Assembly (NCBI RefSeq): GCF_001182745.1
Contig: NZ_LN868939.1
Span: 2,593,930-2,657,929 of the forward strand
From: Nocardia farcinica
Lineage (GTDB): Bacteria > Actinomycetota > Actinomycetes > Mycobacteriales > Mycobacteriaceae
Direction of reading: 5' to 3'
DNA: 64,000 nt
Shown: piece after piece, positions 1 through 64,000 of the stretch
Numbering within the stretch: position 1 is the first letter of the stretch
Layout: the number at the start of each line of letters is the position of its first letter
Program-made: the position numbers and the translations under genes
The notes under the pieces: generated by a model
Seen by the model: only the letters and a program-made list of their open reading frames with translations
Databases searched by the model: none
What the model was told of the DNA's origin: nothing

Positions 1-1
1 C

Positions 2-37
2 GCCGTCGCCGACCAAATCGAAAGAGACGCAGCATGA
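2..37 (+). CDS. C-terminal end of an upstream CDS (partial)
   Basis: The first bases read in frame 2 as AVADQIERDAA followed by TGA. The stop overlaps an ATG by ATGA, the coupling seen throughout this operon, so this is probably the tail of a gene that starts before the window. Too little is visible to name it. Confidence 0.4.
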   Translation, partial: AVADQIERDAA

Positions 38-72
38 GCTACTACCACGGATTAAACGAGGTTCTGTCGTGA
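34..72 (+). CDS. Possible 12-residue coupling peptide
   Basis: An ATG overlapping the previous stop opens a 12-codon frame (MSYYHGLNEVLS) whose TGA overlaps the GTG of the RNase H-like gene. Both junctions are 4-base overlaps, so the mini-ORF could pass ribosomes between the two genes. It is very short and could be chance. Confidence 0.25.
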   Translation: MSYYHGLNEVLS

Positions 73-719
73 TCCAGTCCAGCCACACAGGCCAGCGAGG
101 CCGCGCCTACGACGCCCACCGCGGGATCCACGGACACATCCGCGTCGCGGGCGCGTCCACCCGGCTCATCGTCGCCACCGACGCCAGCTACAAACACGGC
201 ATCGGCGGATTCGGATACTTCACCCGCAACGGCTACTGGGGACTCGCCACCCGCCACTCCGGGCGAGGGCGGCTCGCCGCAATCCGTGACCACGGCACCG
301 GCTCCCTCGTCAACGAAATCCGCGCAGTCGGACTCGTCATCGAACACTTCCCCGGACGCGCGATCAAATTCCTCATCGACTCCACCGCCGCCATCGACCA
401 CCTCCACTCATGGCAAGCCGGCCACACCGACCGCATGCCACGCGGCTACAGCCTCCGCCCGCGTGTGCGAGGTGACGCCACACCTGCCCTCGTCCGGTAC
501 GCCCACCAGATCGCGGGCCGCACCGATCTGAAATTCGTGCACGTCGCGGGACACAGCGGTCACCTGATGAACGAGGCCGCCGACACCCTCGCCACCATCG
601 CCCGTACCGCCCTGACTTCACCCGGTGACGAGTACGTGCTCGGGGAACGAGCGGCCAGCGTCGCGGCAGCCTTCCTGTACGCGATCCACGACCCCAACAA
701 GCTCGCGGTCGCCGCTTGA
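69..719 (+). CDS. RNase H-fold protein
   Basis: This 216-aa protein has the layout of RNase HI-type nucleases, which cut the RNA strand of RNA:DNA hybrids. An early strand carries the first acidic residue (VATDASYKHGIGGFGYF). A glutamate lies in VNEIRAVGL, a second aspartate in LIDSTAAIDHL, and the C-terminal part has HVAGHSGHLMNEAADTLA, matching the HG-x-NE-AD signature. The likely role is primer or R-loop removal during phage replication; an RNase H-like exonuclease role is also possible. The GTG start overlaps the upstream TGA by 4 bases. The N-terminal 35 residues precede the fold and are unrecognised. Confidence 0.75.
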   Translation: MIQSSHTGQRGRAYDAHRGIHGHIRVAGASTRLIVATDASYKHGIGGFGYFTRNGYWGLATRHSGRGRLAAIRDHGTGSLVNEIRAVGLVIEHFPGRAIKFLIDSTAAIDHLHSWQAGHTDRMPRGYSLRPRVRGDATPALVRYAHQIAGRTDLKFVHVAGHSGHLMNEAADTLATIARTALTSPGDEYVLGERAASVAAAFLYAIHDPNKLAVAA

Positions 720-789
720 AAGCCTCCGACCCCGCCGCGGTGACCACCCAATGGACAGCGCGCCGTGCGGCCGGGCCAGGAGGAGGAGC

Positions 790-829
790 GCGGCGCCCGA
801 GATCGACCCCCACATCTCTCGGGCGCCGC
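790..829 (+). terminator. 13-bp GC hairpin after the RNase H gene
   Basis: GCGGCGCCCGAGA (790-802) and TCTCGGGCGCCGC (817-829) are perfect inverted repeats with a 14-nt loop. There is no T-run after it. Actinobacterial terminators often lack one, so this may be a terminator or an mRNA-end stabiliser in the 243-bp gap before the next gene. Confidence 0.5.
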
Positions 830-889
830 CCCTACCAACCACTTCGATCAAACCGGACAAACGATGACCCGACATCCTCATGCCCAGCC

Positions 890-909
890 GTCGCCGCGAA
901 TGCGGCGAC
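890..909 (+). terminator. 8-bp hairpin with GAAT loop
   Basis: GTCGCCGC and GCGGCGAC flank the loop GAAT. It is the second strong hairpin in the 720-962 gap, which otherwise shows no convincing coding sequence. It could act with the 790-829 hairpin as a tandem terminator or attenuator. Confidence 0.4.
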
Positions 910-962
910 GTGATCGCCGTCCCGGCCTGGATCGCCCGACCCCTCCGAATCAAGGAAATCTG

Positions 963-1334
963 ATGACCACCTACAACATCCCCCTCATCCGCCGAGTGTA
1001 CGACCACCTCGTTCGCTACCCGATCGAACACAACCAGTCCTCGTGGATGACCTGCATCGCCGGACACACCATCCGCATCCACGGCGAATACGCGCTCCTG
1101 CGCACCGGCAACCCGCTCACCGACGGCTTCCAATCCATCGACTTCCGCACCGGCGCCCTGCACGACACCGAAGAACTCGCCGCCCGCCTCCTCGGCATGG
1201 CCGACGAAGAAGCCTGCGGACTGTTCACATGCAGCGAACAAGACGCCATCGACTGGCTCGGTGACATCAACGCCGCCTACGAAACCACCATCCTCGACGC
1301 GCTCGCCGCCGACATGATGGAGACCGGGTCGTGA
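963..1334 (+). CDS. Hypothetical phage protein, 123 aa
   Basis: I do not recognise this protein. It starts at ATG 963 behind AAGGAA, rather than at an earlier in-frame start that would run through the hairpins. The sequence is soluble and mixed alpha/beta, beginning MTTYNIPLIRRVYDHLVRYP, with an acidic, alanine-rich C-terminal helix. The stop overlaps the next start by GTGA, so it is the first of three coupled genes ending at the terminator at 1799. Confidence 0.6.
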   Translation: MTTYNIPLIRRVYDHLVRYPIEHNQSSWMTCIAGHTIRIHGEYALLRTGNPLTDGFQSIDFRTGALHDTEELAARLLGMADEEACGLFTCSEQDAIDWLGDINAAYETTILDALAADMMETGS

Positions 1335-1597
1335 GCGCCGTCGGCGGGTACACATCCCGCTCCTACCAAGTCGTGGAAGACCTCGCCGAACAAGCCGACC
1401 GCGCCAACCCCGCCGACCGCGACCGAGCAATCCGCGACTACGTGCAAGCCCTCCACGCGCTCGCAGCCATCCGGAAAGCAACCGACGGCCCACCCGCAGT
1501 CACGCCGTTGCAGGCAGCTCGGCGGGAACGGAAACGCATCCTCGCCAAGGCGCGCACCGCCCGGAAACCACGCCGCAAGAAACTGGTCGCCGCATGA
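1331..1597 (+). CDS. Small basic hypothetical protein, 88 aa
   Basis: The GTG start overlaps the preceding stop. The N-terminal half is helical and alanine-rich. The C-terminal 35 residues are strongly basic (RRERKRILAKARTARKPRRKK), suggesting nucleic-acid contact. No family is recognised. Its stop overlaps the next ATG. Confidence 0.55.
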   Translation: MSAVGGYTSRSYQVVEDLAEQADRANPADRDRAIRDYVQALHALAAIRKATDGPPAVTPLQAARRERKRILAKARTARKPRRKKLVAA

Positions 1598-1779
1598 TCC
1601 GCACCGCGACCAACGCCACCATCGAACTCGGCACCGCCACCACCGACACCGGCATGTACGCGCTACTCCACATCAACGACCACGGGCGCCGCGTCACCAT
1701 CAGCCTCGACGACCGCGAGATCCGCGAACTGATCGGTCACTGTGTGACCGCCTGGGGGCAGCTACACCACCACAACTGA
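1594..1779 (+). CDS. Hypothetical protein, 61 aa
   Basis: Small protein with alternating beta-like hydrophobics (MYALLHINDHGRRVTISLDDREIREL) and a short C-terminal helix. It overlaps the upstream gene by ATGA and is the last gene before the terminator at 1799-1824. Function unknown. Confidence 0.55.
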   Translation: MIRTATNATIELGTATTDTGMYALLHINDHGRRVTISLDDREIRELIGHCVTAWGQLHHHN

Positions 1780-1798
1780 AACCTGTGTGACCCGGGAA

Positions 1799-1824
1799 GG
1801 GGGCGAGGAGAAATCCTCGCCCCC
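1799..1824 (+). terminator. Strong intrinsic terminator
   Basis: An 11-bp perfect stem (GGGGGCGAGGA / TCCTCGCCCCC) closes on a GAAA tetraloop and is followed by ATTCTTGTGG. It separates the 963-1779 genes from the WhiB operon. Confidence 0.85.
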
Positions 1825-1842
1825 ATTCTTGTGGTCGCACTA

Positions 1843-1873
1843 TTGCGTTCGCATAGCATCGACACTACAGTTT
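1843..1873 (+). promoter_or_regulatory. Promoter and possible operator for the WhiB operon
   Basis: TTGCGT (1843-1848) and TACAGT (1866-1871) are 17 bp apart, a good sigma-70 type spacing. The 22 bp from 1852 (CATAGCATCGACACTA...) recur with small changes at 26268-26289, and more loosely at 39319-39340 and 12151-12165. A shared phage regulator may bind here. The first CDS follows at 1921. Confidence 0.55.
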
Positions 1874-1920
1874 CGGATAGACACTCAAGCTTTGATCCAG
1901 CGTATAGCAAGGACACAGCA

Positions 1921-2038
1921 AATGACCCCAAACGCACGCCGCGCCCTCCACGCCCTCGCGTGGATCGCCGCTGTACCGCTCGTGATCATCGGCGCCCTCG
2001 CCGCCACCATCATCGCCGCAACGGCGGTGAACGCGTGA
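1921..2038 (+). CDS. Single-span membrane peptide, 38 aa
   Basis: ATG 1921 follows AAGGAC. The product, starting MTPNARRALHALAWIAAVPL, has basic N-terminal residues and then one hydrophobic span (AWIAAVPLVIIGALAATIIA). Its stop overlaps the WhiB GTG. Probably a small inner-membrane protein of unknown role, first in the operon. Confidence 0.5.
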
Positions 2039-2382
2039 AACACCCCACCCCCTACACCAACGCCCCCTGCACCCAACCCGCCGTCTTCGAACGCTCCCGC
2101 CAAACCCACACCCACCCGTGGGACTACTACATCCCCGCCGAAACCCCCGCCCAGCAACGAGCCCGCCACACCCGCATCGTCCGCCTCTGCCAAACCTGCC
2201 CAGCCCTCACCCATTGCCAGGAAAAACGTGAACGTGTCCTCCGCGGCATCGACCGCAACCCGTGGACCGGTGAACGCATCCACATCCAAGGCGTCATCTG
2301 GGCCGGCCGCATCCACCCCGACAAGGAGCCCGGCCCCGACGTCCAGGACGCGCTGCTCACGCGGGAGGACATAGCGGCATGA
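2035..2382 (+). CDS. WhiB-family transcription factor
   Basis: This 115-aa protein carries the WhiB signature: a lone upstream cysteine (NAPC near residue 11), then LCQTCPALTHC (C-x2-C-x5-C), and a G-V-I-W turn (IQGVIWAGR) before the C-terminus. WhiB proteins bind a 4Fe-4S cluster and act with the principal sigma factor; they are restricted to Actinobacteria and their phages. Phage copies can repress host WhiB2 and cause septation defects or exclusion. The C-terminal basic tail is weaker than in host proteins. The GTG start overlaps the upstream TGA. Confidence 0.85.
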   Translation: MKHPTPYTNAPCTQPAVFERSRQTHTHPWDYYIPAETPAQQRARHTRIVRLCQTCPALTHCQEKRERVLRGIDRNPWTGERIHIQGVIWAGRIHPDKEPGPDVQDALLTREDIAA

Positions 2383-2696
2383 CCCACGAACTGGCCAGCA
2401 TCCGATTGAAAGGCTGCACGCATGTGGCGGCCTGCGAGTGCGGTGACCGGTTCAAAGCGTCGACACCCGAAGCGGCGCGGCTCGGCTGGTACATGCACCG
2501 CATCCGCGCCTCGAAACCGGAATGCCCACACCCGCGGAAGAAGCGGTACGGGACTCGCGTGGAGGCAGAGAACGCGATCCGCCGCCAGATCCGTAACGCG
2601 TATCCGGGCCGTCGCCCTTCGGCCACTTACAGGTGCCCGTCGGGGCAGCACTGGCACACCACATCCACTCCTGAGCCACAACGGAGGCCCGCATGA
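2379..2696 (+). CDS. Zinc-ribbon-like hypothetical protein, 105 aa
   Basis: Coupled to whiB by ATGA. It has a HVAACECGDRF motif near the N-terminus and later KPECPHPRKKRYGT and YRCPSGQHWH, the composition of small phage nucleic-acid-binding proteins. The C-terminal part is arginine-rich. No family is assigned. Confidence 0.6.
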   Translation: MTHELASIRLKGCTHVAACECGDRFKASTPEAARLGWYMHRIRASKPECPHPRKKRYGTRVEAENAIRRQIRNAYPGRRPSATYRCPSGQHWHTTSTPEPQRRPA

Positions 2697-2965
2697 ACAC
2701 CCACACCCACGAACGCACCGACAGCATCGCATCCTTGGAGTACGAGCTGGAATGTGGAAGCAGCTTCCATGTTGGTCCGCATCAGCGCGCTGACTTCTGG
2801 ATCGACGCGCACGGTTGCGACGAGTGCGTGATGTGCAGCAAGTGCCTTGAGATCCTGCGCACGTCACACGCCGACAGCGACCGGATGTTGGGCCGTTTCA
2901 AGTGCTCGTTATGCATGGTCGCGTTCCCGTCCTGGATGGTCGCTGTCACGGTGGTGCCGCTGTGA
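2693..2965 (+). CDS. Zinc-ribbon paralogue A, 90 aa
   Basis: First of three tandem paralogues. All share an aromatic-x-x-HGC block followed by two CxxC knuckles: here FWIDAHGCDECVMCSKC and later FKCSLC, ending VVPL. The spacing implies one structural zinc site. Role unknown; such proteins often bind nucleic acid or host proteins. It overlaps both neighbours by 4 bases. Confidence 0.65.
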   Translation: MNTHTHERTDSIASLEYELECGSSFHVGPHQRADFWIDAHGCDECVMCSKCLEILRTSHADSDRMLGRFKCSLCMVAFPSWMVAVTVVPL

Positions 2966-3231
2966 CCGCACCTGCTGAAACCCTCACCTCGATAGAGGAA
3001 CTGGACCACACACCAATGTGTGGGCTCGTCCAGCACAAAGGCGCCCCTGCTGTGGCGAGGCACTGGATCAACCAGCACGGCTGCAACGATTTCCTCGCCT
3101 GCGACACCTGCCTGAACCGGCTGATGGCCAAGCTTCGGTTCTGGCTCGGCAACGGCTGGGAGCTCGAATGCGTGCACTGCGGCACGGTGGCCCGCGCCAT
3201 CGACGACATGATCACGGTGAGGCCGCTGTGA
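2962..3231 (+). CDS. Zinc-ribbon paralogue B, 89 aa
   Basis: Second paralogue: HWINQHGCNDFLACDTC, then LECVHC, ending ITVRPL. The start is the GTG overlapping the upstream stop; the longer frame upstream overlaps paralogue A and is not expected to be used. Paralogues A, B and C are diverged well beyond recent duplication. Confidence 0.65.
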   Translation: MTAPAETLTSIEELDHTPMCGLVQHKGAPAVARHWINQHGCNDFLACDTCLNRLMAKLRFWLGNGWELECVHCGTVARAIDDMITVRPL

Positions 3232-3479
3232 CCATCCACGACCTGCCGAAACTCGAAACCCCTACCTGCGACAGCCGCATCCACGAATTCGGCCCCTTCG
3301 CCCCCGCACCCACCGCCGACTACTGGGCCGACTGGCACGGCTGCCACCAGGCGTTCGCCTGCCGCGCCTGCCTCACCGCCATCGCCGACCGATTCCCACG
3401 CCCCATACCAATCAACTGCGGCGGCTGCGAACAAGCCTTCACCCAGCTCGCCGACTACCTCACCTGGAGGCCACTGTGA
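3228..3479 (+). CDS. Zinc-ribbon paralogue C, 83 aa
   Basis: Third paralogue: YWADWHGCHQAFACRAC, then NCGGC, ending TWRPL. GTG start in a GTGA overlap, and its own stop overlaps the RusA start. The tandem arrangement suggests related but non-identical targets. Confidence 0.65.
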   Translation: MTIHDLPKLETPTCDSRIHEFGPFAPAPTADYWADWHGCHQAFACRACLTAIADRFPRPIPINCGGCEQAFTQLADYLTWRPL

Positions 3480-3913
3480 CCGCCCTGGTGCGTATCGATC
3501 TGCCGTGGACGTCGCCGCCGCTGTCGATGAACGACCGCGGGTACACGCGCGGCGCCGCGATGGCGAAAGCTGCGAAAACCCGCGAGATCCGCGAAACCAT
3601 CATCGCTCTCGCCACGCAGGCCAAGCTCCCGCGGCTCGTCGCGCACGCCGCAGTGCAGTTGCACTATCAGCCGCGCGACAACCGCCGCCGCGACACCGAC
3701 AACCTCGTCGCGACGCTCAAACCGATCGCCGACGCCCTCACCGTTTCGCGCGCATCCAAACGCGGCACGGTACCCGGGTACGGGCTCGTGCTCGACGACA
3801 CCCCGCAGTGGATGGCCAAGCCGGAACCGCTCATCCACCCAGCCGTGAAGGGCGAAGGCGGGCGCATGTGGATCGAAATCACCTACAGCACAACGGAAGA
3901 GGCGGCATCATGA
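3476..3913 (+). CDS. RusA-type Holliday junction resolvase
   Basis: This 145-aa protein fits the RusA endonuclease family, which cuts four-way DNA junctions as a dimer. It has PWTSPPLSMNDRG near the N-terminus and the acidic active-site block RRRDTDNLVATLKPIADAL, then GLVLDDTP with a further Asp pair. RusA genes are typical of prophage replication/recombination modules and may resolve branched DNA before packaging. The GTG overlaps the upstream TGA. Confidence 0.8.
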   Translation: MTALVRIDLPWTSPPLSMNDRGYTRGAAMAKAAKTREIRETIIALATQAKLPRLVAHAAVQLHYQPRDNRRRDTDNLVATLKPIADALTVSRASKRGTVPGYGLVLDDTPQWMAKPEPLIHPAVKGEGGRMWIEITYSTTEEAAS

Positions 3914-4377
3914 CGACAGGATTCTATGGCGTCGCCGTGTGGCATCCGAAGCATGAAGTGAATGTCGGCACGCTGTGGCGGTCCGCGATGACGTATCAGG
4001 CGTCGATGCTCGCCACCATCGGATCGCGGTACAAGCCGCAAGCCTCCGACACGTGCAGAGCGCACAACGCGATCCCACTGCACCATTACCACGACATCGA
4101 CGACCTGATCGCACACCTGCCGTACGGTTGCCCGCTCGTCGGGGTCGAACTCGACGACCGCGCTGTCTCCCTCCACGAGTTCCCCCACCCGGTCCGCGCG
4201 CTGTACCTGCTCGGCGCCGAGGATCACGGGCTGCCCGCTGCCGTGCTCGACCGCTGCCACCACGTCGTGCAGATCCCGTCCCCGTCGCCGTGGTCGCTGA
4301 ACGTGGCCGTCGCCGGGAGCCTGGTCATGCATGACCGTTGGTCCAAGACCGGCGGGCTTCGGACGGTGAACGCGTGA
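3910..4377 (+). CDS. SPOUT (TrmH/SpoU-like) RNA 2'-O-methyltransferase
   Basis: The C-terminal half has the SpoU/TrmH AdoMet-knot signature: ALYLLGAEDHGLP, then HVVQIPSPSPWSLNVAVAGSLVMHDRW, close to the family's G-x-E-x-x-G and hydrophobic-P-x-x-x-x-SLN-V motifs. These enzymes 2'-O-methylate tRNA or rRNA. At 155 aa it is a minimal single-domain form. ATG 3910 overlaps the upstream stop region. With Thg1, glyS and tRNA genes in the same element, a tRNA substrate is plausible but inferred. Confidence 0.75.
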   Translation: MTTGFYGVAVWHPKHEVNVGTLWRSAMTYQASMLATIGSRYKPQASDTCRAHNAIPLHHYHDIDDLIAHLPYGCPLVGVELDDRAVSLHEFPHPVRALYLLGAEDHGLPAAVLDRCHHVVQIPSPSPWSLNVAVAGSLVMHDRWSKTGGLRTVNA

Positions 4378-4601
4378 ACAGCGAATCCGTAACACCGCCG
4401 CCGTCCTCGCCTGCGACGTCACGTGACGAATACCGGATCACCTACCTCGACCCCGGCACGGGGGAGGAGTACGTGCTTCTCTCCGACTCGGCGCTGTGGC
4501 GGGAGAAACGCAACGGGCTCCGAAAGGCCGGATTCGCCGTCGTCGTAGAGAAACGCCGCGTCCAATACGGCGTCTGGCAAATCGTAGGAGATGACCAATG
4601 A
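4374..4601 (+). CDS. Hypothetical protein, 75 aa
   Basis: GTG start in a GTGA overlap. After a Ser/Pro-rich N-terminus it reads EYRITYLDPGTGEEYVLLSDSALWREKRNGLRKAGFAVVVEKRRVQYGVWQIV, a beta-alpha-beta pattern like small phage accessory proteins. Not recognised. Confidence 0.5.
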   Translation: MNSESVTPPPSSPATSRDEYRITYLDPGTGEEYVLLSDSALWREKRNGLRKAGFAVVVEKRRVQYGVWQIVGDDQ

Positions 4602-4900
4602 CCGATCGCGACATGCTCACGCTCGTACGCAAGCCGTGGCTGACCGCAGAACCCCAGTCTATCTGGGACATCAGCGGCCAATACCCGTACGGCAGGTCAT
4701 TCACCCACTGCCTGGCGATGGTGCTGCCGCACGACGTCACGGACGGGCACCGATTGTTCGAGCTGCTTCCACCCGCGGGGTTCGGTCTTGGCTCACACAT
4801 CTCACCCAACTGGATCACCCACGCCCGCCGCCTCGTCCTCGTCGAGGCATCTGAGCCGCGGGTCACCTACTTCGAGGATGAACAGGATCTGCTGCGATGA
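4598..4900 (+). CDS. Hypothetical protein, 100 aa
   Basis: Coupled by ATGA on both sides. Mixed alpha/beta protein with several tryptophans and histidines; no recognisable motif. Its place between the SPOUT methylase and the lipoprotein gives no functional clue. Confidence 0.5.
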   Translation: MTDRDMLTLVRKPWLTAEPQSIWDISGQYPYGRSFTHCLAMVLPHDVTDGHRLFELLPPAGFGLGSHISPNWITHARRLVLVEASEPRVTYFEDEQDLLR

Positions 4901-5178
4901 CCGCCACTGCACCCCCCGACTTCGCCTACCTCGAACGCGCGGAAAAGCTGATCCGCGACCTGCCCGCGGGCACCCGCTTCGCGAACGCCGATATCTACGC
5001 GCGAATGCGAGCCGCGGGCTGGCCCGACATGGCCGAACCCCGGCGCTTCGGTCCGATGGTGCAACGGCTGTGGCGGGCAGGCGTCATCGAAAAGGCCGGC
5101 GTATCCGCGACCACCACCCGATCCCACGGCGGGGTCGCCTCCATCTGGCAACGCAGCACCACAGGAGACCCGGAATGA
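4897..5178 (+). CDS. Winged-helix-like small protein, 93 aa
   Basis: Residues 12-60 ([31 protein letters not shown]) read as two helices with a turn, and the rest ([21 protein letters not shown]) resembles a third helix and wing. This is the look of small phage winged-helix proteins. Function is not established. Confidence 0.5.
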
Positions 5179-5405
5179 CCTCGATGAAGGCCCTCGCTGT
5201 GGCCGCCGCCGTCACGCTGGCAGCGCTCGGGCTCACCGCCTGCGGCGACGACCGCTGGTGCGAACACGACGACACCGACACACGAGTCGCCGACTCCTAC
5301 TGCGCCGCCGACACGCCTGGCTACGAGTGGGAGCCCGACTTCGACGACCACCACCAGAAGAAGCCCGCCATCAAAAAGCCCACCCCGACCAAGAAGGCCC
5401 GATGA
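5175..5405 (+). CDS. Small lipoprotein, 76 aa
   Basis: ATG 5175 gives a classic lipoprotein signal: MTSMK, a hydrophobic run, then the lipobox LTAC at about residues 21-24. The mature part has CEHDD and YCAAD, an acidic centre and a lysine-rich tail ([13 protein letters not shown]). It should be anchored on the outer membrane face. Phage lipoproteins of this size sometimes block superinfection; that is inference. It overlaps the clamp gene start. Confidence 0.65.
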
Positions 5406-6547
5406 GCATCCGATTCCGCGTCGCCCGCGGCGACCTCGCAGACGCAGCCACCTGGGTAGCGCGTAGCCTCCCGAGCCGCCCACCCGTCCCCGTGCTCGGC
5501 GGCGCCCACCTGCGCGCCGACGACGACGGCCTCACCATCTCCGTCTTCGACTACGAGGTGTCCGCGCAAATGCGGATCGCCGCCGAGGTCGCCCACGACG
5601 GCGAAGTGCTGGTGTCGGGGAAGCTGCTCGCCGACATCACCAAGGCGCTGCCGAACAAGCCCGTCGACATCACCTTCGACGGCAGCCGAGTCCTCATCGC
5701 CTGCGGCAGCGCGAAGTTCTCCCTGCCCACCATGCCGGTCGAGGACTACCCGAAACTGCCCGACGTCCCCGCCCGGAGCGGAGAGCTGGCCGCGGACCTG
5801 TTCGCGACCGCTGTCAGCCAGGTCGCTGTGGCGGCCGGCCGGGACGACACCCTGCCGATGCTGACCGGTATCCGCGTCGAAATCGACGGCGCCGAGGTGA
5901 CGTTGGCGGCGACCGACCGGTACCGGTTGGCGGTGCGTACGCTCGAATGGTCGCCGACCGACCCGAGTGTCGAAACCCAGGTTCTGGTTCCCGCCCGGAC
6001 TCTCGCCGAAGCGGTGAAGGCGCTGGAATCGGCGGCGCCCGCCCGGTTGGCGATCGACGACAGCATGTTCGGACTGGTGAACGCCCGCCGCCGCACCACC
6101 ACACGCCTGCTGGATGCCGAGTTCCCGAAGTTCCGGCAGTTGCTGCCGAAGGAGCACGCGTCAGTGGCGACTGTGTTCGTCCCGGATCTCGTGGACGCGA
6201 TCAAGCGTGTGGCGCTCGTCGCCGAGCGGGGCGCACAGGTGCGGCTGGAGTTCAGCGAGGACGGATTGCTGCTGTCCGCTGGCGGCGACGATGCGGGCCG
6301 CGCCGAGGAAGCGGTGCCCGCCGAGTTCCGGGGCGAGCCGCTGACGATTGCGTTCAACCCGGGCTATCTGATGGACGGGTTGACGGCGTTGCATTCGATT
6401 AGTGTTATGTTCGGGTTCACGACGCCGACGCGGCCCGCCGTGCTGGTGCCCAGCGGCGACGTCGAGGTGAAGGAGAGCAGTGGCGGGTTCGCTGCGCTGT
6501 CTGGTCCATTCGTGTACATGCTGATGCCCGTGCGGATTCCGGCGTGA
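5402..6547 (+). CDS. dnaN: DnaN-type beta sliding clamp
   Basis: This full-length 381-aa bacterial-type clamp has three similar domains of about 125 residues. Recognisable family stretches include [18 protein letters not shown], the central [17 protein letters not shown] and [10 protein letters not shown] segment, [11 protein letters not shown], and the C-terminal peptide-binding-groove tail FVYMLMPVR. The clamp tethers DNA polymerase to template. A phage-encoded complete clamp suggests a dedicated replisome or competition with the host clamp. ATG 5402 was chosen because it overlaps the lipoprotein stop; the longer frame is a shadow. Confidence 0.9.
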
Positions 6548-6677
6548 CCGGTCCCGCAGTTGGGCCGACACCGTAAGTAGCTTCTCGGTTGCTTCAGGTA
6601 GAAACCGGTGCGTCTCATGGAATCAGCCGTTAGGCTCAAACCCCTTGCAGCCAAACATGATGCGAACGGGGACGGGC

Positions 6678-7343
6678 ATGGCTGAACCAGAGTTGACCGA
6701 CGCGGAGAAGCGGAAACTGAGAAGGATGATGGCGGCCCCGGCCCCGAGCCTCCTAGACAAGGCGAAACCCTTCCTGGCGGGGGCTGCCACGACAATCGTA
6801 GTGATCTCGGGGGTCTATTTCGGCTGGGTCAATCTGAGACAAACTGACGAGTCCAACCAGATCAGCATCCAGGGCAACCAAGGCAATGTCACGGTTGAGG
6901 CGGTCTTCAGCGGTCCTGACAAGGACGAGCCCGGCAAACAGAAGATTCAGACCGAAGGCAAACTCACCGACAACATGCTTCGAACGCAGCCCAGCTACAT
7001 TCGGTTGACCGTCAAGAATAGTGGCCCCCAGAAGGTGTCGGTCGAGGACATCGGCCTTCAGTTAGGTGGGGGCCGCATGGCATGGGCAACTGAACTAGCG
7101 GAAAAGACGCCCATCCACGGCTGCAACCCCAATGATGATTGGGACAACATATTATGCGAGGGTCTGTTCCGGAAGGAGATCGACGGTCCGGGAGCGTTCA
7201 CGTTCGACTTTCCGATCTTCCCGCATGTAGATGAGCTTCTGCAGAACGGCGGGGCGGAACCGGATGGCATCAAGTTCAAGTTGAAGACGTTGGGTGCAGG
7301 GCAAGACGAGAAAGAGGTGCTCACCAAGTTCCATATCGCATAG
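6678..7343 (+). CDS. Membrane-anchored exported-domain protein (moron)
   Basis: ATG 6678 behind GGGGACGGG gives about 221 aa: a short basic cytoplasmic N-terminus, one transmembrane span (FLAGAATTIVVISGVYFGWV, about residues 32-51), then a soluble domain with beta-rich features and two cysteines (HGCNPNDD...ILCEG). Base composition is less GC-rich than its neighbours. It has its own 130-bp leader and its own terminator at 7362, so it looks like an independently expressed moron, for example superinfection exclusion or abortive defence. Function is inferred only from context. Confidence 0.6.
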   Translation: MAEPELTDAEKRKLRRMMAAPAPSLLDKAKPFLAGAATTIVVISGVYFGWVNLRQTDESNQISIQGNQGNVTVEAVFSGPDKDEPGKQKIQTEGKLTDNMLRTQPSYIRLTVKNSGPQKVSVEDIGLQLGGGRMAWATELAEKTPIHGCNPNDDWDNILCEGLFRKEIDGPGAFTFDFPIFPHVDELLQNGGAEPDGIKFKLKTLGAGQDEKEVLTKFHIA

Positions 7344-7361
7344 ACCTGCGTTACCAGGTTG

Positions 7362-7394
7362 ACTGCCCGGTTACCGTTGAGGTGACCGGGCAGT
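7362..7394 (+). terminator. Intrinsic terminator after the membrane moron
   Basis: A 14-bp stem (ACTGCCCGGTTACC / GGTGACCGGGCAGT, one G-T pair) has loop GTTGA and is followed by TTACG. It isolates the 6678-7343 gene from the nucleotidyltransferase. Confidence 0.8.
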
Positions 7395-7416
7395 TTACGT
7401 GGGAGGACAAAATCAG

Positions 7417-8238
7417 ATGAGCGTTCACGGCAGCGCCGAATTTCAGCGGATCGCGAACCAGAATACGGTCCTGCGCGGTCAGGTCGGGTCCGGGCTCCAC
7501 GGCGTCACCACCGGCGCCGACGACCGCGACGAAATGGGCGTGTGCATCGAGCCTCCCGAATACGTGATCGGGCTAGACCGGTTCGAGCAGTACATTTTCC
7601 GAACCCAACCGGAAGGCGTGCGTTCGGGTGCCGGTGACCTCGACCTGACCGTGTACTCGCTGCGGAAATGGGCGCGACTGGCCGCGCAAGGAAACCCCAC
7701 CGTGTTGCTGCTGATGTTCATCCCCGAACAGGAAATCGTGGTTACCAGCCACGTCGGCCGCGATCTTCAAGCCCACCCCGACCGGTTCCTGTCCCGGCAG
7801 GTCGCGGACCGGTTCGCCGGCTACCTCATGTCGCAGCGAGACCAGATGCTGGGCGTGAAGTCGAAGAAACACACGAACCGGCCCGAGCTGGTGGACGTGT
7901 ACGGATTCGACGCAAAGTTCGCCTATCACATGGTCAGGTTGGGTGTGCAGGGTGTGGAGCTACTGACCACGGGGCGGATCACGTTGCCGATGCCGGAACC
8001 TGAGCGGGCGTGGCTGACGGAGCTGCGGCACGGGCTGCACACGAAAGAGGAAGCGTTGGAACGGGCTGCGGACCTGCTGGCGCAGTTGAACCACCTGTCG
8101 CTGCATGCGGACCTGCCGCCTGAGCCGGACTTGGCGCGCATCAACCGGTGGCTGATCGACACATATCTGGCGTGGTGGGAACGTGGCGGCCGGATCGTCG
8201 GACGGAACTCTGCGGCTGTGTGTGAAATTGCCGGTTGA
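7417..8238 (+). CDS. Predicted nucleotidyltransferase (pol-beta superfamily)
   Basis: This 273-aa protein matches the COG3541-type nucleotidyltransferases common in actinophages. The N-terminus has GSGLHGVTTGADDRDEMGVCI, the G-S-x-h-G...D-x-D-x-hh motif with metal-binding acidic residues, followed later by DLDLTVYSLRKWARLAAQGNPTVLLLMF. The substrate is unknown; relatives may modify RNA or act in toxin-antitoxin-like systems. ATG 7417 follows GGGAGGA. It lies just after the moron terminator. Confidence 0.75.
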   Translation: MSVHGSAEFQRIANQNTVLRGQVGSGLHGVTTGADDRDEMGVCIEPPEYVIGLDRFEQYIFRTQPEGVRSGAGDLDLTVYSLRKWARLAAQGNPTVLLLMFIPEQEIVVTSHVGRDLQAHPDRFLSRQVADRFAGYLMSQRDQMLGVKSKKHTNRPELVDVYGFDAKFAYHMVRLGVQGVELLTTGRITLPMPEPERAWLTELRHGLHTKEEALERAADLLAQLNHLSLHADLPPEPDLARINRWLIDTYLAWWERGGRIVGRNSAAVCEIAG

Positions 8239-8266
8239 GCTGCCAGGCGAGATCTTGGGTGGACCA

Positions 8267-8734
8267 ATGACAGTCGAAATCGCGGAATTCATCGAGGCCA
8301 GGCTCAGGGAGTGGGAGGCGCTGGCCAGGGATTCGACAGAGTTGCGGCGGGTGACGGTGAAGTATCCGGCCAAGCGACCGCCGTGGGAGCCCGAGCGGTG
8401 GGAGCTTGACGAGTTCCGAGACCTAGTTTCGGTGAATGGGCGGAATCCGCCGATGTGCGAGGGGGAGTGGGGTGGGGGTCCGCGTAGTGTCGATGTTGCG
8501 TCGTTGATCGCGGAGTTCGATCCTGCGCGCGTGTACGGGCTGGCGCAGGTGTTTCGAGCGTTGTTGGCGCTGCACGAATGTCGGCCGCCGTCGAAGTATA
8601 TGCCGGTCGCCTGGTGCGACCCCTGTCACGGTGACGGGTATGCGGCTGGTCCGGGCTGGCCGTGCCAGACAGTGCGGTATATCGCCTCCATCTGGGGAGG
8701 CCACTCGGATTATCGCGACGAATGGCGGCCGTGA
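8267..8734 (+). CDS. DUF6221-like protein, 155 aa
   Basis: Starts MTVEIAEFIEARLREWEALAR and ends with the IASIWGGHSDYRDEWRP type of tail, the layout of the actinobacterial DUF6221 family often found in phages and next to morons. CDPCHGDGYAAGPGWPC may hold a metal. ATG 8267 was preferred over an upstream frame that overlaps the nucleotidyltransferase. Function unknown. Confidence 0.65.
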   Translation: MTVEIAEFIEARLREWEALARDSTELRRVTVKYPAKRPPWEPERWELDEFRDLVSVNGRNPPMCEGEWGGGPRSVDVASLIAEFDPARVYGLAQVFRALLALHECRPPSKYMPVAWCDPCHGDGYAAGPGWPCQTVRYIASIWGGHSDYRDEWRP

Positions 8735-8812
8735 AACGGTATCGGTTTCGGCGTGAATTCTCAGGTTGACGTGGTCGGTTAGCCTTGAATTAACGAGGCA
8801 AGGGAGAAACCG

Positions 8813-8929
8813 ATGAGCGGCTTGAACAGCCCGGTCGAGTACGGCGATGACCCATTCTTGCCCGACGATCTGGGGGATTTCTACGACATGGATTGCGAGT
8901 TCGAGCCCGATGAACCGGATTGCGATTAG
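8813..8929 (+). CDS. Acidic micro-protein, 38 aa
   Basis: ATG 8813 with AGGGAG upstream encodes a very acidic peptide (MSGLNSPVEYGDDPFLPDDL, then DFYDMDCEFEPDEPDCD). The 78-bp leader contains TTGACG (8765-8770). The stop overlaps the next start by about 20 bases. Acidic phage micro-proteins can mimic DNA, but nothing proves that here. Confidence 0.45.
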   Translation: MSGLNSPVEYGDDPFLPDDLGDFYDMDCEFEPDEPDCD

Positions 8930-9041
8930 CGGTGTGGCGTTGCTGGCAGTGTTTGTTGCGTGGCTTGTGTGCCTGCCTCCTATTCTTGGTCGCCTGGTGG
9001 CATCGTCCACAGGCATCAACGACGTCCTCGCCGATGAGTAG
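8910..9041 (+). CDS. Single-span membrane peptide, 43 aa
   Basis: MNRIAISGVALLAVFVAWLV is one hydrophobic helix with positive N-terminal residues, followed by a short polar tail (GRLVASSTGINDVLADE). Overlaps both neighbours. Role unknown. Confidence 0.45.
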   Translation: MNRIAISGVALLAVFVAWLVCLPPILGRLVASSTGINDVLADE

Positions 9042-9201
9042 CCGGGCGCGAGTGCGCATCACCTGCGTATCCCACGGCTGCGAACTATGGGATGGTCCAC
9101 CACTCGCTGCCGCCGATATCCGCGCACTGCAAGTCGTCCACGCGCTCATGCACACACGACGTCCACTCACAACCAAGGACCTACTCGGAGACCAGGAGTA
9201 G
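9034..9201 (+). CDS. Small hypothetical protein, 55 aa
   Basis: MSSRARVRITCVSHGCELWD then two helices ending TTKDLLGDQE. It overlaps the upstream stop (ATGAGTAG). No family recognised. Confidence 0.45.
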   Translation: MSSRARVRITCVSHGCELWDGPPLAAADIRALQVVHALMHTRRPLTTKDLLGDQE

Positions 9202-9203
9202 CT

Positions 9204-9368
9204 GTGTTGATCGCGGTTCTGTCCATCGCCGTTTCGATTGCCGCCGTTGCTGTCAGCGCCTGCTCGATCTACTGGTCGTGGCGACTCGGCCGGGCCACCA
9301 AGGTCGCCCTCGCCCGTCTCCGAGATGAGCAGCAAGAGCGTGAGAGGGCGCGCGACGGCCTTGCTTGA
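9204..9368 (+). CDS. Small membrane protein with basic cytosolic tail, 54 aa
   Basis: GTG 9204 gives one membrane span (LIAVLSIAVSIAAVAVSACS) and then a charged helix (ALARLRDEQQERERARDGLA). The layout resembles Rz/spanin-like or small scaffold proteins, but the context is the early operon. Confidence 0.45.
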   Translation: MLIAVLSIAVSIAAVAVSACSIYWSWRLGRATKVALARLRDEQQERERARDGLA

Positions 9369-9453
9369 CGACTACGACGACATGGCGGACTGGCTCGACG
9401 ACCGCGACCACTGCACCGCCTGCGGACTCCACTGGACGGACTGCCAATGCTGA
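9325..9453 (+). CDS. Small cysteine-rich protein, 42 aa
   Basis: ATG 9325 lies inside the previous gene in another frame. The product ends DHCTACGLHWTDCQC, a possible zinc knuckle. It couples to the next ORF. Confidence 0.4.
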   Translation: MSSKSVRGRATALLDDYDDMADWLDDRDHCTACGLHWTDCQC

Positions 9454-9766
9454 ACCGGCCCCGACCACGCGAACACCGCGACCGGAAACATCCCCGCGAC
9501 ATCCTCGACGGCGACTACAGCGCGGCCAGCATCCTCGCCCACGCAGACGAACTCGCCGACCGCTTCGAACACGACTTCCAGCCCGGATCGCGGCATTGCG
9601 TAAAGCGCTGGAGGACGAGCGCGCTGCTCACGAGATCACTGCCGCTCGCCTCGAATCGACGGGCCGTCGAGTCATCAATGAACGCGAGCGGGCGCAACGC
9701 GAACGCGAAGCCCGCAAACAGGTCGAGGACGAAGGAGACCACAGGGATGAGCGAGTACACGGCTGA
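9447..9766 (+). pseudogene. Coiled-coil phage protein with an apparent -1 frameshift
   Basis: Frame 0 from ATG 9447 reads sensibly to about 9581 (DILDGDYSAASILAHADELADRFEHDFQ). The natural continuation then appears in the -1 frame from about 9584 (RIAALRKALEDERAAHEITAARLE, then RRVINERERAQREREARKQVEDEG), stopping at 9766. Residues encoded by frame 0 beyond 9590 look random. Either a base has been lost or gained near 9582, or ribosomes shift; no classic X-XXY-YYZ heptamer is present at the junction. The protein resembles small phage alpha-helical accessory proteins. Confidence 0.55.
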
Positions 9767-10400
9767 ACTTCTCGCCGGCGCCGTCGTCGCATTCACCGAC
9801 GCCGTGCACGCCCTCGTCGGCCACCGCCCCGACACCATCACCGACGACAACACCACCCGACACATCATCCTCGACGGCCGCTACACCGAACTCACCGAAG
9901 CCCGACACGCCCAGCACGACACCAACGGGCTCCGCGGCGTCTACAAAAGCAAACCGCCCCTGTGGATCGACGCCTGTAGCCTCCTCGACCAAATCGACCG
10001 CACCGTCCACGAATGGTGGCCCACCCCAGCGCCCGGAGACCCACGCCAACCCGCCACCATCCGACGACTCCACGCCCTCACCGACCACCCCTGGCGGCCC
10101 CAAGACCTACCCGGTCTGAACGTCATGACCCGCATCATTCTGGGCTGGGTCGACCGCATCGACACCCTCCTCCCCGCCGAGCCCCTCCACACGTGGGAAC
10201 TCACCGCGGCCTGCCCCGCCTGCGGTGAAACCACCGTGCTCGTCGAGGACGAGGCAGGGGAGATGGTGCGGCGAGCAGCGTTGCGGGCGACCAAGTCCTC
10301 GGCTGTCTGCCAAGCCTGCGACACCAACTGGGCGCCCGAGCATTTCCTCGGTCTCGCGGCGGCGATCGGCGCCAGCCTCCCGGACGGTGTACTCGAATAG
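9747..10400 (+). CDS. Zinc-ribbon hypothetical protein, 217 aa
   Basis: ATG 9747 follows GGAG. Helical N-terminal 150 residues (AVVAFTDAVHALVGHRPDTI...), then a C-terminal four-cysteine ribbon: AACPACGETTVL and AVCQACDTNW. This is a recurrent actinophage arrangement with no assigned function. The long fused reading frame with the upstream gene is accidental. Confidence 0.6.
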   Translation: MSEYTAELLAGAVVAFTDAVHALVGHRPDTITDDNTTRHIILDGRYTELTEARHAQHDTNGLRGVYKSKPPLWIDACSLLDQIDRTVHEWWPTPAPGDPRQPATIRRLHALTDHPWRPQDLPGLNVMTRIILGWVDRIDTLLPAEPLHTWELTAACPACGETTVLVEDEAGEMVRRAALRATKSSAVCQACDTNWAPEHFLGLAAAIGASLPDGVLE

Positions 10401-10416
10401 GGTGGACACGCCCGAT

Positions 10417-10422
10417 TAGAAT
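10417..10422 (+). promoter_or_regulatory. -10 element of a probable leaderless promoter
   Basis: TAGAAT ends 8 bases before ATG 10430, so the predicted transcription start coincides with the start codon. No Shine-Dalgarno precedes that ATG. A clear -35 is not seen. Confidence 0.4.
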
Positions 10423-10429
10423 AGATGCT

Positions 10430-10666
10430 ATGACTGGTTGGCGGGCGCGGGCGGCCGCGTGGTGGTGGGACTTCCATCAACGGGGCATCTTCACCCACTG
10501 TCCGGGCACGTTCTGGTGGTGCGTGATCGACAACGTCGCGCACGGTTGGCCGTTCCGCATCGAAACCGGCGACGAGGACGGCGAGTACCCGGGCGAGCAT
10601 TGGGTGTGCCGCCGCCACGAGCAAGCCGCGGTCCGCGCGATCAGGAGGCTCGGATGGGGACGCTGA
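10430..10666 (+). CDS. Trp-rich hypothetical protein, 78 aa
   Basis: Begins MTGWRARAAAWWWDFHQRG and carries a CPG...WWC...CRRH arrangement that might bind metal. Probably translated from a leaderless transcript (TAGAAT at 10417). Not recognised. Confidence 0.5.
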   Translation: MTGWRARAAAWWWDFHQRGIFTHCPGTFWWCVIDNVAHGWPFRIETGDEDGEYPGEHWVCRRHEQAAVRAIRRLGWGR

Positions 10667-10920
10667 AACCCGGCGACACGGTGACCGTTCCCTTCGGTCC
10701 CCGCCGCGACGAAGGCACCGTCATCTATGTCGGTCCCACAGTTGTCCATGTCGCTGTCAACCTCCCCGGCAGTGACGAGCCCGTGGTGAGGCTTTACCGG
10801 CTGAGCGAAGTCACGAAGGTCCGTCCAATGACTCGCGCCTCATGGAGAACGAATGAGAATCGTCGGCAAAGCCGAGATCATCTACGTCACCGACCAGGAC
10901 ACCCGGATCGCGATCCGTAA
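10654..10920 (+). CDS. KOW/SH3-like small protein
   Basis: ATG 10654 follows AGGAGG. LKPGDTVTVPFGPRRDEGTVIYVGPTVVHVAVNL and VVRLYRLSEVTKV form the beta-barrel pattern of KOW-like domains. The last 30 residues overlap the next gene by 68 bases and look low in structure, so the true end or a frameshift there is uncertain. Confidence 0.5.
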   Translation: MGTLKPGDTVTVPFGPRRDEGTVIYVGPTVVHVAVNLPGSDEPVVRLYRLSEVTKVRPMTRASWRTNENRRQSRDHLRHRPGHPDRDP

Positions 10921-11065
10921 CGCCCTCAACGACCTCGGGTGCACGTTCGACGAACTCGCCGACATGCACCGCATCGGCCAGTACGCGTCCCTCCGCCATC
11001 GCCTCGCCTGGGCAGCGCTCGGCCGCTACCACGGCGAACTCGGACCAGCAGGAGAACACGAATGA
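10853..11065 (+). CDS. Small hypothetical protein, 70 aa
   Basis: MRIVGKAEIIYVTDQDTRIA, then NDLGCTFDELADMHRIGQYASLRHRLAWAAL, reads as one beta hairpin and a helical pair. Coupled downstream by ATGA. Unknown function. Confidence 0.5.
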   Translation: MRIVGKAEIIYVTDQDTRIAIRNALNDLGCTFDELADMHRIGQYASLRHRLAWAALGRYHGELGPAGEHE

Positions 11066-11349
11066 CCACCATCTACCTGCTCGAATACCTAGGTGATGAG
11101 GATCTCGGCGGACGCTCTTACCCTGTCGCCAGCTTCTCAACGGTCGAGAAGGCGCAAGCCTATGTTGCGAAACGAACCCGCCGCGACGACCTGATCTGGA
11201 ACACGATGGGTTTCGGACAGGACAACACCCTGTACACGCACATCGAAACCCCCAGTCCTGACATCGATGACGACGACTACTACGCCGTCGACGGCTACTA
11301 CATCACCACACACACCCTCGACCCCGAACCCGGAGACGACGATGACTGA
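11062..11349 (+). CDS. Acidic hypothetical protein, 95 aa
   Basis: A DUF7336-like look: MTTIYLLEYLGDEDLGGRSY, ASFSTVEKAQAYVAKR, and a Tyr/Asp-rich tail (DDDDYYAVDGYYITTHTLD). It may be a small phage signalling or inhibitor protein; no function is known. An 8-residue frame (11342-11368) bridges it to the next gene. Confidence 0.5.
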   Translation: MTTIYLLEYLGDEDLGGRSYPVASFSTVEKAQAYVAKRTRRDDLIWNTMGFGQDNTLYTHIETPSPDIDDDDYYAVDGYYITTHTLDPEPGDDDD

Positions 11350-11364
11350 AGAAGAGAGCAGTTC

Positions 11365-12132
11365 ATGACTGCCTTCGAGGTGTTGCAGCCGTCCCGGATC
11401 GCAGTTTGTGGTGACTGGCATGCGAACGCCGCCTACGCACGCAAAACCATCACCTACGCAGCCCAGCAGGGTGCACAGATGATCCTGCATGTCGGCGACT
11501 TCGCCTACGACATGCGCGAGAACTTCGACGGGTCACCAGACTTCCTCGATCACGTCCAAGACGCACTCGAAGAGACCGGCCTCGTCCTCGGCTGGGTCGA
11601 CGGCAACCACGACAACCACACCCTGCTCGCCGAACTCGTCAGGGACCACGGCCACACCGCCATCCCCATCCGGCCCCGCATCTGGTACCTGCCCCGCGGA
11701 TACCGATGGACCTGGAACGGAGTCCGCTTACTCGCGATGGGCGGCGCGCACAGCGTTGACCGGCCCTGGCGTCGCCCACACATCGAATGGTGGCCAGGCG
11801 AAACCATCACCACAGCCGACGCCCTCCGCGCCTGTGAAGGCGGACCCGCCGACATCATGATCTGCCACGACGTACCCGCCGGCATCCGAATCCCGTGCAT
11901 CGAAGGCAACCCATTCAGGTTCCCTGAGGCCCAGATCTACGCAGCCGAACTCAACCGTCGCGTCCTCCGCGGGGTCGTCGACGTCGTGCAACCGAAGCGC
12001 CTGTTCGCTGGCCACTACCACTGCCGCCTCGACACCAGATTGAACGGTGAACGCTACTCGACCATGGTGCACATCCTCGACGGAGACCACGCACCCATCG
12101 CCGACAACACCGCCATCATCGACATGCAGTGA
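11365..12132 (+). CDS. Calcineurin-like metallophosphoesterase (early)
   Basis: This 255-aa protein has the two-metal phosphoesterase motifs in order: VCGDWHAN (D-x-H), HVGDFAYD (G-D), WVDGNHDN (G-N-H-D), ICHDVPAG (H) and FAGHYHCRLD (G-H-x-H). Phage members act as nucleases, RNA-processing or signalling phosphatases; the substrate cannot be told. It is one of two unrelated-length phosphoesterases in the window (the other at 26556). ATG 11365 overlaps an 8-residue mini-ORF. Confidence 0.8.
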   Translation: MTAFEVLQPSRIAVCGDWHANAAYARKTITYAAQQGAQMILHVGDFAYDMRENFDGSPDFLDHVQDALEETGLVLGWVDGNHDNHTLLAELVRDHGHTAIPIRPRIWYLPRGYRWTWNGVRLLAMGGAHSVDRPWRRPHIEWWPGETITTADALRACEGGPADIMICHDVPAGIRIPCIEGNPFRFPEAQIYAAELNRRVLRGVVDVVQPKRLFAGHYHCRLDTRLNGERYSTMVHILDGDHAPIADNTAIIDMQ

Positions 12133-12140
12133 ATGCAGAC

Positions 12141-12170
12141 TAGACCGGAGTATAGACACTAAACTATGCT
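12141..12170 (+). promoter_or_regulatory. Probable leaderless promoter with operator-like core
   Basis: TAGACC (12141-12146) and TATGCT (12165-12170) are 18 bp apart. The predicted start falls on ATG 12177. Between them lies TATAGACACTAAACT, which shares the GACACTA core with the site at 1852. Confidence 0.5.
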
Positions 12171-12176
12171 TGGGTC

Positions 12177-12740
12177 ATGTACTGCTCTCTCCGGGTGCCA
12201 CTGCTGCGCTGGTGGCTCAGCATCCAAACCCACTACCCCGACCCGGACGGGGAACCCCGGTGGGGACACGCCCGCGGCCGCTGCCGTGAACACGTGTGGT
12301 TGATGCCGCTCGGCCCCTGGGACATCACCCTCCACGGGCGCGCACAGCCCTACTGGAAGTTGGTCGGGTTCGAGCGCAAGCCGTCGGTGGATTGGATGCT
12401 CGACGAGTTCGACGCCAGCTTCAACGAGTTCGCTGCCGCGTCGCTGCGCTATCACCTCGACTACAGCGTCCTCGACCGCGAGCGGTTCCGTGAATCGTTC
12501 GAAGACCTGATCGCCCGTCTGTCGGAACCGAGACCGCGCTTCACTGAGGAAGAAATGGCTGTGCTGGAGCCGCCCGGAGAGTTCATTCCGCAACCTGACG
12601 GCAGCTTCCGCATGAAGCCCCGAGTAGGCGAGGAGCGGGCGATCTACGACGCCCAACAGGCCCGCGAAGACGCCTGGCATGAACGCATCCAGCAGGCACG
12701 CCACGACTTCATCGACATCCTGCCGCACCTCTGGAGCTGA
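12177..12740 (+). CDS. Hypothetical protein, 187 aa
   Basis: Opens MYCSLRVPLLRWWLSIQTHY, followed by a helical region rich in charged residues (SFEDLIARLSEPRPRFTEEEM). First gene after an internal promoter and likely leaderless. No domain recognised. Confidence 0.55.
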   Translation: MYCSLRVPLLRWWLSIQTHYPDPDGEPRWGHARGRCREHVWLMPLGPWDITLHGRAQPYWKLVGFERKPSVDWMLDEFDASFNEFAAASLRYHLDYSVLDRERFRESFEDLIARLSEPRPRFTEEEMAVLEPPGEFIPQPDGSFRMKPRVGEERAIYDAQQAREDAWHERIQQARHDFIDILPHLWS

Positions 12741-12743
12741 ACC

Positions 12744-13025
12744 ATGAGCCACACGATCATCAAACCGACCCGTGACGAGGACTTCTACGTCGTCTACTCG
12801 TCCGTCATGGACGCGCCGATCCGGTGCGGCAGTCGAGCCGAGCTGGAATCGACCTACGAGCACGCCGCAGCCGACAGGTTCGCGCGCGCCGACGAGACAG
12901 GCACATCCTCCAAGCTCGGATGGTACGGGTTCGACAATCGGCCCTCGCGAATCGTTGCCGCGGATTACGGCGTGAGCCACACCGCAATCCTGCGGATTCG
13001 GCGAAACGCAAAGTGGGCAGCCTGA
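12744..13025 (+). CDS. Small HTH-containing protein, 93 aa
   Basis: The C-terminal end, SRIVAADYGVSHTAILRIRRNAKW, is a compact helix-turn-helix of the kind that recognises DNA. The N-terminal half is acidic and aromatic. Its stop overlaps the DUF5131 start (TGATG). It may be an operon-level regulator; unproven. Confidence 0.55.
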   Translation: MSHTIIKPTRDEDFYVVYSSVMDAPIRCGSRAELESTYEHAAADRFARADETGTSSKLGWYGFDNRPSRIVAADYGVSHTAILRIRRNAKWAA

Positions 13026-14140
13026 TGGGCGCTACTACCAAGATCGAGTGGACTGATTCAACTTGGTCGCCGGTAACAGGCTGCGACAAGGTCTCGCCGG
13101 GCTGTGACCACTGCTACGCCGAGGGCATCGCGCACCGGTTCGCGGGAACGCCGCAGTTTCCCAACGGATTCGGGGTGACGTTGCGGCCGGAGCGGTTGGG
13201 TGAACCTCTGCGGTGGAGGAAGCCGCGGCGCGTGTTCGTCAACAGCATGTCGGACCTGTTCCACAAGGACGTGCCTGACGAGTTCATCGCGCGGGTTTTC
13301 GCGACGATGGCGCGAGCGCCGCAGCACACGTTCCAGATCCTGACGAAGCGGCCGGGCCGCATGCGGTCTCTACTCGGCGACCGGGTCGACGGCGCGCAGC
13401 GGCTCCTCGAAGCCGCGACGGACGAGGACACGGCGACCGCGATCTACGACGCGCCGTGGCCGCTCCCGAACGTGTGGCTCGGCGTCTCCGCCGAGAACCA
13501 GCACTGGGCGAACCTCCGCATTCCTACCCTGCTTGGTACCTCGGCTGCCGTCCGCTTCGTCAGCGCCGAACCGCTTCTCGGGCCGGTGGACCTCACCAGA
13601 ATCCCGTTCCAGGCAGGCACCGCCACGCATCTCGACGCCCTGAATGGGCGGTACGGGCACCCCGGCCGGTGGGAAGCCGCTGCGGAAAAGCTCGACTGGG
13701 TGATCGTCGGCGGGGAATCGGGCCGCGGCGCCCGGCCGATGCACCCCGAGTGGGCCCGCTCGCTGCGCGACCAGTGCACCGCCGCCGGGGTGCCGTTTTT
13801 ATTCAAGCAATGGGGTGAGTACATCACCACCGAGCAGATGACCGAGGCCACCTACATGACATGGGACATCGAGCACGGCAGCGCTCAGTACCACCCGTCT
13901 GTGCAATGGCGCGTCGAATCCACAGCAGAGCGGATGGCGATCCACAGGCTGTGGAAACACCCCACCACCGAGGACGAACGCCAAGTCCGTGCCGACATCA
14001 CCTCCACCGCAGCAGATTTCGAGTCCGCCCACGCACACGGTGACGAGTTCGGTGCCCGCCTCCACCTCGACCGCCTGCGCCAACTCGTACTCCGCGCCAT
14101 GACCTACCTCGACGACCGAATGGAATCAGCCGCCCAATGA
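13025..14140 (+). CDS. DUF5131 (Gp37/Gp68) family protein
   Basis: 371 aa, typical of phage Gp37-like DUF5131 proteins. It starts with TKIEWTDSTWSPVTGCDKVSPGCDHCYAE, whose three cysteines resemble a radical-SAM-type cluster site. Conserved blocks follow: VFVNSMSDLFHKDVPDEFI, FQILTKRP, NVWLGVSAENQ, FVSAEPLLGPVDL, WVIVGGESGRGARPM and FLFKQWGEY. The reaction is unknown; nucleic-acid modification or repair has been suggested. ATG 13025 was selected over a longer shadow frame. Confidence 0.85.
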   Translation: MGATTKIEWTDSTWSPVTGCDKVSPGCDHCYAEGIAHRFAGTPQFPNGFGVTLRPERLGEPLRWRKPRRVFVNSMSDLFHKDVPDEFIARVFATMARAPQHTFQILTKRPGRMRSLLGDRVDGAQRLLEAATDEDTATAIYDAPWPLPNVWLGVSAENQHWANLRIPTLLGTSAAVRFVSAEPLLGPVDLTRIPFQAGTATHLDALNGRYGHPGRWEAAAEKLDWVIVGGESGRGARPMHPEWARSLRDQCTAAGVPFLFKQWGEYITTEQMTEATYMTWDIEHGSAQYHPSVQWRVESTAERMAIHRLWKHPTTEDERQVRADITSTAADFESAHAHGDEFGARLHLDRLRQLVLRAMTYLDDRMESAAQ

Positions 14141-14730
14141 CCTTCTGGACCGACGTCGCCGACTGGAACCACACCGCAGGCGTACCCCTCCGCCCCACTC
14201 CCGGATGGGTCAACCAAGCCGACCTCGACCTGGCCTACCGCCTCGTCAAAGAAGAACGCGACGAACTCGCAACCGCGCTCCGCGAACGCGACATGATCGA
14301 AACGGCCGACGCCATCGCTGACGGGCTCTGGGTACGCGCAGGACTGCTGCTGCGGCTCGGTCTCGCCCGCGACTACATCGACCTCATCACCCCCTCACCA
14401 CACCCGCCCACCTGGGAAGACCTGCCCGACGCAGCGATGGAAACCGTCATCGACGAACTCCACGCCACCGACAACCGACTGCGGCGCGCGATCCACGCCC
14501 GGAACCTGATCGACACCGACGTGCTCGGGCATCGCGGCATGTACCAGCTGTCCGCCCTCGCTGTCCTGCTGCGGATACCACTGGACCGGGTGTGGGCCGA
14601 GGTCGCGCGATCCAACTTCGCGAAATTCGTGGACGGCAAGGTCATTCGACGGGACGACGGCAAGATCTTGAAGCCTGCCGACTGGACGCCGCCCGACATC
14701 CGCGGCGCACTCCAAGTGGAGGCAGTGTAG
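14137..14730 (+). CDS. MazG-like nucleotide pyrophosphohydrolase
   Basis: EERDEL (residues about 40-45) followed by MIETADAIADGLWV gives the E-x-x-E...E-x-x-D arrangement of all-alpha NTP pyrophosphatases. The C-terminal VWAEVARSNFAKFVDGKVIRRDDGKILKP is the conserved phage MazG/HisE-like tail. It probably cleaves NTP to NMP and pyrophosphate, sanitising pools or lowering (p)ppGpp. Flanked by 4-base or 1-base overlaps. Confidence 0.8.
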   Translation: MTFWTDVADWNHTAGVPLRPTPGWVNQADLDLAYRLVKEERDELATALRERDMIETADAIADGLWVRAGLLLRLGLARDYIDLITPSPHPPTWEDLPDAAMETVIDELHATDNRLRRAIHARNLIDTDVLGHRGMYQLSALAVLLRIPLDRVWAEVARSNFAKFVDGKVIRRDDGKILKPADWTPPDIRGALQVEAV

Positions 14731-15548
14731 TGGGGAAGATGACGAAGCAGCAGGAGAAGCTGCACGCTGAAGCGCTTGCTCTCGTCGATCTCGACCGTGA
14801 TCTCACCGAGGACGAGAAGTCGTTTGTGCTCGACAACTTCCAGGAGATGTCGACTGCCGCGAACTCCACGCACGGGGCGTTTTTCACCCCGGCAGGGTTG
14901 GCGCAAGACTTCTCTGTCGAGTTGACCGGCCGGTTCGGTCGGTTGATCGACCTCGGCGCGGGGATCGGACGTCTCTCGCACGGGTGCCGTAACCGCTGGG
15001 CCGGCGACCCGGAGCGCGAGTTCGTGTGCGTGGAGCGCAATCCCGACTACGTACGTGTCGGCCGGAAGATCCTGCCCGAAGCGACCTGGATTTGCGGCGA
15101 CATCCTCGACGTGCCCGACATGGGGCTGGGGTGGTTCGATGTGGCGATCGGAAACCCGCCGTTCGGGGCGATCAAACGATCCAAGAACGCGCCCGGCTGC
15201 ACGTCCCGAAAGTTCGAGTACCACGTGATCGCGGTCGCCGCGCAGGTGGCCGACTATGGGGTGTTCATCATTCCGCAAATGTCGGCGCCGTTCGACTACA
15301 GCGGCAAACCGTTTTACCAGGACGGGACCGGCGGCCGCGAGTACGACAAGTTCGTACGGGAAACGGGGATCGTGTTGGAGCCGAACTGCGGCATCGACAC
15401 CAGCTCCCACCAGGAGGACTGGCATGGGGTATCGCCAGCTACGGAGATCGTGACCGTCGACTTCACAGCCTGCAACCTCGCCGTCGCGCCCGCGGGAGCA
15501 AAGGGCGAGCTTGTCCAGCAGATCGGATTGTTCGAGGCGGCAGCGTGA
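14730..15548 (+). CDS. N6-adenine-type DNA methyltransferase
   Basis: 272 aa from GTG 14730 behind GGAGG. The AdoMet site is LIDLGAGIGRLSHG, and the catalytic N-P-P-F is in FDVAIGNPPFGAIK. ATPAGLAQDF-like helices precede it (FFTPAGLAQDFSVEL). The family makes m6A or related marks. No partner restriction enzyme is nearby, so it is an orphan methylase, probably protecting phage DNA or regulating genes. Confidence 0.8.
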   Translation: MGKMTKQQEKLHAEALALVDLDRDLTEDEKSFVLDNFQEMSTAANSTHGAFFTPAGLAQDFSVELTGRFGRLIDLGAGIGRLSHGCRNRWAGDPEREFVCVERNPDYVRVGRKILPEATWICGDILDVPDMGLGWFDVAIGNPPFGAIKRSKNAPGCTSRKFEYHVIAVAAQVADYGVFIIPQMSAPFDYSGKPFYQDGTGGREYDKFVRETGIVLEPNCGIDTSSHQEDWHGVSPATEIVTVDFTACNLAVAPAGAKGELVQQIGLFEAAA

Positions 15549-15805
15549 CCGTGATGTACTTCCGGGCCCGCCTGCGGGACGACGGCGCCAGCGCAATCGA
15601 GTGCGTCAACCCGCTGCCACGCATCTCGATCACCCAGGAGTTCCTTGCCGAATTACCCAGCGAGTTCGTGTCCAGGGACGGCAACCCGGTCACATTCCGC
15701 TGCGCGAACGGGACATGGACGTACCGCCTTCTCGAACCTGCACGGTCGGCGCCGAACCGGTCCGTGTTTCGAGCCGTACCCGTCGAACACCAGGAGGCGG
15801 CATGA
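15545..15805 (+). CDS. Hypothetical protein, 86 aa
   Basis: GTG start in a GTGA overlap with the methylase. It reads MYFRARLRDDGASAIECVNP... with several beta strands, ending VFRAVPVEHQEAA. It sits between the methyltransferase and Thg1-like genes. Not recognised. Confidence 0.5.
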   Translation: MTVMYFRARLRDDGASAIECVNPLPRISITQEFLAELPSEFVSRDGNPVTFRCANGTWTYRLLEPARSAPNRSVFRAVPVEHQEAA

Positions 15806-16485
15806 AACTCGGCGACCGGATCAAAGCCTACGAGGCCGCCTCGAACTACCGGCTCACGCCGAACTCGTGCGTGTTCCTGCGGGTCGACGGCAAGGCGTTC
15901 CACACGTTCACGCGCGGCATGCGGCGGCCGTTCGACCCCGTCCTCATGCAGACGATGGTCGACGCCGCGGTGGAAACTGCACGGGAGATGCAGGGATTCA
16001 AGCTCGGCTATGTCCAGTCGGATGAGGCGACGTTCCTGCTGACCGATTTCGATACGCACGACACGGCCGGCTGGTTCGGGTACGAGGTGAACAAGCTGGT
16101 GTCGATCTCGGCGTCGACGATGACGATGCACTTCAACCGGCTGTTCCGAGAGAAGCCGACGGCGGTGTTCGATTCGCGGGCGTTCGTGGTGCCACAGCCG
16201 GACGCGCCGAACGTGTTCGTGTGGCGCCAGCAGGACTGGGCGCGGAACTCGTTGCAGATGCTGGCGCGCGCGCACTTCTCACACCGTGAGCTGCACGGGA
16301 AGAACCGGACGGCGATCCACGACATGCTGCACGCAAGGGGCATCAACTGGGCGGCCCTGTCCATGCGAGAGAAGAACGGCACCTTCATCCTCGCCGACAA
16401 ATCCATCCATCATGAGCAGTGGACCTGGACAGACATCAACGAGTACTTGAGGTCCGTCACACCTGCCGAACAGAACGCCGCCTGA
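15802..16485 (+). CDS. Thg1-like tRNA 3'-5' nucleotidyltransferase
   Basis: This 227-aa protein is recognisable as a tRNA-His guanylyltransferase family member. It has CVFLRVDGKAFHTFTRGM (the R-x-D-G-x-x-F palm motif, about residues 24-41), QSDEATFLL (second metal-binding acidic pair, about 72-80), then VNKLVSISASTMTMHFNR and a HFSHRELHGKNRTAIHDML helix. Thg1-like proteins add nucleotides to RNA 5' ends in the reverse direction and in bacteria repair 5'-truncated tRNAs. It is the last gene before a strong terminator and directly upstream of glyS and the tRNA cluster, supporting a tRNA-maintenance role. Confidence 0.85.
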   Translation: MKLGDRIKAYEAASNYRLTPNSCVFLRVDGKAFHTFTRGMRRPFDPVLMQTMVDAAVETAREMQGFKLGYVQSDEATFLLTDFDTHDTAGWFGYEVNKLVSISASTMTMHFNRLFREKPTAVFDSRAFVVPQPDAPNVFVWRQQDWARNSLQMLARAHFSHRELHGKNRTAIHDMLHARGINWAALSMREKNGTFILADKSIHHEQWTWTDINEYLRSVTPAEQNAA

Positions 16486-16500
16486 CCGCGAACCCCACTC

Positions 16501-16540
16501 AACAGGCCCTAACCCTCTCTGACTAGGGTTAGGGCCTGTT
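16501..16540 (+). terminator. Terminator closing the early operon
   Basis: A perfect 16-bp stem (AACAGGCCCTAACCCT / AGGGTTAGGGCCTGTT) with an 8-nt loop is followed by GTCTATCC. It separates the Thg1-like gene from glyS, 38 bp ahead of its start. Confidence 0.9.
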
Positions 16541-16578
16541 GTCTATCCCCCGCCAGCCCTGGACAGGAGCACTGCCGC

Positions 16579-17967
16579 ATGTCAAAGACCAAATCCAAGG
16601 TGGACACCGTTGCCAACCTCGCCAAGCGCCGGGGGCTGGTGTACCCGTGCGGTGAGATCTACGGAGGCACCAAGTCGGCCTGGGACTACGGGCCGCTCGG
16701 GGTGGAGCTGAAGGAGAACATCAAGCGGCAGTGGTGGCGGTCGATGGTGACCAGCCGCGAGGACGTCGTCGGCCTGGACTCCTCGGTGATCCTGCCGCGT
16801 CAGGTCTGGGAGGCCTCCGGCCACGTCGCCACCTTCACCGACCCGCTGGTCGAGTCGCTGATCACGCACAAGCGCTACCGCGCCGACCATCTGCTGGAGG
16901 CGTACGAGGAGAAGCACGGCCACCCGCCGGCCAACGGCCTGGCCGACATCCGCGACCCCGAGACCGGCGAGCCCGGCCGGTGGACCGAGCCGCGCAACTT
17001 CTCCGGCCTGCTCAAGACCTTCCTGGGCCCGGTCGACGACGAGGAGGGCCTGCACTACCTGCGCCCGGAGACCGCCCAGGGCATCTTCATCAACTACAAG
17101 AACGTCGAGACCACCGCGCGCAAGAAGCCGCCGTTCGGCATCGCCCAGATCGGCAAGAGCTTCCGCAACGAGATCACCCCGGGCAACTTCATCTTCCGCA
17201 CCCGCGAGTTCGAGCAGATGGAGATGGAGTTCTTCGTCAAGCCGGGCGAGGACGAGCAGTGGCACCAGTACTGGATCGACACCCGGCTGGCCTGGTACAC
17301 CGACCTGGGTATCGACCCGGAGAACCTGCGCCTCTACGAGCACCCGAAGGAGAAGCTGTCGCACTACTCGACGCGCACCGTCGACATCGAGTACCGCTTC
17401 CGCTTCCAGGGCAGCGAGTGGGGTGAGCTGGAGGGCGTCGCCAACCGCACCGACTACGACCTCAAGACGCACTCCGAGCACTCGGGCACCGAGCTGAGCT
17501 ACTTCGACCAGGCCAACAACGAGCGCTACATCCCCTACGTCATCGAGCCGGCGGCCGGTCTGACCCGCTCGCTGATGGCGTTCCTCGTCGACGCCTACGC
17601 CGAGGACGAGGCGCCCAACGCCAAGGGCGGAGTGGACGTGCGCACGGTGCTGCGCCTTGACCGCAGGCTCGCCCCGGTCAAGGCCGCCGTGCTGCCGCTC
17701 TCGCGCAACGCCGACCTCACCCCGAAGGCCAAGGATCTGGCCGCGCAGCTGCGCAAGCACTGGAACGTGGAGTTCGACGACGCGGGTGCGATCGGCCGCC
17801 GCTACCGCCGCCAGGACGAGATCGGCACCCCGTTCTGCATCACGGTGGATTTTGATTCGTTGGAGGATCAGGCGGTGACGGTGCGTGAGCGGGATTCGAT
17901 GTCGCAGGAGCGGGTGTCGTTGGCGCGGGTGGAGGAGTATTTGGCGGGGCAATTGATCGGCGTCTAG
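16579..17967 (+). CDS. glyS: Glycyl-tRNA synthetase (alpha2, class II)
   Basis: This complete 462-aa GlyRS attaches glycine to tRNA-Gly. It has the N-terminal [20 protein letters not shown], class II motif 2 ([20 protein letters not shown]), motif 3 ([13 protein letters not shown]) and the C-terminal anticodon-binding domain ([19 protein letters not shown] to [16 protein letters not shown]). It is what one expects of a Nocardia chromosome, yet phage-type genes lie on both sides. Codons are GAG/CTG-rich, unlike the GAA-rich genes to the left. From about 17848 the last 40 codons switch to GAT/TTG/GTG usage, suggesting a mosaic 3' end. RBS AGGAG. Confidence 0.95.
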
Positions 17968-18003
17968 TTGCTGGTGCAGGGTGGAGTCAATCCTTCAACG
18001 AAA

Positions 18004-18025
18004 TTTGTAACATAATTGTTACAAA
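18004..18025. promoter_or_regulatory. AT-rich palindrome after glyS
   Basis: TTTGTAACA and TGTTACAAA are perfect 9-bp arms around TAAT, an AT-rich island in very GC-rich DNA. It lies 37 bp after the glyS stop. It could be a repressor operator, an integration core, or a weak terminator; nothing decides between these. Confidence 0.5.
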
Positions 18026-18195
18026 CGATTGGGCTTCCGCCGCCGATCATGCCCTACCATCTGATTTGCGGGTGAGTTGTACCCAAAAGCAGATTGCCCC
18101 AGTTTTGGCATCTCCACTTGCCTTGGTCGCCCGTGGTGCTGCCACCACACTCCTTCAGTGGATCGGCCCAAGGAATCCACAACTTCATATCGGTT

Positions 18196-18284
18196 TCCCC
18201 GCTAGCTCAATGGAAAGAGTGCCGGCGCTTGCGCCTCGGATGGTGCGGCCAGGGTGGGTCCGCGTTCGAATCGCGGGCGGGGAG
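18196..18284 (+). ncRNA. tRNA-like element with an aberrant anticodon arm
   Basis: Perfect 7-bp acceptor (TCCCCGC / GCGGGGA), a D-arm (GCTC AATGGAAA GAGT) with the GG pair, and a perfect T-arm (CCGCG TTCGAAT CGCGG) make a clear tRNA elbow. The 38 nt between G18221 and the T-arm cannot form a 5-bp stem with a 7-nt loop. The best fold is GGCG-CTTG-CGCC inside CC/GG, or a 4-bp GCCG/CGGC stem with a 21-nt loop. No anticodon can be assigned. The 3' end is GCA. It may be a tRNA pseudogene, a tRNA mimic, part of the RNA downstream, or an attachment-site remnant. Confidence 0.7.
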
Positions 18285-18793
18285 CAAAGCGTGGCCTAGC
18301 TAGCCGCGCTGGTGGTGACAGAGTGAGCGGCTACTGCGTGATCGGGCCGCGAATGTGTGCGACTGTCGGGAACCTGACGGGCGAGTGCCTGAGGGGAAGC
18401 CTTAGCGGGCGGAAACCGATGCCTCAGCGGGCAAGTCGCAGCACCGGGAATTACATAGCCTTACGGTCCATGCCCCGGACGGAGAGCTAGGAACTCTCCC
18501 CACCCCTTAACTTGGCCTGGTCTATTGCGGTAGGTCGGGTAGTGGCTGATCGGATTACTCGCCGGACGACGAGGCCGGTCAGCTGCGATGAGCGGTAACG
18601 GTAGAGGGCTTTCCGTTTTCGGCTGATGGTCCTCACTGGCGGATGGTGTGGCTACGGCAGCCATCCGCCACCGCGTAAGCGTTGCGGCACCACGGGATGC
18701 CGAGCAGTGAGGTAACGGCTCACCAGTCCCGTTCGCGGGGCGACTACAGGGCAGGTGGCCGGACGGCGTGATCCCTTCGGCGCCTGCCGCATA
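18285..18793 (+). ncRNA. Candidate large structured RNA between two tRNA genes
   Basis: About 509 nt without a convincing ORF folds by eye into many perfect helices: TAGCCGC/GCGGCTA (18301/18327), TGCGACT/AGTCGCA (18358/18434), GGAGAG/CTCTCC (18481/18494), CCTCACTG/CAGTGAGG (18631/18705) enclosing TGGCGGATGG/CCATCCGCCA (18637/18661, sharing TG) and a CGC-GTAA-GCG hairpin, CCCG-TTCG-CGGG (18728), and GGCAGG/CCTGCC (18750/18783). GNRA and UUCG loops plus nested helices are typical of ornate phage RNAs such as GOLLD, which sit beside tRNAs; a group I intron is an alternative. Family membership is inference. Confidence 0.55.
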
Positions 18794-18866
18794 GCGGTGT
18801 GGAGAAGGTCGGTTAACTCGCCAGTCTCATAAGCTGGAGTCTCGCGTTCAAATCGCGACACCGCCA
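18794..18866 (+). tRNA. tRNA with anticodon CAT (Met, or Ile if lysidine-modified)
   Basis: Acceptor GCGGTGT / ACACCGC, D-arm with GAG...CTC, anticodon arm CCAGT-CTCATAA-GCTGG with CAT at the wobble-to-third positions, and T-arm CGCG-TTCAAAT-CGCG. G1-C72 and the anticodon stem rule against an initiator tRNA. No CCA is encoded. The short 3-bp D-stem is slightly unusual. A CAT tRNA can be elongator Met or Ile2; I cannot tell which. Confidence 0.9.
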
Positions 18867-18870
18867 CGAA

Positions 18871-18905
18871 ATAGCCTGCCCTCCCGGCAACGGCAGCCAG
18901 GCTAT
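18871..18905 (+). terminator. Terminator after the tRNA
   Basis: ATAGCCTG and CAGGCTAT pair (8 bp), followed by CCCCTTCTTG. Positioned 5 nt after the tRNA 3' end. Confidence 0.65.
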
Positions 18906-18987
18906 CCCCTTCTTGCCGGTCGACCGCGCCCGTCTTTCGGGTGGGGGCGGCCGGTGTTCTCTTGCCGACCCGATGTCAGGAGGCGTG

Positions 18988-19209
18988 ATGGCTGATCCTG
19001 ACGGCAAGACCGGTGCGTCCCGTGAGCTGAACGAATACTGGACGACCGGTGAAGGCAAAGCCAAGTGGGCGACCTCCGAGCATCCGTTCATCACGTTGCA
19101 AACACTGCTGCTGCAACACATGTCGCTGCGTGAAGCGTCCGGGCTCGCAGCCCGCTACTACCGGATCGTGTTCGGGCGCTGGCCCGGCGGCGGCAAACGA
19201 CGCTCGTGA
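18988..19209 (+). CDS. Conserved actinophage left-end protein, 73 aa
   Basis: ATG 18988 behind AGGAGG. The product contains ELNEYWTTGEGKAKWATSEHPFITL and ASGLAARYYRIVFGRWPGGG, closely resembling the small first-gene proteins of many mycobacteriophages and Gordonia phages, which lie near the cohesive end upstream of terminase. Function unknown. It marks the start of the late region. Confidence 0.65.
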   Translation: MADPDGKTGASRELNEYWTTGEGKAKWATSEHPFITLQTLLLQHMSLREASGLAARYYRIVFGRWPGGGKRRS

Positions 19210-19224
19210 CCGGACTGGTGCAAG

Positions 19225-19774
19225 CTAAGTGACCCCGGCGGCTTCGAGGTCGTCAAGCACCTGCCCCACCCGATCGCGGATAGCGTTCATCGTCGGCAGC
19301 AGGTGCTCGAAGCGGTTGCTGTCGGGCAAGTCGATCGAGATGTGGTAGCCGATCTGCCCAATCTTGATCAGATGATGAGGGTGTCTCGTCAGCTGTGGGA
19401 CGGTAGCGCGGAACACCCATGCCGCGAGTTCGTATCCAGGTCGCAGCTCGCCGTCGGGGGGACTGTCATCCCGCACGAACTCGAACTCGTCCGAGTAGAC
19501 TACGTCGCTTTCGATGAAGGCACTGTTCGTGACGAGCATCAGCCGGTGCTTGTCGTGGTTCACAAGCCTGTTCAACTGGGCCAAAGGATGGTCGAGCGGG
19601 TCGGGGAGAAGACCCGGCTGGTGTTTCTCCAGCACATCCAAGACTGGCGCCGAAAACCAAGTCTGGTCCTGGATCTTCTTCTCCGATTCGATGATCGGGA
19701 ATTTCACGTTCCGTTCATCCCTAAGCGACAATGCAATGCCGTTCTTCGCACAGTGCTCAACCACATGTGGGGGC
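19225..19774 (-). pseudogene. C-terminal half of a hypothetical gene split by an IS
   Basis: Reads HVVEHCAKNGIALSLRDERN, then KFPIIESEKKIQDQTWFSAPVL and ends IRDRVGQVLDDLEAAGVT. It continues, on the other side of the IS, the protein whose N-terminus lies at 21027-21290. The family (helical N-terminus, LRAALDHAVY, FPI..., LNRLVNHDKHR) is a common actinobacterial hypothetical whose role is unknown. The start of this fragment lies inside IS sequence. Confidence 0.7.
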
Positions 19775-19836
19775 TGCTGCAGGGGTAGGTGACACCTGAT
19801 GTGGCTTGCCTTCGGGTGGGCTGGAAGGATGTCGCT

Positions 19837-20130
19837 GTGCCCAAGCCTTATCCCCGCGAGTTCCGTGACGATGTCGTCCGGGTGGCTCGCAACCGTGATG
19901 ACGGGGTGACGTTGGAGCAGGTCGCCGCGGATTTCGGGATCCACCCGATGACGCTGTCGAAATGGATGCGGCAAACCGATGTCGACGATGGTGTGAAACC
20001 GGGCATGACCTCAAGCGAGGCGGCGGAGCTTCGGGAAGCCAGGCGCCGGATTCGGCTGCTGGAGCAGGAGAACGAGGTTCTCAAACGAGCCGCCGCCTAT
20101 TTTGCGCAGGCGAATCTGCCGGGAAAATGA
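19837..20130 (+). CDS. IS3-family transposase OrfA
   Basis: 97 aa from GTG 19837 behind GGAAGGA. It carries a helix-turn-helix (EFRDDVVRVARNRDDGVTLE, FGIHPMTLSKWMRQ) and a leucine-zipper-like C-terminus (ELREARRRIRLLEQENEVLKRAAAYF). OrfA binds the IS ends. It ends at GGGAAAATGA, where GGGAAAA (20121-20127) allows a -1 shift into OrfB. Confidence 0.85.
   Translation: MPKPYPREFRDDVVRVARNRDDGVTLEQVAADFGIHPMTLSKWMRQTDVDDGVKPGMTSSEAAELREARRRIRLLEQENEVLKRAAAYFAQANLPGK
20121..20127 (+). promoter_or_regulatory. -1 ribosomal slippery site GGGAAAA in the IS
   Basis: In OrfA frame the bases fall as G GGA AAA, the X-XXY-YYZ form, directly before the OrfA TGA. Slipping back one base enters the OrfB frame at its ATG. 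Confidence 0.75.
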
Positions 20131-20999
20131 CCTACCCGCTCGTCCGTGAGCTGGCCGACGACGGGATTCCCGTCGCGGTGACGTGCCGGGTGTTGGGGCT
20201 GGCCCGCCAGCCCTACTACCGGTGGCTCGCCGAACCGGTTACGACTGCCGAACTCGACGAGGCGTATCGAGCGAACGCGCTGTTCGATGCTCACCGTGAC
20301 GATCCGGAGTTCGGGTACCGGTTTCTCGCTGACGAGGCTCGGGCCGCGGGCGAGCCGATGGCCGATCGCACCGCGTGGCGGATCTGCTCGGCACGAGGTT
20401 GGTGGAGCGTGTTCGGCAAGAAGCGCGGCGGGAAGGGCAGACCGGGCCCGCCGGTGCACGAGGACCTGGTCCGCCGCAACTTCACCGCCGATGCCCCGAA
20501 CCAGCTGTGGCTATCGGACATTTCCGAACATTGGACCGGTGAGGGCAAGCTCTACATCTGCGCAGTGAAGGACGTGTTCTCCAACCGGATCGTCGGGTAT
20601 TCCATCGACTCCCGCATGAAGTCGGTGCTTGCGGTCCGGGCACTCAACAATGCTGTCGCCCGGCGCGGCGACGTTGCCGGATGTGTGCTTCACAGCGACC
20701 GCGGGTCGCAATTTCGAAGCCGGAAGTTCGTGCACGCCTTGACTCGTCACGGCATGACAGGGTCGATGGGCAGGGTAGGCGCGGCCGGTGACAACGCCGC
20801 GATGGAAAGCTTCTTCGCGCTCTTGCAGCGCAACGTCCTGGACCGCCGATCCTGGTCCACGCGTGAGGAGTTGCGCATCGCGATCGTCACCTGGATCGAA
20901 CGCACCTACCACCGGCGGCGCCGGCAGACCGGCCTCGGGCGTTTGACGCCCGTCGAATACGAAGTAATCATGACCCCACCGGCCAGTCAGGCCGCGTGA
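20127..20999 (+). CDS. IS3-family transposase OrfB (DDE integrase domain)
   Basis: 290 aa with the rve fold and DDE triad: LWLSDISEHWTG (first D), VLHSDRGSQF (second D) and DNAAMESFFALLQRNV (E), then the family tail RRRQTGLGRLTPVEYE. ATG 20127 overlaps the OrfA stop; fusion through the GGGAAAA shift gives the active OrfAB transposase. No break is seen, so the element may be mobile. Confidence 0.9.
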   Translation: MTYPLVRELADDGIPVAVTCRVLGLARQPYYRWLAEPVTTAELDEAYRANALFDAHRDDPEFGYRFLADEARAAGEPMADRTAWRICSARGWWSVFGKKRGGKGRPGPPVHEDLVRRNFTADAPNQLWLSDISEHWTGEGKLYICAVKDVFSNRIVGYSIDSRMKSVLAVRALNNAVARRGDVAGCVLHSDRGSQFRSRKFVHALTRHGMTGSMGRVGAAGDNAAMESFFALLQRNVLDRRSWSTREELRIAIVTWIERTYHRRRRQTGLGRLTPVEYEVIMTPPASQAA

Positions 21000-21026
21000 C
21001 CGAACCTGTCACCGAATCCTGCATCA

Positions 21027-21290
21027 GTCCCGTGTATACACCGCGTGATCGAGGGCCGCGCGCAGGTTGCCGATGTAATCGGACGCTTGTAGCGCGACCA
21101 GGTCAGGCACGGTGGATGCCTCCTTGACCACCACATGACATATGTACTCAGGGTGGTTCCGCTCCCACGCCACCGTGCAGTGGCAAGGATGACCGTCGGC
21201 GAAGTCCGTCACGCTCTTCGTGAGCGCCTGGAGGTGCCTCTCGGCATGCTCGAACTTCAAGCGAGCGCTCTCGATCCCCTTGATCGCCAT
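21027..21290 (-). pseudogene. N-terminal half of the IS-split hypothetical gene
   Basis: From ATG (reverse strand, 21290) it reads MAIKGIESARLKFEHAERHL, then QALTKSVTDFADGHPCHC and ends DYIGNLRAALDHAVYTRD at the IS border, where a TGA arises. An upstream start (VKSLDRARLRAYDLG...) cannot be excluded. The protein should continue into the fragment at 19774-19225. Between 21291 and 21600 no other gene is supported. Confidence 0.65.
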
Positions 21291-21617
21291 GCCCAGATCG
21301 TAGGCGCGAAGCCGCGCTCGATCCAATGACTTAACCGCCCCTACGTGCGCGGTGCGACCTCCCCTGTGAGGTAACGCAGAAGGTAGTCGGTGCCTACCTG
21401 GTGACCCCAAACCAACACCGCAAGTTTCGCCACCACCCTCGTGCCCCAATCACCCGGGGCCGCCGCGCCGATCTCACGCCGCGCAGGCCGCAGGGCATCA
21501 CAGGTGGCGTGACCGCAGGCAGCTGCAAGCGCCGCGGTCGGCCCGCCGGCCGGTTTTCGCTACCTCGGGAGCCGGCGGGCCTCAGCTTCTGTTGATCACG
21601 AGCGCCAGGAGGCGCCA

Positions 21618-22601
21618 ATGTCTCGCCGCACCACCGCCGCCGCCTGCGCCGCTTCCCTCGTATTCTGGCTGGGTCCGCTCGGATTCGCCGCCCCCACCGC
21701 CGTCGCGGAACCCGACTGCCGTCCACTGGTGATCGGTGTTGGCGGCAACGGCGAGCAGGCCGCCCAAGCTGCTGGCGCCCACACGATGATGGACGCCCAC
21801 CTCGACCAGGCCGCCGCGGAAGGCGCGCGCGTCGAGTCCCTGGACTACACGTCGAGTGTGTGGCCGACCGGCCCGTACACCAAGGACCAGTCCGTCGCGG
21901 AGGGTGAGCAAGCCCTCGCCGCGCGGATCGGCGCCTACCGGCAGGAATGCCCCGGCGGGCATGTGAAGGTGATCGGGCACAGCCTCGGCGCCGAGGTCGC
22001 GGGGAATCAAGCGCATCTCGCGGACGAGGTTGTGGTGTACGGTGATCCGCGCCGACCGGGCGGCATCTACGACGCAATCCCTGGCATCTACCCGGGCACG
22101 TCGAACCCGGACCATCGTGAGGTGGCCCCGAATGTGACGTCGGTGTGCCACGAGTACGACTTCGTGTGCGACAGCCCCGCCCCCTGGTCGGATCCGGTCC
22201 GCTTCGGGTTGGGTGCGCACGGGTTCCTGACCGGCTGGCACGGGTACGCGCCGGGGGAGGGGCAAGACCTCGGTCCGGGTGACCACTTCGTGGAGATGCC
22301 GTCCCCGAACCCGAACATCCCCCAGAACACGCCCACGGGACTGCCTCCGATCGAAGAGCCGTTGCCGCTGCCGACGTGGGAGCCGGGTCCGCTGCCGTCC
22401 ATCCAGGACGTCAACCCGATCATCGATGCGTTCACGCCGGAGCCGTACGCGCCGACCCCGATCCGTGACTATGTGCCCGAGTGGGTGGAGCCGGCGCTTC
22501 CGCCGGAGGTGCTGGACCACGTGCCCGGCCCGATCGAGTCATACATTCCCGTCTTGCCGCCGCTTCCACCCTTGCCTGATCTTGGAGTCCGCTTTCCATG
22601 A
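21618..22601 (+). CDS. Secreted cutinase-like serine esterase (lysin B-like)
   Basis: 327 aa with a Sec signal peptide (MSRRTTAAACAASLVFWLGP, cleavage near AVA-EP, about residue 30). The alpha/beta-hydrolase nucleophile elbow is IGHSLGAEVAGN, catalytic Asp is likely in HEYDFVCDSPAPW, and His in HGFLTGWHGY. It matches cutinase/PE-PPE-domain esterases of mycolic-acid bacteria. The last 100 residues are proline-rich. Phage LysB proteins of this fold cut the mycolate-arabinogalactan bond, but they normally lack a signal and lie by lysin A, so this may instead act on the envelope during lysogeny. Confidence 0.75.
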   Translation: MSRRTTAAACAASLVFWLGPLGFAAPTAVAEPDCRPLVIGVGGNGEQAAQAAGAHTMMDAHLDQAAAEGARVESLDYTSSVWPTGPYTKDQSVAEGEQALAARIGAYRQECPGGHVKVIGHSLGAEVAGNQAHLADEVVVYGDPRRPGGIYDAIPGIYPGTSNPDHREVAPNVTSVCHEYDFVCDSPAPWSDPVRFGLGAHGFLTGWHGYAPGEGQDLGPGDHFVEMPSPNPNIPQNTPTGLPPIEEPLPLPTWEPGPLPSIQDVNPIIDAFTPEPYAPTPIRDYVPEWVEPALPPEVLDHVPGPIESYIPVLPPLPPLPDLGVRFP

Positions 22602-22765
22602 GCTTTGACCTCGCCATTGCCGAAATCGGCCTGTTCAGGGCGCAACGCCGTCTCGCTGCCGCCGGAACCGATGCCGAAAGGGATGCCGGCCGACGCGATA
22701 TCGCGGATGCGTGCGATTCCCTGGCGGAGGCACAGCGACGGTACGCCGAGGCGGGCCGCGGTTGA
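22598..22765 (+). CDS. Small helical protein, 55 aa
   Basis: MSFDLAIAEIGLFRAQRRLA then an Ala/Arg/Glu-rich helix. ATGA overlap with the esterase; the stop overlaps the glutaredoxin ATG. Function unknown. Confidence 0.5.
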   Translation: MSFDLAIAEIGLFRAQRRLAAAGTDAERDAGRRDIADACDSLAEAQRRYAEAGRG

Positions 22766-23007
22766 TGGAGATCAAGGTCTACACCCGTCCGAACTGTCAG
22801 CCATGCAAGGCGACGAAGAAGAAGCTCGACCAGCTCGGCGCGGTCTACACCCTCGTCGACGTCACCGAAGATGCGGAGGCACGCGACGCGATCCGCGCAC
22901 TCGGCTACAAGCAGGCACCCGTGGTCGTCGCCGGTGACCAGCATTGGTCCGGGTTCTCACCCGACAACCTCAAATGGGCGGCGGCGGTGCAGAAGGGCGT
23001 GGCGTGA
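22765..23007 (+). CDS. NrdH/glutaredoxin-like protein
   Basis: 80 aa, thioredoxin fold with the redox motif CQPC in VYTRPNCQPCKATKKKLD, cis-Pro loop QAPVVV and a GFSPDNL end. NrdH redoxins feed electrons to ribonucleotide reductase. Placed between the esterase and a membrane protein, as in many actinophages near terminase. Confidence 0.8.
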   Translation: MEIKVYTRPNCQPCKATKKKLDQLGAVYTLVDVTEDAEARDAIRALGYKQAPVVVAGDQHWSGFSPDNLKWAAAVQKGVA

Positions 23008-23243
23008 TCTCGCAGTGGTGGTCTTTCGCGCTGACCATGATCGGCGTGACCGGGTTGGTTTGCGTCTACCGCTACCCGAAGTCGCTGCTCGGCCCCGGCA
23101 TCGGTCTCGCCGTACAAGCCCTGTGGATCGCCTACGCCGTCTCCACCCAGCAGTGGTGGTTCCTGCTGTCGGCGTTCACATATGGCGCCGCGAACCTGTA
23201 CGGAATCCGCTCGCGTCGGAAGTCGGAAGCGCAACAGCACTAG
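23004..23243 (+). CDS. Two- to three-span membrane protein, 79 aa
   Basis: GTG 23004 (GTGA overlap). Hydrophobic segments: SFALTMIGVTGLVCVYRY, LLGPGIGLAVQALWIAYAV and WFLLSAFTYGAANLYGI, with a basic tail. Small NrdH-adjacent membrane protein of unknown role. Confidence 0.6.
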   Translation: MISQWWSFALTMIGVTGLVCVYRYPKSLLGPGIGLAVQALWIAYAVSTQQWWFLLSAFTYGAANLYGIRSRRKSEAQQH

Positions 23244-23257
23244 CGACAGGGGCGCGC

Positions 23258-23479
23258 ATGACGCAACAGAAACCCTGGGCGATCAGGCAACTCACCGCAG
23301 ACGAAGTTCACGGCTGGCCATTGGGTGACCTGATCCACCACGAGGCCGTCGATTGCGTCTGCGGCCCTGAGCGGCACGCCATCACCAACCGCGCTACGGG
23401 ACGTATTGACGGCTGGCTGATCAGGCACCACAGCCTCGACGGCCGCGAACAGGAGACATCGGATGCCGAGGACGCCTGA
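23258..23479 (+). CDS. Hypothetical protein, 73 aa
   Basis: MTQQKPWAIRQLTADEVHGW then a His/Cys-bearing middle (DLIHHEAVDCVCGPERH) that could bind zinc. RBS ACAGGGGCG. The longer overlapping frame to the left is a shadow. Confidence 0.5.
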   Translation: MTQQKPWAIRQLTADEVHGWPLGDLIHHEAVDCVCGPERHAITNRATGRIDGWLIRHHSLDGREQETSDAEDA

Positions 23480-23741
23480 CCAGGTCGCCGCCGACGACGC
23501 CCTCACCGAGGCAATCGACACCGTATGGCGCATCTACAGCGAAGACGACGACCCCGGGCTCCTGCTCGACTACGTCGTTGTCGCTACTCGACGCGGCATC
23601 GACGACGATGGCGACACCTGGACATCAGTCGGATCGTTCACCCGCGACGACAGCGTCCCCACACACGTCCAAATGGGACTCCTGCAACACCGGCTCACCC
23701 GCCTCAAGCAGAGCCTCGCAGAAAACGACGACGAAGCCTGA
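23463..23741 (+). CDS. Hypothetical acidic protein, 92 aa
   Basis: MPRTPDQVAADDALTEAIDT, VVVATRRGIDDDGDTWTSVG, HVQMGLLQHRLTRLKQ: a mixed protein seen in actinophage left arms. Overlaps the previous gene by 17 bases. Function unknown. Confidence 0.6.
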   Translation: MPRTPDQVAADDALTEAIDTVWRIYSEDDDPGLLLDYVVVATRRGIDDDGDTWTSVGSFTRDDSVPTHVQMGLLQHRLTRLKQSLAENDDEA

Positions 23742-23756
23742 CCACGGGAGGCCCTG

Positions 23757-23915
23757 ATGAAGTTCCGCCTGAAACTGGGCCCATTCGAACTGTCCATCGA
23801 CACACCCGAACCCGTGCAGGTGTCACCAACCGACCTGGTCACCGCTCTGTGGTCGGCGCAAACCCAGATGATGGGCGACATCGTGCTGGTACGTGAGGAC
23901 GAAGCCGAGGACTGA
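23757..23915 (+). CDS. Small phage protein, 52 aa
   Basis: ATG 23757 behind GGGAGG: MKFRLKLGPFELSIDTPEPV, then DLVTALWSAQTQMMGDIVLV and an acidic tail. Probably real given the RBS and its operon position; not recognised. Confidence 0.5.
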   Translation: MKFRLKLGPFELSIDTPEPVQVSPTDLVTALWSAQTQMMGDIVLVREDEAED

Positions 23916-23916
23916 C

Positions 23917-24159
23917 ATGGACGGCTACCGGTCCCGGCTCCGCGGCGGCCCCACCTGGCTCGCCCTCCTCACCGTCGTCACCATCTACGAAATCGCCGCC
24001 CCCGCAGACGAACTGCTCACCGCAGCCTGCGCCCGCGGCATCACCAAACACCCGGTCCTCACCCGTGCAGCGATCATCACCACCGCAGCACACCTCCTCG
24101 GCGCCATCCCTCGCCGACTGGACCCGTTCACGCAGGTGTCGAACCTGCTGCGCCGCTGA
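23917..24159 (+). CDS. DUF7427-like phage protein, 80 aa
   Basis: MDGYRSRLRGGPTWLALLTV...YEIAAPADELLTAACARGITKHP...HLLGAIPRRLDPF. This is a recurrent small actinophage protein near terminase with one hydrophobic helix. Its 3' end overlaps the convergent gene at 24128-24337. Confidence 0.65.
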   Translation: MDGYRSRLRGGPTWLALLTVVTIYEIAAPADELLTAACARGITKHPVLTRAAIITTAAHLLGAIPRRLDPFTQVSNLLRR

Positions 24160-24337
24160 CCCGCTTGAACAATTTGATCACCCCAGTACGGGACAACCGC
24201 AACGCGCCCGCCAACTGCTCCCACGTCGGACGACGCCCCTCCCGGGACCGCAACTCGACCAGCAGAACATCCCGCGCACGCGTGTAGTGGTCGATCTGAT
24301 CCGCGTAATGCGCCAGCAACGCCAACTGGTCATCCAT
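24128..24337 (-). CDS. Small HTH protein on the opposite strand, 69 aa
   Basis: MDDQLALLAHYADQIDHYTR, then VLLVELRSREGRRPTWEQLAGALRLSRTGVIKLFKRV: a compact helix-turn-helix. It runs against the late operon, just upstream of the terminase small subunit, and its tail overlaps the 23917 gene by 32 bases. It could autoregulate the intergenic region at 24340-24480. I chose the inner ATG, as the first ten residues of the longer frame are Met/Gly-rich filler. Confidence 0.6.
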   Translation of the reverse strand: MDDQLALLAHYADQIDHYTRARDVLLVELRSREGRRPTWEQLAGALRLSRTGVIKLFKRVSGAAGSTPA

Positions 24338-24483
24338 ACCAGCCAGCATACCGAGCATGCACCGCATTCAACAGTGTGCACCCTCGACAACACACTTCAC
24401 CGGCTTGCCCAGGTGGCAGCCGCCCCACCCCCAACAGATCGCGACCGGCCAGGTGTCGCCGCGCATCCTGGAGGTACGCCAGC

Positions 24484-24966
24484 ATGGCACGCAAACACAC
24501 ACTCTCCCCGGAACAGCGCGCGGGAACCCAAGAACGCCGCAACCGGGCACTCGAACTCCGGCTATCGGGCATCTCGCAAGCCGACATCGCCGAACAGATG
24601 GGGGTCAGCCGCACCACCGTCTCCAAATGGATCAGCCACGCCATCCGCGACATCACCCGCGAGAACGCCGAAGAGTACATAGAGATCCAACAGCAGCGGT
24701 TCGACGCGATGCTGGCGGGCATCTGGAACGACGCCACACACGGCGACACGTGGAAGATCGACCGCGCGCTCGCGATCGAAGACCAGCGAGCCAAACTCCT
24801 CGGCCTGTACAAACACGCCGAGTTGAAGGTAGTCGCAGACGCCAAGGGCAACGTCAGCGAAGAATCCAAGTCGATGGTTGGCCAGCTTGTCGAAGCACTG
24901 CACACGGCATACACCCTCGACAAGAACGCTGAGAACAGCGACGAAGACGACGGGGGCGACGAGTGA
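24484..24966 (+). CDS. Terminase small subunit
   Basis: 160 aa with an N-terminal HTH (LELRLSGISQADIAEQMGVSRTTVSKWISHAI), a helical oligomerisation region and an acidic tail (EDDGGDE). TerS recognises the packaging site and loads the large subunit. RBS GGAGG; overlaps terL by 4 bases. Confidence 0.85.
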   Translation: MARKHTLSPEQRAGTQERRNRALELRLSGISQADIAEQMGVSRTTVSKWISHAIRDITRENAEEYIEIQQQRFDAMLAGIWNDATHGDTWKIDRALAIEDQRAKLLGLYKHAELKVVADAKGNVSEESKSMVGQLVEALHTAYTLDKNAENSDEDDGGDE

Positions 24967-26255
24967 CCCTCGACACGGGAAACCTGTCGATGTCGCGCAA
25001 GCAGATCGCCTCCATCGTCGAATGCGAACAAGCCGCGATCAACATCTGGAACGGCGCGATCCGCTCAGGCAAGTCGATCGCCAGCATCGTCGCGTTCTTC
25101 ATCGGCGTTGCCAAAGCCCCTGAGGACGCCATGCTCGTCATCATCGGCCGAACGTTGCAGACGATCGAGCGCAACATTCTCGAACCGATGCAGAAGAAGT
25201 CGCTGTTCGGGCCGCTGGCGAAGGAAATCCACCACACCAGAGGCTCGTCCACGGCCGTCATCCTCGGCCGCATCGTTCACTTGATCGGCGCCAACGACGA
25301 ATCAGCGGAATCCAAGATCCGCGGCTCCACCATCTACCTCGCCCTCGTCGACGAAGCCACACTGCTGCCGGAGAACTTCTGGACCCAGCTTCAGGGCCGC
25401 CTTTCAGAACCTGGCGCGCGCTGCCTGGCGACGACCAACCCCGACAATCCCGAGCACTATCTGAAGAAGAAGTTTATCGACCGCGTCGGCGAAGAGGGCA
25501 TGGATGTCCAGGTCTGGAACTTCTACATGGAGGACAACCCGCAACTGTCAGCGAAGTACATCGCACGCAAGAAGGCCGAGTTCACCGGCGTCTTCTACAA
25601 GCGGTTCATCCTGGGGGAGTGGGTGGCCGCCGAGGGCGCGGTGTTCGACATGTTCGACCGCGAAACCCATGTGATTCCGTGGGAAGAACTGCCGGACATG
25701 CGGTGGATCCTCGGTGTCGGGATCGACCACGGCACCACCAACCCCACCCATGCTGTCATGGTCGGGCACGGGGTTGACGACGTTTTGTATGTGATGGACG
25801 AGTGGCGGTACAAGGCCGACTCGGAGGCGGCGCGCTGGTCCAACGTCGAACTGTCGAAGGGTGTCCGCGCGTGGATCGACAGCGCACACCATCCCAGCGA
25901 CGACCCCGACAACCCACCGAAACTGACCGCACCTGTTTTCGTGGACTCCTCGGCACTGGATTTCCGGGTCCAGCTCAAGCAAGACGGCCTGACCAACGCG
26001 AAAGCGAACAAGGACGTCACCTACGGGATTCGGACGATGGTTGCGCTCATGGGTGCGGGCAAGCTCAAGTTCACCGACCGATGCCCAGAACTTCTCAAAG
26101 AGATCCCCGCCTATGTGTGGGATGAGAAGGCCAGCGCGGAAGGCAAGGACCAGGTCGTGAAGCTGAACGACCACGGTATCGACGCTCTTCGCTATCTGAT
26201 CGTCACTGCTGAACGGAAGTGGCGCCGCTACATCAAACTCGCGGACGCGGCATAA
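24963..26255 (+). CDS. Terminase large subunit
   Basis: 430 aa. ATPase Walker A is NGAIRSGKS (about residues 30-38), Walker B IYLALVDEATLL (about 122-133), coupling motif ATTNPDN. The RNase H-like nuclease has acidic sites in GVGIDHGTTN, FVDSSALDF and LNDHGIDALRYL. The PBSX/T4-like TerL packages DNA into the prohead. Start GTG in an ATGAGTG junction. Confidence 0.95.
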   Translation: MTLDTGNLSMSRKQIASIVECEQAAINIWNGAIRSGKSIASIVAFFIGVAKAPEDAMLVIIGRTLQTIERNILEPMQKKSLFGPLAKEIHHTRGSSTAVILGRIVHLIGANDESAESKIRGSTIYLALVDEATLLPENFWTQLQGRLSEPGARCLATTNPDNPEHYLKKKFIDRVGEEGMDVQVWNFYMEDNPQLSAKYIARKKAEFTGVFYKRFILGEWVAAEGAVFDMFDRETHVIPWEELPDMRWILGVGIDHGTTNPTHAVMVGHGVDDVLYVMDEWRYKADSEAARWSNVELSKGVRAWIDSAHHPSDDPDNPPKLTAPVFVDSSALDFRVQLKQDGLTNAKANKDVTYGIRTMVALMGAGKLKFTDRCPELLKEIPAYVWDEKASAEGKDQVVKLNDHGIDALRYLIVTAERKWRRYIKLADAA

Positions 26256-26280
26256 AACCCCTGGTTGCATAGCAGCGATA

Positions 26281-26305
26281 CCATAGTTTTGATCACAAAC
26301 TATGG
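26281..26305. promoter_or_regulatory. Inverted repeat before the 26314 gene
   Basis: CCATAGTTT and AAACTATGG (9-bp perfect arms, 7-nt spacer). The 22 bp beginning CATAGCAGCGATACCA (26268) align at about 18 positions with the site at 1852. An operator for a phage regulator is likely, splitting terminase from the head genes. Confidence 0.55.
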
Positions 26306-26313
26306 AGGCCGGA

Positions 26314-26559
26314 ATGTCATTCGCAGACGAAGTAGCTGCTTTCGAAAAGCCGCGCCCGCCCTGCAAAACAGGGGAATGGCTCAGCGAACTCGACAAACGT
26401 GACGCCGCCGCATTCACCGAGTTCCTGGAACGAGGCGGCGCCGTCGCAGACCTCCACACCATCGCGGTCCGCAACGGCTGCCCCGCACGCGAAACCCAGT
26501 TCCGTCGCCACTGCCGCCGCCGCTGCTCCTGCTACCCCCGACAGGAGAAAACCGCGTGA
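26314..26559 (+). CDS. Small phage protein with terminal Cys/Arg cluster, 81 aa
   Basis: ATG 26314 uses GGAGG at 26304-26308; the ATG at 26302 lies on that RBS. The sequence begins MSFADEVAAFEKPRPPCKTG, then a helix (FTEFLERGGAVADLH) and HTH-like RNGCPARETQFRRHCRRRC. Resembles small DNA-binding regulators found between terminase and portal. Function unknown. Confidence 0.6.
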   Translation: MSFADEVAAFEKPRPPCKTGEWLSELDKRDAAAFTEFLERGGAVADLHTIAVRNGCPARETQFRRHCRRRCSCYPRQEKTA

Positions 26560-27677
26560 GCCTCGCCGACGACCTCTCCAAACAGCCCACCGCGCAAGAG
26601 GTCGAATACCGGCCCCGCACCGAGTTCGACGGCCAACAGGGCTACGTCCAGACAGGCGCACTGGCCCAACCGCCCACCTCCTACACCGACCTGCTCGAAC
26701 AGTTCGGCTACAACCCCGATGAGGTGCAGATCGTCGGCCACCCGCGTGTATCCCGCTGGCAGGGGTTCAACGGCGAATGGCTAGCCGCCTACCGGTTCCA
26801 CATCGCCCCCAAAACCGCGCCGTCCAACCTCGACGAACTCATCAACCGAGTCAACGAGCACCAACCGCACAACCCAGTCGGCGGCGGCCCACACTTCTTC
26901 GTCTACCAAGCCGGAGACCTCCAACTAGGCAAACGCTCCCGCGACGGAAGCACCGAACAGATCGTCGCCCGCTACCTCGACAGTGTCGACGCAGCGGTCA
27001 CCGAGTTCGGGCATCTGACCCGCCACGGTATCGAGGGCGTCCAAATCTCCATGCCAGGAGACTGCATCGAAGGCTCGGTGTCGCAGAACTCGAAGAACCT
27101 GTGGCTGACCCAGGAAACCGTGACCGAGCAAGTCCGGATCCTGCGCCGCCTCATGCTCCACACCGTCGAACAGTTCGCGCCACTGACCAACAAGGTGTAT
27201 TTGGACGTCGTCAACGGCAACCACGACGAGCACTCCCGCGCCCAGAACTTCTACCCCGGCGACGGATGGGCCACCGAAGCCGCGATCGCGGTATCGGACG
27301 CCCTCGAAATGAACCCTGCCGCGTTCGGGCACGTCGAAGTGCGGGTGCCGAACAAGTGGAACGGCAGCATGACCGTCCCCGTCGGCTCCACCACCGTCAC
27401 CGTCGTCCACGGCCACCAATGGCGCATCGGACAAGGCTTCAAATGGTGGCAGGAACAGTGCTTCGGCAACCAAAACCCCGCCGGCGCACAAGTATTGCAG
27501 CACGGACACCAGCACTCCTGGGAGGTCCAGACCAGCGCTCAACGGATCCGCATCTCCTCCTCGACGTTCGATTGCGGATCCGACTGGTACCGCGACGCCC
27601 ACGGCCAAGACGCCAAACGCGGCGGCCTGACCTACCTACTCCGCGACGGCGAAGTCTCCCGAATGAGCCTCGTCTGA
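26556..27677 (+). CDS. Metallophosphoesterase in the packaging region
   Basis: 373 aa. Two-metal motifs: YQAGDLQLGKR, SMPGDCIEG, VNGNHDEHS, VVHGHQWRIG and QHGHQHSWEV. Relatives between terminase and portal in Gordonia and Rhodococcus phages are often called MRE11-like or exonuclease. The N-terminal 100 residues are outside the catalytic core. A role in DNA-end trimming at packaging is plausible but unproved. GTG start overlaps the previous stop. Confidence 0.8.
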   Translation: MSLADDLSKQPTAQEVEYRPRTEFDGQQGYVQTGALAQPPTSYTDLLEQFGYNPDEVQIVGHPRVSRWQGFNGEWLAAYRFHIAPKTAPSNLDELINRVNEHQPHNPVGGGPHFFVYQAGDLQLGKRSRDGSTEQIVARYLDSVDAAVTEFGHLTRHGIEGVQISMPGDCIEGSVSQNSKNLWLTQETVTEQVRILRRLMLHTVEQFAPLTNKVYLDVVNGNHDEHSRAQNFYPGDGWATEAAIAVSDALEMNPAAFGHVEVRVPNKWNGSMTVPVGSTTVTVVHGHQWRIGQGFKWWQEQCFGNQNPAGAQVLQHGHQHSWEVQTSAQRIRISSSTFDCGSDWYRDAHGQDAKRGGLTYLLRDGEVSRMSLV

Positions 27678-27750
27678 TGCGCGGACCCCGAACTTCATAG
27701 CGCCACCGGTAGCGGGCGCTTCCCGAGACATTCCCCCTTGGAGGCGCACC

Positions 27751-29295
27751 GTGCCGATGCCTGACTTTCACGGCGATTGGCCGCCCGAACCGTTCGACAT
27801 CGCCCAAGACGCCTACGGCGTCTTCAGCGCATGGTGGTCCGGCGACACCGACGTGCTCCAGGCCGTCTACTCCGGACAACACCAACTCCCCGCCCCCCGC
27901 ACCTCGCAGCTGCGCGGAGGAGTGATCGGCCGCCTGGCACGGTTCTGGTGGGGCCGCCCCGTCCTTCAGGACTCGAAACGCCTGCACGTCCCTGCCGCAG
28001 CCGACGTCGCCACCACTTCCGCAGACCTCCTGTTCGGGCAGCCGCCGTCCTGGCTTCTCACCGAAGGCGACGCCACCAATCTGAAGGACGCGCAAGCCCG
28101 GTTGAACGAACTGCTGGACGGCGCTGACACCGTCGCCACCCTGCTGGAAGGCGCGGAAGTCCAAGCCGCACTAGGTGGGGTGTTCCTGCGCCTGTGGTGG
28201 GACAAATCGTCCACCGACAAGGTGATGCTGTCCGCGGTCGGCCCCGACGCCGCCATCCCGCAATGGCGATACGGCCAGCTCGCTGCCGTCACCTTCTGGA
28301 CGATCGTCGCCAAGGACAAGCACGGCACCTGGCGACACCTGGAGCACCACGAACCCGGCCGCATCGAACACGCCCTCTACCTCGGCGACGGCGACAACAT
28401 CGGACGCCGCATGCCCCTGGACTCGCTGGATTCAATGACGTGGGCGGCGGAACTGGTCGACGAAAACTCGTCTGTCGCAACCGGGGTGGAGGGCCTGACC
28501 GCAGCGTACGTGCCGAACGTGCGGCCCGCCCGCCGCTGGCGCAACGTACCGCAACTGTCCGCGCTCGGCCGCTCCGACTTCGAAGGCGTCGAACCACTCT
28601 TCGACGCCCTCGACGAAGCATGGTCGTCGTGGATGCGGGACCTCGACCTCGCCAAGGCCCGCCTGTTCGTCGCCCAAGAACTTCTTGAAGACAACGGACC
28701 CGGCAAGGGCGCCTCCTGGGACCCGGAACAGCAGATCTTCACACCCGTCCCGTCGGACAGCATGTCTGTCAACGACGACACCGGCGCCCGATTGGTGCAG
28801 GCGCAGCAGTTCGCGATCCGGGTCGAGGAACACGCGAAGACGTGCGAGCGGCTGGTCAAGGAGATCCTGCGCGCGTGCGGCTACTCGGTCGGCGATTTCG
28901 ACGACAGCGGCACCGGCACGATGACCGCCACCGAAGTGTCCGCGCGCAAGGACAAAAGCAACACCACCCGGGCGCGGAAGATCTTGTACTGGCAGTCGGC
29001 GTTGCAGCCGCTCGCACGCACGATGCTCGAACTCGACCGCATCGTCTACAACCGGCCTGACTACGGGTTGAAAGCCGACCCGGAAATGAAGTTCCCGGTC
29101 CGCGTCGACCAAGACCCTATCGCCCTGTCCACTGCGATGGCGAATCTCAAGACAGCGCAGCTGATCTCAACCGAGACCGCGGTGCGGGAACTCCACCCCA
29201 ACTGGTCCAACCCCGAAGTCGCCGAAGAAGTCGCCCGGATCCTCAAGGAGAACACCTACGAGGTCCCTGACCCCGACCGGCCAGGTCGAGCCTGA
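27751..29295 (+). CDS. Portal protein (SPP1 gp6-like)
   Basis: 514 aa from GTG 27751 (GGAGG upstream). Conserved parts: ADVATTSADLLFGQPPSW, the clip/wing FLRLWWDKSSTDKVML, and the crown region SDSMSVNDDTGARLVQAQ, TEVSARKDKSNTTRARKI. Forms the dodecameric DNA gate of the prohead. Followed closely by the MuF gene, the usual order. Confidence 0.9.
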   Translation: MPMPDFHGDWPPEPFDIAQDAYGVFSAWWSGDTDVLQAVYSGQHQLPAPRTSQLRGGVIGRLARFWWGRPVLQDSKRLHVPAAADVATTSADLLFGQPPSWLLTEGDATNLKDAQARLNELLDGADTVATLLEGAEVQAALGGVFLRLWWDKSSTDKVMLSAVGPDAAIPQWRYGQLAAVTFWTIVAKDKHGTWRHLEHHEPGRIEHALYLGDGDNIGRRMPLDSLDSMTWAAELVDENSSVATGVEGLTAAYVPNVRPARRWRNVPQLSALGRSDFEGVEPLFDALDEAWSSWMRDLDLAKARLFVAQELLEDNGPGKGASWDPEQQIFTPVPSDSMSVNDDTGARLVQAQQFAIRVEEHAKTCERLVKEILRACGYSVGDFDDSGTGTMTATEVSARKDKSNTTRARKILYWQSALQPLARTMLELDRIVYNRPDYGLKADPEMKFPVRVDQDPIALSTAMANLKTAQLISTETAVRELHPNWSNPEVAEEVARILKENTYEVPDPDRPGRA

Positions 29296-29319
29296 CGCGG
29301 AGGTGAAGGAGGCAGCCTG

Positions 29320-31092
29320 ATGCCTCTCACCCCCTCCTATGGCGACCGCCGCGCCGGACCGGTCGTGCGCCTCTACCGGCGCACCGAACGGAAACTGCTG
29401 GAACTGCTGGCGAAAACCCTCGCACCGGGCATCGGGCACCTCGCGATCTGGGCACGACGCCTCCTCATGCGATTGGGCAAGTTCCGCCGCGACGTCGACA
29501 CCATCATCACCGCCACCGACCGTGAACTACCTGCACGATTGACGACGGCGTTGACCGGTGCCTGGCGGGACGGCGCCACCGCAGCACGCAGCGACCTACC
29601 CGGCCGCCACAACCCGCCCGACGAACGGCAGCTACGACGCCTGATCGACGACACTCTGGCCACCGTCCGCGCAACCCACGACCATGTGCCGCGGGTTCTG
29701 GAATCGGTGTACCGGCGCACCGTCTACGACGCCCTCCAAGCCGAACAGGCCGGACAAACCGGTGGCCCGGTCGACAGGGCTCGTGTCGTGCAACGCGCCC
29801 TGCACGCCTTCGCCCGCCAGGGCATCACCGGGTTCATCGACGCACGTGGACGCCGATACGACCTCGTCTCCTACGTCGAAGTCACCGTCCGATCCGCGAT
29901 CACCCGCGCCGAAGTCGACGCCTACTGCGCCCAAGCCCAAGCCGACGGCCACGACCTGGTAATCGTCTCCGACGTCAGCGGCGCCTGCGAACGATGCCGC
30001 CCATTCGAGGGACAAGTGCTGTCGATCTCCGGCACCACGGTCGGCGCCGTATCACGCGCTGCCAGCAACGGGCGGCCCGTCGCTGTCACCGTGCTGTGCT
30101 CGATCGCGGAAGCGCGAGCCCGCGGCCTATGGCATCCCGGCTGCCGCCACACCCTCAGTGTGTGGACACCCGACGACCCTGCCCCGCCCGCAGCGGTGCG
30201 TGTCCCCGACGAGGTACGTCAGGCTCGCCGCAGACAGCGGGCGGTCGTCCGCCGGGAGCGGCAGCGGCAGCGGGTCGCGGTGGTCGATTCCGCGATGCGG
30301 AACGGTGAAGCCCCCGCGATGGCACGGCAGGGCTCGGGCGAGGACCGACCGAACCGCGACAACCTCCCCGAAGACATCCCGCCGTCACCGTTCGACGACG
30401 CGACCAGCCCCGCCGAGGTCGCCGCGATCCTCGAACAGTTGCATCCGGTACGCGTCGAAGGTTTCGACCGACCGGGTGTCTCGCTCACGGTCGCGCAAGA
30501 GTACGCACGCGCAGTGCACGACATGATGACCCGCTACCCGCAGATGCAACCGAACGTCATCGCCATCGGCGAGGTTCGCGACCCTCGCGCCCACCGGATC
30601 AACGCTCGAACCCCGAGCCGCCGATCCCGCGATGGCGGCGACTGGTACGTCGAACAGCTGCTGATGAACGAGATGTTCGCCGGCGACTATGAGGGTTGGC
30701 GCACCTCAGCAGCCCAGGATGTAGCCAGCGGCTTCCATCCGCCCGGGTTCGACCGCCGTCCCGTCTACGCGACGATCGTGCACGAGTTCGGGCACGTCCT
30801 CGATGTTGCCGGTAACCACGGGGCCCGCGCCGAAGTGGCCCGGACCCTCGACCGCTACTACCAACAGAACTACCCGCTCCAGCCAGGCGAGAAGCCCCAG
30901 GACTGGATGCGGAAATTCAACATCTGGCTGCACCAACTCAGCGAGTACTGCTTCAAGGAAGAAGGCGGGCTGGAACTTCGTGAGGCACTGGCCGAGTCGT
31001 TTGCCGAAGTGGAGATCCGCGGCGAAGATGCGTGTGAGCCTGCGAAGGTCCTGTACCAGTTGCTACTCGACAAGGCCAGGAGGCCACAGTGA
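29320..31092 (+). CDS. MuF-type minor head protein fused to a zinc metallopeptidase
   Basis: 590 aa, about twice the usual MuF length. Residues about 60-300 are a MuF/SPP1 gp7-like domain, with DVSGACERCRPFEGQVLSI and LWHPGCRHTLSVW. A basic linker follows (about 310-345). The C-terminal 230 residues carry ATIVHEFGHVLD (about 484-495), the HExxH of zinc peptidases, with a possible third ligand in ALAESFAEVE. MuF proteins are packaged and may be ejected with DNA, so the domain could act as an injected toxin or maturation protease. Overlaps the next start. Confidence 0.85.
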   Translation: MPLTPSYGDRRAGPVVRLYRRTERKLLELLAKTLAPGIGHLAIWARRLLMRLGKFRRDVDTIITATDRELPARLTTALTGAWRDGATAARSDLPGRHNPPDERQLRRLIDDTLATVRATHDHVPRVLESVYRRTVYDALQAEQAGQTGGPVDRARVVQRALHAFARQGITGFIDARGRRYDLVSYVEVTVRSAITRAEVDAYCAQAQADGHDLVIVSDVSGACERCRPFEGQVLSISGTTVGAVSRAASNGRPVAVTVLCSIAEARARGLWHPGCRHTLSVWTPDDPAPPAAVRVPDEVRQARRRQRAVVRRERQRQRVAVVDSAMRNGEAPAMARQGSGEDRPNRDNLPEDIPPSPFDDATSPAEVAAILEQLHPVRVEGFDRPGVSLTVAQEYARAVHDMMTRYPQMQPNVIAIGEVRDPRAHRINARTPSRRSRDGGDWYVEQLLMNEMFAGDYEGWRTSAAQDVASGFHPPGFDRRPVYATIVHEFGHVLDVAGNHGARAEVARTLDRYYQQNYPLQPGEKPQDWMRKFNIWLHQLSEYCFKEEGGLELREALAESFAEVEIRGEDACEPAKVLYQLLLDKARRPQ

Positions 31093-31373
31093 CTCGCCCG
31101 ACCCGCCCGCTGACCACAGCGGAGAAGCGGCAGCTGTTCGAAGCGGCCCTTCGTGAAGCGGTCGATCGAGGCGTCGTCTACAGCCACAACGGTGTCGACG
31201 ACGACGTGGATGAGGCGCTGATGGCGATCGCATCCGCCTACCCGCATGTGACCCCTGACCTGATCGACGCGGCTGAACAAGCTTTTGCCGGGCAGCTCGA
31301 TGGGTCGAACGCCGCGCGCGCCGAGCAGGAAATGCGACGACGATTCGGGATCACCACCGACGACGACGCCTAA
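31089..31373 (+). CDS. Small protein coupled to the MuF fusion, 94 aa
   Basis: GTG overlaps the MuF TGA. MTRPTRPLTTAEKRQLFEAA, then HNGVDDDVDEALMAIASAY and an acidic C-terminus. Its tight coupling makes it a candidate inhibitor of the peptidase, by analogy with toxin-immunity order, but an ordinary head accessory role is equally possible. Confidence 0.55.
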   Translation: MTRPTRPLTTAEKRQLFEAALREAVDRGVVYSHNGVDDDVDEALMAIASAYPHVTPDLIDAAEQAFAGQLDGSNAARAEQEMRRRFGITTDDDA

Positions 31374-31409
31374 CCCTATAGTCTTCTCCGCCTTCTGACG
31401 CGGAGCCCC

Positions 31410-31450
31410 AACCCCCACCCTTTAACTCTCGGTTAAAGGTTCTGGGGGTT
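31410..31450 (+). terminator. Terminator/attenuator before the scaffold gene
   Basis: CCTTTAAC-TCTCG-GTTAAAGG nested inside AACCCCC/GGGGGTT, followed by TCGTCATTTC. Separates early head genes from the highly expressed scaffold and coat genes. Confidence 0.7.
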
Positions 31451-31520
31451 TCGTCATTTCACCACCCTTTCTGGCCAGGTCGCCGAACGGGTGATTTTCG
31501 CGTGTCCAGGAGGCACATTC

Positions 31521-32261
31521 ATGGCCGACGAAGCCACCCACCAGGAAACAACTGAAAACGCTCCGGTTGAGGCTGTTGAAACCGTCGAGGTGGAAACGGT
31601 CGAGACTGCGGAAGTCGGTGCCGATGTACAGGGCACCGAATCCGAACCCGCGGCTGATTCCCTCACCGAGGACAAGCCTGCCGAGAAAACCTATGACGAG
31701 AAGTACGTCAAGAAACTGCGCGACGAAGCCGCAGCCGCCCGCATCAAGGGCAAAGAAGCAGCGGAACAGGCCGCCCGCGAGGCAGCCGAGAAAGCGCAGC
31801 GGGAGCTGTCCGAGCAGATCGGGCGCGCGCTCGGCCTGATCAAGGACGACACCCCACCCGACCCCGCGGAGCTGCTGAAGCAGGCACAGGAACGCGAACA
31901 GGCGCTGGCCGCCGAACGCGACGCCGCAGCCGAAAAGCTCCGCAACTATGCACGCAAAGACGCACTCACCGCCGCCGCCTCCAAAGTCGACGGCGACCTG
32001 GCGTCTCTCCTCGATTCCCGCTCGGTAAACGCGGCAATCGAATCTCTCGACACTGACGCCGACGATTTCGCTGCCCAGGTGGAAGCGATCGTTTCTGCGG
32101 CGGTCGAAAACAACCCGAAGCTGAAGAAGGCGACCGACCGGGTGTCGGCTCCTCGTAGCGGCGGTGACCTGTCCGGCGGCAACGCGGCCCCCAACCCCGC
32201 AGCCGAAAAGGACATCGACTACTACCGGCGCACTTTCCGCGGAAACCGCGACAGCGCCTAA
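31521..32261 (+). CDS. Capsid scaffolding protein
   Basis: 246 aa from ATG 31521 behind AGGAGG. Glu/Val-rich N-terminus, a long alpha-helical coiled coil (KKLRDEAAAARIKGKEAAEQ...) and a C-terminal DRVSAPRSGGDLSGGNAAP-type tail. These are the marks of phage scaffolds, and it lies directly upstream of the coat gene. Confidence 0.85.
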   Translation: MADEATHQETTENAPVEAVETVEVETVETAEVGADVQGTESEPAADSLTEDKPAEKTYDEKYVKKLRDEAAAARIKGKEAAEQAAREAAEKAQRELSEQIGRALGLIKDDTPPDPAELLKQAQEREQALAAERDAAAEKLRNYARKDALTAAASKVDGDLASLLDSRSVNAAIESLDTDADDFAAQVEAIVSAAVENNPKLKKATDRVSAPRSGGDLSGGNAAPNPAAEKDIDYYRRTFRGNRDSA

Positions 32262-32280
32262 CGCATTCAAGGAGCCATAA

Positions 32281-33201
32281 ATGGCTAACACTCTGCTCAC
32301 CCCCAGCGTCATCGCGAAGAAGGCGCTGGCAAACCTGTACGAAAACCTGTGCATGGTCCCGCTCGTCTACACCGATGTTTCCTCGGAGTGGGGCGGCCAG
32401 AAGATCGGCTCGACGGTCACCATCCGCAAGCCGGCCACCTTCACCGCACAGACCTTCAACCCGGCCTCGCCGTCGATCACCGTCCAGAACGCGACCGAGA
32501 CCAGCGTGGCCGTCACCCTCGACAAGCACCGCGACGTCTCCTTCGCGATCACCGCCCAGGACCTCACCCTGCGCCTGGAGGACTTCGACGAGCAGTTCCT
32601 GATGCCCGCCTGCGAGGCGCTGGCCCAGGAAGTCGACCGCGCCATCATCGCCCAGGCCAAGGCCGATTTCACCGCCGTCGCCGGCACCGGCACCGGTTTC
32701 GAGTGGAACAAGCCCGAAGTGCTCATCGAAGCGGACCGGTTGCTGAACATCCAGAAGGTCCCGACCTCGGAGCGTTCGGCGGTTGTGGGTCCGACCGCGC
32801 GGGCGGGCTGGCTGAACAGCGACATCATCAAGCACGCCGACAAGTCCGGTTCGACCGCCGCGCTGCGTGAGGGCTCCATCGGCCGCAACCTGTTCGGTTT
32901 CGACGCCTACATGACCCAGAACATCGTGCAGCCCGCCAGCTCCCCGGCCTCGGGTCAGCCGACGACCGAGGTCGGTTTGGCGTTCCACCGGACCGCGCTC
33001 GCGCTGGCCTCGGCGCCGCTGGCCCTGCCCCGCTCCAACACCTGGGGCGCGATGGAGTCCTACAAGGGCCTGGCCCTGCGCGTCGTGCAGGACTACGACA
33101 TGAACCTGAAGTCCGACGTCATCAGCGTCGACATCCTGTTCGGCACCAAGACCCTCGACGCCAACCGCGGCGTGCTGCTGCGCGGCGAACTGGCTGCCTG
33201 A
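32281..33201 (+). CDS. Major capsid protein (P22 coat-like)
   Basis: 306 aa, matching the P22 coat/gp5-like family with the HK97 fold: MANTLLTPSVIAKKALANLY, GSTVTIRKPATFTAQTF, LDKHRDVSFAITAQDLTL, AFHRTALALASAPLALP and the C-terminal VQDYDMNLKSDVISVDILFG. Codons are strongly biased, as expected for high expression. Followed by a 13-bp hairpin. Confidence 0.9.
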   Translation: MANTLLTPSVIAKKALANLYENLCMVPLVYTDVSSEWGGQKIGSTVTIRKPATFTAQTFNPASPSITVQNATETSVAVTLDKHRDVSFAITAQDLTLRLEDFDEQFLMPACEALAQEVDRAIIAQAKADFTAVAGTGTGFEWNKPEVLIEADRLLNIQKVPTSERSAVVGPTARAGWLNSDIIKHADKSGSTAALREGSIGRNLFGFDAYMTQNIVQPASSPASGQPTTEVGLAFHRTALALASAPLALPRSNTWGAMESYKGLALRVVQDYDMNLKSDVISVDILFGTKTLDANRGVLLRGELAA

Positions 33202-33218
33202 TCCGCCTCCGCCGCCAC

Positions 33219-33248
33219 CGGGCCACCACACTCAGGTGTGGTGGCCCG
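33219..33248 (+). terminator. Hairpin after the coat gene
   Basis: A 13-bp perfect stem (CGGGCCACCACAC / GTGTGGTGGCCCG) with loop TCAG. Probably a partial terminator or mRNA stabiliser that raises coat over downstream expression. Confidence 0.75.
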
Positions 33249-33276
33249 ACGGCGGTCGACTCTTTGGAGAGTTCTA

Positions 33277-33495
33277 GTGCCCCACTTCTACAAGTATTTG
33301 GGCGATGACCAAGACCTGCTGATCGAGTCCGACGAGCCGCGCCCCGACCTGCTGGAGTGGGCGTACTGGGCCGAGATCAGCGAAACCGACGCCCGCAAGG
33401 CCACACCCCAGCCGGAGAAGCCTGCGGAGCCGGTCAAGAAGACGGCCCCGCGTAAGACCGCTCCTCGCAAGGCCGCGGAGGGCGGGGACGAATAA
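33277..33495 (+). CDS. Small head protein with Lys/Pro tail, 72 aa
   Basis: GTG 33277 (GGAGAG upstream) gives MPHFYKYLGDDQDLLIESDE and then KKTAPRKTAPRKAAEGGDE. The position after the coat gene and the KTAPRK tail are typical of phage head accessory proteins. Overlaps the next ATG by 1 base. Confidence 0.65.
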   Translation: MPHFYKYLGDDQDLLIESDEPRPDLLEWAYWAEISETDARKATPQPEKPAEPVKKTAPRKTAPRKAAEGGDE

Positions 33496-33914
33496 TGCTC
33501 GTCTACGCCGCCCCCGAAGACCTCGCAGACGGCTGGCTCACCGACCTCCCCGACAACACGACCGCGACACAGCTCATCCGGTACGCCTCGCAACTGGTCA
33601 GGGAAGCAACCCGCCTCGACCTCTACGACACCTACCCGTCCGGGCTGCCAGTCGACCTCGACATCGCCGAGGCGATGCGGGAGGCAACCTGCGCCCAGGC
33701 GGCGATGTGGCATCTCGCCGGCATCAACCCCGCCGCAGGAACAGTAGGCCGGGAGTTGGCGGTGGCGTCGCAAACCGCAGACGGCGGCAGCGTCGCCTAC
33801 GGCGACACCATCACCGGCGCCGAGGTCGAACGGTCCCTGTCCACACTGTCGGGGATGGCGTTGCGGATCCTGCGTAATGCGGGGCTGGCGTCGACGAGGC
33901 CGTGCACATGGTGA
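33495..33914 (+). CDS. Head-tail connector (adaptor-like)
   Basis: 139 aa, helical: TQLIRYASQLVREATRLDLY, AMREATCAQAAMWHLAGINP, SLSTLSGMALRILRNAGL. Matches the gp6/gp15-type adaptor that docks under the portal. Position fits. Confidence 0.75.
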   Translation: MLVYAAPEDLADGWLTDLPDNTTATQLIRYASQLVREATRLDLYDTYPSGLPVDLDIAEAMREATCAQAAMWHLAGINPAAGTVGRELAVASQTADGGSVAYGDTITGAEVERSLSTLSGMALRILRNAGLASTRPCTW

Positions 33915-34285
33915 ACTACCGGCCGCCCACCTACCCGCACGGTGTGATGTTGACCGTCGTCCGACGCGGAAACACCAACGCCCGCAACTGGGAAGGCGAC
34001 TACACCAACCCCGCCGAGGCCACACACCAGATCGGGCCGTGCGACCTCAAATGGTCCACCGACAGCGAGGACAACAGCAAGGGCGAGCAGCTGATGCTGT
34101 CCGCGCGGGTGACCGCGCCCCACGGCGCCGACGTCTTGGCCTCCGACCGGATTCGCCTACCGGACGGGAGAGAGTTCGTCATCGACGGGCAGGTGCGAGA
34201 AACCCCGAATCCCTTCACCGGCTGGTCCACCGGCGTCCGATTCACCATCGCAAAGGACGGCAGCAGTGGAGTACGACGGCAGTGA
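33902..34285 (+). CDS. Head-tail stopper-like protein
   Basis: 127 aa, beta-rich (MLTVVRRGNTNARNWEGDYT, CDLKWSTDSEDNSKGEQLML, IRLPDGREFVIDGQVRE). The compact beta-barrel pattern and gene order point to the stopper that closes the portal channel. GTG 33902, with ATG 33908 as an alternative. Confidence 0.7.
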   Translation: MHMVNYRPPTYPHGVMLTVVRRGNTNARNWEGDYTNPAEATHQIGPCDLKWSTDSEDNSKGEQLMLSARVTAPHGADVLASDRIRLPDGREFVIDGQVRETPNPFTGWSTGVRFTIAKDGSSGVRRQ

Positions 34286-34565
34286 CTTCGACCTCGACAG
34301 GACATTCCTGCGCGAGTCGCCTGAGCTGACCGAATTCGTTCACGAGATCGCCGAACAAGGCGCCGATCGGTGGGCGGAGCGCAGCCGGTGGCGTACCGGA
34401 TTCAACGCAACCCACGTGGAGGCGCTGTCCGGCCCTGGTGAGGACGGCGTCATCGAAGGCGTCACCTACGCCGAAGGGTATTACGCCCGCTTCCGCGAAC
34501 ACGGCACCCGCTGGAACCGGCCCGAGCATGTGATGCACGACTTCATCAAAGACGTGGAGGGGTAG
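34266..34565 (+). CDS. HK97 gp10-like neck protein
   Basis: 99 aa: FVHEIAEQGADRWAERSRWRTGF then a ...YARFREHGTRWNRPEHVM ending, the H-G-T-x-x-x-PxxF-like signature of gp10 family neck proteins. Overlaps the preceding gene by 20 bases. Confidence 0.7.
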   Translation: MEYDGSDFDLDRTFLRESPELTEFVHEIAEQGADRWAERSRWRTGFNATHVEALSGPGEDGVIEGVTYAEGYYARFREHGTRWNRPEHVMHDFIKDVEG

Positions 34566-34570
34566 AGCCG

Positions 34571-34948
34571 ATGCCGCTGCCCCCCTACCCCGAGTTCGAC
34601 GAAGTCATGCGGGCACTGCTCAGCGACATCGCCCCCGTCGTGACGTTCGAATCCGACCAGATCGAACCGCCATACATCTACGTCACTCGCGTCGGCGGGC
34701 GCGAAGACGGCGTCGCAGACAACCCCGTCATCGACGTCGAATACGTCGCCGCCACCCGCGCCGAATCCAAGCAGTTGAAAACCGCCGGGCAGGAACGCAT
34801 CCGCAACGCAGGCAACACAGCCCCCGGCGGGTTCCTGATCGACGTCGCTGAGGAAACCTCCGGCGGCCAGTACATCCCGCCGCAGAACAGGGAACTGCGC
34901 GGCGTGACCGCCACCGTGCGCCTCTCCTACCGCAGGCCCCGCGCCTAG
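34571..34948 (+). CDS. Tail terminator-like protein
   Basis: 125 aa: FDEVMRALLSDIAPVVTFES, IYVTRVGGREDGVADNPVID, VEYVAATRAESKQLKTAGQE. Alpha/beta pattern of gpU-like tail completion proteins, directly before the tube protein. Confidence 0.7.
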   Translation: MPLPPYPEFDEVMRALLSDIAPVVTFESDQIEPPYIYVTRVGGREDGVADNPVIDVEYVAATRAESKQLKTAGQERIRNAGNTAPGGFLIDVAEETSGGQYIPPQNRELRGVTATVRLSYRRPRA

Positions 34949-35028
34949 CCCTTCACAACCTTCTTCACACCGCCCGCACCGCTCACGGTGACCGGGCTTC
35001 TGGGTGTGCCCAACACAAGGAAAACCAC

Positions 35029-35949
35029 ATGCCCGCTGCAACTTTCGAGCAGGTCGCGGACTGGAAGCCGTCGCTGATCCGGCGCCCCAACAAGGGCTTC
35101 GTCCTCATCGGCGACATGAGCGCGACCATCCCCGCCGCATTCACCTCCGGCGTCTCCGCCGAATTCCAGGACCTCGGCTCGGCCGGCTTCGAAAGCCTCG
35201 GCCTGACCGCCAAGGACGCCCCGCCCACCTTCCGCCCCGAGGTCGAGTCCTCGGATGTCGAGGCGTGGGGCGCACTGGAGCCGCCCCGCACCGACATCAT
35301 CTCCCGCAAGATGAGCGTGTCGACCACCCTGTTGCAGACCCAGCGCCGCAGCCTGGAACTGTACTCGGGCCTGGACCTGTCCACCGTGACCGCTGATGCG
35401 ACCACGAAGGAAATCCAGTGGAACGACCCGACCGCCCCCGAGACCCGCTACCACCGACTGATCTTCGGAATGGTCGACGGGTCGGGCGCCGACCAGATCT
35501 GGATCCTGCGGATCCTGCCGCGCGCCACCGTCACCGAGATCGGTGAGCAGTCGTGGAGCCAGGACGGCTCCCTGTCCTACAACGTCACCTGGTCGGCGAA
35601 GATCGATGAGACTCTCGGCTACTCGCTGAAGAACGTCCTCTGCGGTCCGGGCGTCGGCCCGCTGCTCGACGAGATGGGCTTCGAAGCCGTCGCCGCCGTC
35701 CCGACCATCTCCTCGCACCTGCCCGCCGGCACGCTCGCCGCGGCCGGTGGCGAATCGGTGGCTCTGCTGGGCCAGCACTTCACCGGCACCAGCGCGGTCA
35801 CCGTGGGCGGCACCGCCGCGACCGATTACACCGTCGTCGACGACGGCACGCTGGCGATCACCACCCCGGCCAAGACCGCGGGAAGCCACAACATCGTCGT
35901 CACCAACGCGACCGGCCCGTCGACCCCCTACCCGGTCACCTACGCCTGA
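35029..35949 (+). CDS. Major tail tube protein with C-terminal IPT/TIG domain
   Basis: 306 aa. The N-terminal two thirds form the tube domain (AATFEQVADWKPSLI, VSTTLLQTQRRSLELYSG, RILPRATVTEIGEQSW). Residues about 225-306 are an Ig-like IPT/TIG repeat (ALLGQHFTGTSAVTVGG, LAITTPAKTAGSHNIVVTN). Such Ig domains decorate the tail surface and may bind the host envelope. ATG 35029 behind AAGGAAAA. Confidence 0.85.
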   Translation: MPAATFEQVADWKPSLIRRPNKGFVLIGDMSATIPAAFTSGVSAEFQDLGSAGFESLGLTAKDAPPTFRPEVESSDVEAWGALEPPRTDIISRKMSVSTTLLQTQRRSLELYSGLDLSTVTADATTKEIQWNDPTAPETRYHRLIFGMVDGSGADQIWILRILPRATVTEIGEQSWSQDGSLSYNVTWSAKIDETLGYSLKNVLCGPGVGPLLDEMGFEAVAAVPTISSHLPAGTLAAAGGESVALLGQHFTGTSAVTVGGTAATDYTVVDDGTLAITTPAKTAGSHNIVVTNATGPSTPYPVTYA

Positions 35950-35969
35950 CCTCAGGCACCCATGCTGCC

Positions 35970-36002
35970 GCCCCGCGCGTGATTCCTGGCCGCGCGCGGG
36001 GC
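35970..36002 (+). terminator. Hairpin after the tail tube gene
   Basis: GCCCCGCGCG and CGCGCGGGGC pair (10 bp) across a 13-nt loop. No T-tract. Likely mRNA-end stabiliser or partial terminator after an abundant product. Confidence 0.6.
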
Positions 36003-36045
36003 AGGCACCCCCGTCCTCCCGCCAGGCCCGAGCCAGGAGACACAC

Positions 36046-36312
36046 ATGGCTTTCGAACCGATCCGCATGGTCGCCCCCGACGGCCGCACCTTCCTCGCCG
36101 GCTCCCCGACCGAGCGTGAACAGCTGCTCAGCAAGGGCTACAAGCTCGCCACCGACCGGGAAAAGCCGTTCGTTTTGTTCAAGGACGGCGAGCACCAGGA
36201 CCACGTCCACTACGCGCCCGAGAGCGACAACCCTCCCGCGCCAATGCCTGAACCGGCCAAGCCCGCGCTCAAGTTGGCGGCATCCAAGGCCGCCCCCAAG
36301 ACCGACAAGTAA
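36046..36312 (+). CDS. Small tail-region protein, 88 aa
   Basis: MAFEPIRMVAPDGRTFLAGS, ...KGYKLATDREKPFVLF, and a Pro/Lys/Ala tail (LKLAASKAAPKTDK). Small structural accessory protein between the tube and the tail chaperones; compare the 33277 protein, which has a similar tail. Confidence 0.6.
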   Translation: MAFEPIRMVAPDGRTFLAGSPTEREQLLSKGYKLATDREKPFVLFKDGEHQDHVHYAPESDNPPAPMPEPAKPALKLAASKAAPKTDK

Positions 36313-36338
36313 CACCCCCTCTGCCAGGAGAAACGATC

Positions 36339-36716
36339 ATGCCTGCCCCCAAGAAGACCGCCACCGTTGCCCCGGCCAAGAGCCGGTGGGCACAGCTGCG
36401 CGACGAAGCCCGCGCCAAGCAGGGCAAGGTCACCCCGTACCTGTTCGACGGCACCGAACCTCCCACCCCGATCTACCCGCCGACCACCGTCGAGCAGGTG
36501 ACCGCGATGGCCCAGGTCGTCGACAGCAACGGTGACTTCGACGCCGCGAACATTCGCCGCCTGTTCGAGATCATCTGCGGTGACGCCTTCCCCGCCGTGT
36601 GGAGCATCGTCCGGGGCGAACCGTTCGACGTCCTGTTCATGCTGGTCGACGACATGAACTCCCACTTCTCCGGCGTCCCCGGTGCAAAGGCCGGTGATCT
36701 GCCGGGGGGCGCCTAG
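36339..36716 (+). CDS. Tail assembly chaperone gpG
   Basis: 125 aa: KSRWAQLRDEARAKQGKVTP, FEIICGDAFPAVWSIVRGEP, DVLFMLVDDMNSHFSGV. gpG-like chaperones coat the tape measure while the tube assembles. Ends at TAG 36714 just after the slippery run GGGGGGC. Confidence 0.8.
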   Translation: MPAPKKTATVAPAKSRWAQLRDEARAKQGKVTPYLFDGTEPPTPIYPPTTVEQVTAMAQVVDSNGDFDAANIRRLFEIICGDAFPAVWSIVRGEPFDVLFMLVDDMNSHFSGVPGAKAGDLPGGA

Positions 36717-37162
36717 CCCTCGTACTCCTCATCGAGGACTACGGGGAAGAGATCGAATACGACCTCCAGCATGTGCTGGGGGTCGACCTCGGCGACTACT
36801 TCCGCGGCGACCGACCATGGCCGCAGCTGTATCGGTTCTTGCGGCGGCTCCCGTCCCACGGCTGCTACCACTCAGCGCTCGCCATGAACGAGGAGTTGGG
36901 CCGTGAACTGGCCAAACAACCGTTACCGGAGGAGATACCTCCGCCTAGCCCGCTCGGATACACCCTCGAAGCACTACTTCTACTGCGCGTCATCGACCTA
37001 CTCAAGGAACAGATGCGCGCCTACGCCGCCGGACTCGGCGGCAAACTACCGCCCCCGTTCCCGCCCGAACGACGCCCGATGACCGCCGAACAGCGGATCC
37101 GAGACGAGCAAGAAACCCAGAACGTAGTCTCAGCACTCCGCGCGATGGGCATCAGAAGCTAG
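36339..37162 (+). CDS. Tail assembly chaperone gpGT (-1 frameshift product)
   Basis: Slipping back one base on G-GGG-GGC (36704-36710) continues as RLALVLLIEDYGEEIEYDLQ, then HVLGVDLGDYFRGDRPW and ends VVSALRAMGIRS at 37162. The T part carries the usual ...WPQLYRFLRRLPSHGCYHSA segment. The gpG:gpGT ratio controls tail assembly in siphophages. The T reading frame has no good start of its own. Confidence 0.85.
36704..36710 (+). promoter_or_regulatory. -1 programmed frameshift slippery site GGGGGGC
   Basis: In gpG frame the bases are G GGG GGC, exactly X-XXY-YYZ, four bases before the gpG TAG. The -1 frame is open across the stop for about 150 codons. Confidence 0.85.
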
Positions 37163-37189
37163 GGATACAACTCCGATCGGTAGTAACAT

Positions 37190-37236
37190 CTGGCTGGTCG
37201 TCACTCGACAACGTCGGTGACACCCACACCAGCCAG
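37190..37236 (+). terminator. Composite hairpin upstream of the moron region
   Basis: CTGGCTGG/CCAGCCAG outside and GTCAC/GTGAC inside form a two-tier stem between the gpGT stop and the 37248 start. It probably ends or attenuates late transcription before the inserted genes. Confidence 0.55.
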
Positions 37237-37247
37237 GGGGAACCCCG

Positions 37248-37706
37248 ATGACCTACCAGCCACCACAAGGACCGCCGCCGCCCGGGCAGTATCCCCCGCC
37301 CGCGCCCGGCCCAGGTAACCCGACGGGGTACCAGCCACCGAGGCCCGGGCTACCGCTTGGCACTCCGATCAATGGCCGCTATCGAACGAACACGAGCATC
37401 GGTGATGAGTGGTGGTTCACCCCGCTGCTTGGGGTCGTAGCCATTGTGTTTGTCGTCCTGTGGGCCAATGCCAACGACGTCAGTGGCGGAGGCGTGCTGC
37501 TCCTCCTGCTGCTAGCCGCGATCTTTGTGGGTCTCCCGTTCCTGGTCGTACGAGCGCTATGGAGGGTCGGGGAGAAGCGTCCATCGCCCCCGCCGACACC
37601 AACACCCCTCTCGCCCCCGCCCGGGTTCTATTCCTCACCAGACGGTGTCACACGCTGGTGGGATGGAACGCGATGGACGGACATCGTTCAGCCACCGCGC
37701 TCCTAG
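37248..37706 (+). CDS. Proline-rich two-span membrane protein with DUF2510-like end
   Basis: 152 aa: a Pro/Gly-rich cytosolic head (QGPPPPGQYPPPAPGPG...), two spans (WFTPLLGVVAIVFVVLWAN and GVLLLLLLAAIFVGLPFLVV), then a C-terminal GFYSSPDGVTRWWDGTRWTD, the WWDG-x-x-W box of DUF2510 membrane-associated modules. This kind of protein is a host-type membrane protein, not tail machinery, and marks the left edge of the inserted cassette. Confidence 0.7.
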   Translation: MTYQPPQGPPPPGQYPPPAPGPGNPTGYQPPRPGLPLGTPINGRYRTNTSIGDEWWFTPLLGVVAIVFVVLWANANDVSGGGVLLLLLLAAIFVGLPFLVVRALWRVGEKRPSPPPTPTPLSPPPGFYSSPDGVTRWWDGTRWTDIVQPPRS

Positions 37707-37708
37707 CA

Positions 37709-38086
37709 TCACCGCCGAGTCGCTATGTCCACTCCGGAGGGCGTCGAGATGACAGCCTCCCAGTACCTACCGACCCGCTGGCTCCACCGTTCGGTCCACC
37801 CGCTTCTGTTGTGCTCTAGGTGCGGGTGATTGATCCACGCATCAACGCTTCGCGCGCGGATCAACTCAAGATCGGATGCGCTGAGATCCGGTCCACCGAA
37901 AGGCCACACATCAATCCGTGCGGTCAGCGCGTGCACTGTGATCCGCCCGATATCCTTCCACACGAAGCCGTCATCACTGATCCAGAACGTAACGTCTCTG
38001 TCGGCCGGATGGAACGCCGCCATTTCGAGGTCGATGATGCGCCGCAACATCTCATCGAGGTCACACACAACGAACTCCTCAAGCAT
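37709..38086 (-). CDS. Hypothetical protein, 125 aa
   Basis: MLEEFVVCDLDEMLRRIIDL, then TFWISDDGFVWKDIGRITVH and RVGRYWEAVISTPSGVD. A folded-looking cytosolic protein on the strand opposite to the tail genes. The stop is 2 bases from the convergent 37248 gene. A longer N-terminus is possible. Not recognised. Confidence 0.6.
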   Translation of the reverse strand: MLEEFVVCDLDEMLRRIIDLEMAAFHPADRDVTFWISDDGFVWKDIGRITVHALTARIDVWPFGGPDLSASDLELIRARSVDAWINHPHLEHNRSGWTERWSQRVGRYWEAVISTPSGVDIATRR

Positions 38087-38154
38087 GAGAAAGCCCCGCG
38101 CGACAGCACGACCCGCCACGCGGGGCCTTGAGAGGGTGAGAGAAGGAGACGGGG

Positions 38155-38916
38155 CTACGCGGCGGGCGCGGGAGGGGTGGCTTCTTTGATCCGCTTGCGA
38201 ATCAGTTCCACGCCTCGCGGGAGCACGTCAACGGTGTAATGGGTGCAGGTGCCCCACGTGTGCTTGACGAGGGTTTCGCGGGCGCGGAAGTGGTGCGCAT
38301 GCTCGGCGTAGTGGTCGTACTGGATGTCCCCACACTCGGCGTGCTTGGTGAACAGCAGTCCTTCTTCGACGAGGAACCGCCGCAGGTCGCGTTCCTTCAT
38401 CCCGAACAGCTTCGCAACCTCACGCACGAGACGCGCGCCACCCTGAGCGACCAGGAATGTGTCCGCGAGATCGGCTTTGGGCTCCAGCTTGGCCACTCTC
38501 TCGGTCAACTGCGCCAAGCGGCGGGCCGACACCTCCAGCGCCCGATGGATCAGCTCGTCCTCGGTGAGCGCGGGCTGAACCGAGTAGCCGCCCGTCTTGC
38601 GGATCGACGGCAATACCTCAGAGGTGATCCAACGGCGGAAGGCCGCCGCCTCCGGCTTGTCCGACCGGATGACGACCTCGTACATGCCGGACTCGGAGAC
38701 GATCGTCATCTGCTGCGGTCCGCCCGCGGTTTGAAGGGTGTGCGTCTGACGCACACCCTCATCCAGCCGGGCGGCGACGCGGCCCACAGCCGCGATCTCC
38801 AGCACCTTGCACAGATCCGCGAGCACGAACCACGGCTCGCCGTGGATGAGCAGAGTGCGTACGTCGGCGTTGTCGTACTGGAACAGGACGACTTCAGACG
38901 TGTTAGCCTGTTTCAT
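38155..38916 (-). CDS. Phage antirepressor (Bro-N / KilAC type)
   Basis: 253 aa. The N-terminal Bro-N domain has FQYDNADVRTLLIHGEPWFV, LADLCKVLEI and ESGMYEVVIRSDKPEAAAFRRWITSEVLPSIRKTGGY. The C-terminal domain includes LVREVAKLFGMKERDLRRFL, a KilAC-type winged helix. Antirepressors inactivate the CI-like repressor on induction. The start is ATG (reverse, 38916) behind GGAGA. Its upstream region holds two palindromes (38985-39007 and 39031-39047). Confidence 0.9.
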   Translation of the reverse strand: MKQANTSEVVLFQYDNADVRTLLIHGEPWFVLADLCKVLEIAAVGRVAARLDEGVRQTHTLQTAGGPQQMTIVSESGMYEVVIRSDKPEAAAFRRWITSEVLPSIRKTGGYSVQPALTEDELIHRALEVSARRLAQLTERVAKLEPKADLADTFLVAQGGARLVREVAKLFGMKERDLRRFLVEEGLLFTKHAECGDIQYDHYAEHAHHFRARETLVKHTWGTCTHYTVDVLPRGVELIRKRIKEATPPAPAA

Positions 38917-38984
38917 GCCGAATCTCCGTTCGGTAGAAGTGGCGACGCCCTGCTCGGCCAAGAGTTGAAGGGCGCCGCCACTGT

Positions 38985-39007
38985 TCTGCAAGTGGACTAC
39001 TTGCAGA
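38985..39007. promoter_or_regulatory. Operator palindrome 1 upstream of the antirepressor
   Basis: TCTGCAAGT-GGACT-ACTTGCAGA: perfect 9-bp arms with 5-nt spacer. Shares the half-site GCAAGT/ACTTGC with palindrome 2, about 42 bp away centre to centre. Confidence 0.7.
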
Positions 39008-39030
39008 CTACGGCAACGCCTCGAACGGAT

Positions 39031-39047
39031 GCAAGTACTCTACTTGC
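39031..39047. promoter_or_regulatory. Operator palindrome 2 upstream of the antirepressor
   Basis: GCAAGTA-CTC-TACTTGC: perfect 7-bp arms. Overlaps the stop codon of the HTH gene at 39040. Paired with 38985-39007 it suggests cooperative repressor binding. Confidence 0.7.
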
Positions 39048-39279
39048 TTTGGTTCTTCTTCTTGACGATCTGGTACAGGACGTTGCGATGCACCTCCGCC
39101 GCCTCTGCGATCGCATCGCGGGGAACGCCGGCCATCATCGCCTTCGCGACTGCCACCCGACGTAACGCCGAATCCTCATCAGCCTTCGCCCTCGACTCCT
39201 TCGCTCGCCGCGTCGCATCGCGCACAGCAGCTAGCAATCGCTCGGCCTCCTCTGCGTCAACGTCCATAACGGCAATCAT
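39040..39279 (-). CDS. Small HTH regulator, 79 aa
   Basis: MIAVMDVDAEEAERLLAAVR, a charged helix, then RRVAVAKAMMAGVPRDAIAEAAEVHRNVLYQIVKKK, a helix-turn-helix of the kind that follows long helices in small phage regulators. It is upstream of, and co-directional with, the antirepressor, and is a natural candidate to bind the two palindromes. The start could also be the ATG at 39267. Confidence 0.65.
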   Translation of the reverse strand: MIAVMDVDAEEAERLLAAVRDATRRAKESRAKADEDSALRRVAVAKAMMAGVPRDAIAEAAEVHRNVLYQIVKKKNQSK

Positions 39280-39603
39280 CTCAGACCCTTCGTGTCGACC
39301 GTGTTCAACGGCGTCGACCATAGCATGCACACTAAACCACTGCATAGAGACTACGGCGCTTGAGGCGGGAGTCGACCATTCGGTCAGAGCCCATCCGACC
39401 GGGCGGCCGCGGCGAGTCGCCCCCTGCCCTTGCACTTGGTTCTCTAGCGGCGTAGAAGCGTCGCTTCGCTGAGGGTCGATGAGAGCGGGCAGGGACGCGG
39501 CCGGGGCGCAACACGTGGACGGTGTCGCAATCGTCCTGCGCCATCTTTGGCATCTGCCTGAGTTGGAGCGGCCTGCGTCCGACTGCGATGTAGGGTACCC
39601 AGC
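39280..39603. other. Divergent intergenic region
   Basis: This 324-bp gap separates the leftward regulator genes from the rightward DUF6941 gene. It contains CATAGCATGCACACTAAAC from 39319, related to the sites at 1852 and 26268, and a GAAGCG-T-CGCTTC palindrome near 39460. TAGGGT shortly before ATG 39604 may be a -10. I see no credible small gene. Confidence 0.45.
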
Positions 39604-39996
39604 ATGGCTGAGCTGGATTACGCGTTCGTAGCAGACTTCGCGACCGTTGAAGGTGGCAAGTTGACCGCGGTCGGTGCCAGCTACACGATGGTTGCCGTAT
39701 CCACTTTCCCTGTTCAGCATGCGTTTGCAGTGGCAGGGCGGGTACGCGCGCCAGAAGAGACCGAAACGATCGAAGTGTCGATCACGGTCAAGCCTCCGCG
39801 CGAAGCGCCGGAAGTCATCATGCGGGGGACATTGCTATCGCACCGGAACCACGTAACGGTGTACGACGGGAAGATCGGCATCGTATTCGCCGCCCAGAAC
39901 GTCATCCAGCTCACAGGCCCTGGCCTAGTTGAAGTCTTCGTCGATGTGGACGGCCAGCGTGAGCGGCGGCTGGCGTTCGAGGTGCTCAAGTCGTGA
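39604..39996 (+). CDS. DUF6941-like protein, 130 aa
   Basis: MAELDYAFVADFATVEGGKL, the VGASYTMVAVSTFPV core and YDGKIGIVFAAQNV...VFVDVDGQRERRLAFEV match the all-beta DUF6941 family, widespread in bacteria and common near morons. Function unknown. Overlaps the next start by ATGA. Confidence 0.75.
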   Translation: MAELDYAFVADFATVEGGKLTAVGASYTMVAVSTFPVQHAFAVAGRVRAPEETETIEVSITVKPPREAPEVIMRGTLLSHRNHVTVYDGKIGIVFAAQNVIQLTGPGLVEVFVDVDGQRERRLAFEVLKS

Positions 39997-40244
39997 TGCG
40001 GGTCATATATACCAGGCACGCAACCTCTCAGATGCGGCGCCGAAGCATCACGAAGGTAGATGTAGAGACTGCGCTCTCGAACTGCACCATGCATAGACCT
40101 GGTGATCAGGACGGAATCTGCCATCATGGTTACGGGGCCGACGGTCGAGAGCTGAAGGTCTGGACCCTGCCGACCCCAGTACCGCTCGACCACACTGACA
40201 AACTCGTCGTCAAGTCAGCGGCTTGGAAGGGAACCACAACATGA
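39993..40244 (+). CDS. DUF4258-like putative toxin
   Basis: 83 aa: MMRVIYTRHATSQMRRRSIT, VETALSNCTMHRPGDQDGIC, KVWTLPTPVPLDHTDKLVVKSAAW. DUF4258 proteins have a RelE-like fold and, paired with DUF2283, form a predicted toxin-antitoxin module. Here the partner follows with a 4-base overlap. Activity is not shown. Confidence 0.7.
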   Translation: MMRVIYTRHATSQMRRRSITKVDVETALSNCTMHRPGDQDGICHHGYGADGRELKVWTLPTPVPLDHTDKLVVKSAAWKGTTT

Positions 40245-40576
40245 GCACGTCCTACCCAGTGAAGGTAACCGTTGACCACGATGCAGGCGCTGCGTACGTG
40301 GAGTTTAGTGATCGTAAGGTGGCAAACACCATCGAGGTGACCCCGGACATCCAGGTGGACGTCGACGACATGAACATGGTAGTCGGAATCGAGCTGCTGA
40401 GTCTGACCGCTAACATCCCCATCACCGAACTCACCCGACGCTTCCACTTCCACTCAGAGATTCCGGAAAGGCTGCTGCGGCAGATCCGCCCCTCGGTGGG
40501 ATCCTTCGCCGCAGCGTTCAGCGCCGAGCCAGGGGCAAGCTCAGCAACCATGGGGCAGATCCAGCCGATCGGTTAG
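40241..40576 (+). CDS. DUF2283-like putative antitoxin
   Basis: 111 aa: MSTSYPVKVTVDHDAGAAYV, EFSDRKVANTIEVTPDIQVDVDDMNMVVGIELLSL is the DUF2283 core. The family is a small beta-rich antitoxin of the DUF4258 type. The last 40 residues are extra. ATG 40241 was chosen (AAGGGA upstream, ATGA overlap) over the earlier in-frame ATG 40223. Confidence 0.7.
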   Translation: MSTSYPVKVTVDHDAGAAYVEFSDRKVANTIEVTPDIQVDVDDMNMVVGIELLSLTANIPITELTRRFHFHSEIPERLLRQIRPSVGSFAAAFSAEPGASSATMGQIQPIG

Positions 40577-40626
40577 CTCCCGCGCCCTCACGGGGCGCTA
40601 GCCTCCCACAAACACAACACACCAAG

Positions 40627-40659
40627 CGAAGGCCGGACCTGATTCAGGTTCGGCCTTCG
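40627..40659 (+). terminator. Terminator closing the moron cassette
   Basis: CGAAGGCCG(GACCTGA)...(TCAGGTT)CGGCCTTCG forms a near-continuous 16-bp stem, followed by TCGTGTCC. It isolates the DUF4258/DUF2283 pair from the tape measure. Confidence 0.8.
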
Positions 40660-40742
40660 TCGTGTCCGCGTGACCACGCCGCGGACCCATCTTCCAACGC
40701 GCGCACTCGCGCGCCTCCCACACCTTCATAGGCGGTGCCCGC

Positions 40743-43700
40743 ATGGCGAACTGGCCGAGCTATAGCGCTGGGTCGGCGCGGCTGACGCTGCGCCCTCAAC
40801 TGGCAGCGACCTTCAAAGCCGACGTCAAGACACTGCTGAAGCCGATCAACGAGTCGCTGACGGTCACGGTGAAACCGCAGTTGATGCGGGGTTTCAAGAC
40901 TGACCTTCGGGAGAAGGTGAAGGCCGGCTCTCTCGGTGTCCGGATGGATGTCGAGGCGCGTGCGACCTTGGCGAAGGGGTTCCGCGCTGATCTGCGGACG
41001 AAGGTCAACGCAGCTGCGAAGGGCGTTGACGTGAAGGTCGGCGTGAACGTCGACACTAGCAACATCCGCTCGAAGATCCGGGGTTCGACTACCGGCATCA
41101 GGGCTATCAAGGTCCCGGTTGACGTTGATCTTGCCCGCGCTACTTCTCAGTTGGAGGCGTTTCGTGCGGCGCAGGCCGCGGTCCCGTTGACGATGAACGT
41201 GAACGTCGACACTGCTGCGGCGGTTGCCCAGCTGATGGCGCTCCGTTCGCTTGCGTCGGCTGTGGGGCAGGAGACTTCCGGTATTGGTGCGGGCGCGGTC
41301 GCAAGCGCGCGCCGTCGTCTCACCGGCGGGATCTTCACCCGGCCTATCCGTGCGATCCGCTTGCAGATCGAGATCGACCGGGCCAGCGTCGCACGCGCAG
41401 AAGCAGAAGTCGCCAACATCCGAGCACGACTCGAACAGGCACAGCGCAGCCACGGCGACGCCGTGGACCGTGCCCGCCTCGCCGAGGAGAGGTATCAAGA
41501 GGTACTTGCGAGGGCGTCGGCGACGGAATCCCAGCGCATGGCTGCTCTCCAAAGGCGAAACCGAGCGCTGAGAGATCAGGCAGACGCTCTCGGCCGCGTG
41601 TCCGGGCTGATGAACCAGCAGCGAGAAGCCGACGACAGGCTAGACCGGGCGCGGAGCGATCGGAACTCGTTCAGCCGCTTGTTCTCAGCGGGTATGTCGG
41701 GTCTCAACAGCGCGATCCTCGACGCCGCTCGCAACATGCTCTCGTTGAGCAACCTGACGAGCCTTGCCACCGTTGGTTTGGTCGCGCTGGCTGCCGTGTC
41801 TTTGGTGCCACTGCTTAGCCAACTGACTCAGGCGGCCGGTGTGATCGCACTGCTGCCTGCTGGTCTCTCCGCTGCGGTTGCCGCAGTCGCGACACTGGTC
41901 ATCGGATTCCAGGGCGTCGGCGACGCGTTCTCTGCCGCTGGCAAAGCTGCTGATTCCGCAGCCAAGGACGCTGAGTCGCGAGCGAAGAACATCGCCAACG
42001 CGCAGAAACAGCAGGCATCAGCCGCGAAGCAAGTGGAGCAGGCGAACCGTGGGATCGTCTCTGCCGAGCGGGGCGTGAAGAACGCCCAGGCCGCTACCTT
42101 GAAGGCACAGAAGGACCTCAATCGGGCGCGCAAGCAGGCAAAAGAAGATCTCGAAGACATCAATCGGGAACTCGGGCGGACCGCGTTGACGGAAGAGGCT
42201 GCCGCGCTGGCTGTTGCGTCCGCGCAGCAGCGCCTGTGGGAGACCTTCTCGGATCCGAACAGCACGGCGATAGATCGAGCCCAGGCGCAGCACGATGTCA
42301 AGCAGGCCCTCGCCGATCAGCAGGACACCATCCGCGAAAACCAGCGACTCGCCGAGAAGGCTGCCGAGGCCAACGCTCTCGGGGTTGAGGGGAGCGACCA
42401 AGTTGTTGCGGCGAAGGAAGCTGTAGCGGCGGCAGCTGACGCTGAGATGGATGCACAGCAGGCGCTGGCCGACGCGTACACGACGCTCGCGGACGCGCAA
42501 GCGACCTATGCGGAAGCATCTCAGGCTGTCACAGATGCGATGAATGAGTCATCCTCTGCGGCAGACGAATATGAGAAGGCGCTAGGGAAGTTGTCGCCGG
42601 CGGCGCGCGCGTTTGTCGAGCAGATGCTTGCGCTTCGCGGGCCCTACGGTGAGCTGCGACAGTTTGTTCAGGAGAAGCTGTTCGACCAGCTTGGTACTTC
42701 GATCTCGTCACTGGCAACGAATTACCTTCCCACACTTCGGGAAGGGCTGGGCGGCATCGCGAATGCGATCAACCAGGGGGTCCGTAAGGCTATTGCCGAC
42801 CTAGACACCGACGCGAACCGCCTGACGCTCGCCAACATCTTCGACAACGTCGAGGCTTCGGTGACCCCGTTCCTGAACGGTCTCAGCAACGTCCTGCAAG
42901 CGTTCTTGGCTCTTTCGGAAGTCGGTTCCGAGTTCATGCCTGGAGCCGCGAAGGGCTTTGAGGACGTGACGAAGAAGTTCAAGGACTGGGCAAACTCGGA
43001 CGAAGGCAAGTCGAAGTTCCGCAACTTCTTGCAGGAGTCGATCAAGACCTTCAAGGATCTCTGGAACATCGGCAAGCAAGTGTTTGCCCTGATTCAGAAT
43101 ATCTTCAGGGGCGCTGACGAGACCGGCGAGTCGTGGCTTACGTCGATTGCCGAAACGTTGAAGCGCTGGAACGAGAGCCTTTCGACGGAGGAGGGCCAGA
43201 AGAAGCTTCGGGACTTTTTCGATAATGTCCGCACCACGGTTGGCGCTATCACGACGATGATCTCTGCCGCGGCTGGGCTTATCGACAAGCTGAGCGCTTC
43301 GCCGCTGGGCGATGTGATGAGTGTCTTCGATGAGGACAAAAGTGCTGGGGAGAAGGCCAAGTCCGTCGGCGGCGGTCTCCTGCGAGGAGCCATTGGGTAC
43401 AGCCCTATCGGGCTGGTCTGGAACGCCACGGGCGCATCGGACAAGGTCAAGGAAGCCTGGTCGGGCTTTACGTCCGACTTCGACAAGGGCGCGGGAACCG
43501 TTATGGGCCGCCTGTACGAGATGGGGACTGGCTTCGCTGATTGGGCGACCAATGGCGAGGATTCGATCACTACTCGTATCGGTGGCGCGTTCAGCGGGTT
43601 TACCAGCAATCTGCCTGGCGTCAGCACGAAACTGGGCGAGTTCAGGGATGACGCGAGCGATAAGTTCAACACTTTCAAAAACACTGTTACGACGGTGTTT

Positions 43701-45827
43701 TCGACGCTCACAGGTCCGGAGGTGCTCGGGAAGTTCAAGTCCGAGCTAAACACTCTGCCGGGCTTTTTCGATGGTTTGGTGCTCGGTATCGCGCGCGCCT
43801 GGTCGAATGTGTCCTCGGCGCTTCAGGGACCGATCAACACGGTGATCGACACCCTGAACAGCTTCGGCGACATCTGGAACCGGGTGGCCAAGAAGTTGGG
43901 GCTGCCGGAGTGGGAGCCGATCGACCATGTCGGCGTGACCGGTCAGACCGGCACGTTCGACAAGCCGCTGGTGGGCGCCCGAGCGATGGGCGGTCCTGGT
44001 GGCCCGGTTCATGGCCCCGGTAACGGCAAGGACGACCGGGCCGGGCTGTATCGGTTGTCGCGCGGCGAGCATGTGTGGACTGCCGACGAGGTGCGTGCTG
44101 CTGGCGGGCACGAGGCGATGTACCGGATGCGTCGGACGGTGCTCAAGGGCGGCGGCACTCAGGCGAAGCCTGATGGTCCGCTCCCCGGTTACCGCGACGG
44201 CGGCATCGTCCAAACCAGCGATCCGCTGGACCCGATCCAGGTGCATTTGTGGGATCTGGTGCGCAACGCGATCCCTGGCGCGATCCTCACCTCGGCGAAG
44301 CGCTTCGTGGATGTCGGGTCCGGCTACGACCTGCACATGCAGGGCAAGGCCATCGACCTCGGCGGCCCGATGAAGGAGATTGCCCGTTGGATCTACAACA
44401 CCTACCCCCAGAGCGCGGAGTTGATCCACTGGCCGCTCGACGGCTGGCAGAACCTCGATGAAGGCCGACCCTTCGATTTCGGGTCGGGAACGAACGAACA
44501 ACACCGCGACCATGTCCATTGGGCCGCAAACGATTTCCTGACCGAAATGTCGGAGGACGACAAGAGGTCGCTGTTCGATCGGGTTCGTGCCGGTATCGGC
44601 GGCCTGGTGTCGAGTGGCCGCAGCTTGATGATCGACAACCTGTTGGCGAAGCCGCTGCGCGGCCTGGCCGACCAGGTGCCGGTGTTCGACCAGTTGGGCG
44701 AGTTCGGTCAGATGCCGCGGGCTTTCGCACGCAAGATGGCCGACGCTGTCATCGGCTGGGTCACGTCACGGTTGGGCGGCGAGTCCGGCGGCGGCGTGGT
44801 CGATTATGACCCGGCGTGGGGTGTTGAGCACTGGCGGGAGATGGCGAAAGAAGCCATGCGCCGGGTCGGATTCAACGCCGACGACGAAAACCAGGTCAAC
44901 GCCATGCTGGCGCAGATCAAGTCGGAGTCCGGCGGTAACCCAAATATCGCTCAGCAGATCGTGGACGTCAACGGCACCGGCGAAGCCGCGGGTGTCGGCC
45001 TGTTGCAGATCATCCCGGGCACGTATGAGGCGTATCGGGATCCTGAGCTGCCGAACAACCGCCGCGACCCTTTCAGCAACATGGTCGCGGCGTTGCGCTA
45101 CTACAAAGCGCGGTACGGCATGGACCTCACCACCATGTGGGGCAAGGGCCACGGCTACGACCAGGGCGGCATCTTCCCGCACGGCACATGGGGATTCAAC
45201 GCCTCCGGCCTGCCGGAAGCAGTGCTCACGAACCCGCAGTGGCGCCTGTTCGAGCAGTTCATTCGGCAGATGCCGGGCATGGAGCAGAAGCTGCAAGCCC
45301 TGCCGCAGCCGGTACCGGGACAGATGGCGCCGCTGCCGCAGCCGATGGGCGGCGGCACCAGCGCCGACGGCACGCCCGGAACGTACGGGGTTCCGGTCAA
45401 TCCTGGTGTCGACACCCTGGAAATCGTCGGCAACAAGGCCCGCGAGCGGTACACCAGCGCGCTCAAGACCGGGTTCGATGGCTTGATTTCCTCGACGCTG
45501 GATCCGCTCGGCCTTCCCGACCCGCGGAGCCTGATCCCGTCCGAGGTGACTGAGTACGGCAAGACCCTGGATGCCTGGCATCAGGCGCGTATCGCGTCCG
45601 CGCAGGCTTCGGGCGCGCTCGCCCAGTCGGGGTACCAGGCGGCGCCGGCACCGGCCGCGACCGCGAATCAGGTGATCCAGTCCGGCGGCTCCGGCACCGA
45701 GTTGGCGACCTACGACTACTCCACCCACATCACGATCCAGACGCGCGACGTTGATGAGGGGTACCGGAAGGCGCAGCAAATGGCTGACTTGCGCGCTATC
45801 CAGCACACTGGCACTGCAAGGGGCTAA
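40743..45827 (+). CDS. Tape measure protein with two cell-wall hydrolase domains
   Basis: 1694 aa, implying a long non-contractile tail. Residues about 200-310 and 400-600 are coiled coil, and about 335-385 a hydrophobic pore-like segment (TVGLVALAAVSLVPLLSQLT, AAVAAVATLVIGF). Residues about 1165-1260 resemble an M15-type DD-peptidase (VDVGSGYDLHMQGKAIDLGG, HRDHVHWAAN). Residues about 1388-1470 are a lytic transglycosylase (MLAQIKSESGGNP, GVGLLQIIPGTYEAY). The two would open peptidoglycan for DNA entry. Preceded by the moron cassette rather than by gpGT directly. Confidence 0.9.
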   Translation: MANWPSYSAGSARLTLRPQLAATFKADVKTLLKPINESLTVTVKPQLMRGFKTDLREKVKAGSLGVRMDVEARATLAKGFRADLRTKVNAAAKGVDVKVGVNVDTSNIRSKIRGSTTGIRAIKVPVDVDLARATSQLEAFRAAQAAVPLTMNVNVDTAAAVAQLMALRSLASAVGQETSGIGAGAVASARRRLTGGIFTRPIRAIRLQIEIDRASVARAEAEVANIRARLEQAQRSHGDAVDRARLAEERYQEVLARASATESQRMAALQRRNRALRDQADALGRVSGLMNQQREADDRLDRARSDRNSFSRLFSAGMSGLNSAILDAARNMLSLSNLTSLATVGLVALAAVSLVPLLSQLTQAAGVIALLPAGLSAAVAAVATLVIGFQGVGDAFSAAGKAADSAAKDAESRAKNIANAQKQQASAAKQVEQANRGIVSAERGVKNAQAATLKAQKDLNRARKQAKEDLEDINRELGRTALTEEAAALAVASAQQRLWETFSDPNSTAIDRAQAQHDVKQALADQQDTIRENQRLAEKAAEANALGVEGSDQVVAAKEAVAAAADAEMDAQQALADAYTTLADAQATYAEASQAVTDAMNESSSAADEYEKALGKLSPAARAFVEQMLALRGPYGELRQFVQEKLFDQLGTSISSLATNYLPTLREGLGGIANAINQGVRKAIADLDTDANRLTLANIFDNVEASVTPFLNGLSNVLQAFLALSEVGSEFMPGAAKGFEDVTKKFKDWANSDEGKSKFRNFLQESIKTFKDLWNIGKQVFALIQNIFRGADETGESWLTSIAETLKRWNESLSTEEGQKKLRDFFDNVRTTVGAITTMISAAAGLIDKLSASPLGDVMSVFDEDKSAGEKAKSVGGGLLRGAIGYSPIGLVWNATGASDKVKEAWSGFTSDFDKGAGTVMGRLYEMGTGFADWATNGEDSITTRIGGAFSGFTSNLPGVSTKLGEFRDDASDKFNTFKNTVTTVFSTLTGPEVLGKFKSELNTLPGFFDGLVLGIARAWSNVSSALQGPINTVIDTLNSFGDIWNRVAKKLGLPEWEPIDHVGVTGQTGTFDKPLVGARAMGGPGGPVHGPGNGKDDRAGLYRLSRGEHVWTADEVRAAGGHEAMYRMRRTVLKGGGTQAKPDGPLPGYRDGGIVQTSDPLDPIQVHLWDLVRNAIPGAILTSAKRFVDVGSGYDLHMQGKAIDLGGPMKEIARWIYNTYPQSAELIHWPLDGWQNLDEGRPFDFGSGTNEQHRDHVHWAANDFLTEMSEDDKRSLFDRVRAGIGGLVSSGRSLMIDNLLAKPLRGLADQVPVFDQLGEFGQMPRAFARKMADAVIGWVTSRLGGESGGGVVDYDPAWGVEHWREMAKEAMRRVGFNADDENQVNAMLAQIKSESGGNPNIAQQIVDVNGTGEAAGVGLLQIIPGTYEAYRDPELPNNRRDPFSNMVAALRYYKARYGMDLTTMWGKGHGYDQGGIFPHGTWGFNASGLPEAVLTNPQWRLFEQFIRQMPGMEQKLQALPQPVPGQMAPLPQPMGGGTSADGTPGTYGVPVNPGVDTLEIVGNKARERYTSALKTGFDGLISSTLDPLGLPDPRSLIPSEVTEYGKTLDAWHQARIASAQASGALAQSGYQAAPAPAATANQVIQSGGSGTELATYDYSTHITIQTRDVDEGYRKAQQMADLRAIQHTGTARG

Positions 45828-45835
45828 TCACGTTG

Positions 45836-46762
45836 ATGTGGGAATCTGCCCGCGTCGAATTCTTCGGTCCTGACGGCTCGCATTTCATCGTCAATGGCGC
45901 GGGTGCGTCGCGGAAACTCTTTCTGTCCCCGGACATCAAAGGGATCTACGACGCACCCGTCCAGACGCGACGGAAGTCGAGCGCGTTCCAGAAGGGTTCG
46001 ACCTACCTGGGCAAATCATACAAAGAGCGGCGCATCACCTTCGGTGTCGACATCAAAGGCGACACGCCGGAGGAATGGCAACAGCTACAGGACGACTGGA
46101 ATTCTATATGGGATTACGAACCTGACCCGTGGGATCCAGACTCGACGCTGACGAAAATGTCGATCACGACCCCGATCTCGGGGACGCGCAGCCTATGGCT
46201 GGCGAAAGACGACACGGTCGAATTCGAGTCGAAACACGATCCACACATCACACGCTCGTCGCGTGTGCCGATGGCCGTCGTAGCGGACCAGCCCTTCTTC
46301 TTCGAAGACAAATGGGAGAACAGCCCGTACGACTATTTCGAGACCGGCTCGGCCGGAACCTCGGAAGGGTTCGTCACCATTTCCAACCCCTGCGATCAGC
46401 CGATCTGGCTGCAATGGGTGGTCACCCGCGGCAAGTGGACGCTTCCTGACTTCTCCTGGAGAGGGAAGAAGCACCATCGAGTGCCGGGCGGGGAATGGGC
46501 AAACCGGAAGATCACCCTGCCTGAATTGACCGCACTGGAAGGCGGCGCCCGGATCACTCTCTACCGGGACAAACTTCAGGTCCGCGACTTCGCGGGCACC
46601 AATCTGGCAGGCCGCATGAACGGCATCTCATTCGAGCATGTCGTCCCACCGAAAACCCCGGAAACCAATCTCCCGGTCAAGGTTGAAAACGCGCCGGTCG
46701 GCGGCGGCCGTGTCGAAGTCTACTGCCAGCGACGCTGGGGCCACGCATGGGAGAGCCGATGA
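45836..46762 (+). CDS. Distal tail protein
   Basis: 308 aa. RRITFGVDIKGDTPEEWQQLQDDWNSIWDYEPDPWDPDSTL, then PFFFEDKWENSPYDYFETGS and NPCDQPIWLQWVVT, as in actinophage Dit-like minor tail proteins. ATG 45836, with TTG 45833 as alternative (AAGGGG upstream). The stop overlaps the next ATG. Confidence 0.8.
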   Translation: MWESARVEFFGPDGSHFIVNGAGASRKLFLSPDIKGIYDAPVQTRRKSSAFQKGSTYLGKSYKERRITFGVDIKGDTPEEWQQLQDDWNSIWDYEPDPWDPDSTLTKMSITTPISGTRSLWLAKDDTVEFESKHDPHITRSSRVPMAVVADQPFFFEDKWENSPYDYFETGSAGTSEGFVTISNPCDQPIWLQWVVTRGKWTLPDFSWRGKKHHRVPGGEWANRKITLPELTALEGGARITLYRDKLQVRDFAGTNLAGRMNGISFEHVVPPKTPETNLPVKVENAPVGGGRVEVYCQRRWGHAWESR

Positions 46763-48486
46763 CCGATCTGCTCGAACTCTCCCTCGAAGAACAGTGCCGC
46801 GCGATCTGGGAAGCCACTCTCGCCGCGGAAGAAGCCGACCGACGCGCGCGCCTGGTACCGCCGAAGGTCCGTATCTGGAACGGCGACTGGAAGCTGGTCG
46901 GCACACTGGATTCGGAGTACTCGGCCAGCTTCACCTGGCTCGACAACGAGGTCGGTCCCGGGCTCACCGAAATACCGATCGACGACCCGCTGGCGAAGTG
47001 GATCTGGCAGGTAGCGCCTCGCGTCGGCCGCGGGGAGAAGCTGCACGTTTTCATCACCGTCGACAAAGACGGTGCCCGCTGGTCCGGCAGGCTGCACGAC
47101 CACACTGTTGAAAAAAGAGACGACGGCACCTGGGTATTGGTTGTGCGTTGGCTGCACGACCTTTCCGCGCTGGAGTACTACCTCGCTTGGTGTAACCCGT
47201 TTCTACCGGCCTTCGTGCAATTTCCGCGCGTCTTCTTTCTGGCCGGTCCCTCGATTTGGGGTCTGAAAACAGCGCTGTTTTTGAATCTGATGCGCGAAAA
47301 TGTCACGAACAATTTCGCGCTGCCAGACGACCCCATGAATCATGTGACGGCGCCGGCGACGCTCATGTCCAACTGGCCTGTCGTGGTCAAACCGACGACC
47401 TTCGCCGAGGACATGATGGCCGGCACGATCTGGTCTGTCCCCAACAGCCGCTTCAAGCGCTGGGTCGACATGGCGAAAGACATCCTGGAAGATGCCCAGC
47501 TGTCTATCCAGGTCCGACGTTTCATAGCAGGCGAAGACGAACAGCCCATCGAGGGGCAAACACTCCGTAACGGTTGCCTGGTGGTCGACATTGTCGACAA
47601 ATCCGGCTACTACACCGACACCAGTAATGGCGGTGACCCTTTCCTCGGGTTGAAACGCACGTTCGCGCAGTGGGCCGAAGACTTCATCGACGTTTTCGAA
47701 GAAGATGTCGTCTCACCCACCGTACCCGATTCCTACAAGGTTCCCGGTCTACGCCTGACCGACAAGACCTGCCCTTACGTGATCTACCTGGAGGGCGAAG
47801 AAACCGGGATCGAGTCGAGCAAGTTCACCTTCACACCGTCCACGGCGCGGCAAATCGTAGCGGGCGGGCACTCATTCCCGTTCGTGAACGAGCTGATCTC
47901 CGCGACCATTCAGACGGTGGGCGATCTGATTGCCGCGATGGTTTTCATTCCGCCCATCGGTGGTGCGGTGGACGCCGTCGCTCAGGTTTTCTACTGGGAC
48001 ACCATAGCCGCCTGGTTCAACGTCGAAAGTGGTGGCCGCAAATCAAAAGGCGGATGGGCGGCACCATTCGAAGTGTTGGCTTCCGGGTCGGACCGCGCCT
48101 ACACGCTGGAAATGCTGCTGTCGATCCGGAAGGCCCTGCACGAAACCCGGTCTTGGTTCAGTCACGAAATCAATATTCGTGACGGTGCCCCGTGGTTCAT
48201 CGGCGACCAGGGTAAAGGCCACTTTTTCATCGGCGACCGCATTGGTGCACAGGTCATCGGATCGCAGGTGGCAGGCCACGGCCCCACCACCCTGTATGTC
48301 GACGACCACACCATCTACGTGGACCGTGTGCGGGAGCTGACGCTGGCGTGGGATCGCGAATCCCCGCCGGAATGGAAGCCGGTCATCGGCGAGAAGGAAA
48401 AGAACAAGGACCGCGGTCAGCGCGCTTTGGCAATGGTCGCCGAACTCGGCTCGCTGGTGCAGCAACTCGCTGTGCACGGCCGATAG
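46759..48486 (+). CDS. Gp37-like minor tail protein (tail-associated, 575 aa)
   Basis: Conserved in actinophages as the ReqiPepy6 gp37-like minor tail protein, following Dit. Notable segments: APEVRIWNGDWKLVG-like KVRIWNGDWKLVGTLDSEYS, HDHTVEKRDDGTWVLVVRWL, PSTARQIVAGGHSFPFVNEL and IGDRIGAQVIGSQVAGHGPT. Probably part of the baseplate hub. ATG 46759 in an ATGA overlap. Confidence 0.8.
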   Translation: MTDLLELSLEEQCRAIWEATLAAEEADRRARLVPPKVRIWNGDWKLVGTLDSEYSASFTWLDNEVGPGLTEIPIDDPLAKWIWQVAPRVGRGEKLHVFITVDKDGARWSGRLHDHTVEKRDDGTWVLVVRWLHDLSALEYYLAWCNPFLPAFVQFPRVFFLAGPSIWGLKTALFLNLMRENVTNNFALPDDPMNHVTAPATLMSNWPVVVKPTTFAEDMMAGTIWSVPNSRFKRWVDMAKDILEDAQLSIQVRRFIAGEDEQPIEGQTLRNGCLVVDIVDKSGYYTDTSNGGDPFLGLKRTFAQWAEDFIDVFEEDVVSPTVPDSYKVPGLRLTDKTCPYVIYLEGEETGIESSKFTFTPSTARQIVAGGHSFPFVNELISATIQTVGDLIAAMVFIPPIGGAVDAVAQVFYWDTIAAWFNVESGGRKSKGGWAAPFEVLASGSDRAYTLEMLLSIRKALHETRSWFSHEINIRDGAPWFIGDQGKGHFFIGDRIGAQVIGSQVAGHGPTTLYVDDHTIYVDRVRELTLAWDRESPPEWKPVIGEKEKNKDRGQRALAMVAELGSLVQQLAVHGR

Positions 48487-48495
48487 TCCAGGAGA

Positions 48496-49140
48496 TCAGG
48501 CCGCGTCCTTGTGGCTCTCACCGAGGATCGCCAAGCGTGCTGTCGGGGTGCTTACTCCATAACGCTCTGCGATCTCTCGGTAGATCATGCCTTGCGCTCG
48601 CAGGTCCCGCATGGCGGCGACGGTCTCTGGGGCGAGCTTCTTGCCCTTGTGGGTGCCGAAGGAATCGCCACGCTGTTCGCGGTACCTCCGGTTGGAATCT
48701 GCTTGCTTGCAGGCGATGCAGCGGCGCCCGCCGTTCTTCATGATGCGTGTGTTCTCGGGCGTGTACTCGTGGCCCTGGGCGCAATGGGTCTTGTTGAGCT
48801 GCCAGTTGGTGCCGTGAAGAAGCTTGTCGGCCGCATTGCCAGACGGCGTGTCCCACCGAATGTTGCTGACCTGGTTGTTCGACTTGACGCCGTCGTTGTG
48901 ACACGCGTGATAACTCGGGTCGGTGGGTTCGCCGTGGAAGGCAAGCGCCACAAGACGGTTCACCGTCTGAGTCGTGGCCTTCCCGCCTCGTCTGAGGCTG
49001 ACGGTCACATAGCCGCCATTGTTGGTCCGCGTACCGAGAATGCGTTGTTTGCCGCTCCGGTTCGATCGAATTCGACCGAACGAGCTTGCTTCGTATCGAC
49101 CATCGAATCCAGGGATGCACATCCAAATCTCCGCCTGCAC
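48496..49140 (-). CDS. NUMOD4-HNH homing endonuclease
   Basis: 214 aa. NUMOD4 at the N-terminus (EIWMCIPGFDGRYEASSFGRIRS), the HNH core HACHNDGVKSNNQVSNIRWDT with a CxxC-type zinc site at THCAQGH...CIACKQ, and a C-terminal HTH (IYREIAERYGVSTPTARLAI). Free-standing HNH genes of this type cut alleles lacking them and so spread among phages. It runs antisense to the tail genes, between two that should be contiguous. GTG start preserves the conserved Trp. Confidence 0.9.
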   Translation of the reverse strand: MQAEIWMCIPGFDGRYEASSFGRIRSNRSGKQRILGTRTNNGGYVTVSLRRGGKATTQTVNRLVALAFHGEPTDPSYHACHNDGVKSNNQVSNIRWDTPSGNAADKLLHGTNWQLNKTHCAQGHEYTPENTRIMKNGGRRCIACKQADSNRRYREQRGDSFGTHKGKKLAPETVAAMRDLRAQGMIYREIAERYGVSTPTARLAILGESHKDAA

Positions 49141-49166
49141 GAGACAATTATACGGGGCAATCGCAA

Positions 49167-49877
49167 ATGGGTAAATCCAAGAATCCTATCGAAGCTGAAG
49201 CTGAAGCTGAAATCGACCAGTCGCCGCACCTTAAGCCGGGCGAGTTTCCTGAACACCACCTGGTAAACCACAACTGCCCTGAAGAAGCGTTTCTCTGGAT
49301 GTTCAGTGGACTGCCCGGAATGAAGGGCGCGCCGCTGCCGTTCCCAGTCGAGTACCTGAGAGAGGTCTCACGACGCCTCTGGGACTGCGGTGCCAGGCCG
49401 ATGGATTCAACCGTTCCGCCCGAACGCAAGATCAAGTACCAGAAGCCGCGGAACACGGACCCGCACTGGCTGGTGTCGCCGGGTGTGTGGGAGCCGATCG
49501 ACGCCCCTGACCGGTCGGCACTCGACTTGAAAGAGTTCGTCGCATCGCTGCCGCAGGACACCCGCCGTCAGCTGGCCGAGGCGCTCGGCTTCGGTCCGGA
49601 CGTTGTCCCGTCGAATGAGCAGCTCGTCGACAGCGTGACGGGGGAGGGGCCGCGCGGCCCGAAGACCGGCCCGGTGACCAGTGACGGCGCATACGTGACC
49701 AATGTGCCGGTTCGCGATCCTGGCTGGAATCCGTGCGCGCACACCGTCGACGAGGTTCTGGAGTACCTGGAAACCGTCGACGACGCAGAGCGCGAGCGGG
49801 TGCTCATGGTCGAGCGGCACCTGTCCAAGAAGCCCCGCAAATCCATTCTTTCCAAGTACCCGGAGGTGGGCGTCTGA
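49167..49877 (+). CDS. Conserved minor tail/structural protein, 236 aa
   Basis: ATG 49167 gives MGKSKNPIEAEAEAEIDQSP, then NHNCPEEAFLWMFSGLPGM, KYQKPRNTDPHWLVSPGVW and VDEVLEYLETVDDAERERVLMVERHLSKKPR. The C-terminal VLxxLx...ERERVLxxE segment is widespread in Nocardia and Rhodococcus phage tail operons. It abuts the HNH gene and ends overlapping the endolysin start. Confidence 0.65.
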   Translation: MGKSKNPIEAEAEAEIDQSPHLKPGEFPEHHLVNHNCPEEAFLWMFSGLPGMKGAPLPFPVEYLREVSRRLWDCGARPMDSTVPPERKIKYQKPRNTDPHWLVSPGVWEPIDAPDRSALDLKEFVASLPQDTRRQLAEALGFGPDVVPSNEQLVDSVTGEGPRGPKTGPVTSDGAYVTNVPVRDPGWNPCAHTVDEVLEYLETVDDAERERVLMVERHLSKKPRKSILSKYPEVGV

Positions 49878-50947
49878 TGGCAGCCCCGCAGTACACCGAA
49901 ATCGCCCGCATGGGCAACTCCCGCTCCAAACGCTGGGGCGCCCGCGTCATCAACTTCCTGATCCACACTCAGGAGGGCAACGGCACGGCCGAATCCCTGG
50001 CCGCCTATCTGAACAATCCCGCGGCCGGCGTGAGCTACCACTACACGCTGCGGGACGGCATCGTCGTCGACGTCGTCGACACCGACTACGCGAGCTGGTC
50101 GGTACTGGACGCCAATGCCTTCACCATCAACTTGTGCTTTGCCGGCTCTCGCGCGGCATGGTCGCGGGAGCAGTGGCTTCAGCGCGACCATGACCTGCGG
50201 ATCGCGGCATGGCTGGCGGTCCAGGACGCCCGCAAGTACGGCTTCTCCACCGACGTCATCGTCCCGGACTACTACCGCGGCGAAGGCATCTCCGACCACA
50301 AGTACGTCACCCGCGAGCTTGGCATCGGGGACCACACCGATGTCGGCTGGAACTTCCCCTGGGACGTCTTCGCCGCTTACGTCCGCGAGTACGCGACCGG
50401 CGCACCCGCGCTGCCACCGGTGAACATGATCGACCAGGAAGCCGAGCGCGCGAAGGCGTGGATCGGCGCCCGAAAGACCGTGGGGGAGAACGTTACCCCT
50501 GACGGCGAGGGCCGATTTGCCGAGTTCGAGAACGGGCATATCTACTGGCACCCGCGCACCGGAGCGCACGCCGTCCCGGCCGCGATCTTCGAGGCGTGGG
50601 CCGAACGCGGCTGGGAGGCCGGGCCGGTCGGCTACCCGATCGGTGACCACACTGTGCTCACCGGCCCTGACGGCGCCCCCTGGGGCGACGTGCAAGGGTT
50701 CGAGAACGGCGCCCTCTATCGCCGCTACGGGCAGCCCGGCTACTGGGTGCACGGCGAGATCCGCAACCGCTGGAACCGCAGCGGATTCGAGAACGGCCCC
50801 TACGGTTGGCCGACCTCGGACGAGATCCCATTCGACACCGGCAGCTACCAGGATTTCGAGCGCGGCCGCATCTACTTCACCCCCAAGCAGACCCTTGGCC
50901 TGCTGCACGGCGACGGCCCCGACACCCCCGTAGCGGACGCCGCCTAA
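49877..50947 (+). CDS. Endolysin: N-acetylmuramoyl-L-alanine amidase with LGFP repeats
   Basis: 356 aa. Residues 1-175 are Amidase_2: VINFLIHTQEG, SYHYTLRDGIVVDVV, and HKYVTRELGIGDHTDVGWNFPW supply the zinc ligands. Residues about 205-350 hold LGFP-type repeats (FAEFENGHIYWHPRTGAHAV, GFENGALYRRYGQPGYWVHG, YQDFERGRIYFTP), which bind the arabinogalactan-mycolate wall of Corynebacteriales. It is the lysin A. ATG 49877 in a TGATG junction. Confidence 0.9.
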   Translation: MAAPQYTEIARMGNSRSKRWGARVINFLIHTQEGNGTAESLAAYLNNPAAGVSYHYTLRDGIVVDVVDTDYASWSVLDANAFTINLCFAGSRAAWSREQWLQRDHDLRIAAWLAVQDARKYGFSTDVIVPDYYRGEGISDHKYVTRELGIGDHTDVGWNFPWDVFAAYVREYATGAPALPPVNMIDQEAERAKAWIGARKTVGENVTPDGEGRFAEFENGHIYWHPRTGAHAVPAAIFEAWAERGWEAGPVGYPIGDHTVLTGPDGAPWGDVQGFENGALYRRYGQPGYWVHGEIRNRWNRSGFENGPYGWPTSDEIPFDTGSYQDFERGRIYFTPKQTLGLLHGDGPDTPVADAA

Positions 50948-50978
50948 TCCAGCCTCCCTCAACGATTCGAGGTACCCC

Positions 50979-51320
50979 ATGTCTTTCGACCGTATCCGTG
51001 ACCTGACCGCTGACGTGCGTGGCCGCATCTACGCCACCCTCGGCTCGGTTCAGGTTCTGCTTGTCACGCTGGGTCTGCTCAACGACGCCGACGCCGCCCT
51101 GTGGGGTGGCGCTGTCGCCGCGCTGGTCGGATTCACCGTCGCCGGCGCGAATTCGACCGCCACCTGGCGCACGTGGCTGTACACCCTGCTGGGTGCGGCG
51201 CAGCCGTTGCTGGTCGCTTACAGCGTCGCCACCGATGCGCAGGCGTCGGCGGTCGTGGCTGTTGTGTCTGCTGCGCTCGGTTTGGGTGTGGCTGCGGCCA
51301 AGACCCCTAGCATCGGCTGA
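50979..51320 (+). CDS. Holin (actinophage type)
   Basis: 113 aa with three likely spans: VQVLLVTLGLLNDADAALWG, GAVAALVGFTVAGANSTA, LYTLLGAAQPLLVAYSVAT, ASAVVAVVSAALGLGVAAA. It matches the small holins after lysin A in mycobacterial and Gordonia phages. Forms membrane lesions that release the endolysin. Confidence 0.8.
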   Translation: MSFDRIRDLTADVRGRIYATLGSVQVLLVTLGLLNDADAALWGGAVAALVGFTVAGANSTATWRTWLYTLLGAAQPLLVAYSVATDAQASAVVAVVSAALGLGVAAAKTPSIG

Positions 51321-51326
51321 CCCGCG

Positions 51327-51692
51327 ATGTGGGATGTGCTCATCCCGGCTATCTCTGGAGGCGTCGGCATGCTCGTGGGGTACATCTCCCCACGGGCACG
51401 CTCGCTGGACTCCCAGCGCGCTGATTTTCAGGCGACGTCCGATCTGCTGATGCGTCAGGTGACCGATCTGCTTGTTCGGGTGAAACATCTGGAGGACCAG
51501 CATGTGGAGGATGTCGCTCGGATCGACGCTCTCGAAGATCAGCATGTCGAGGACACCAAGCAGCATCTGCGCGATGTCCGCCGCATCGATGCTCTGACTG
51601 CGTATGTGAAGGATCTGCTGGCGTTTATTCGCACACATGTGCCGAGCCCGGAGCCTCCACCGATTCCGCCGGAATTTTCAAACGACATATGA
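51327..51692 (+). CDS. Second holin-like or spanin-like protein, 121 aa
   Basis: One N-terminal span (MWDVLIPAISGGVGMLVGYI), then a long coiled coil (LMRQVTDLLVRVKHLEDQHVEDVARIDALEDQHV) and a Pro-rich C-terminus (PSPEPPPIPPEFSNDI). Such membrane-anchored coiled coils follow the holin in mycobacteriophages as a second holin or accessory lysis protein. Confidence 0.7.
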   Translation: MWDVLIPAISGGVGMLVGYISPRARSLDSQRADFQATSDLLMRQVTDLLVRVKHLEDQHVEDVARIDALEDQHVEDTKQHLRDVRRIDALTAYVKDLLAFIRTHVPSPEPPPIPPEFSNDI

Positions 51693-51717
51693 CCCGTTTT
51701 GTAGGGGGTGATCGCTT

Positions 51718-52575
51718 GTGACTGCCCCCAATCAGCCGACACCTGACGGCAGTATCGAGTTGGGTGCTTTCCGGGCGTTGCAGACCGCGACGCCCGAGGA
51801 TGTTCAGGCTTCGTTGAAGGCTGGCGCGAAATTGTCGTTCACGAAGGCGCAGGGGGATCACAAATCGGAAGTGCTGACCCCGATTTCGGAGCGCCCGAAG
51901 TTCACGCAAACGCCGGTCAACTCCGCGCTGTGGACGACGATGGACCCGCGCGAGCACGCGACCGTGCCGCGCACGCAACTGATCCACGGCACGGCGTCGG
52001 GCACAGCATCGGGCGGATCGGGCGACAGTTCCCATTCTCACAATCTGAACCGAATTCCTGACTATCAGCCTGCGGGAAACAATGCGGATTGGGCAGAAAT
52101 TGGGTTTATTCGAGTGCAGCGCGATGCCGATCTCCGTTACGTCGGATTCATGACCGGCGACGCGCAAACGTTCTTCGGAATCAACGCCGCCTATTTGGGC
52201 GTCTACTCGGTCGACACCGAGACGGGTCTGCTGACGCTTCTGACACCGACGCTGGCGGCCACGAACATCAAGAGCCTCGTGACGGACATCAACACCGAGA
52301 CCCGGTTCGACATGGGGCTGACGATAGAAGCCGAGCAAGATCAGGTTTTCGCGGTCGCCCTGCTCCAGGACACCAGCTCAATCCAGACTGCGGCGTCGCT
52401 GATGTGTGTGCGAATCACCGACCTGAACCGGTTCGAGGGTACGAAATACCCGCGCAGACCTTACTGCTACGCCGGACCGTCGCCACTGTCCGCGCTGCCA
52501 CAGACAATCACCGCCGCCAATCAGCACTGGGATTCGTCAACGAAGTTGCCGTTCTTCTATCTTCGGGAGGTGTAA
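51718..52575 (+). CDS. Putative tail fibre / receptor-binding protein, 285 aa
   Basis: GTG 51718. The N-terminal TPEDVQASLKAGAKLSFTK and RTQLIHGTASGTASGG linker lead to a beta-rich body (RYVGFMTGDAQTFFGINAAY, LGVYSVDTETGLLTLLTP, VFAVALLQDTSSIQTAASLM). The position after lysis genes and low-complexity linker suggest a fibre or decoration protein. Confidence 0.6.
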   Translation: MTAPNQPTPDGSIELGAFRALQTATPEDVQASLKAGAKLSFTKAQGDHKSEVLTPISERPKFTQTPVNSALWTTMDPREHATVPRTQLIHGTASGTASGGSGDSSHSHNLNRIPDYQPAGNNADWAEIGFIRVQRDADLRYVGFMTGDAQTFFGINAAYLGVYSVDTETGLLTLLTPTLAATNIKSLVTDINTETRFDMGLTIEAEQDQVFAVALLQDTSSIQTAASLMCVRITDLNRFEGTKYPRRPYCYAGPSPLSALPQTITAANQHWDSSTKLPFFYLREV

Positions 52576-53018
52576 TGGCCGACAAGCTCCAGCACGTTAA
52601 GAACTTCTTTTACGGCGTGGTGATGGATGGATTCGGTCAGCGCCGGCATATCGGAATGGACGAACAGCCGGACGACATAAAGTACATCCACAACAAGCTG
52701 GTTCCGGCTCTTTGGCATGCGATAAAAACCGACGACCCTGAGTTCGATCCTCAAGCGATGTGGTTCGATGATCCGCCTGCACCCATGAGTGAGGCGACGA
52801 GCACCGGAGCCGTGCGCTGGTTCGTCGAGATACAAGAGGCATTGAAGGCCCAAATGGAGCTGATGCCAGACGGTCGAAGCAGTGCGCTGTACACCCGCCT
52901 TTTCAAATCCTCGGCCCAGTATGGGTGTTTTCTCGACGATCTCACGGTCGCACTTATGAAGGACGACCCCGAGTGGCGCGGCCCCTACATCGACACCACC
53001 CCGCCGCTTCCCACGTAG
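52575..53018 (+). CDS. Hypothetical tail-region protein, 147 aa
   Basis: MADKLQHVKNFFYGVVMDGF, AMWFDDPPAPMSEATSTG, LYTRLFKSSAQYGCFLDDLT. ATG overlaps the fibre stop by one base. Helical; probably a chaperone or accessory for the fibre. Not recognised. Confidence 0.55.
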   Translation: MADKLQHVKNFFYGVVMDGFGQRRHIGMDEQPDDIKYIHNKLVPALWHAIKTDDPEFDPQAMWFDDPPAPMSEATSTGAVRWFVEIQEALKAQMELMPDGRSSALYTRLFKSSAQYGCFLDDLTVALMKDDPEWRGPYIDTTPPLPT

Positions 53019-53049
53019 CGGGTGGATATTCCCTGCGAGGGGACACGAA

Positions 53050-53358
53050 ATGACAATCGGACACCAGCCGCTCGTGGACAGTCTCGTCCTCGTCAACGGC
53101 CAGGACTTCATTCACGAAATCCTCATGCCCGCAGGCGAAACCGTGCCCGCAGGCACCACCTGCAAAATCGTCATCTACGACATGGCGGGCGACGTGGTCA
53201 CTGAATGGCCCGCAACGGTCGTCTCCAACAGCATCAGCTGGGATGTCGCATCCGAGTCCGCCGACACCATCAATTTGCCAGCAACGTACCGCATTTACGT
53301 CCATTACTCCGACGGCGCGGATTTCTGCTGGTACCGCGGGCCGATCGTCCGCTACTGA
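53050..53358 (+). CDS. LtfC-like beta-sandwich tail protein, 102 aa
   Basis: LVNGQDFIHEILMPAGETVPAGTTCKIVIYD, ISWDVASESADTINLPATY and a short C-terminus resemble the LtfC/p132/Gp6 beta-sandwich domain of mycobacteriophage minor tail proteins. The role is likely structural in the fibre tip. Confidence 0.7.
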   Translation: MTIGHQPLVDSLVLVNGQDFIHEILMPAGETVPAGTTCKIVIYDMAGDVVTEWPATVVSNSISWDVASESADTINLPATYRIYVHYSDGADFCWYRGPIVRY

Positions 53359-53408
53359 CTTCCTGACTCTCTTACCCGACGTCGGTTCGGGTTGATCGAG
53401 GTGAACCA

Positions 53409-53762
53409 ATGGCAATTGCTGTTGCCGCGACCCGGCAAGTGCTCGCCGACGCGTACAAGAATCTGTCCGGTACCGCCCAGGTGTGGGTGTCGCTGCATAC
53501 TGCCGACCCTGGCACGACTGGTGCGAGTGAGGCGACGGGCGGCGGGTATGTCCGGGTCCAGGGCACGTGGACTTCCGGGTCCGGTGGCGCTCTGTCGATG
53601 TCGGAGTTGACATTCACGGCCCCGGCTGGCACGTACACGCATGCAGGGCTGTGGTCGGCGTCGAGCGCGGGCACCTTCTTCGACAAGTGTGCCCTGACCC
53701 CCAGCATCACCATCGGCTCCGCTGGCACCATCAAGGTCACGCCCAGCTTCGCGCTGAGCTGA
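53409..53762 (+). CDS. Minor tail/fibre protein, 117 aa
   Basis: AAATRQVLADAYKNLSGTAQVWVSLHTADPG, RVQGTWTSGSGGALSMSELT and an all-beta C-terminus. Conserved actinophage pattern of short fibre-like proteins (a VSLHTADPG box). It precedes the repeat-rich fibre. Confidence 0.7.
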   Translation: MAIAVAATRQVLADAYKNLSGTAQVWVSLHTADPGTTGASEATGGGYVRVQGTWTSGSGGALSMSELTFTAPAGTYTHAGLWSASSAGTFFDKCALTPSITIGSAGTIKVTPSFALS

Positions 53763-53769
53763 GCGGCGG

Positions 53770-54678
53770 ATGCTTCCCGCACATTCACGCAGGCGCGCCG
53801 CCCTGCCGGGGAGGTCGAACAGCAGCGGCGCCCTCCCCGCCGGCACCTGGACGCGCCTGCCGAAGGGCGTGTTGTACGAGCCTCCGCCGATAGTTCCGTT
53901 CAACGCTGAGGGCGTTTTGACGGTGTCGGCGGTCCCGCACACTGTGGCTGCCTTCGGGGGAGAGGCGACCTTGCAAGCGTTGGCTGCGGCCGTGGCTGGG
54001 GCTGGGTTTACTGCTGAGGGCACGTTTGTGGTGCCGACGAATGAGGCGGACGCCTTGTTCGAGGCGGTGGGTGCACTGTCGGCGTCGGCGGTCCCGCACG
54101 CGGTCGCGCAGTTTACGGCGGCTGGGATACTGGCAGCCCTCGGTGTCGCATCGGCCAGTGCCGGTTTCACCGCGGTCGCTGCGCTGGGTGCCTCGGTCAC
54201 TCCGACCGCAACGGCTGGGTTCAGCGGTGCGGGCACATTGTCGGCGGTGGCGTCGATCTTCAACCCGTCGTCGATGACGAAGTCGGGCACCTTCTCCGGC
54301 CTGACGAGCGGGTTCGTCCCGGTGACCGGCTGGGTGGCTGACACGACGAACTATCCCGGCTCGTCGGTCTCGGGCAGTGACCTGGTGGTGCAGTCGACGG
54401 GTACGGGTAAGACGGTGTCGGCGTCGGTCGTGTGGACGGCGTCAGGTGCTTTCGCCCGCAATGTGACGATGCGGTTGAAGAACCAGACCACCGGCGCGAT
54501 CCTCGCCACCGGCGACCCTGTGTCGGTCCCAGGGAATGGCAGCGCGACCGCGACGGTGACCGCGACTGGCGTGTCGGTGACTGCCGGTGATCTGATCCGG
54601 CTGGAGGCTGACGGCGGTAACACGACGTCGCGGCCGACGGCGCAGACGAACACGAACAGTTACGTGCGTGTCACGTGA
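53770..54678 (+). CDS. Repeat-containing tail fibre protein, 302 aa
   Basis: Residues about 45-165 are imperfect repeats of 20-26 residues built on F-x-x-x-G-x-L-x-A-x-A (FNAEGVLTVSAVPHTVAAF, FTAAGILAALGVASASAGF, FSGAGTLSAVA). The C-terminal 125 residues form a beta domain (TKSGTFSGLTSGFVPVTGW, NVTMRLKNQTTGAILATG). Such variable repeats are typical of fibre tips. It is the last gene of the late operon. Confidence 0.7.
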   Translation: MLPAHSRRRAALPGRSNSSGALPAGTWTRLPKGVLYEPPPIVPFNAEGVLTVSAVPHTVAAFGGEATLQALAAAVAGAGFTAEGTFVVPTNEADALFEAVGALSASAVPHAVAQFTAAGILAALGVASASAGFTAVAALGASVTPTATAGFSGAGTLSAVASIFNPSSMTKSGTFSGLTSGFVPVTGWVADTTNYPGSSVSGSDLVVQSTGTGKTVSASVVWTASGAFARNVTMRLKNQTTGAILATGDPVSVPGNGSATATVTATGVSVTAGDLIRLEADGGNTTSRPTAQTNTNSYVRVT

Positions 54679-54684
54679 TGCTTT

Positions 54685-54733
54685 GGGCGTCCCATCTTCC
54701 AGCGTTGCTGGTGGGTGGGGCGCCCGCTTTTTC
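54685..54733 (+). terminator. Late-operon terminator
   Basis: GGGCG-t-CCCA...CCAGC-GTT-GCTGG...TGGG-g-CGCCC is a long interrupted stem followed by GCTTTTTCG. It ends the structural operon. Confidence 0.85.
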
Positions 54734-54810
54734 GTTTGGGTGTGTTGTGACACGATTCGGTAGTGTTTGTTCGATGAGTCACGGTCTGGTGTCGGGGTGG
54801 TGGCTGGTGC

Positions 54811-54855
54811 GTGACGTGACAGCAAACCCGCGCTAGTATTCGAACACGCGTTCGA
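54811..54855 (+). promoter_or_regulatory. LexA-controlled promoter 1 (SOS box)
   Basis: GTGACG (54811-54816), 17 bp, TAGTAT (54834-54839), then TCGAACACGCGTTCGA (54840-54855), an exact TCGAAC-N4-GTTCGA box covering the predicted start site. Controls the gene at 54889 and perhaps the following operon. Confidence 0.85.
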
Positions 54856-54888
54856 TCATGGTTTGAAGGAAAGGCAAAGGGGGCACCG

Positions 54889-55224
54889 GTGCACACGCGA
54901 CCCGACTACCAGGAATTCGACTGCCGACAAGTCGCCGCGACCGCAACCGGCATCCTCAACGCCTTCGGCATCACCACCCACCCAGCTGACGGGCACCCAA
55001 GCATCTGGATCGATCACGGCTGGCAGTGGTGGCGCCAGATCGGTCACCTGTCCGTGCGGGATGAGGCGATCCACATTTGGCCGCATCGCGGCATCAGTGA
55101 AGCCGATATGAGTGTGCTGCGCGGTGCGGCCTGCGAAGCGTTCTGCACTCCGCCGGCCGTCACTGCTCATTGGGTGCACACGGGCAGCGAATGGGAATGC
55201 GCCATCTCCGTCCGCGCACAGTAG
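54889..55224 (+). CDS. SOS-regulated hypothetical protein, 111 aa
   Basis: GTG 54889 with GGGGG at the right distance. MHTRPDYQEFDCRQVAATAT, WIDHGWQWWRQIGHLSVRDE, SEADMSVLRGAACEAFCTPP. A compact, Trp-rich protein with two conserved-looking cysteines. DNA-damage control is inferred from the upstream LexA box. Function unknown. Confidence 0.65.
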   Translation: MHTRPDYQEFDCRQVAATATGILNAFGITTHPADGHPSIWIDHGWQWWRQIGHLSVRDEAIHIWPHRGISEADMSVLRGAACEAFCTPPAVTAHWVHTGSEWECAISVRAQ

Positions 55225-55308
55225 TGCGTAGTATTGGTTGTAGACGTGAGTGTGTGGTGAAAGCTAGTATCGGTGGGTTCCCTTACCCTCTCGTTCGAGG
55301 AGCCCACG

Positions 55309-55962
55309 TTGACCACCCCCACCAGCCCGCCCGGCGGCGACTTCCCCTGCTGCACCACCCCGACCCCGCGTGCCGAGCTGTCCCGTGAACACCTGGCGGT
55401 GTTCGCCGTCGACCCCCACGCCGCAGCCGAGTCGGAAGTCGCGGCGATGGCGCAGGAGCTGGTGGCCGCCCGCGCCCGGATCGCGGAGATGGAGAGCGAA
55501 CGCGCCGCCGCGACCGCCGCGTCCCTGGGCGGCGGCGTTTACAGCTTCGCGTTCGACCGTGCCCGCGCCTCCGTAGAGCACATCGTCACGACCGACGCGT
55601 GGCGGGACAAGCTGTCGGCGGCCGACCGCGCCAGCCTGGTCGACCAGCTCGACACGGCCATGCGCGCAGGCATGGAACCCGCCATCGCGAACGCCGTCGT
55701 CGCTGGGTCCGTGCTTGCTGGGCGCGCCCGATTCGCCGAGCTGGAGAAGCGCGTCGCCGAGCTGGAGGGCGAGCTTGGGCCACTGCGCACGCAGCGCAGC
55801 GCCGCCTACGCGATCCTCGCCAGCATCGCGGCCGAGCTGGGAGCGGAAGAAGAGACCCGGTGGGAGTGCCTGCCGGAGATGGCGCGCGCCCTCGCCACGC
55901 GCAAGATCAACCCCGACACCGTCCTGTGGGCTCCCACCGAGGAAGGGCAGGCCGATGCCTGA
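55309..55962 (+). CDS. Coiled-coil protein, 217 aa
   Basis: TTG 55309 follows GAGGAG; the earlier frame start lacks a ribosome site. Sequence: Cys pair at FPCCTT, coiled coil (AAESEVAAMAQELVAARARIAEMESERAAA), then a region with EKRVAELEGELGPLRTQRSA and IAAELGAEEE. Similar coiled-coil plus tail proteins recur in this operon (58342, 58815). TAGTAT near 55266 may be a promoter. Confidence 0.55.
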   Translation: MTTPTSPPGGDFPCCTTPTPRAELSREHLAVFAVDPHAAAESEVAAMAQELVAARARIAEMESERAAATAASLGGGVYSFAFDRARASVEHIVTTDAWRDKLSAADRASLVDQLDTAMRAGMEPAIANAVVAGSVLAGRARFAELEKRVAELEGELGPLRTQRSAAYAILASIAAELGAEEETRWECLPEMARALATRKINPDTVLWAPTEEGQADA

Positions 55963-56509
55963 GCGGACGCCGCGACTGACCGCCGAGGAGCTGGAGGCCC
56001 TGCGTGAGGCCACGCTCCAGCACTACGAGGCCGCCGGCTACCCGGACGAGCTGACCGACCGTCTGCGCGCCTACACCGACGAGCCGGACGGCGGGCTGAT
56101 CAACCTGATCGACATGGCCAGCTCGCTGGCCCGCAGCCACGAGGCCGCGCTGGAACGGATCGCCGAGCTGGAGGCCGAGCGCGCCCGCCTGGTCGAGGGC
56201 GTGGCATCGACGGTGCGCAGGTTCAGCGCGACCCTGGATGAGCGGGACGCCCTGCGCGCCCGCCTCGCCGAGCTGGAGACGCAGCAGCAGCCGCGCGTCA
56301 TCACCGACCTCGCCGAGCTGGACGGGCTGCCGCCCTTCGCGGTCATTCGCGCTGGGAGCGTCATCTATCAGCACGTCGGCTACGGCGTTTGGCTCACGCC
56401 AGGCATCCACCCGCGCACCCACAGCGTGTGGCTTCTCCAGCACGCCGCACGCCAGCGCGTGCAGGTCATCGTCCTGTGGACGCCCGAGCAGGAGGCGGCT
56501 GATGCCTGA
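55955..56509 (+). CDS. Coiled-coil accessory protein, 184 aa
   Basis: RTPRLTAEELEALREATLQHYEAAG, a central RIAELEAERARLVEGVASTV coiled coil, then AELDGLPPFAVIRAGSVIY and a closing QRVQVIVLWTPEQEAADA. The last motif (VLWTPEQE) also ends the 58815 protein, so the two share a C-terminal domain. Role unknown. Confidence 0.55.
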   Translation: MPERTPRLTAEELEALREATLQHYEAAGYPDELTDRLRAYTDEPDGGLINLIDMASSLARSHEAALERIAELEAERARLVEGVASTVRRFSATLDERDALRARLAELETQQQPRVITDLAELDGLPPFAVIRAGSVIYQHVGYGVWLTPGIHPRTHSVWLLQHAARQRVQVIVLWTPEQEAADA

Positions 56510-56984
56510 CCAGATACCCGCACTGACCATGTCCGGCTACTACCCGCCCGCTGCCCTACGAAAGGAAATTCACCTCATGCAGACTCTCGCCGACGCCGTC
56601 GCCTTCACCGGCGTCACCGTCCACGACTGGCTCGACCACACCGCCGAGATCCCGCGCGTGTCCCGTGCCGCCGCGCAGGGCGATGTGCTGATCCTGCGTG
56701 TCACGCTCGCCCCGGCCCGCACCGTGATGCCCTCTCGTGTCGTGGTCGTGGCATCGGAGGCCAGCAGCCACACCCACACCCTGCATCCGTCCGGCCCCTG
56801 CTTCTACACCCCCCACACCCCGGCCGGGGCCGGGGATGTGCTGCTCGGACTGCTCACTGTGCCGGAGGGCAGCACGGCGGTGCTGATCCATCAGGAGCAC
56901 GGCGGACTGGAGATCCTGCCCGGCACGTATCAGGTGCGGCGTCAGCGGGAGCTGGCCGACGAGTGGCGGATGGTGGCTGACTGA
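56502..56984 (+). CDS. Hypothetical protein, 160 aa
   Basis: ATG 56502 overlaps the previous stop; ATG 56577 behind AAAGGAA is an equally good start. The body, DVLILRVTLAPARTVMPSRV, VVASEASSHTHTLHPSGPCF, EGSTAVLIHQEHGGLEILPGTYQVRRQRE, is beta-rich and resembles the accessory proteins paired with DUF6745 genes. Its stop overlaps the next ATG. Confidence 0.55.
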   Translation: MPDQIPALTMSGYYPPAALRKEIHLMQTLADAVAFTGVTVHDWLDHTAEIPRVSRAAAQGDVLILRVTLAPARTVMPSRVVVVASEASSHTHTLHPSGPCFYTPHTPAGAGDVLLGLLTVPEGSTAVLIHQEHGGLEILPGTYQVRRQRELADEWRMVAD

Positions 56985-58345
56985 TGCGCATCGATCAGCT
57001 GACCGACGAGCAGGCCGCAATGCTGCCTGTGATCCGCGACGAGTGGATTCGGGCAGGGTTGTCTACCGAGCCTGCCGACCGCGCTGCTGCTGAGGCCGGG
57101 GTCCGCAAAGCGTACGCGGCGGCCGGTCTGGAGCCGCCCCGGCTGGTGATCTGGCTCGACTCCCCCCTTGCCGGTGCGATCGGCCAGGCCATCGTCCGCA
57201 CCCCCCCGCGCACCTCGGCCCGCGTGCAGGCCCAGGTGCGGGCCCAGGTGCAGGCCCAGGTGTGGGCCCAGGTGTGGGCCCAGGTGGGGGACCAGGTGTG
57301 GGCCCAGGTGGGGGACCAGGTGTGGGCCCAGGTGGGGGACCAGGTGGGGGACCAGGTGTGGGCCCAGGTGGGGGACCAGGTGTGGGCCCAGGTGGGGGAC
57401 CAGGTGTGGGCCCAGGTGGAGGACCAGGTGGGGGACCAGGTGTGGGCCCAGGTGGGGGACCAGGTGTGGGCCCAGGTGGGGGACCAGGTGCGGGCCCAGG
57501 TGGGGGACCAGGTGCGGGCCCAGGTGGGGGACCAGGTGCGGGCCCAGGTGGGGGACCAGGTGCGGGCCCAGGTGGGGGACCAGGTGTGGGCCCAGGTGGA
57601 GGACCAGGTGTGGGCCCAGGTGGAGGACCAGGTGGGGGACCAGGTGTGGGCCCAGGTGGGGGACCAGGTGTGGGCCCAGGTGGAGGACTGGTGCACCGGC
57701 GCGCTCGGCCGATGGGAATGCGGCTGGCTGTCCTTCTACGCCGCGCTCGGCCGGCTCGGGATCGACGTCTCACGCCTGGACGGACTGGTCGAGATCGAGC
57801 GCTCGGCAGGCTGGTGGTGGCCGATGCGCGATGCGGTCGTCCTCACCGACCGCCCGTCCGTCATCAGCCGGGACAAAGACGGACGCCTGCACAGCGCGGC
57901 CGGACCGGCCGTGCTGTACCGGGACGGATTCGCCGTGCACGCCTGGCACGGCACCCGCGTGCCCGCCGACCTGATCGAGACCGGATGGGACACCGCGCGG
58001 ATCCTGCGTGAGCCCAATGCCGAGGTGCGCAGGTGCGCGATCGAGCGCATGGGCTGGGATGTCTTCATCGCCTCATCCGGCATGAGGCAAGTAGGCGACG
58101 CCGTACCCGATCCGGGCAATGCCCCGCACACGCTCGCACTCTACGACCTGCCTGACACCCTCTCCGACATGTTCGAGGAGCCCGCCCGGATCCTGCTGTG
58201 CACCAACGGGTCACCTGAGCGTGACGGCACCCGCCACCGGTTCGGGCTGGTCGTGCCCGGCCACCACACCGATCCCGTCGCCGCAGCCGCCGACCTCTAC
58301 GACATCCCCGTGCAGGCGTACAGGCAGCTGGAGGTACGCCGATGA
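56984..58345 (+). CDS. DUF6745-type protein with 39 four-residue repeats
   Basis: 453 aa. Residues 81-236 are 39 tandem units of V-W/R/G-A/D-Q (VWAQ, VGDQ, VRAQ, VEDQ), an amphipathic helix or beta-solenoid-like spacer. The flanks are typical of DUF6745: LVIWLDSPLAGAIGQAIVR before, and DWCTGALGRWECGWLSFYAALG, DGRLHSAAGPAVLYRDGFAVHAWHGTRVP, ILREPNAEVRRCAIERMGWD after. Function unknown; repeat number should vary among strains. The 468-bp repeat also stays open in other frames. Confidence 0.75.
   Translation: MRIDQLTDEQAAMLPVIRDEWIRAGLSTEPADRAAAEAGVRKAYAAAGLEPPRLVIWLDSPLAGAIGQAIVRTPPRTSARVQAQVRAQVQAQVWAQVWAQVGDQVWAQVGDQVWAQVGDQVGDQVWAQVGDQVWAQVGDQVWAQVEDQVGDQVWAQVGDQVWAQVGDQVRAQVGDQVRAQVGDQVRAQVGDQVRAQVGDQVWAQVEDQVWAQVEDQVGDQVWAQVGDQVWAQVEDWCTGALGRWECGWLSFYAALGRLGIDVSRLDGLVEIERSAGWWWPMRDAVVLTDRPSVISRDKDGRLHSAAGPAVLYRDGFAVHAWHGTRVPADLIETGWDTARILREPNAEVRRCAIERMGWDVFIASSGMRQVGDAVPDPGNAPHTLALYDLPDTLSDMFEEPARILLCTNGSPERDGTRHRFGLVVPGHHTDPVAAAADLYDIPVQAYRQLEVRR
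57224..57691 (+). repeat. 12-bp minisatellite, 39 units
   Basis: Alternating GTGTGGGCCCAG and GTGGGGGACCAG variants (also GTGCGGGCCCAG, GTGGAGGACCAG) in uninterrupted tandem, 468 bp, all in frame with the DUF6745 gene. There are no spacers, so it is not CRISPR. Slippage-prone. Confidence 0.9.
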
Positions 58346-58815
58346 AGATCCGTCAGCTGACCGCCGAGGGACGCCGCCTCTACGCCCGCCTCTACGCCGC
58401 GGTCCTCGACAGCGGTGAACGTCGCGTTGTCCTGTCCTCGGAGGGGGACGCCGCACCCACCACCGACCTGCTGGTGTGGGCTGGCAACAACTTTCCTGTG
58501 CTGCTCGACGCTCTCGATGAGGCCGAGGAAGCCCGCGCCCGCGCGGCCGAGCTGGAGGCGGCGCTGTCTGAGGCGAACGCTGCACGGATCCGGCACCTCG
58601 ACGTCAACGGACAGCTGCGCGCCCGCGTCGCCGAGCTGGAGGCACAGCGGGAGCCGATCGGCTACCTGATCGTCACCGAGGCCGAGGGCCGCCGGTTCGT
58701 CCACGGCGATCACCGCCAGCTGATGACCTGCGCCGAGGCGATCGAATCTGTGGGCAGGTCGGATCTTCCGCGCGGCATGCGTCACCTGCTGTGCACAGTG
58801 CAGGAGGCCGACTGA
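58342..58815 (+). CDS. Coiled-coil protein related to the 58815/59908 family, 157 aa
   Basis: MKIRQLTAEGRRLYARLYAA, NNFPVLLDALDEAEEARARAAELEAALSEA, then EPIGYLIVTEAEGRRFVHGD. The PVLLDALDEAEE box is shared with 58815 and 59908. ATGA overlaps on both sides. Confidence 0.6.
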   Translation: MKIRQLTAEGRRLYARLYAAVLDSGERRVVLSSEGDAAPTTDLLVWAGNNFPVLLDALDEAEEARARAAELEAALSEANAARIRHLDVNGQLRARVAELEAQREPIGYLIVTEAEGRRFVHGDHRQLMTCAEAIESVGRSDLPRGMRHLLCTVQEAD

Positions 58816-59747
58816 TGAGCGCGCAGATCCGCGACCTGACCACCGACCTCCGCCAGCTCCTGGCCGCGGCCACCCCGGGCCCGTTCACCGTGGCCTCCGA
58901 CACCGGCGTCTTCGCGAACATGCAGTCCCTGCACCGCCTCGCTCCCGGCAAGGACGGGTGGCGCGAGCGGGTCGCGTCGAACATGCGGTCCGCCGACGCG
59001 GCCCTGATCGGTGGGGTGCTCAACGCCTTGCCTGTGCTGCTCGACGCTCTCGATGAGGCCGAGGAGGCCAGCGCCCGCGCGGCCGAGCTGGAGACGCAGC
59101 AGCCCCGCACCATTCAGCACCGCCTGGGCGTCGTCGACGCCCTCCCGCCCGGGTCCCAGATCGTCGACGACGACGGCGTGCCCGCCTTGAAGGTCGCGGA
59201 CTTCGACCCCGGCGTCACCGACGGCGACGGCTACCACTCCGAGTGGATCACCGCCACCGGGATGGTGGGCACCTACGACCTCGCCATGCCGGTGCGGGTC
59301 CTGCACATCCCCACCGCGGAGGCCCGCGATGGCGAGCCCGCGATGGCGAGTGACCGCGACACCCCAGCCGCCCTGCCCCGAGTGCTCCACCGCGCCATCG
59401 ATCAATCGCTGGCTGATCTCTTCACCGACTGGGACCTCAGCCAGGGCCTACCCGCCCCGGTCACAGTGGCCGTCCACATCGAGCGGGACTTGCGCGCCGC
59501 TGGCTGGCGTCCACCCGCCCGCGAGATCACCGACCCCGAAGAGTTGGACGCGCTGCCGGTCGGCTCGATCGTCCGCGAGATCGGCGTCGACGCGGGACGC
59601 TCCCTGGCGTGGTACAAGTGTGTCAACTCCAGGGCGCGAGCGCCGTTCTGCTGGGAGGAGTTCGGCACCCCGCTCCGCAGCCAGTCGAGTGAGATCAGCC
59701 TCCCCGTCATCGTCCTGTGGACGCCCGAGCAGGAGGGCGGGCGATGA
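58815..59747 (+). CDS. Duplicated-family protein, long copy, 310 aa
   Basis: The N-terminal 90 residues (MSAQIRDLTTDLRQLLAAAT, FANMQSLHRLAPGKDGWRER, NALPVLLDALDEAEE) are nearly identical to the 59908 protein. Unlike that copy it continues with LPPGSQIVDDDGVPALKVAD, DTPAALPRVLHRAIDQSLAD and the VLWTPEQE ending. Ea31/Ea22-like phage accessory proteins look alike. Function unknown. Confidence 0.65.
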   Translation: MSAQIRDLTTDLRQLLAAATPGPFTVASDTGVFANMQSLHRLAPGKDGWRERVASNMRSADAALIGGVLNALPVLLDALDEAEEASARAAELETQQPRTIQHRLGVVDALPPGSQIVDDDGVPALKVADFDPGVTDGDGYHSEWITATGMVGTYDLAMPVRVLHIPTAEARDGEPAMASDRDTPAALPRVLHRAIDQSLADLFTDWDLSQGLPAPVTVAVHIERDLRAAGWRPPAREITDPEELDALPVGSIVREIGVDAGRSLAWYKCVNSRARAPFCWEEFGTPLRSQSSEISLPVIVLWTPEQEGGR

Positions 59748-59911
59748 GGTGCGCTGCCGAGCTGTGCCACCACTGGACCGGCGAGGGCTGCGCCTGCGAG
59801 GTCTTCGACCTCGCCCCCGCGGTCGTGTGCGAGCGGTGCACCGGCACCCGAGACGCGGACGGCACGTGCCCGAACTGCGACACCGACACCGAGGCGGTGG
59901 CCGACAGATGA
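59744..59911 (+). CDS. Cys-rich zinc-binding peptide, 55 aa
   Basis: Contains CAAELCHHW, CACEVF, CERC and CPNC knuckles, with EGCACEVFDLAPAVVCERCTGTRDADGTCPNC forming a treble-clef-like pattern. It separates the two copies of the duplicated family and overlaps both by 4 bases. Confidence 0.6.
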   Translation: MRCAAELCHHWTGEGCACEVFDLAPAVVCERCTGTRDADGTCPNCDTDTEAVADR

Positions 59912-60333
59912 GCGCGCAGATCCGCGACCTGACCACCGACCTCCGCCAGCTCCTGGCCGCGGCCACCCCGGGCCCGTTCACCGTGGCCTCCGACACCGGC
60001 GTCTTCGCGAACATGCAGTCCCTGCACCGCCTCACCCCCGGCAAGGACGGGTGGCGGGAGCGGGTCGCGTCGAACATGCGGTCCGCCGACGCGGCCCTGA
60101 TCGCCGGGGTGCTCAACCACCTGCCGGTGCTGCTCGACGCGCTCGATGAGGCCGAGGCAGCCAGCGCCCGAACAGCAGCACTGGAGGCGGTCATCGACCG
60201 CGCACGCACCGCCTTGTCCGGCCACCCACGCTGTGAGGTTCATCCCGCCGACGACCTGGTGTCGTGCGGGTGGAAACGCGCTGTCGCTGACGTGCAGCGC
60301 GCACTTGTCACCGACATCGAGGAGACCGAATGA
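59908..60333 (+). CDS. Duplicated-family protein, short copy, 141 aa
   Basis: Starts with the same 55 residues as 58815 (MSAQIRDLTTDLRQLLAAAT...) with a few changes (LTPGKDG, IAGVLNHL). After the shared ALDEAE helix it diverges to VIDRARTALSGHPRCEVHPA and a His/Cys-containing end. Upstream of a glutaredoxin. Confidence 0.65.
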   Translation: MSAQIRDLTTDLRQLLAAATPGPFTVASDTGVFANMQSLHRLTPGKDGWRERVASNMRSADAALIAGVLNHLPVLLDALDEAEAASARTAALEAVIDRARTALSGHPRCEVHPADDLVSCGWKRAVADVQRALVTDIEETE

Positions 60334-60641
60334 CCGCCCCAAAGATCACCGTGTACGGCAAGCCCGCGTGCCCCGGCTGCGCGATGACCACGAAGCGGCT
60401 CGACGCCCTGGGTGTCCCCTACACCTACCGGGACATCACCACCGACCCTGCCGCCTACGACACGGTGCGGATGCTCGGCTACCAGGCCGTCCCCGTCGTC
60501 GTCGCCGGAGACATCCACTTCGGCGGCGGGTTCCGCAACAACGAGTTGAAGCAACTCGCCTCAACCTTCCACACCGCGCCCGACATCACGGCGTTGGAGC
60601 GGGCAGCTGAGAAGTATCTGATGGGGGAGGACGCGGCGTGA
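60330..60641 (+). CDS. Glutaredoxin/NrdH-like protein 2
   Basis: 103 aa: ITVYGKPACPGCAMTTKRLDALG with CPGC, cis-Pro AVPVVV and DIHFGGGFRNNELKQ. It differs from the CQPC copy at 22765, so two redoxins of different origin exist in one element. Reduces ribonucleotide reductase or a phage protein. Confidence 0.8.
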   Translation: MTAPKITVYGKPACPGCAMTTKRLDALGVPYTYRDITTDPAAYDTVRMLGYQAVPVVVAGDIHFGGGFRNNELKQLASTFHTAPDITALERAAEKYLMGEDAA

Positions 60642-61038
60642 ACGGTAGCCCGAAGCGCATCCAGCGGAAGCGCACGAAGGGCTGGAAGATGCCGGAGGGC
60701 GCCCGTCTACGTCGGGCGGGGCACGAAATGGGGCAACCCATTCGTCGTCGGACAAACTCAAATCCGTGTCCCCGGCGTCGCCGCTGACTGGGAGTACGAA
60801 GGCCGCCTGCACAAGACAACGGGGCAGCGAACCTTCTTCTGCACCGGCACGGACGACGCCGAGATGCCTCGACCTGGAGAACCTCGGCCGCGGCGAACCG
60901 CTCGCCCATGTCCGCGCCGAGTTGGGTGGGCGTGACCTGGCCTGCTGGTGCCCGCTAGAGGACGAGCACGGCAACCGAATCCCCTGCCACGCGGACGTGC
61001 TGCTGGAGATCGCCCACGCCGGGTCGCTCGTTCTGTAA
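60638..61038 (+). pseudogene. DUF4326 gene with two +1 frameshifts
   Basis: Start GTG 60638 reads MNGSPKR...KMPEGA, then the family core VYVGRGTKWGNPFVVGQTQ appears one frame later (from 60705). After RTFFCTGTDDAE it moves again by +1, reading LDLENLGRGEPLAHVRAELGGRDLACWCPLEDEHG (from about 60865) to 61038. DUF4326 proteins (GTKWGNPF, LRGKDLACWCP) may bind nucleotides. The gene is either disrupted or affected by base-call errors in C/G runs. Confidence 0.75.
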
Positions 61039-61055
61039 GCGGATGTCGATATTGG

Positions 61056-61100
61056 TTGACTGATAGCTGGCGCGCGGTAGCATCTCGAACATGCGTTCGA
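61056..61100 (+). promoter_or_regulatory. LexA-controlled leaderless promoter 2
   Basis: TTGACT (61056-61061), 16 bp, TAGCAT (61078-61083). The predicted start is A61091, the A of an ATG. An exact SOS box, TCGAACATGCGTTCGA (61085-61100), overlaps both the start site and the first codons. Confidence 0.85.
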
Positions 61101-61429
61101 GACCAGAGACGGGGCATGTAGAAGGGTGGGAACCGGCCGTCACCAACGACCTCTGGGGCCACCGCGAACGCCCCAAACTCGTATGGGTACGCCTCGACGC
61201 CATCATGGTCCGCAACCCCGGCCTACCCATCCGCAACAACACCGCCGGCATCGACATGTCCGGCGAAGTCCCCGGACTCCTCCACGGCTGGATCCCCACC
61301 GCCAAAGGCGACTGGATGGGTCTGGTCAACTTCGACGTCCACTACGCCGACGGCCGCCCGCTGCGACTTCGGCAACAACTCGTCCCCTCGTACGCGCTCC
61401 GTGAGCGTGTCGAGCCAGAATCAAAGTGA
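61091..61429 (+). CDS. SOS-regulated leaderless hypothetical protein, 112 aa
   Basis: ATG 61091 coincides with the predicted transcript start. MRSRPETGHVEGWEPAVTND, PKLVWVRLDAIMVRNPGLPI, NFDVHYADGRPLRLRQQLVP. The protein is beta-rich with no recognised motif. Its first codons lie inside the LexA box, so box evolution is constrained by coding and vice versa. It ends in the terminator stem. Confidence 0.65.
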   Translation: MRSRPETGHVEGWEPAVTNDLWGHRERPKLVWVRLDAIMVRNPGLPIRNNTAGIDMSGEVPGLLHGWIPTAKGDWMGLVNFDVHYADGRPLRLRQQLVPSYALRERVEPESK

Positions 61430-61468
61430 AGCGCCCGACCCTGATAGCCGCAGGGTCGGGCGCTTCAC
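61426..61468. terminator. Bidirectional terminator at the right edge
   Basis: A perfect 17-bp stem (GTGAAGCGCCCGACCCT / AGGGTCGGGCGCTTCAC) with a 9-nt loop, then CTTGTTTTG on the plus strand. It serves the 61091 gene and the convergent minus-strand operon. Confidence 0.9.
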
Positions 61469-61482
61469 CTTGTTTTGACCGG

Positions 61483-61572
61483 TCAGTCCTGACCGTCGTC
61501 CGCGGCGTTCGCGGGCTCGTTCCAGTTGTCGTTCGCCGACCCGTCAGGGCCGGGACCAAGCACCTCTACCAC
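61483..61572 (-). CDS. Possible small ORF, 29 aa
   Basis: GTG (reverse, 61572) behind a GGGAAGGGGGG run reads VVEVLGPGPDGSANDNWNEP and ends ANAADDGQD. It is either the last gene of the minus operon or the frame-shifted tail of the 61577-61753 gene. Confidence 0.3.
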   Translation of the reverse strand: MVEVLGPGPDGSANDNWNEPANAADDGQD

Positions 61573-61576
61573 TCGT

Positions 61577-61753
61577 TCACCCCCCTTCCCGATCGCGTCG
61601 ACCGCCAACCACCTGCAACGGATGCCGAAGCCGCTCATAAATCCGATCCGGCAGCGAACCGTCCGGGCTCTCTTCATCGATCCACCCGTACTCGTCGACC
61701 ACACCCCACGAACCATCCGCGAGCTGAATCGAGACCCCCGGCTCCTCGCTCAC
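61577..61753 (-). CDS. Small hypothetical protein, 58 aa
   Basis: GTG overlaps the TGA of the upstream gene. VSEEPGVSIQLADGSWGVVD, EYGWIDEESPDGSLPDRIYE, RLRHPLQVVGG. Plausible actinomycete accessory protein. Possibly continues into 61572-61483 by a frameshift. Confidence 0.5.
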   Translation of the reverse strand: MSEEPGVSIQLADGSWGVVDEYGWIDEESPDGSLPDRIYERLRHPLQVVGGRRDREGG

Positions 61754-61950
61754 GACCGGACCCGCCCCGAATCCGGCACCAACAGCCCCTCCTCCACGAG
61801 GAGGCGATGCGCGGCCGTCTTTGCCCGGCACTCACCCACCACGCAATCCAGGTGCACCTGCATCGCATGATGAGCAGCAGCAACACTCGTCGCCGCCCAC
61901 AAGCCGTTACCGCAAGCGATCCTGTCCAAAAGCGCGGCGTCCCAACTCAT
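61750..61950 (-). CDS. Conserved actinomycete small protein, 66 aa
   Basis: MSWDAALLDRIACGNGLWAA, TSVAAAHHAMQVHLDCVVGE, CRAKTAAHRLLVEEGLLVPD. Cysteines and histidines suggest a metal site. Seen beside small DNA-binding proteins in Streptomyces and Nocardia. Overlaps its upstream neighbour by ATGA. Confidence 0.6.
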   Translation of the reverse strand: MSWDAALLDRIACGNGLWAATSVAAAHHAMQVHLDCVVGECRAKTAAHRLLVEEGLLVPDSGRVRS

Positions 61951-62222
61951 GACGCAACTCCCGTCTGTATCGGCGGCACATCCAACACGGCACGGCCACG
62001 TCGGGTCTCAGCCCAGCCCCGGCCGCGGCGAGTGACCTGCCACGCCCGCGGCACCTCCGCCGGTGCGGCAGCCGTCAACCCTCGGCAGGTCAACGCCTGC
62101 ACCGACCTCCGCACCGTCGATACGCTCAACCGCGTCTTCTCGGCAATCTCCCGCACACTCAATGGACCGACCGAGTGCAGGACCGCCATGACGCGCGCCT
62201 CGTTGATGTGCACGCCCACCAC
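61947..62222 (-). CDS. Winged-helix regulator, 91 aa
   Basis: HINEARVMAVLHSVGPLSVREIAEKTRLSVSTVRRSVQALTCRGLTAAAPAEVP is a MarR/IclR-like wHTH. First gene of the leftward operon, GTG start. It may regulate its own promoter or the adjacent plus-strand genes. Confidence 0.7.
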   Translation of the reverse strand: MVGVHINEARVMAVLHSVGPLSVREIAEKTRLSVSTVRRSVQALTCRGLTAAAPAEVPRAWQVTRRGRGWAETRRGRAVLDVPPIQTGVAS

Positions 62223-62479
62223 CTGGATTCACGTGTAGAGAACAAAGAAAGAGGGACGCCCGAGGCTGTGGAACAGCGAAAGCCGGCCCTCCACAGTGGA
62301 TGCCTGACCTGCTGACCTCGGGCGCCCCACCTGCGAGGTTAGGGAGCGCGTGCACCAGCACACCAGGATCTTGCAAAAACTTGCACCACTTCGAGACAAT
62401 CTAGCAAGAACTTGCGACAACCCTGGTGATGGAATAACACGGTCCGCAAACCCACCCCCACCCCTCCAGGAGAACAAAC
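62223..62479. promoter_or_regulatory. Divergent regulatory region with ACTTGC sites
   Basis: A 257-bp non-coding gap between the leftward regulator and the rightward 62480 gene. It contains TTGCAAAAACTTGC (62371-62384) and GCAAGAACTTGC (62404-62415), two imperfectly palindromic elements whose ACTTGC halves are 31 bp apart. The half-site equals that of the operators at 38985 and 39031. Confidence 0.55.
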
Positions 62480-62822
62480 ATGCTCCTCACCTTCCTCGGC
62501 AAAGGCGGCTCCTCCGACCGCGACTGCCCACCCTCTACGCCACCGACCGCGGCACCTACCTCGTCCAAGGCTGGATCACCGACACTGCCGGTGTCGTCGA
62601 AATCCCCCACCTCCCTCCCCCGGGTTCGCCGAACACGACACCTACATTGGTGCGACCATGACCGACACCGGGCGCGGTACTTTCACGCTGTCCGGCCGAC
62701 CGATCACCGACGCTGAGACACTGGGACAGCTGACGTTGGCGGCGGACGAGACCGCGATCGAGGTGCCGAAGCTAGAGAGGACGTTCTACGGTGCTGCTGT
62801 TGACCGGAGACGAAGCCGATGA
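62480..62822 (+). pseudogene. Actinomycete conserved small protein with two frameshifts
   Basis: Frame 1 MLLTFLGKGGSSDRDCP, frame 2 from about 62533 PTLYATDRGTYLVQGWITDT, frame 3 from about 62617 GFAEHDTYIGATMTDTGRGT...VPKLERTFYGAAVD. Together they make one protein typically found directly before DUF6879/DUF5753 genes. Each shift is a single missing base in a C run. Either real decay or base-calling error. Confidence 0.75.
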
Positions 62823-63306
62823 CCCTTTCCGGGAATGCCGACACACGGCTTTCCATCTAGAAGTCCGCGACAGCTACACCACCCCCACCGAATCCGAAGC
62901 CTTCCGACGCTTCCTCGACGGCGACCCCGACCCAGACGACTACAGCGACCGCCCCTGGACCCGATTCATGCGCGAAACCACCAGCCGCGGCGTCCATGTC
63001 AGCCGGGTCCGGGTCGTCACCGTCCCCCACACCGACTACCACCGCTGGCTACTTCCATCACCGGCAGCAACGTCGACGCCGGCGAAGACATCCGCTATCT
63101 CCCGCGCCACCCTCGCAGGCGACATCCCACCCGACGACTGGTGGCTGTTCGACGACACCCGGGTCGGCTTCAATCTCGTCACCTCAGACGGCCGCCCCGC
63201 GGGGCTCGCGATCACCAGCGACCCGCACATCGCCGCCTACTGCCGCGGCATCCGCGACCGCCTGTGGTCTACCGCCACCCCGTACCGCGACTATCTGGGC
63301 CATTGA
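62791..63306 (+). CDS. DUF6879 family protein (with a short out-of-frame stretch)
   Basis: 171 aa: MLLLTGDEADDPFRECRHTA, FRRFLDGDPDPDDYSDRPWTRFMRETTSRGVHVSRVRVVTVPHTDY, then DDWWLFDDTRVGFN. This is the DUF6879 core. The 18 residues after HTDYHRW are foreign to the family; the expected text (SNVDAGEDIRYLPRH) is in another frame between about 63050 and 63105, implying two compensating indels. DUF6879 genes pair with XRE-DUF5753 regulators in actinomycetes. Confidence 0.75.
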   Translation: MLLLTGDEADDPFRECRHTAFHLEVRDSYTTPTESEAFRRFLDGDPDPDDYSDRPWTRFMRETTSRGVHVSRVRVVTVPHTDYHRWLLPSPAATSTPAKTSAISRATLAGDIPPDDWWLFDDTRVGFNLVTSDGRPAGLAITSDPHIAAYCRGIRDRLWSTATPYRDYLGH

Positions 63307-64000
63307 CCACCAATCCGCACGAGGCTCGCGAGGCGCTGGGACGGCGCCTCCGTGAAATGCGGCGCCGCGCAGGACTGTCCGGCCGCGGCATGGCCGCTCT
63401 CGCCGGATGGCATGAATCCAAGGTCTCCAAGATCGAGTACGGGAAGCTGCGCCCCTCCGACGACGACATCCGCGCCTACTGCCTGCACGCTGGCGCACTC
63501 GACCAAATCGAAGACCTTCTCGCCACCCTCCACAACCTCGACGGCGCCTACATGGAGATGCGGCGCCTGCTCGCCCGCGGGCAAGGGCGTAGTCAAGCCC
63601 AGCTGGTGCGGCTGGCCGAGGAGACCAAGCACACGCGGATCTTCCAGACCCAGGTGATCCCGGGGATTCTGCAAACGTCGGAGTATGCGCGCGCGACGCT
63701 CGAATTCTCGGCCGCCCGCCACCGCCTGCCCGTCGACGACGTGGAGGAGGGCGTGGCGCGGCGGATGGAGCGCCAACAGTTCTTGTATCGGGGGGATCGC
63801 CGCTTCCACATCTTGATCGCTGAGCAGGCGTTGTGGACGACGGTGGGCAGTGTGGATGTGATGGCGGGGCAGATGGACCGGCTGGTGGCGGTGTCGAGTC
63901 TGCCGCGCTTGATCCTCCGGTATCGTCCCGGCGACGGCTGAGATTCCGATGCAGACTACGAATTTCGTCATGTTCGACGACCGGCTGGTGACGGTGGAGA
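63303..64000 (+). pseudogene. XRE-DUF5753 regulator, frameshifted and truncated by window end
   Basis: TTG 63303 gives an N-terminal XRE HTH (LGRRLREMRRRAGLSGRGMAALAGWHESKVSKIEYGKLRPSDDDIRAYC), then DUF5753 (FQTQVIPGILQTSEYARATL, RRFHILIAEQALWTTVG). The frame stops at 63941, but family sequence resumes one frame over (AEIPMQTTNFVMFDDRLVTVE) to the window end. One extra C near 63917 explains it. Related Scr1-type genes work as DNA-binding regulators in host defence and development. Confidence 0.75.

Follow-up and report, generated by a model that had tools for sequence, protein, structure and literature searches.

The element that recurs most often at this locus is an RNA that lies between a tRNA or tRNA-like head on its 5' side and a further tRNA on its 3' side. 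The window, that is the whole stretch of 64,000 nucleotides of Nocardia farcinica DNA that was analysed, contains one member of what the alignments indicate is a strongly covarying RNA family, previously unlisted and without an entry in Rfam 15. In this Nocardia siphovirus-type prophage the locus serves as a modular site for translation and RNA repair and is a hot spot for such modules. The reading preferred here, with a probability of roughly 0.55, is that tRNA-processing enzymes free a non-coding RNA for the lytic cycle, that the genes for Thg1, RlaP, GlyRS and Ro60 are swappable neighbors of this RNA, and that the GlyRS acts as dosage. The parts named in a first-pass annotation are all present, namely a Thg1-like enzyme, a glycyl-tRNA synthetase, a tRNA-like element, a structured RNA, a CAT tRNA and a SPOUT RNA methylase, and every feature described below is on the forward strand.

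Fifteen distinct loci of phages or prophages share a conserved core of about 220 nt. In the window it occupies 18285-18504 and begins with CAAAGC. The stretch 18286-18502 scores 222 bits with the family covariance model R1, the window itself being one of the 13 training sequences. The fold was drawn by hand on a MAFFT alignment of 13 sequences (A3), in which 94.7% of cells are paired and 24 of 34 pairs show two-sided change, a result matched by 0 of 500 shuffles. A model-fitted alignment of 15 sequences (A4) gives 98.4% of cells paired and two-sided change in 26 of the 34 pairs; L149, whose 3' half is broken, was omitted from A3 but used both for A4 and when the heads were counted. Shifting the pairing partners by 1-3 columns left at most 47% paired. 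One measure of covariation, that of further pair types, was unexceptional (43/500 and 27/500 shuffles). Three hairpins with YAGC loops are displayed by the core, and these loops may be protein sites.

The core was found in 7 of 150 Nocardia genomes and otherwise in IMG/VR contigs only. An exact 17-mer occurs in 14 contigs; L141, L143 and L144 were excluded as chance matches by eye alone, L151 was excluded before counting as the same contig as L055, and so was L153, which looked identical to L150 across the stretch compared. A second scan with a 19-base pattern added no contig beyond the 17-mer set and that of L192. Samples of 401 genomes from the family and 397 from the order, searched with strict filters, gave no strong match outside Nocardia; the weak R1 matches (21-23 bits) in three genomes from beyond the genus look like chance and were left out of the counts. 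Phage and plasmid collections gave no match to a 41-nt hairpin query, and the phage collection gave none to an 828-bp region query. A match in Corynebacterium phage phi16 corresponds to its two tRNAs, and R1 finds nothing in phi16. The core has no match in Rfam 15, either for the window at the gathering score or for 17900-19000 at E<=10, and near the RNA in the window and its relatives Rfam reports only tRNAs, DUF3800-IV and sub-gathering matches. None of the papers searched combines Nocardia with prophage, tRNA and structured RNA, and the titles and abstract openings found on GOLLD/ROOL/tRNA-like RNAs, Ro60/Y RNA and tRNA arrays do not describe the Nocardia RNA.

The core is directly abutted by a tRNA or tRNA-like head in all 15 loci, and the junction is N73-CAAAGC without CCA. 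The window head (18196-18284) is labeled Ala(tgc) by ARAGORN at 18196-18285 and gives no match to the tRNA model of Rfam, even at E<=10. It has a fully paired acceptor stem (7/7) and T stem (5/5), and N73 is G. A normal anticodon arm is lacking, as the first-pass annotation had described. The acceptor, D and T arms are kept, but 39 nt replace the normal 23 of anticodon and variable segment between the D and T arms, and there is no 5-bp stem with a 7-nt loop, although ARAGORN draws an imperfect stem. Across the family, with the best-fitting 5' strand picked by script, the acceptor stem is 7/7 in 14 of the 15 heads and 6/7 in one, the T stem is 5/5 in all, and the D stem has 3-4 of 4 pairs in all. 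The D-to-T segment ranges from 17 to 42 nt, with the canonical 23 nt in four heads and 22 nt in one. Some of the heads may still be used in decoding because 13 of the 15 are recognized as tRNAs by ARAGORN, three of these without an amino acid, and those with Asn GTT and Leu CAA have a normal appearance. The window head does not look like a GlyRS substrate since it has no glycine anticodon. The odd tRNA-Ala call and the missing Rfam match could suggest an ordinary tRNA pseudogene followed by a spacer without structure; however, the covariation of the core and the junction fixed in 15/15 loci contradict this, and the idea can practically be dismissed.

A further tRNA is located 4-377 nt 3' of the core in 14 of the 15 loci: seven Met, four Trp and one each of Tyr, Ile and Ser. 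In L152 and L145 it begins just 4-5 nt past the core, and in L149 no downstream tRNA occurs within 3.8 kb. In the window it is the tRNA-Met(CAT) at 18793-18867, called by ARAGORN and scoring 52 bits with Rfam. Since tRNAs flank the RNA in 14/15 loci, its full extent in the window would be 18285-18792, in agreement with the roughly 500 nt of structured RNA claimed earlier. The head has probably been retained mainly as a processing signal for the enzymes of tRNA maturation. RNase P would cut at the 5' end of the head and RNase Z after N73, and RNase P acting at the downstream tRNA would set the 3' end of the non-coding RNA. The freed RNA would be about 210-600 nt long and, as with other RNAs of phage tRNA islands, may have its role during the lytic cycle. 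This role is probably structural or protein-binding, in view of the YAGC hairpins and of the DUF3800-type module that some phages add.

This module (model R2) is a 3' hairpin at 18509-18589 that scores 61.4 bits and accompanies the RNA in 6 of its 15 loci. The R2 matches of the window and L135 are not independent because the training loci of R2 were found by similarity to the window, whereas those of L146, L147, L150 and L156 are more independent. R2-type RNA also adjoins divergent DUF3800 genes in other Mycobacteriaceae. The identity of these neighbors comes from sub-threshold Pfam scores (14-16 of 21 bits) for three proteins and from the names of some homologues; five R2-neighbor proteins gave no DUF3800 match in Pfam at E<=0.001. 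The window's genome also has no Pfam DUF3800 match, although a divergent copy could escape. A stretch 5' of the head, 18118-18175, scores 48.5 bits with the Rfam DUF3800-IV RNA, below its gathering score of 60.7. An anti-defence RNA has been considered in which a nuclease-proof tRNA mimic with an altered anticodon arm, the YAGC core and the DUF3800-type hairpin shield tRNAs and titrate a DUF3800 nuclease, but it is rather improbable. Under that reading the hairpin of several phages would be a copy of a cellular one that accompanies DUF3800 (RNase H-fold) proteins.

The position of the RNA in the element is similar across most family members: a PRA-PH-type gene is found 5' of it in 10/15 loci and a cutinase-like gene 3' of it in 11 of the 14 loci that have at least 3.4 kb of downstream sequence. 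No protein family is common to all 15 RNA loci, which differ in length; the most widespread reaches 11. In a second prophage, L192, the order glyS-head-core-tRNA-Met is the same as in the window, and in a third, L055, Thg1 is followed by the head and core, so the grouping exceeds chance. A perfect 22-bp palindrome, TTTGTAAC-N6-GTTACAAA, is located 5' of the head at 18004-18025. It is the single match in the window against 0.02 expected, and paired half-sites 5' of the head occur in 2/15 loci, the window and L055. It is possibly an operator and is regarded here as a candidate.

The glyS gene (16579-17967) encodes a complete glycyl-tRNA synthetase of 462 residues, as had been claimed, with an NCBIfam glycine--tRNA ligase score of 667.6 bits against a cut-off of 312. 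The protein is 98% identical to the host enzyme over residues 4-462. Within the gene, 1,247 of 1,389 bp (16597-17843) are host glyS sequence with two differences, and both ends diverge from the host. About 6 N-terminal and 40 C-terminal residues alone therefore differ in origin. The gene is a genuine phage glyS, since the second prophage has glyS-RNA-tRNA-Met, but its 1,247 bp were recently replaced by the host gene. The comparison shows a prophage aminoacyl-tRNA synthetase in the course of being replaced by that of its host. The long tract near-identical to host glyS could instead come from an assembly error that joined host glyS and tRNAs to the prophage, a prospect raised in the first-pass annotation together with that of no conserved clustering. 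Neither is borne out for glyS-RNA-tRNA-Met: the tract has two differences, the ends diverge, and the independent prophage L192 repeats the order, with the DNA it shares with the window beginning at 16524, upstream of glyS. An assembly error is thus very improbable. A search of 50,697 phage records at E<=1e-5 gave only four records with a GlyRS match, all below 60% identity and none labeled actinophage.

Why would a prophage carry a near copy of the host enzyme? A copy resistant to some toxin, drug or defence aimed at host GlyRS would fit the diverged extra glyS genes (76-80%) that 4 of 58 other Nocardia genomes carry away from the locus. However, the sequence that replaced the prophage tract is that of the host, so resistance seems improbable. 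Because the host's catalytic region replaced the phage's own, the GlyRS may rather serve as extra dosage and not as a resistant variant. The replacement suggests that the phage depends on having a functional GlyRS, though perhaps not a distinct one.

The Thg1-like ORF (15802-16485) has a Pfam Thg1 domain (E 2.8e-27; 95.6 bits against a cut-off of 29.2), and its closest solved relative is the Thg1-like protein 4kgk (158 bits). The RxDG and QSDE stretches, which we take to be the metal-binding motifs, are kept, and the ORF is a predicted 3'-5' RNA polymerase of the TLP type, in line with the enzyme named earlier. Relatives of Thg1 occur in 127 of 50,697 phage records. The same early region encodes RlaP, an RNA-repair polymerase-beta nucleotidyltransferase (7417-8238; Pfam PF10127, E 4.4e-48, 164.6 bits against a cut-off of 23), and the SpoU-family (SPOUT) RNA methylase that had been placed there (3910-4377; SpoU domain, E 9.8e-21). 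PADLOC returned no defence match for Thg1, RlaP, the phosphoesterase, SpoU, one DUF3800-like protein or one Ro60. A DUF5131 protein matches two candidate-defence models of PADLOC.

It had been proposed that these parts work together in translation and tRNA repair during infection. In the fullest form of this idea Thg1 would repair the two tRNAs for charging by GlyRS, with the RNA as a helper, all against tRNA-cutting defences. The early region that holds Thg1, RlaP, SpoU and GlyRS, the Ro60/TROVE proteins encoded by sister prophages, and a review of jumbo phages, where RlaP and Thg1 are called RNA-repair enzymes of phages (PMC7824862), are consistent with it. However, Thg1 occurs in 1 of the 13 other records or genomes that bear the RNA, a close GlyRS relative was found in one other viral contig (L192), and only some of the RNA carriers have RlaP. 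There is no RNA ligase among the 36 of 101 predicted window ORFs scanned with Pfam, and RtcB is on host contig C1, outside the window. A single integrated system is unlikely, and a conserved Thg1-GlyRS-RNA unit was rejected as the modules dissociate across prophages. The neighborhood search for Thg1-glyS-tRNA suggested earlier gave a divided answer: glyS-RNA-tRNA-Met recurs in L192 and Thg1-head-core in L055, but the 21-kb L192 locus has no Thg1 match. What stands of the joint proposal is the clustering at a hot spot, with RlaP and Ro60 added. Because Thg1, GlyRS, RlaP and Ro60 come and go in sister prophages, the parts are independent modules at one locus, probably with one theme, and may be swappable neighbors that repair or supply tRNA function.

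It is also conceivable, though doubtful, that the head serves as a decoy or as a module of the Y-RNA type. Such a tRNA mimic with an uncleavable anticodon would either block anticodon nucleases or tether an RNA machine like that of Ro60/PNPase. The altered anticodon segment, the kept tRNA elbow and the Ro60 of the sister prophages point in this direction, and the tRNA arrays of M. avium, described as a putative antidefence system, likewise contain variants of tRNAs with differences in the anticodon domain (PMC12803027). Against it, the window's genome has no TROVE match, and of the 15 genomes or records searched only three have TROVE, in one case at a separate YrlA locus. Rfam YrlA (RF02553) is found neither in the window at the gathering score nor in 17900-19000 at E<=10. 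The weak YrlA-like match of L055 (locus L185; 24.9 bits) is beside the Ro60 gene and not at the core RNA, and the match in L147 reaches just 28 bits over an array of other tRNAs. If the preferred reading, a processed RNA among swappable neighbors, is true, some of the tRNA-like genes of phage tRNA arrays are linkers for non-coding RNAs and not the translation aids or decoys for which they are usually taken. The tRNA-like head makes the function of the RNA open to experiment.

Comparison with known systems places the parts differently. The GlyRS is full-length and near-identical to the host's actinobacterial dimeric GlyRS, but the window copy is prophage-borne with diverged ends and a host-derived center. 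The Thg1-like protein and RlaP are ordinary members of their phage families, although here they are accompanied by GlyRS and a new RNA. DUF3800-associated RNA motifs have reportedly been described in an earlier paper; they have the R2 module in common with the Nocardia RNA, and the window has a DUF3800-IV-like stretch 5' of the head, but R2 is an appendix and the window's genome is without a Pfam DUF3800. YrlA/Y RNAs, the partners of Ro60 (Rsr), are also non-coding RNAs with a tRNA-mimic domain, and related prophages encode Ro60; the Nocardia head, however, has a complete acceptor stem and is located 5' of a separate core. GOLLD and ROOL are, like the Nocardia RNA, big structured RNAs beside tRNAs in phages or prophages. 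One report places GOLLD env-38 downstream of a Met-tRNA and notes that tRNAs are sometimes within GOLLD linkers (PMC12286853). The Nocardia core differs in its size, its fixed junction with a tRNA-like head and its lack of an Rfam match at E<=10. GOLLD/ROOL RNAs are characterized by a multimeric RNA-only cage and by induction at lysis. With its strong covariation the Nocardia RNA joins a small set of phage tRNA-island RNAs.

The most valuable part of this locus is an RNA of the phage that is real, covaries, has a head derived from a tRNA and is unlisted in Rfam 15. The tRNA-like head lies at 18196-18284 of the window and the structured core, which has no counterpart in Rfam 15, at 18285-18504. 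A DNA search of 401 family genomes matched 18179-18684 to a locus (L135) of the Nocardia genome G032 at 85%, and 18260-18509 matches an IMG/VR prophage, L055, at 88%. The window and these two loci have in common a 17-base word, CTGGTGGTGACAGAGTG, that is present in 14 viral contigs; these were sorted by eye into 11 relatives, one being L055's own contig and two looking identical over the printed stretch, and 3 chance matches. A scan of named genomes found the RNA in N. thailandica, N. aurea, N. ignorata and Nocardia sp. CC227C, two of them already among the viral contigs, and the viral locus L192 entered the set through its GlyRS. The distinct loci number 15 (window, L135, L055, L192, L142, L145-L150, L152, L154, L156 and L158). 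The covariance model of the core, R1, found matches in 7 of 150 Nocardia genomes, every one scoring at least 210 bits and every score equal to that of a locus already known. With stricter filters, strong R1 matches among samples of 401 family and 397 order genomes were confined to two known Nocardia genomes, and the first core hairpin had no match in the collections of phages or plasmids.

The fold was drawn by hand on A3, a MAFFT alignment of 13 cores. It consists of P1 with a UAGC loop, P2, a long P3, two small YAGC-loop hairpins closed mostly by U-G, G-U or C-G, P5, and P6 with a CUAG-rich loop. In A3 94.7% of cells are paired and two-sided changes occur in 24 of 34 pairs, a result equalled in 0 of 500 shuffles. 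When the partners are slid by 1-3 columns, no more than 47% pair; some of the excess over these shifted versions is expected, as the structure was drawn on A3 itself, and the two-sided changes weigh more heavily as evidence for the fold. A4, a model-fitted alignment of 15 sequences that leans towards the structure, gives 98.4% paired and 26 of 34 pairs with two-sided changes. Further pair types were unexceptional (43 of 500 shuffles for A4, 27 of 500 for A3).

Each of the 15 cores is directly preceded by a tRNA or tRNA-like element, the junction reading N73-CAAAGC without CCA. With the best-fitting 5' strand picked by script, the acceptor stem is 7/7 paired in 14 heads, with 6/7 in the remaining head; all 15 T stems are 5/5 and the D stem has 3-4 of 4 pairs. 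Acceptor sequences are unlike between many members, which means that pairing, and not just recent copying, has preserved the arms. The segment from D to T arm spans 17-42 nt against the normal 23 nt: it is canonical in four heads, named by ARAGORN as Asn GTT (L145, L149) and Leu CAA (L147, L148), and measures 22 nt in one other, 26 nt in L055, 39 nt in the window and 42 nt in L135. ARAGORN reported tRNAs at all heads but those of L142 and L156, and assigned no amino acid to three of these 13. In a lenient Rfam scan of six loci the tRNA model matched four heads and missed those of L142 and L154.

The next tRNA, tRNA-Met(CAT) at 18793-18867 in the window, follows 4-377 nt past the core in 14 of 15 loci, the gap being just 4-5 nt in L145 and L152. 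Recognition by RNase P and RNase Z depends mainly on the acceptor-T half of a tRNA. The head may have been retained for 5'-end processing by these enzymes, and its anticodon arm would be dispensable for that reason. The RNA would then be whatever separates the two tRNAs, a span of 508 nt in the window, about 214 nt in L145 and L152, and about 600 nt in L135 and L055. Between tRNA-Trp and tRNA-Asn of Corynebacterium phage phi16 lie about 250 nt with no annotated gene (L201:5053-5301); judged by R1, which has no match there, this stretch is not the same RNA, and it is possibly another tRNA-flanked RNA.

Window positions 18509-18589 belong to a second hairpin RNA, R2, although the window's own hit is not independent because the training loci were chosen by similarity to the window. 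At E 1.1e-6 or better the R2 model detected the module in 6 of the 17 loci searched (window, L135, L146, L147, L150, L156); it begins 3-5 nt past the core in five of these, and the L147 copy is more distant and precedes a tRNA-Met. In other Mycobacteriaceae genomes R2 adjoins the 3' end of a divergent DUF3800 gene. An ORF bearing a signature that we take to mark DUF3800 accompanies 14 of the 17 R2 loci examined, some of which share one genome, and for three neighbour proteins DUF3800 was the sole Pfam match at lenient E, with sub-threshold scores. The window's genome gave no Pfam DUF3800 match at E<=0.001, a cut-off at which a divergent copy could be missed. The hairpin, about 80 nt with the motif TACTCGCCGGACGACGAGGC, is seen at L036, L037, L043-L048, L054 and L140, and in several Mycobacteriaceae genomes it sits just past the DUF3800 gene in either orientation. 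Rfam gave no match at E<=0.5 to the hairpin in L036, L037, L043, L044, L047, L048 and L140. Passages of two papers assign the DUF3800 domain to the RNase H fold and connect it with rare CRISPR systems and putative ncRNAs (PMC10910872, PMC12669027).

The window (C2:2593930-2657929 of a 6.46-Mb genome, ending at the contig end) is a siphovirus-type prophage with a terminase (24963-26255), a Sipho_Gp37-like tail gene, an amidase and a phage antirepressor. Its early region includes RlaP of the RNA-repair polymerase-beta family (7417-8238) and a calcineurin-like phosphoesterase (11365-12132). A DUF5131 gene (13022-14140) matches the PADLOC candidate models PDC-M41B and PDC-M30B. About 2.1 kb at 19213-21328, whose ORFs include an IS3-like transposase (19962-20999), correspond to about 0.47 kb in L135 and may represent an insertion on the downstream side of the RNA locus. 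A 275-bp direct duplication (58803-59077 and 59896-60170, 94.9% identity) sits within a run of related sequence, 56252-60190.

The first-pass annotation had read the Thg1-like gene (15802-16485), glyS (16579-17967), the two RNAs and the CAT tRNA as what looks like one system, with a SPOUT methylase (3910-4377) in the same early region. ARAGORN, Rfam and Pfam/NCBIfam-type profile evidence place all of these parts in the window. The proposed joint action is only partly supported: RlaP, GlyRS and Thg1 share the early region, but together with Ro60 they dissociate among relatives. L055 carries Thg1 immediately before head and core and has RlaP and a 531-aa Ro60 on the upstream side; the order in L192 is glyS, head, core, tRNA-Met, again with an upstream Ro60, and that 21-kb locus has no Thg1 match. 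L136 has Thg1 and Ro60 and no core match, and L135 has the core and tRNA-Met with neither a Thg1 nor a GlyRS match in 20 kb. Thg1 was found in 1 of 13 other RNA-bearing records or genomes searched, a set that excluded L192's record. RlaP exceeded its cut-off in 9 of 26 Thg1-bearing viral records searched, out of 80 retrieved, and since these counts come without a background rate no association is drawn. Thg1, GlyRS, RlaP and Ro60 are modules, and the RNA keeps its place among loci: at 10 of 15 it has a PRA-PH-type gene upstream, and of the 14 loci whose sequence extends at least 3.4 kb downstream, 11 have a cutinase-like gene on that side; this gene is missing from L145, L149 and L152, whose layout differs.

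The window's genome has two glyS genes. Over 16597-17843 the prophage and host copies differ at 2 of 1,247 positions, but the prophage gene has diverged in its initial 18 bp and its final 121 coding bp, with 68.8% identity to the host copy over the compared 3' 112 bp. The host gene is 90-93% identical to those of the nine nearest other Nocardia species in the tract and 80-89% at the 3' end; it thus relates to them as expected over the whole gene, a pattern that suggests a native host sequence with the phage gene as recipient. Identity of the prophage 3' end is 75.9% with the 3' end of the L192 glyS and 59-73% with those of the nine host genes, a modest sign that this end may be of phage lineage. 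The L192 gene is 86.8% identical in the tract, with no such conversion by the window's host. Because the catalytic centre is the host's own sequence, a putative role in extra GlyRS dosage is favoured over resistance. Extra diverged glyS genes (76-80% of the protein) in G005, G023, G033 and G049 are not linked to this locus, and ARAGORN found no tRNA in 20 kb around these second copies (L024-L027).

Nocardia-type prophages or related viral contigs encode Ro60/TROVE-like proteins, detected by Pfam at L185:13137-14732 and L192:1139-2815 and by tblastn at L136:15688-17307 and L177:16424-18019. The L185 gene has a weak YrlA-like match immediately upstream, and Nocardia sp. CC227C has a TROVE gene and a YrlA-like RNA (L197:7359-7425, 52 bits, below gathering) on a contig separate from that of the ncRNA. 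Passages of a jumbo-phage review name RlaP and Thg1 as phage enzymes restoring RNA ends and mention that a few phages have a TROVE protein together with a tRNA-like partner (PMC7824862). For M. avium tRNA arrays, part of one report describes tRNA variants with a differing anticodon domain and possible roles in decoding or antidefence (PMC12803027). GOLLD and ROOL (PMC12286853) bear the nearest likeness to this RNA, a likeness of setting, whereas the sequence model differs.
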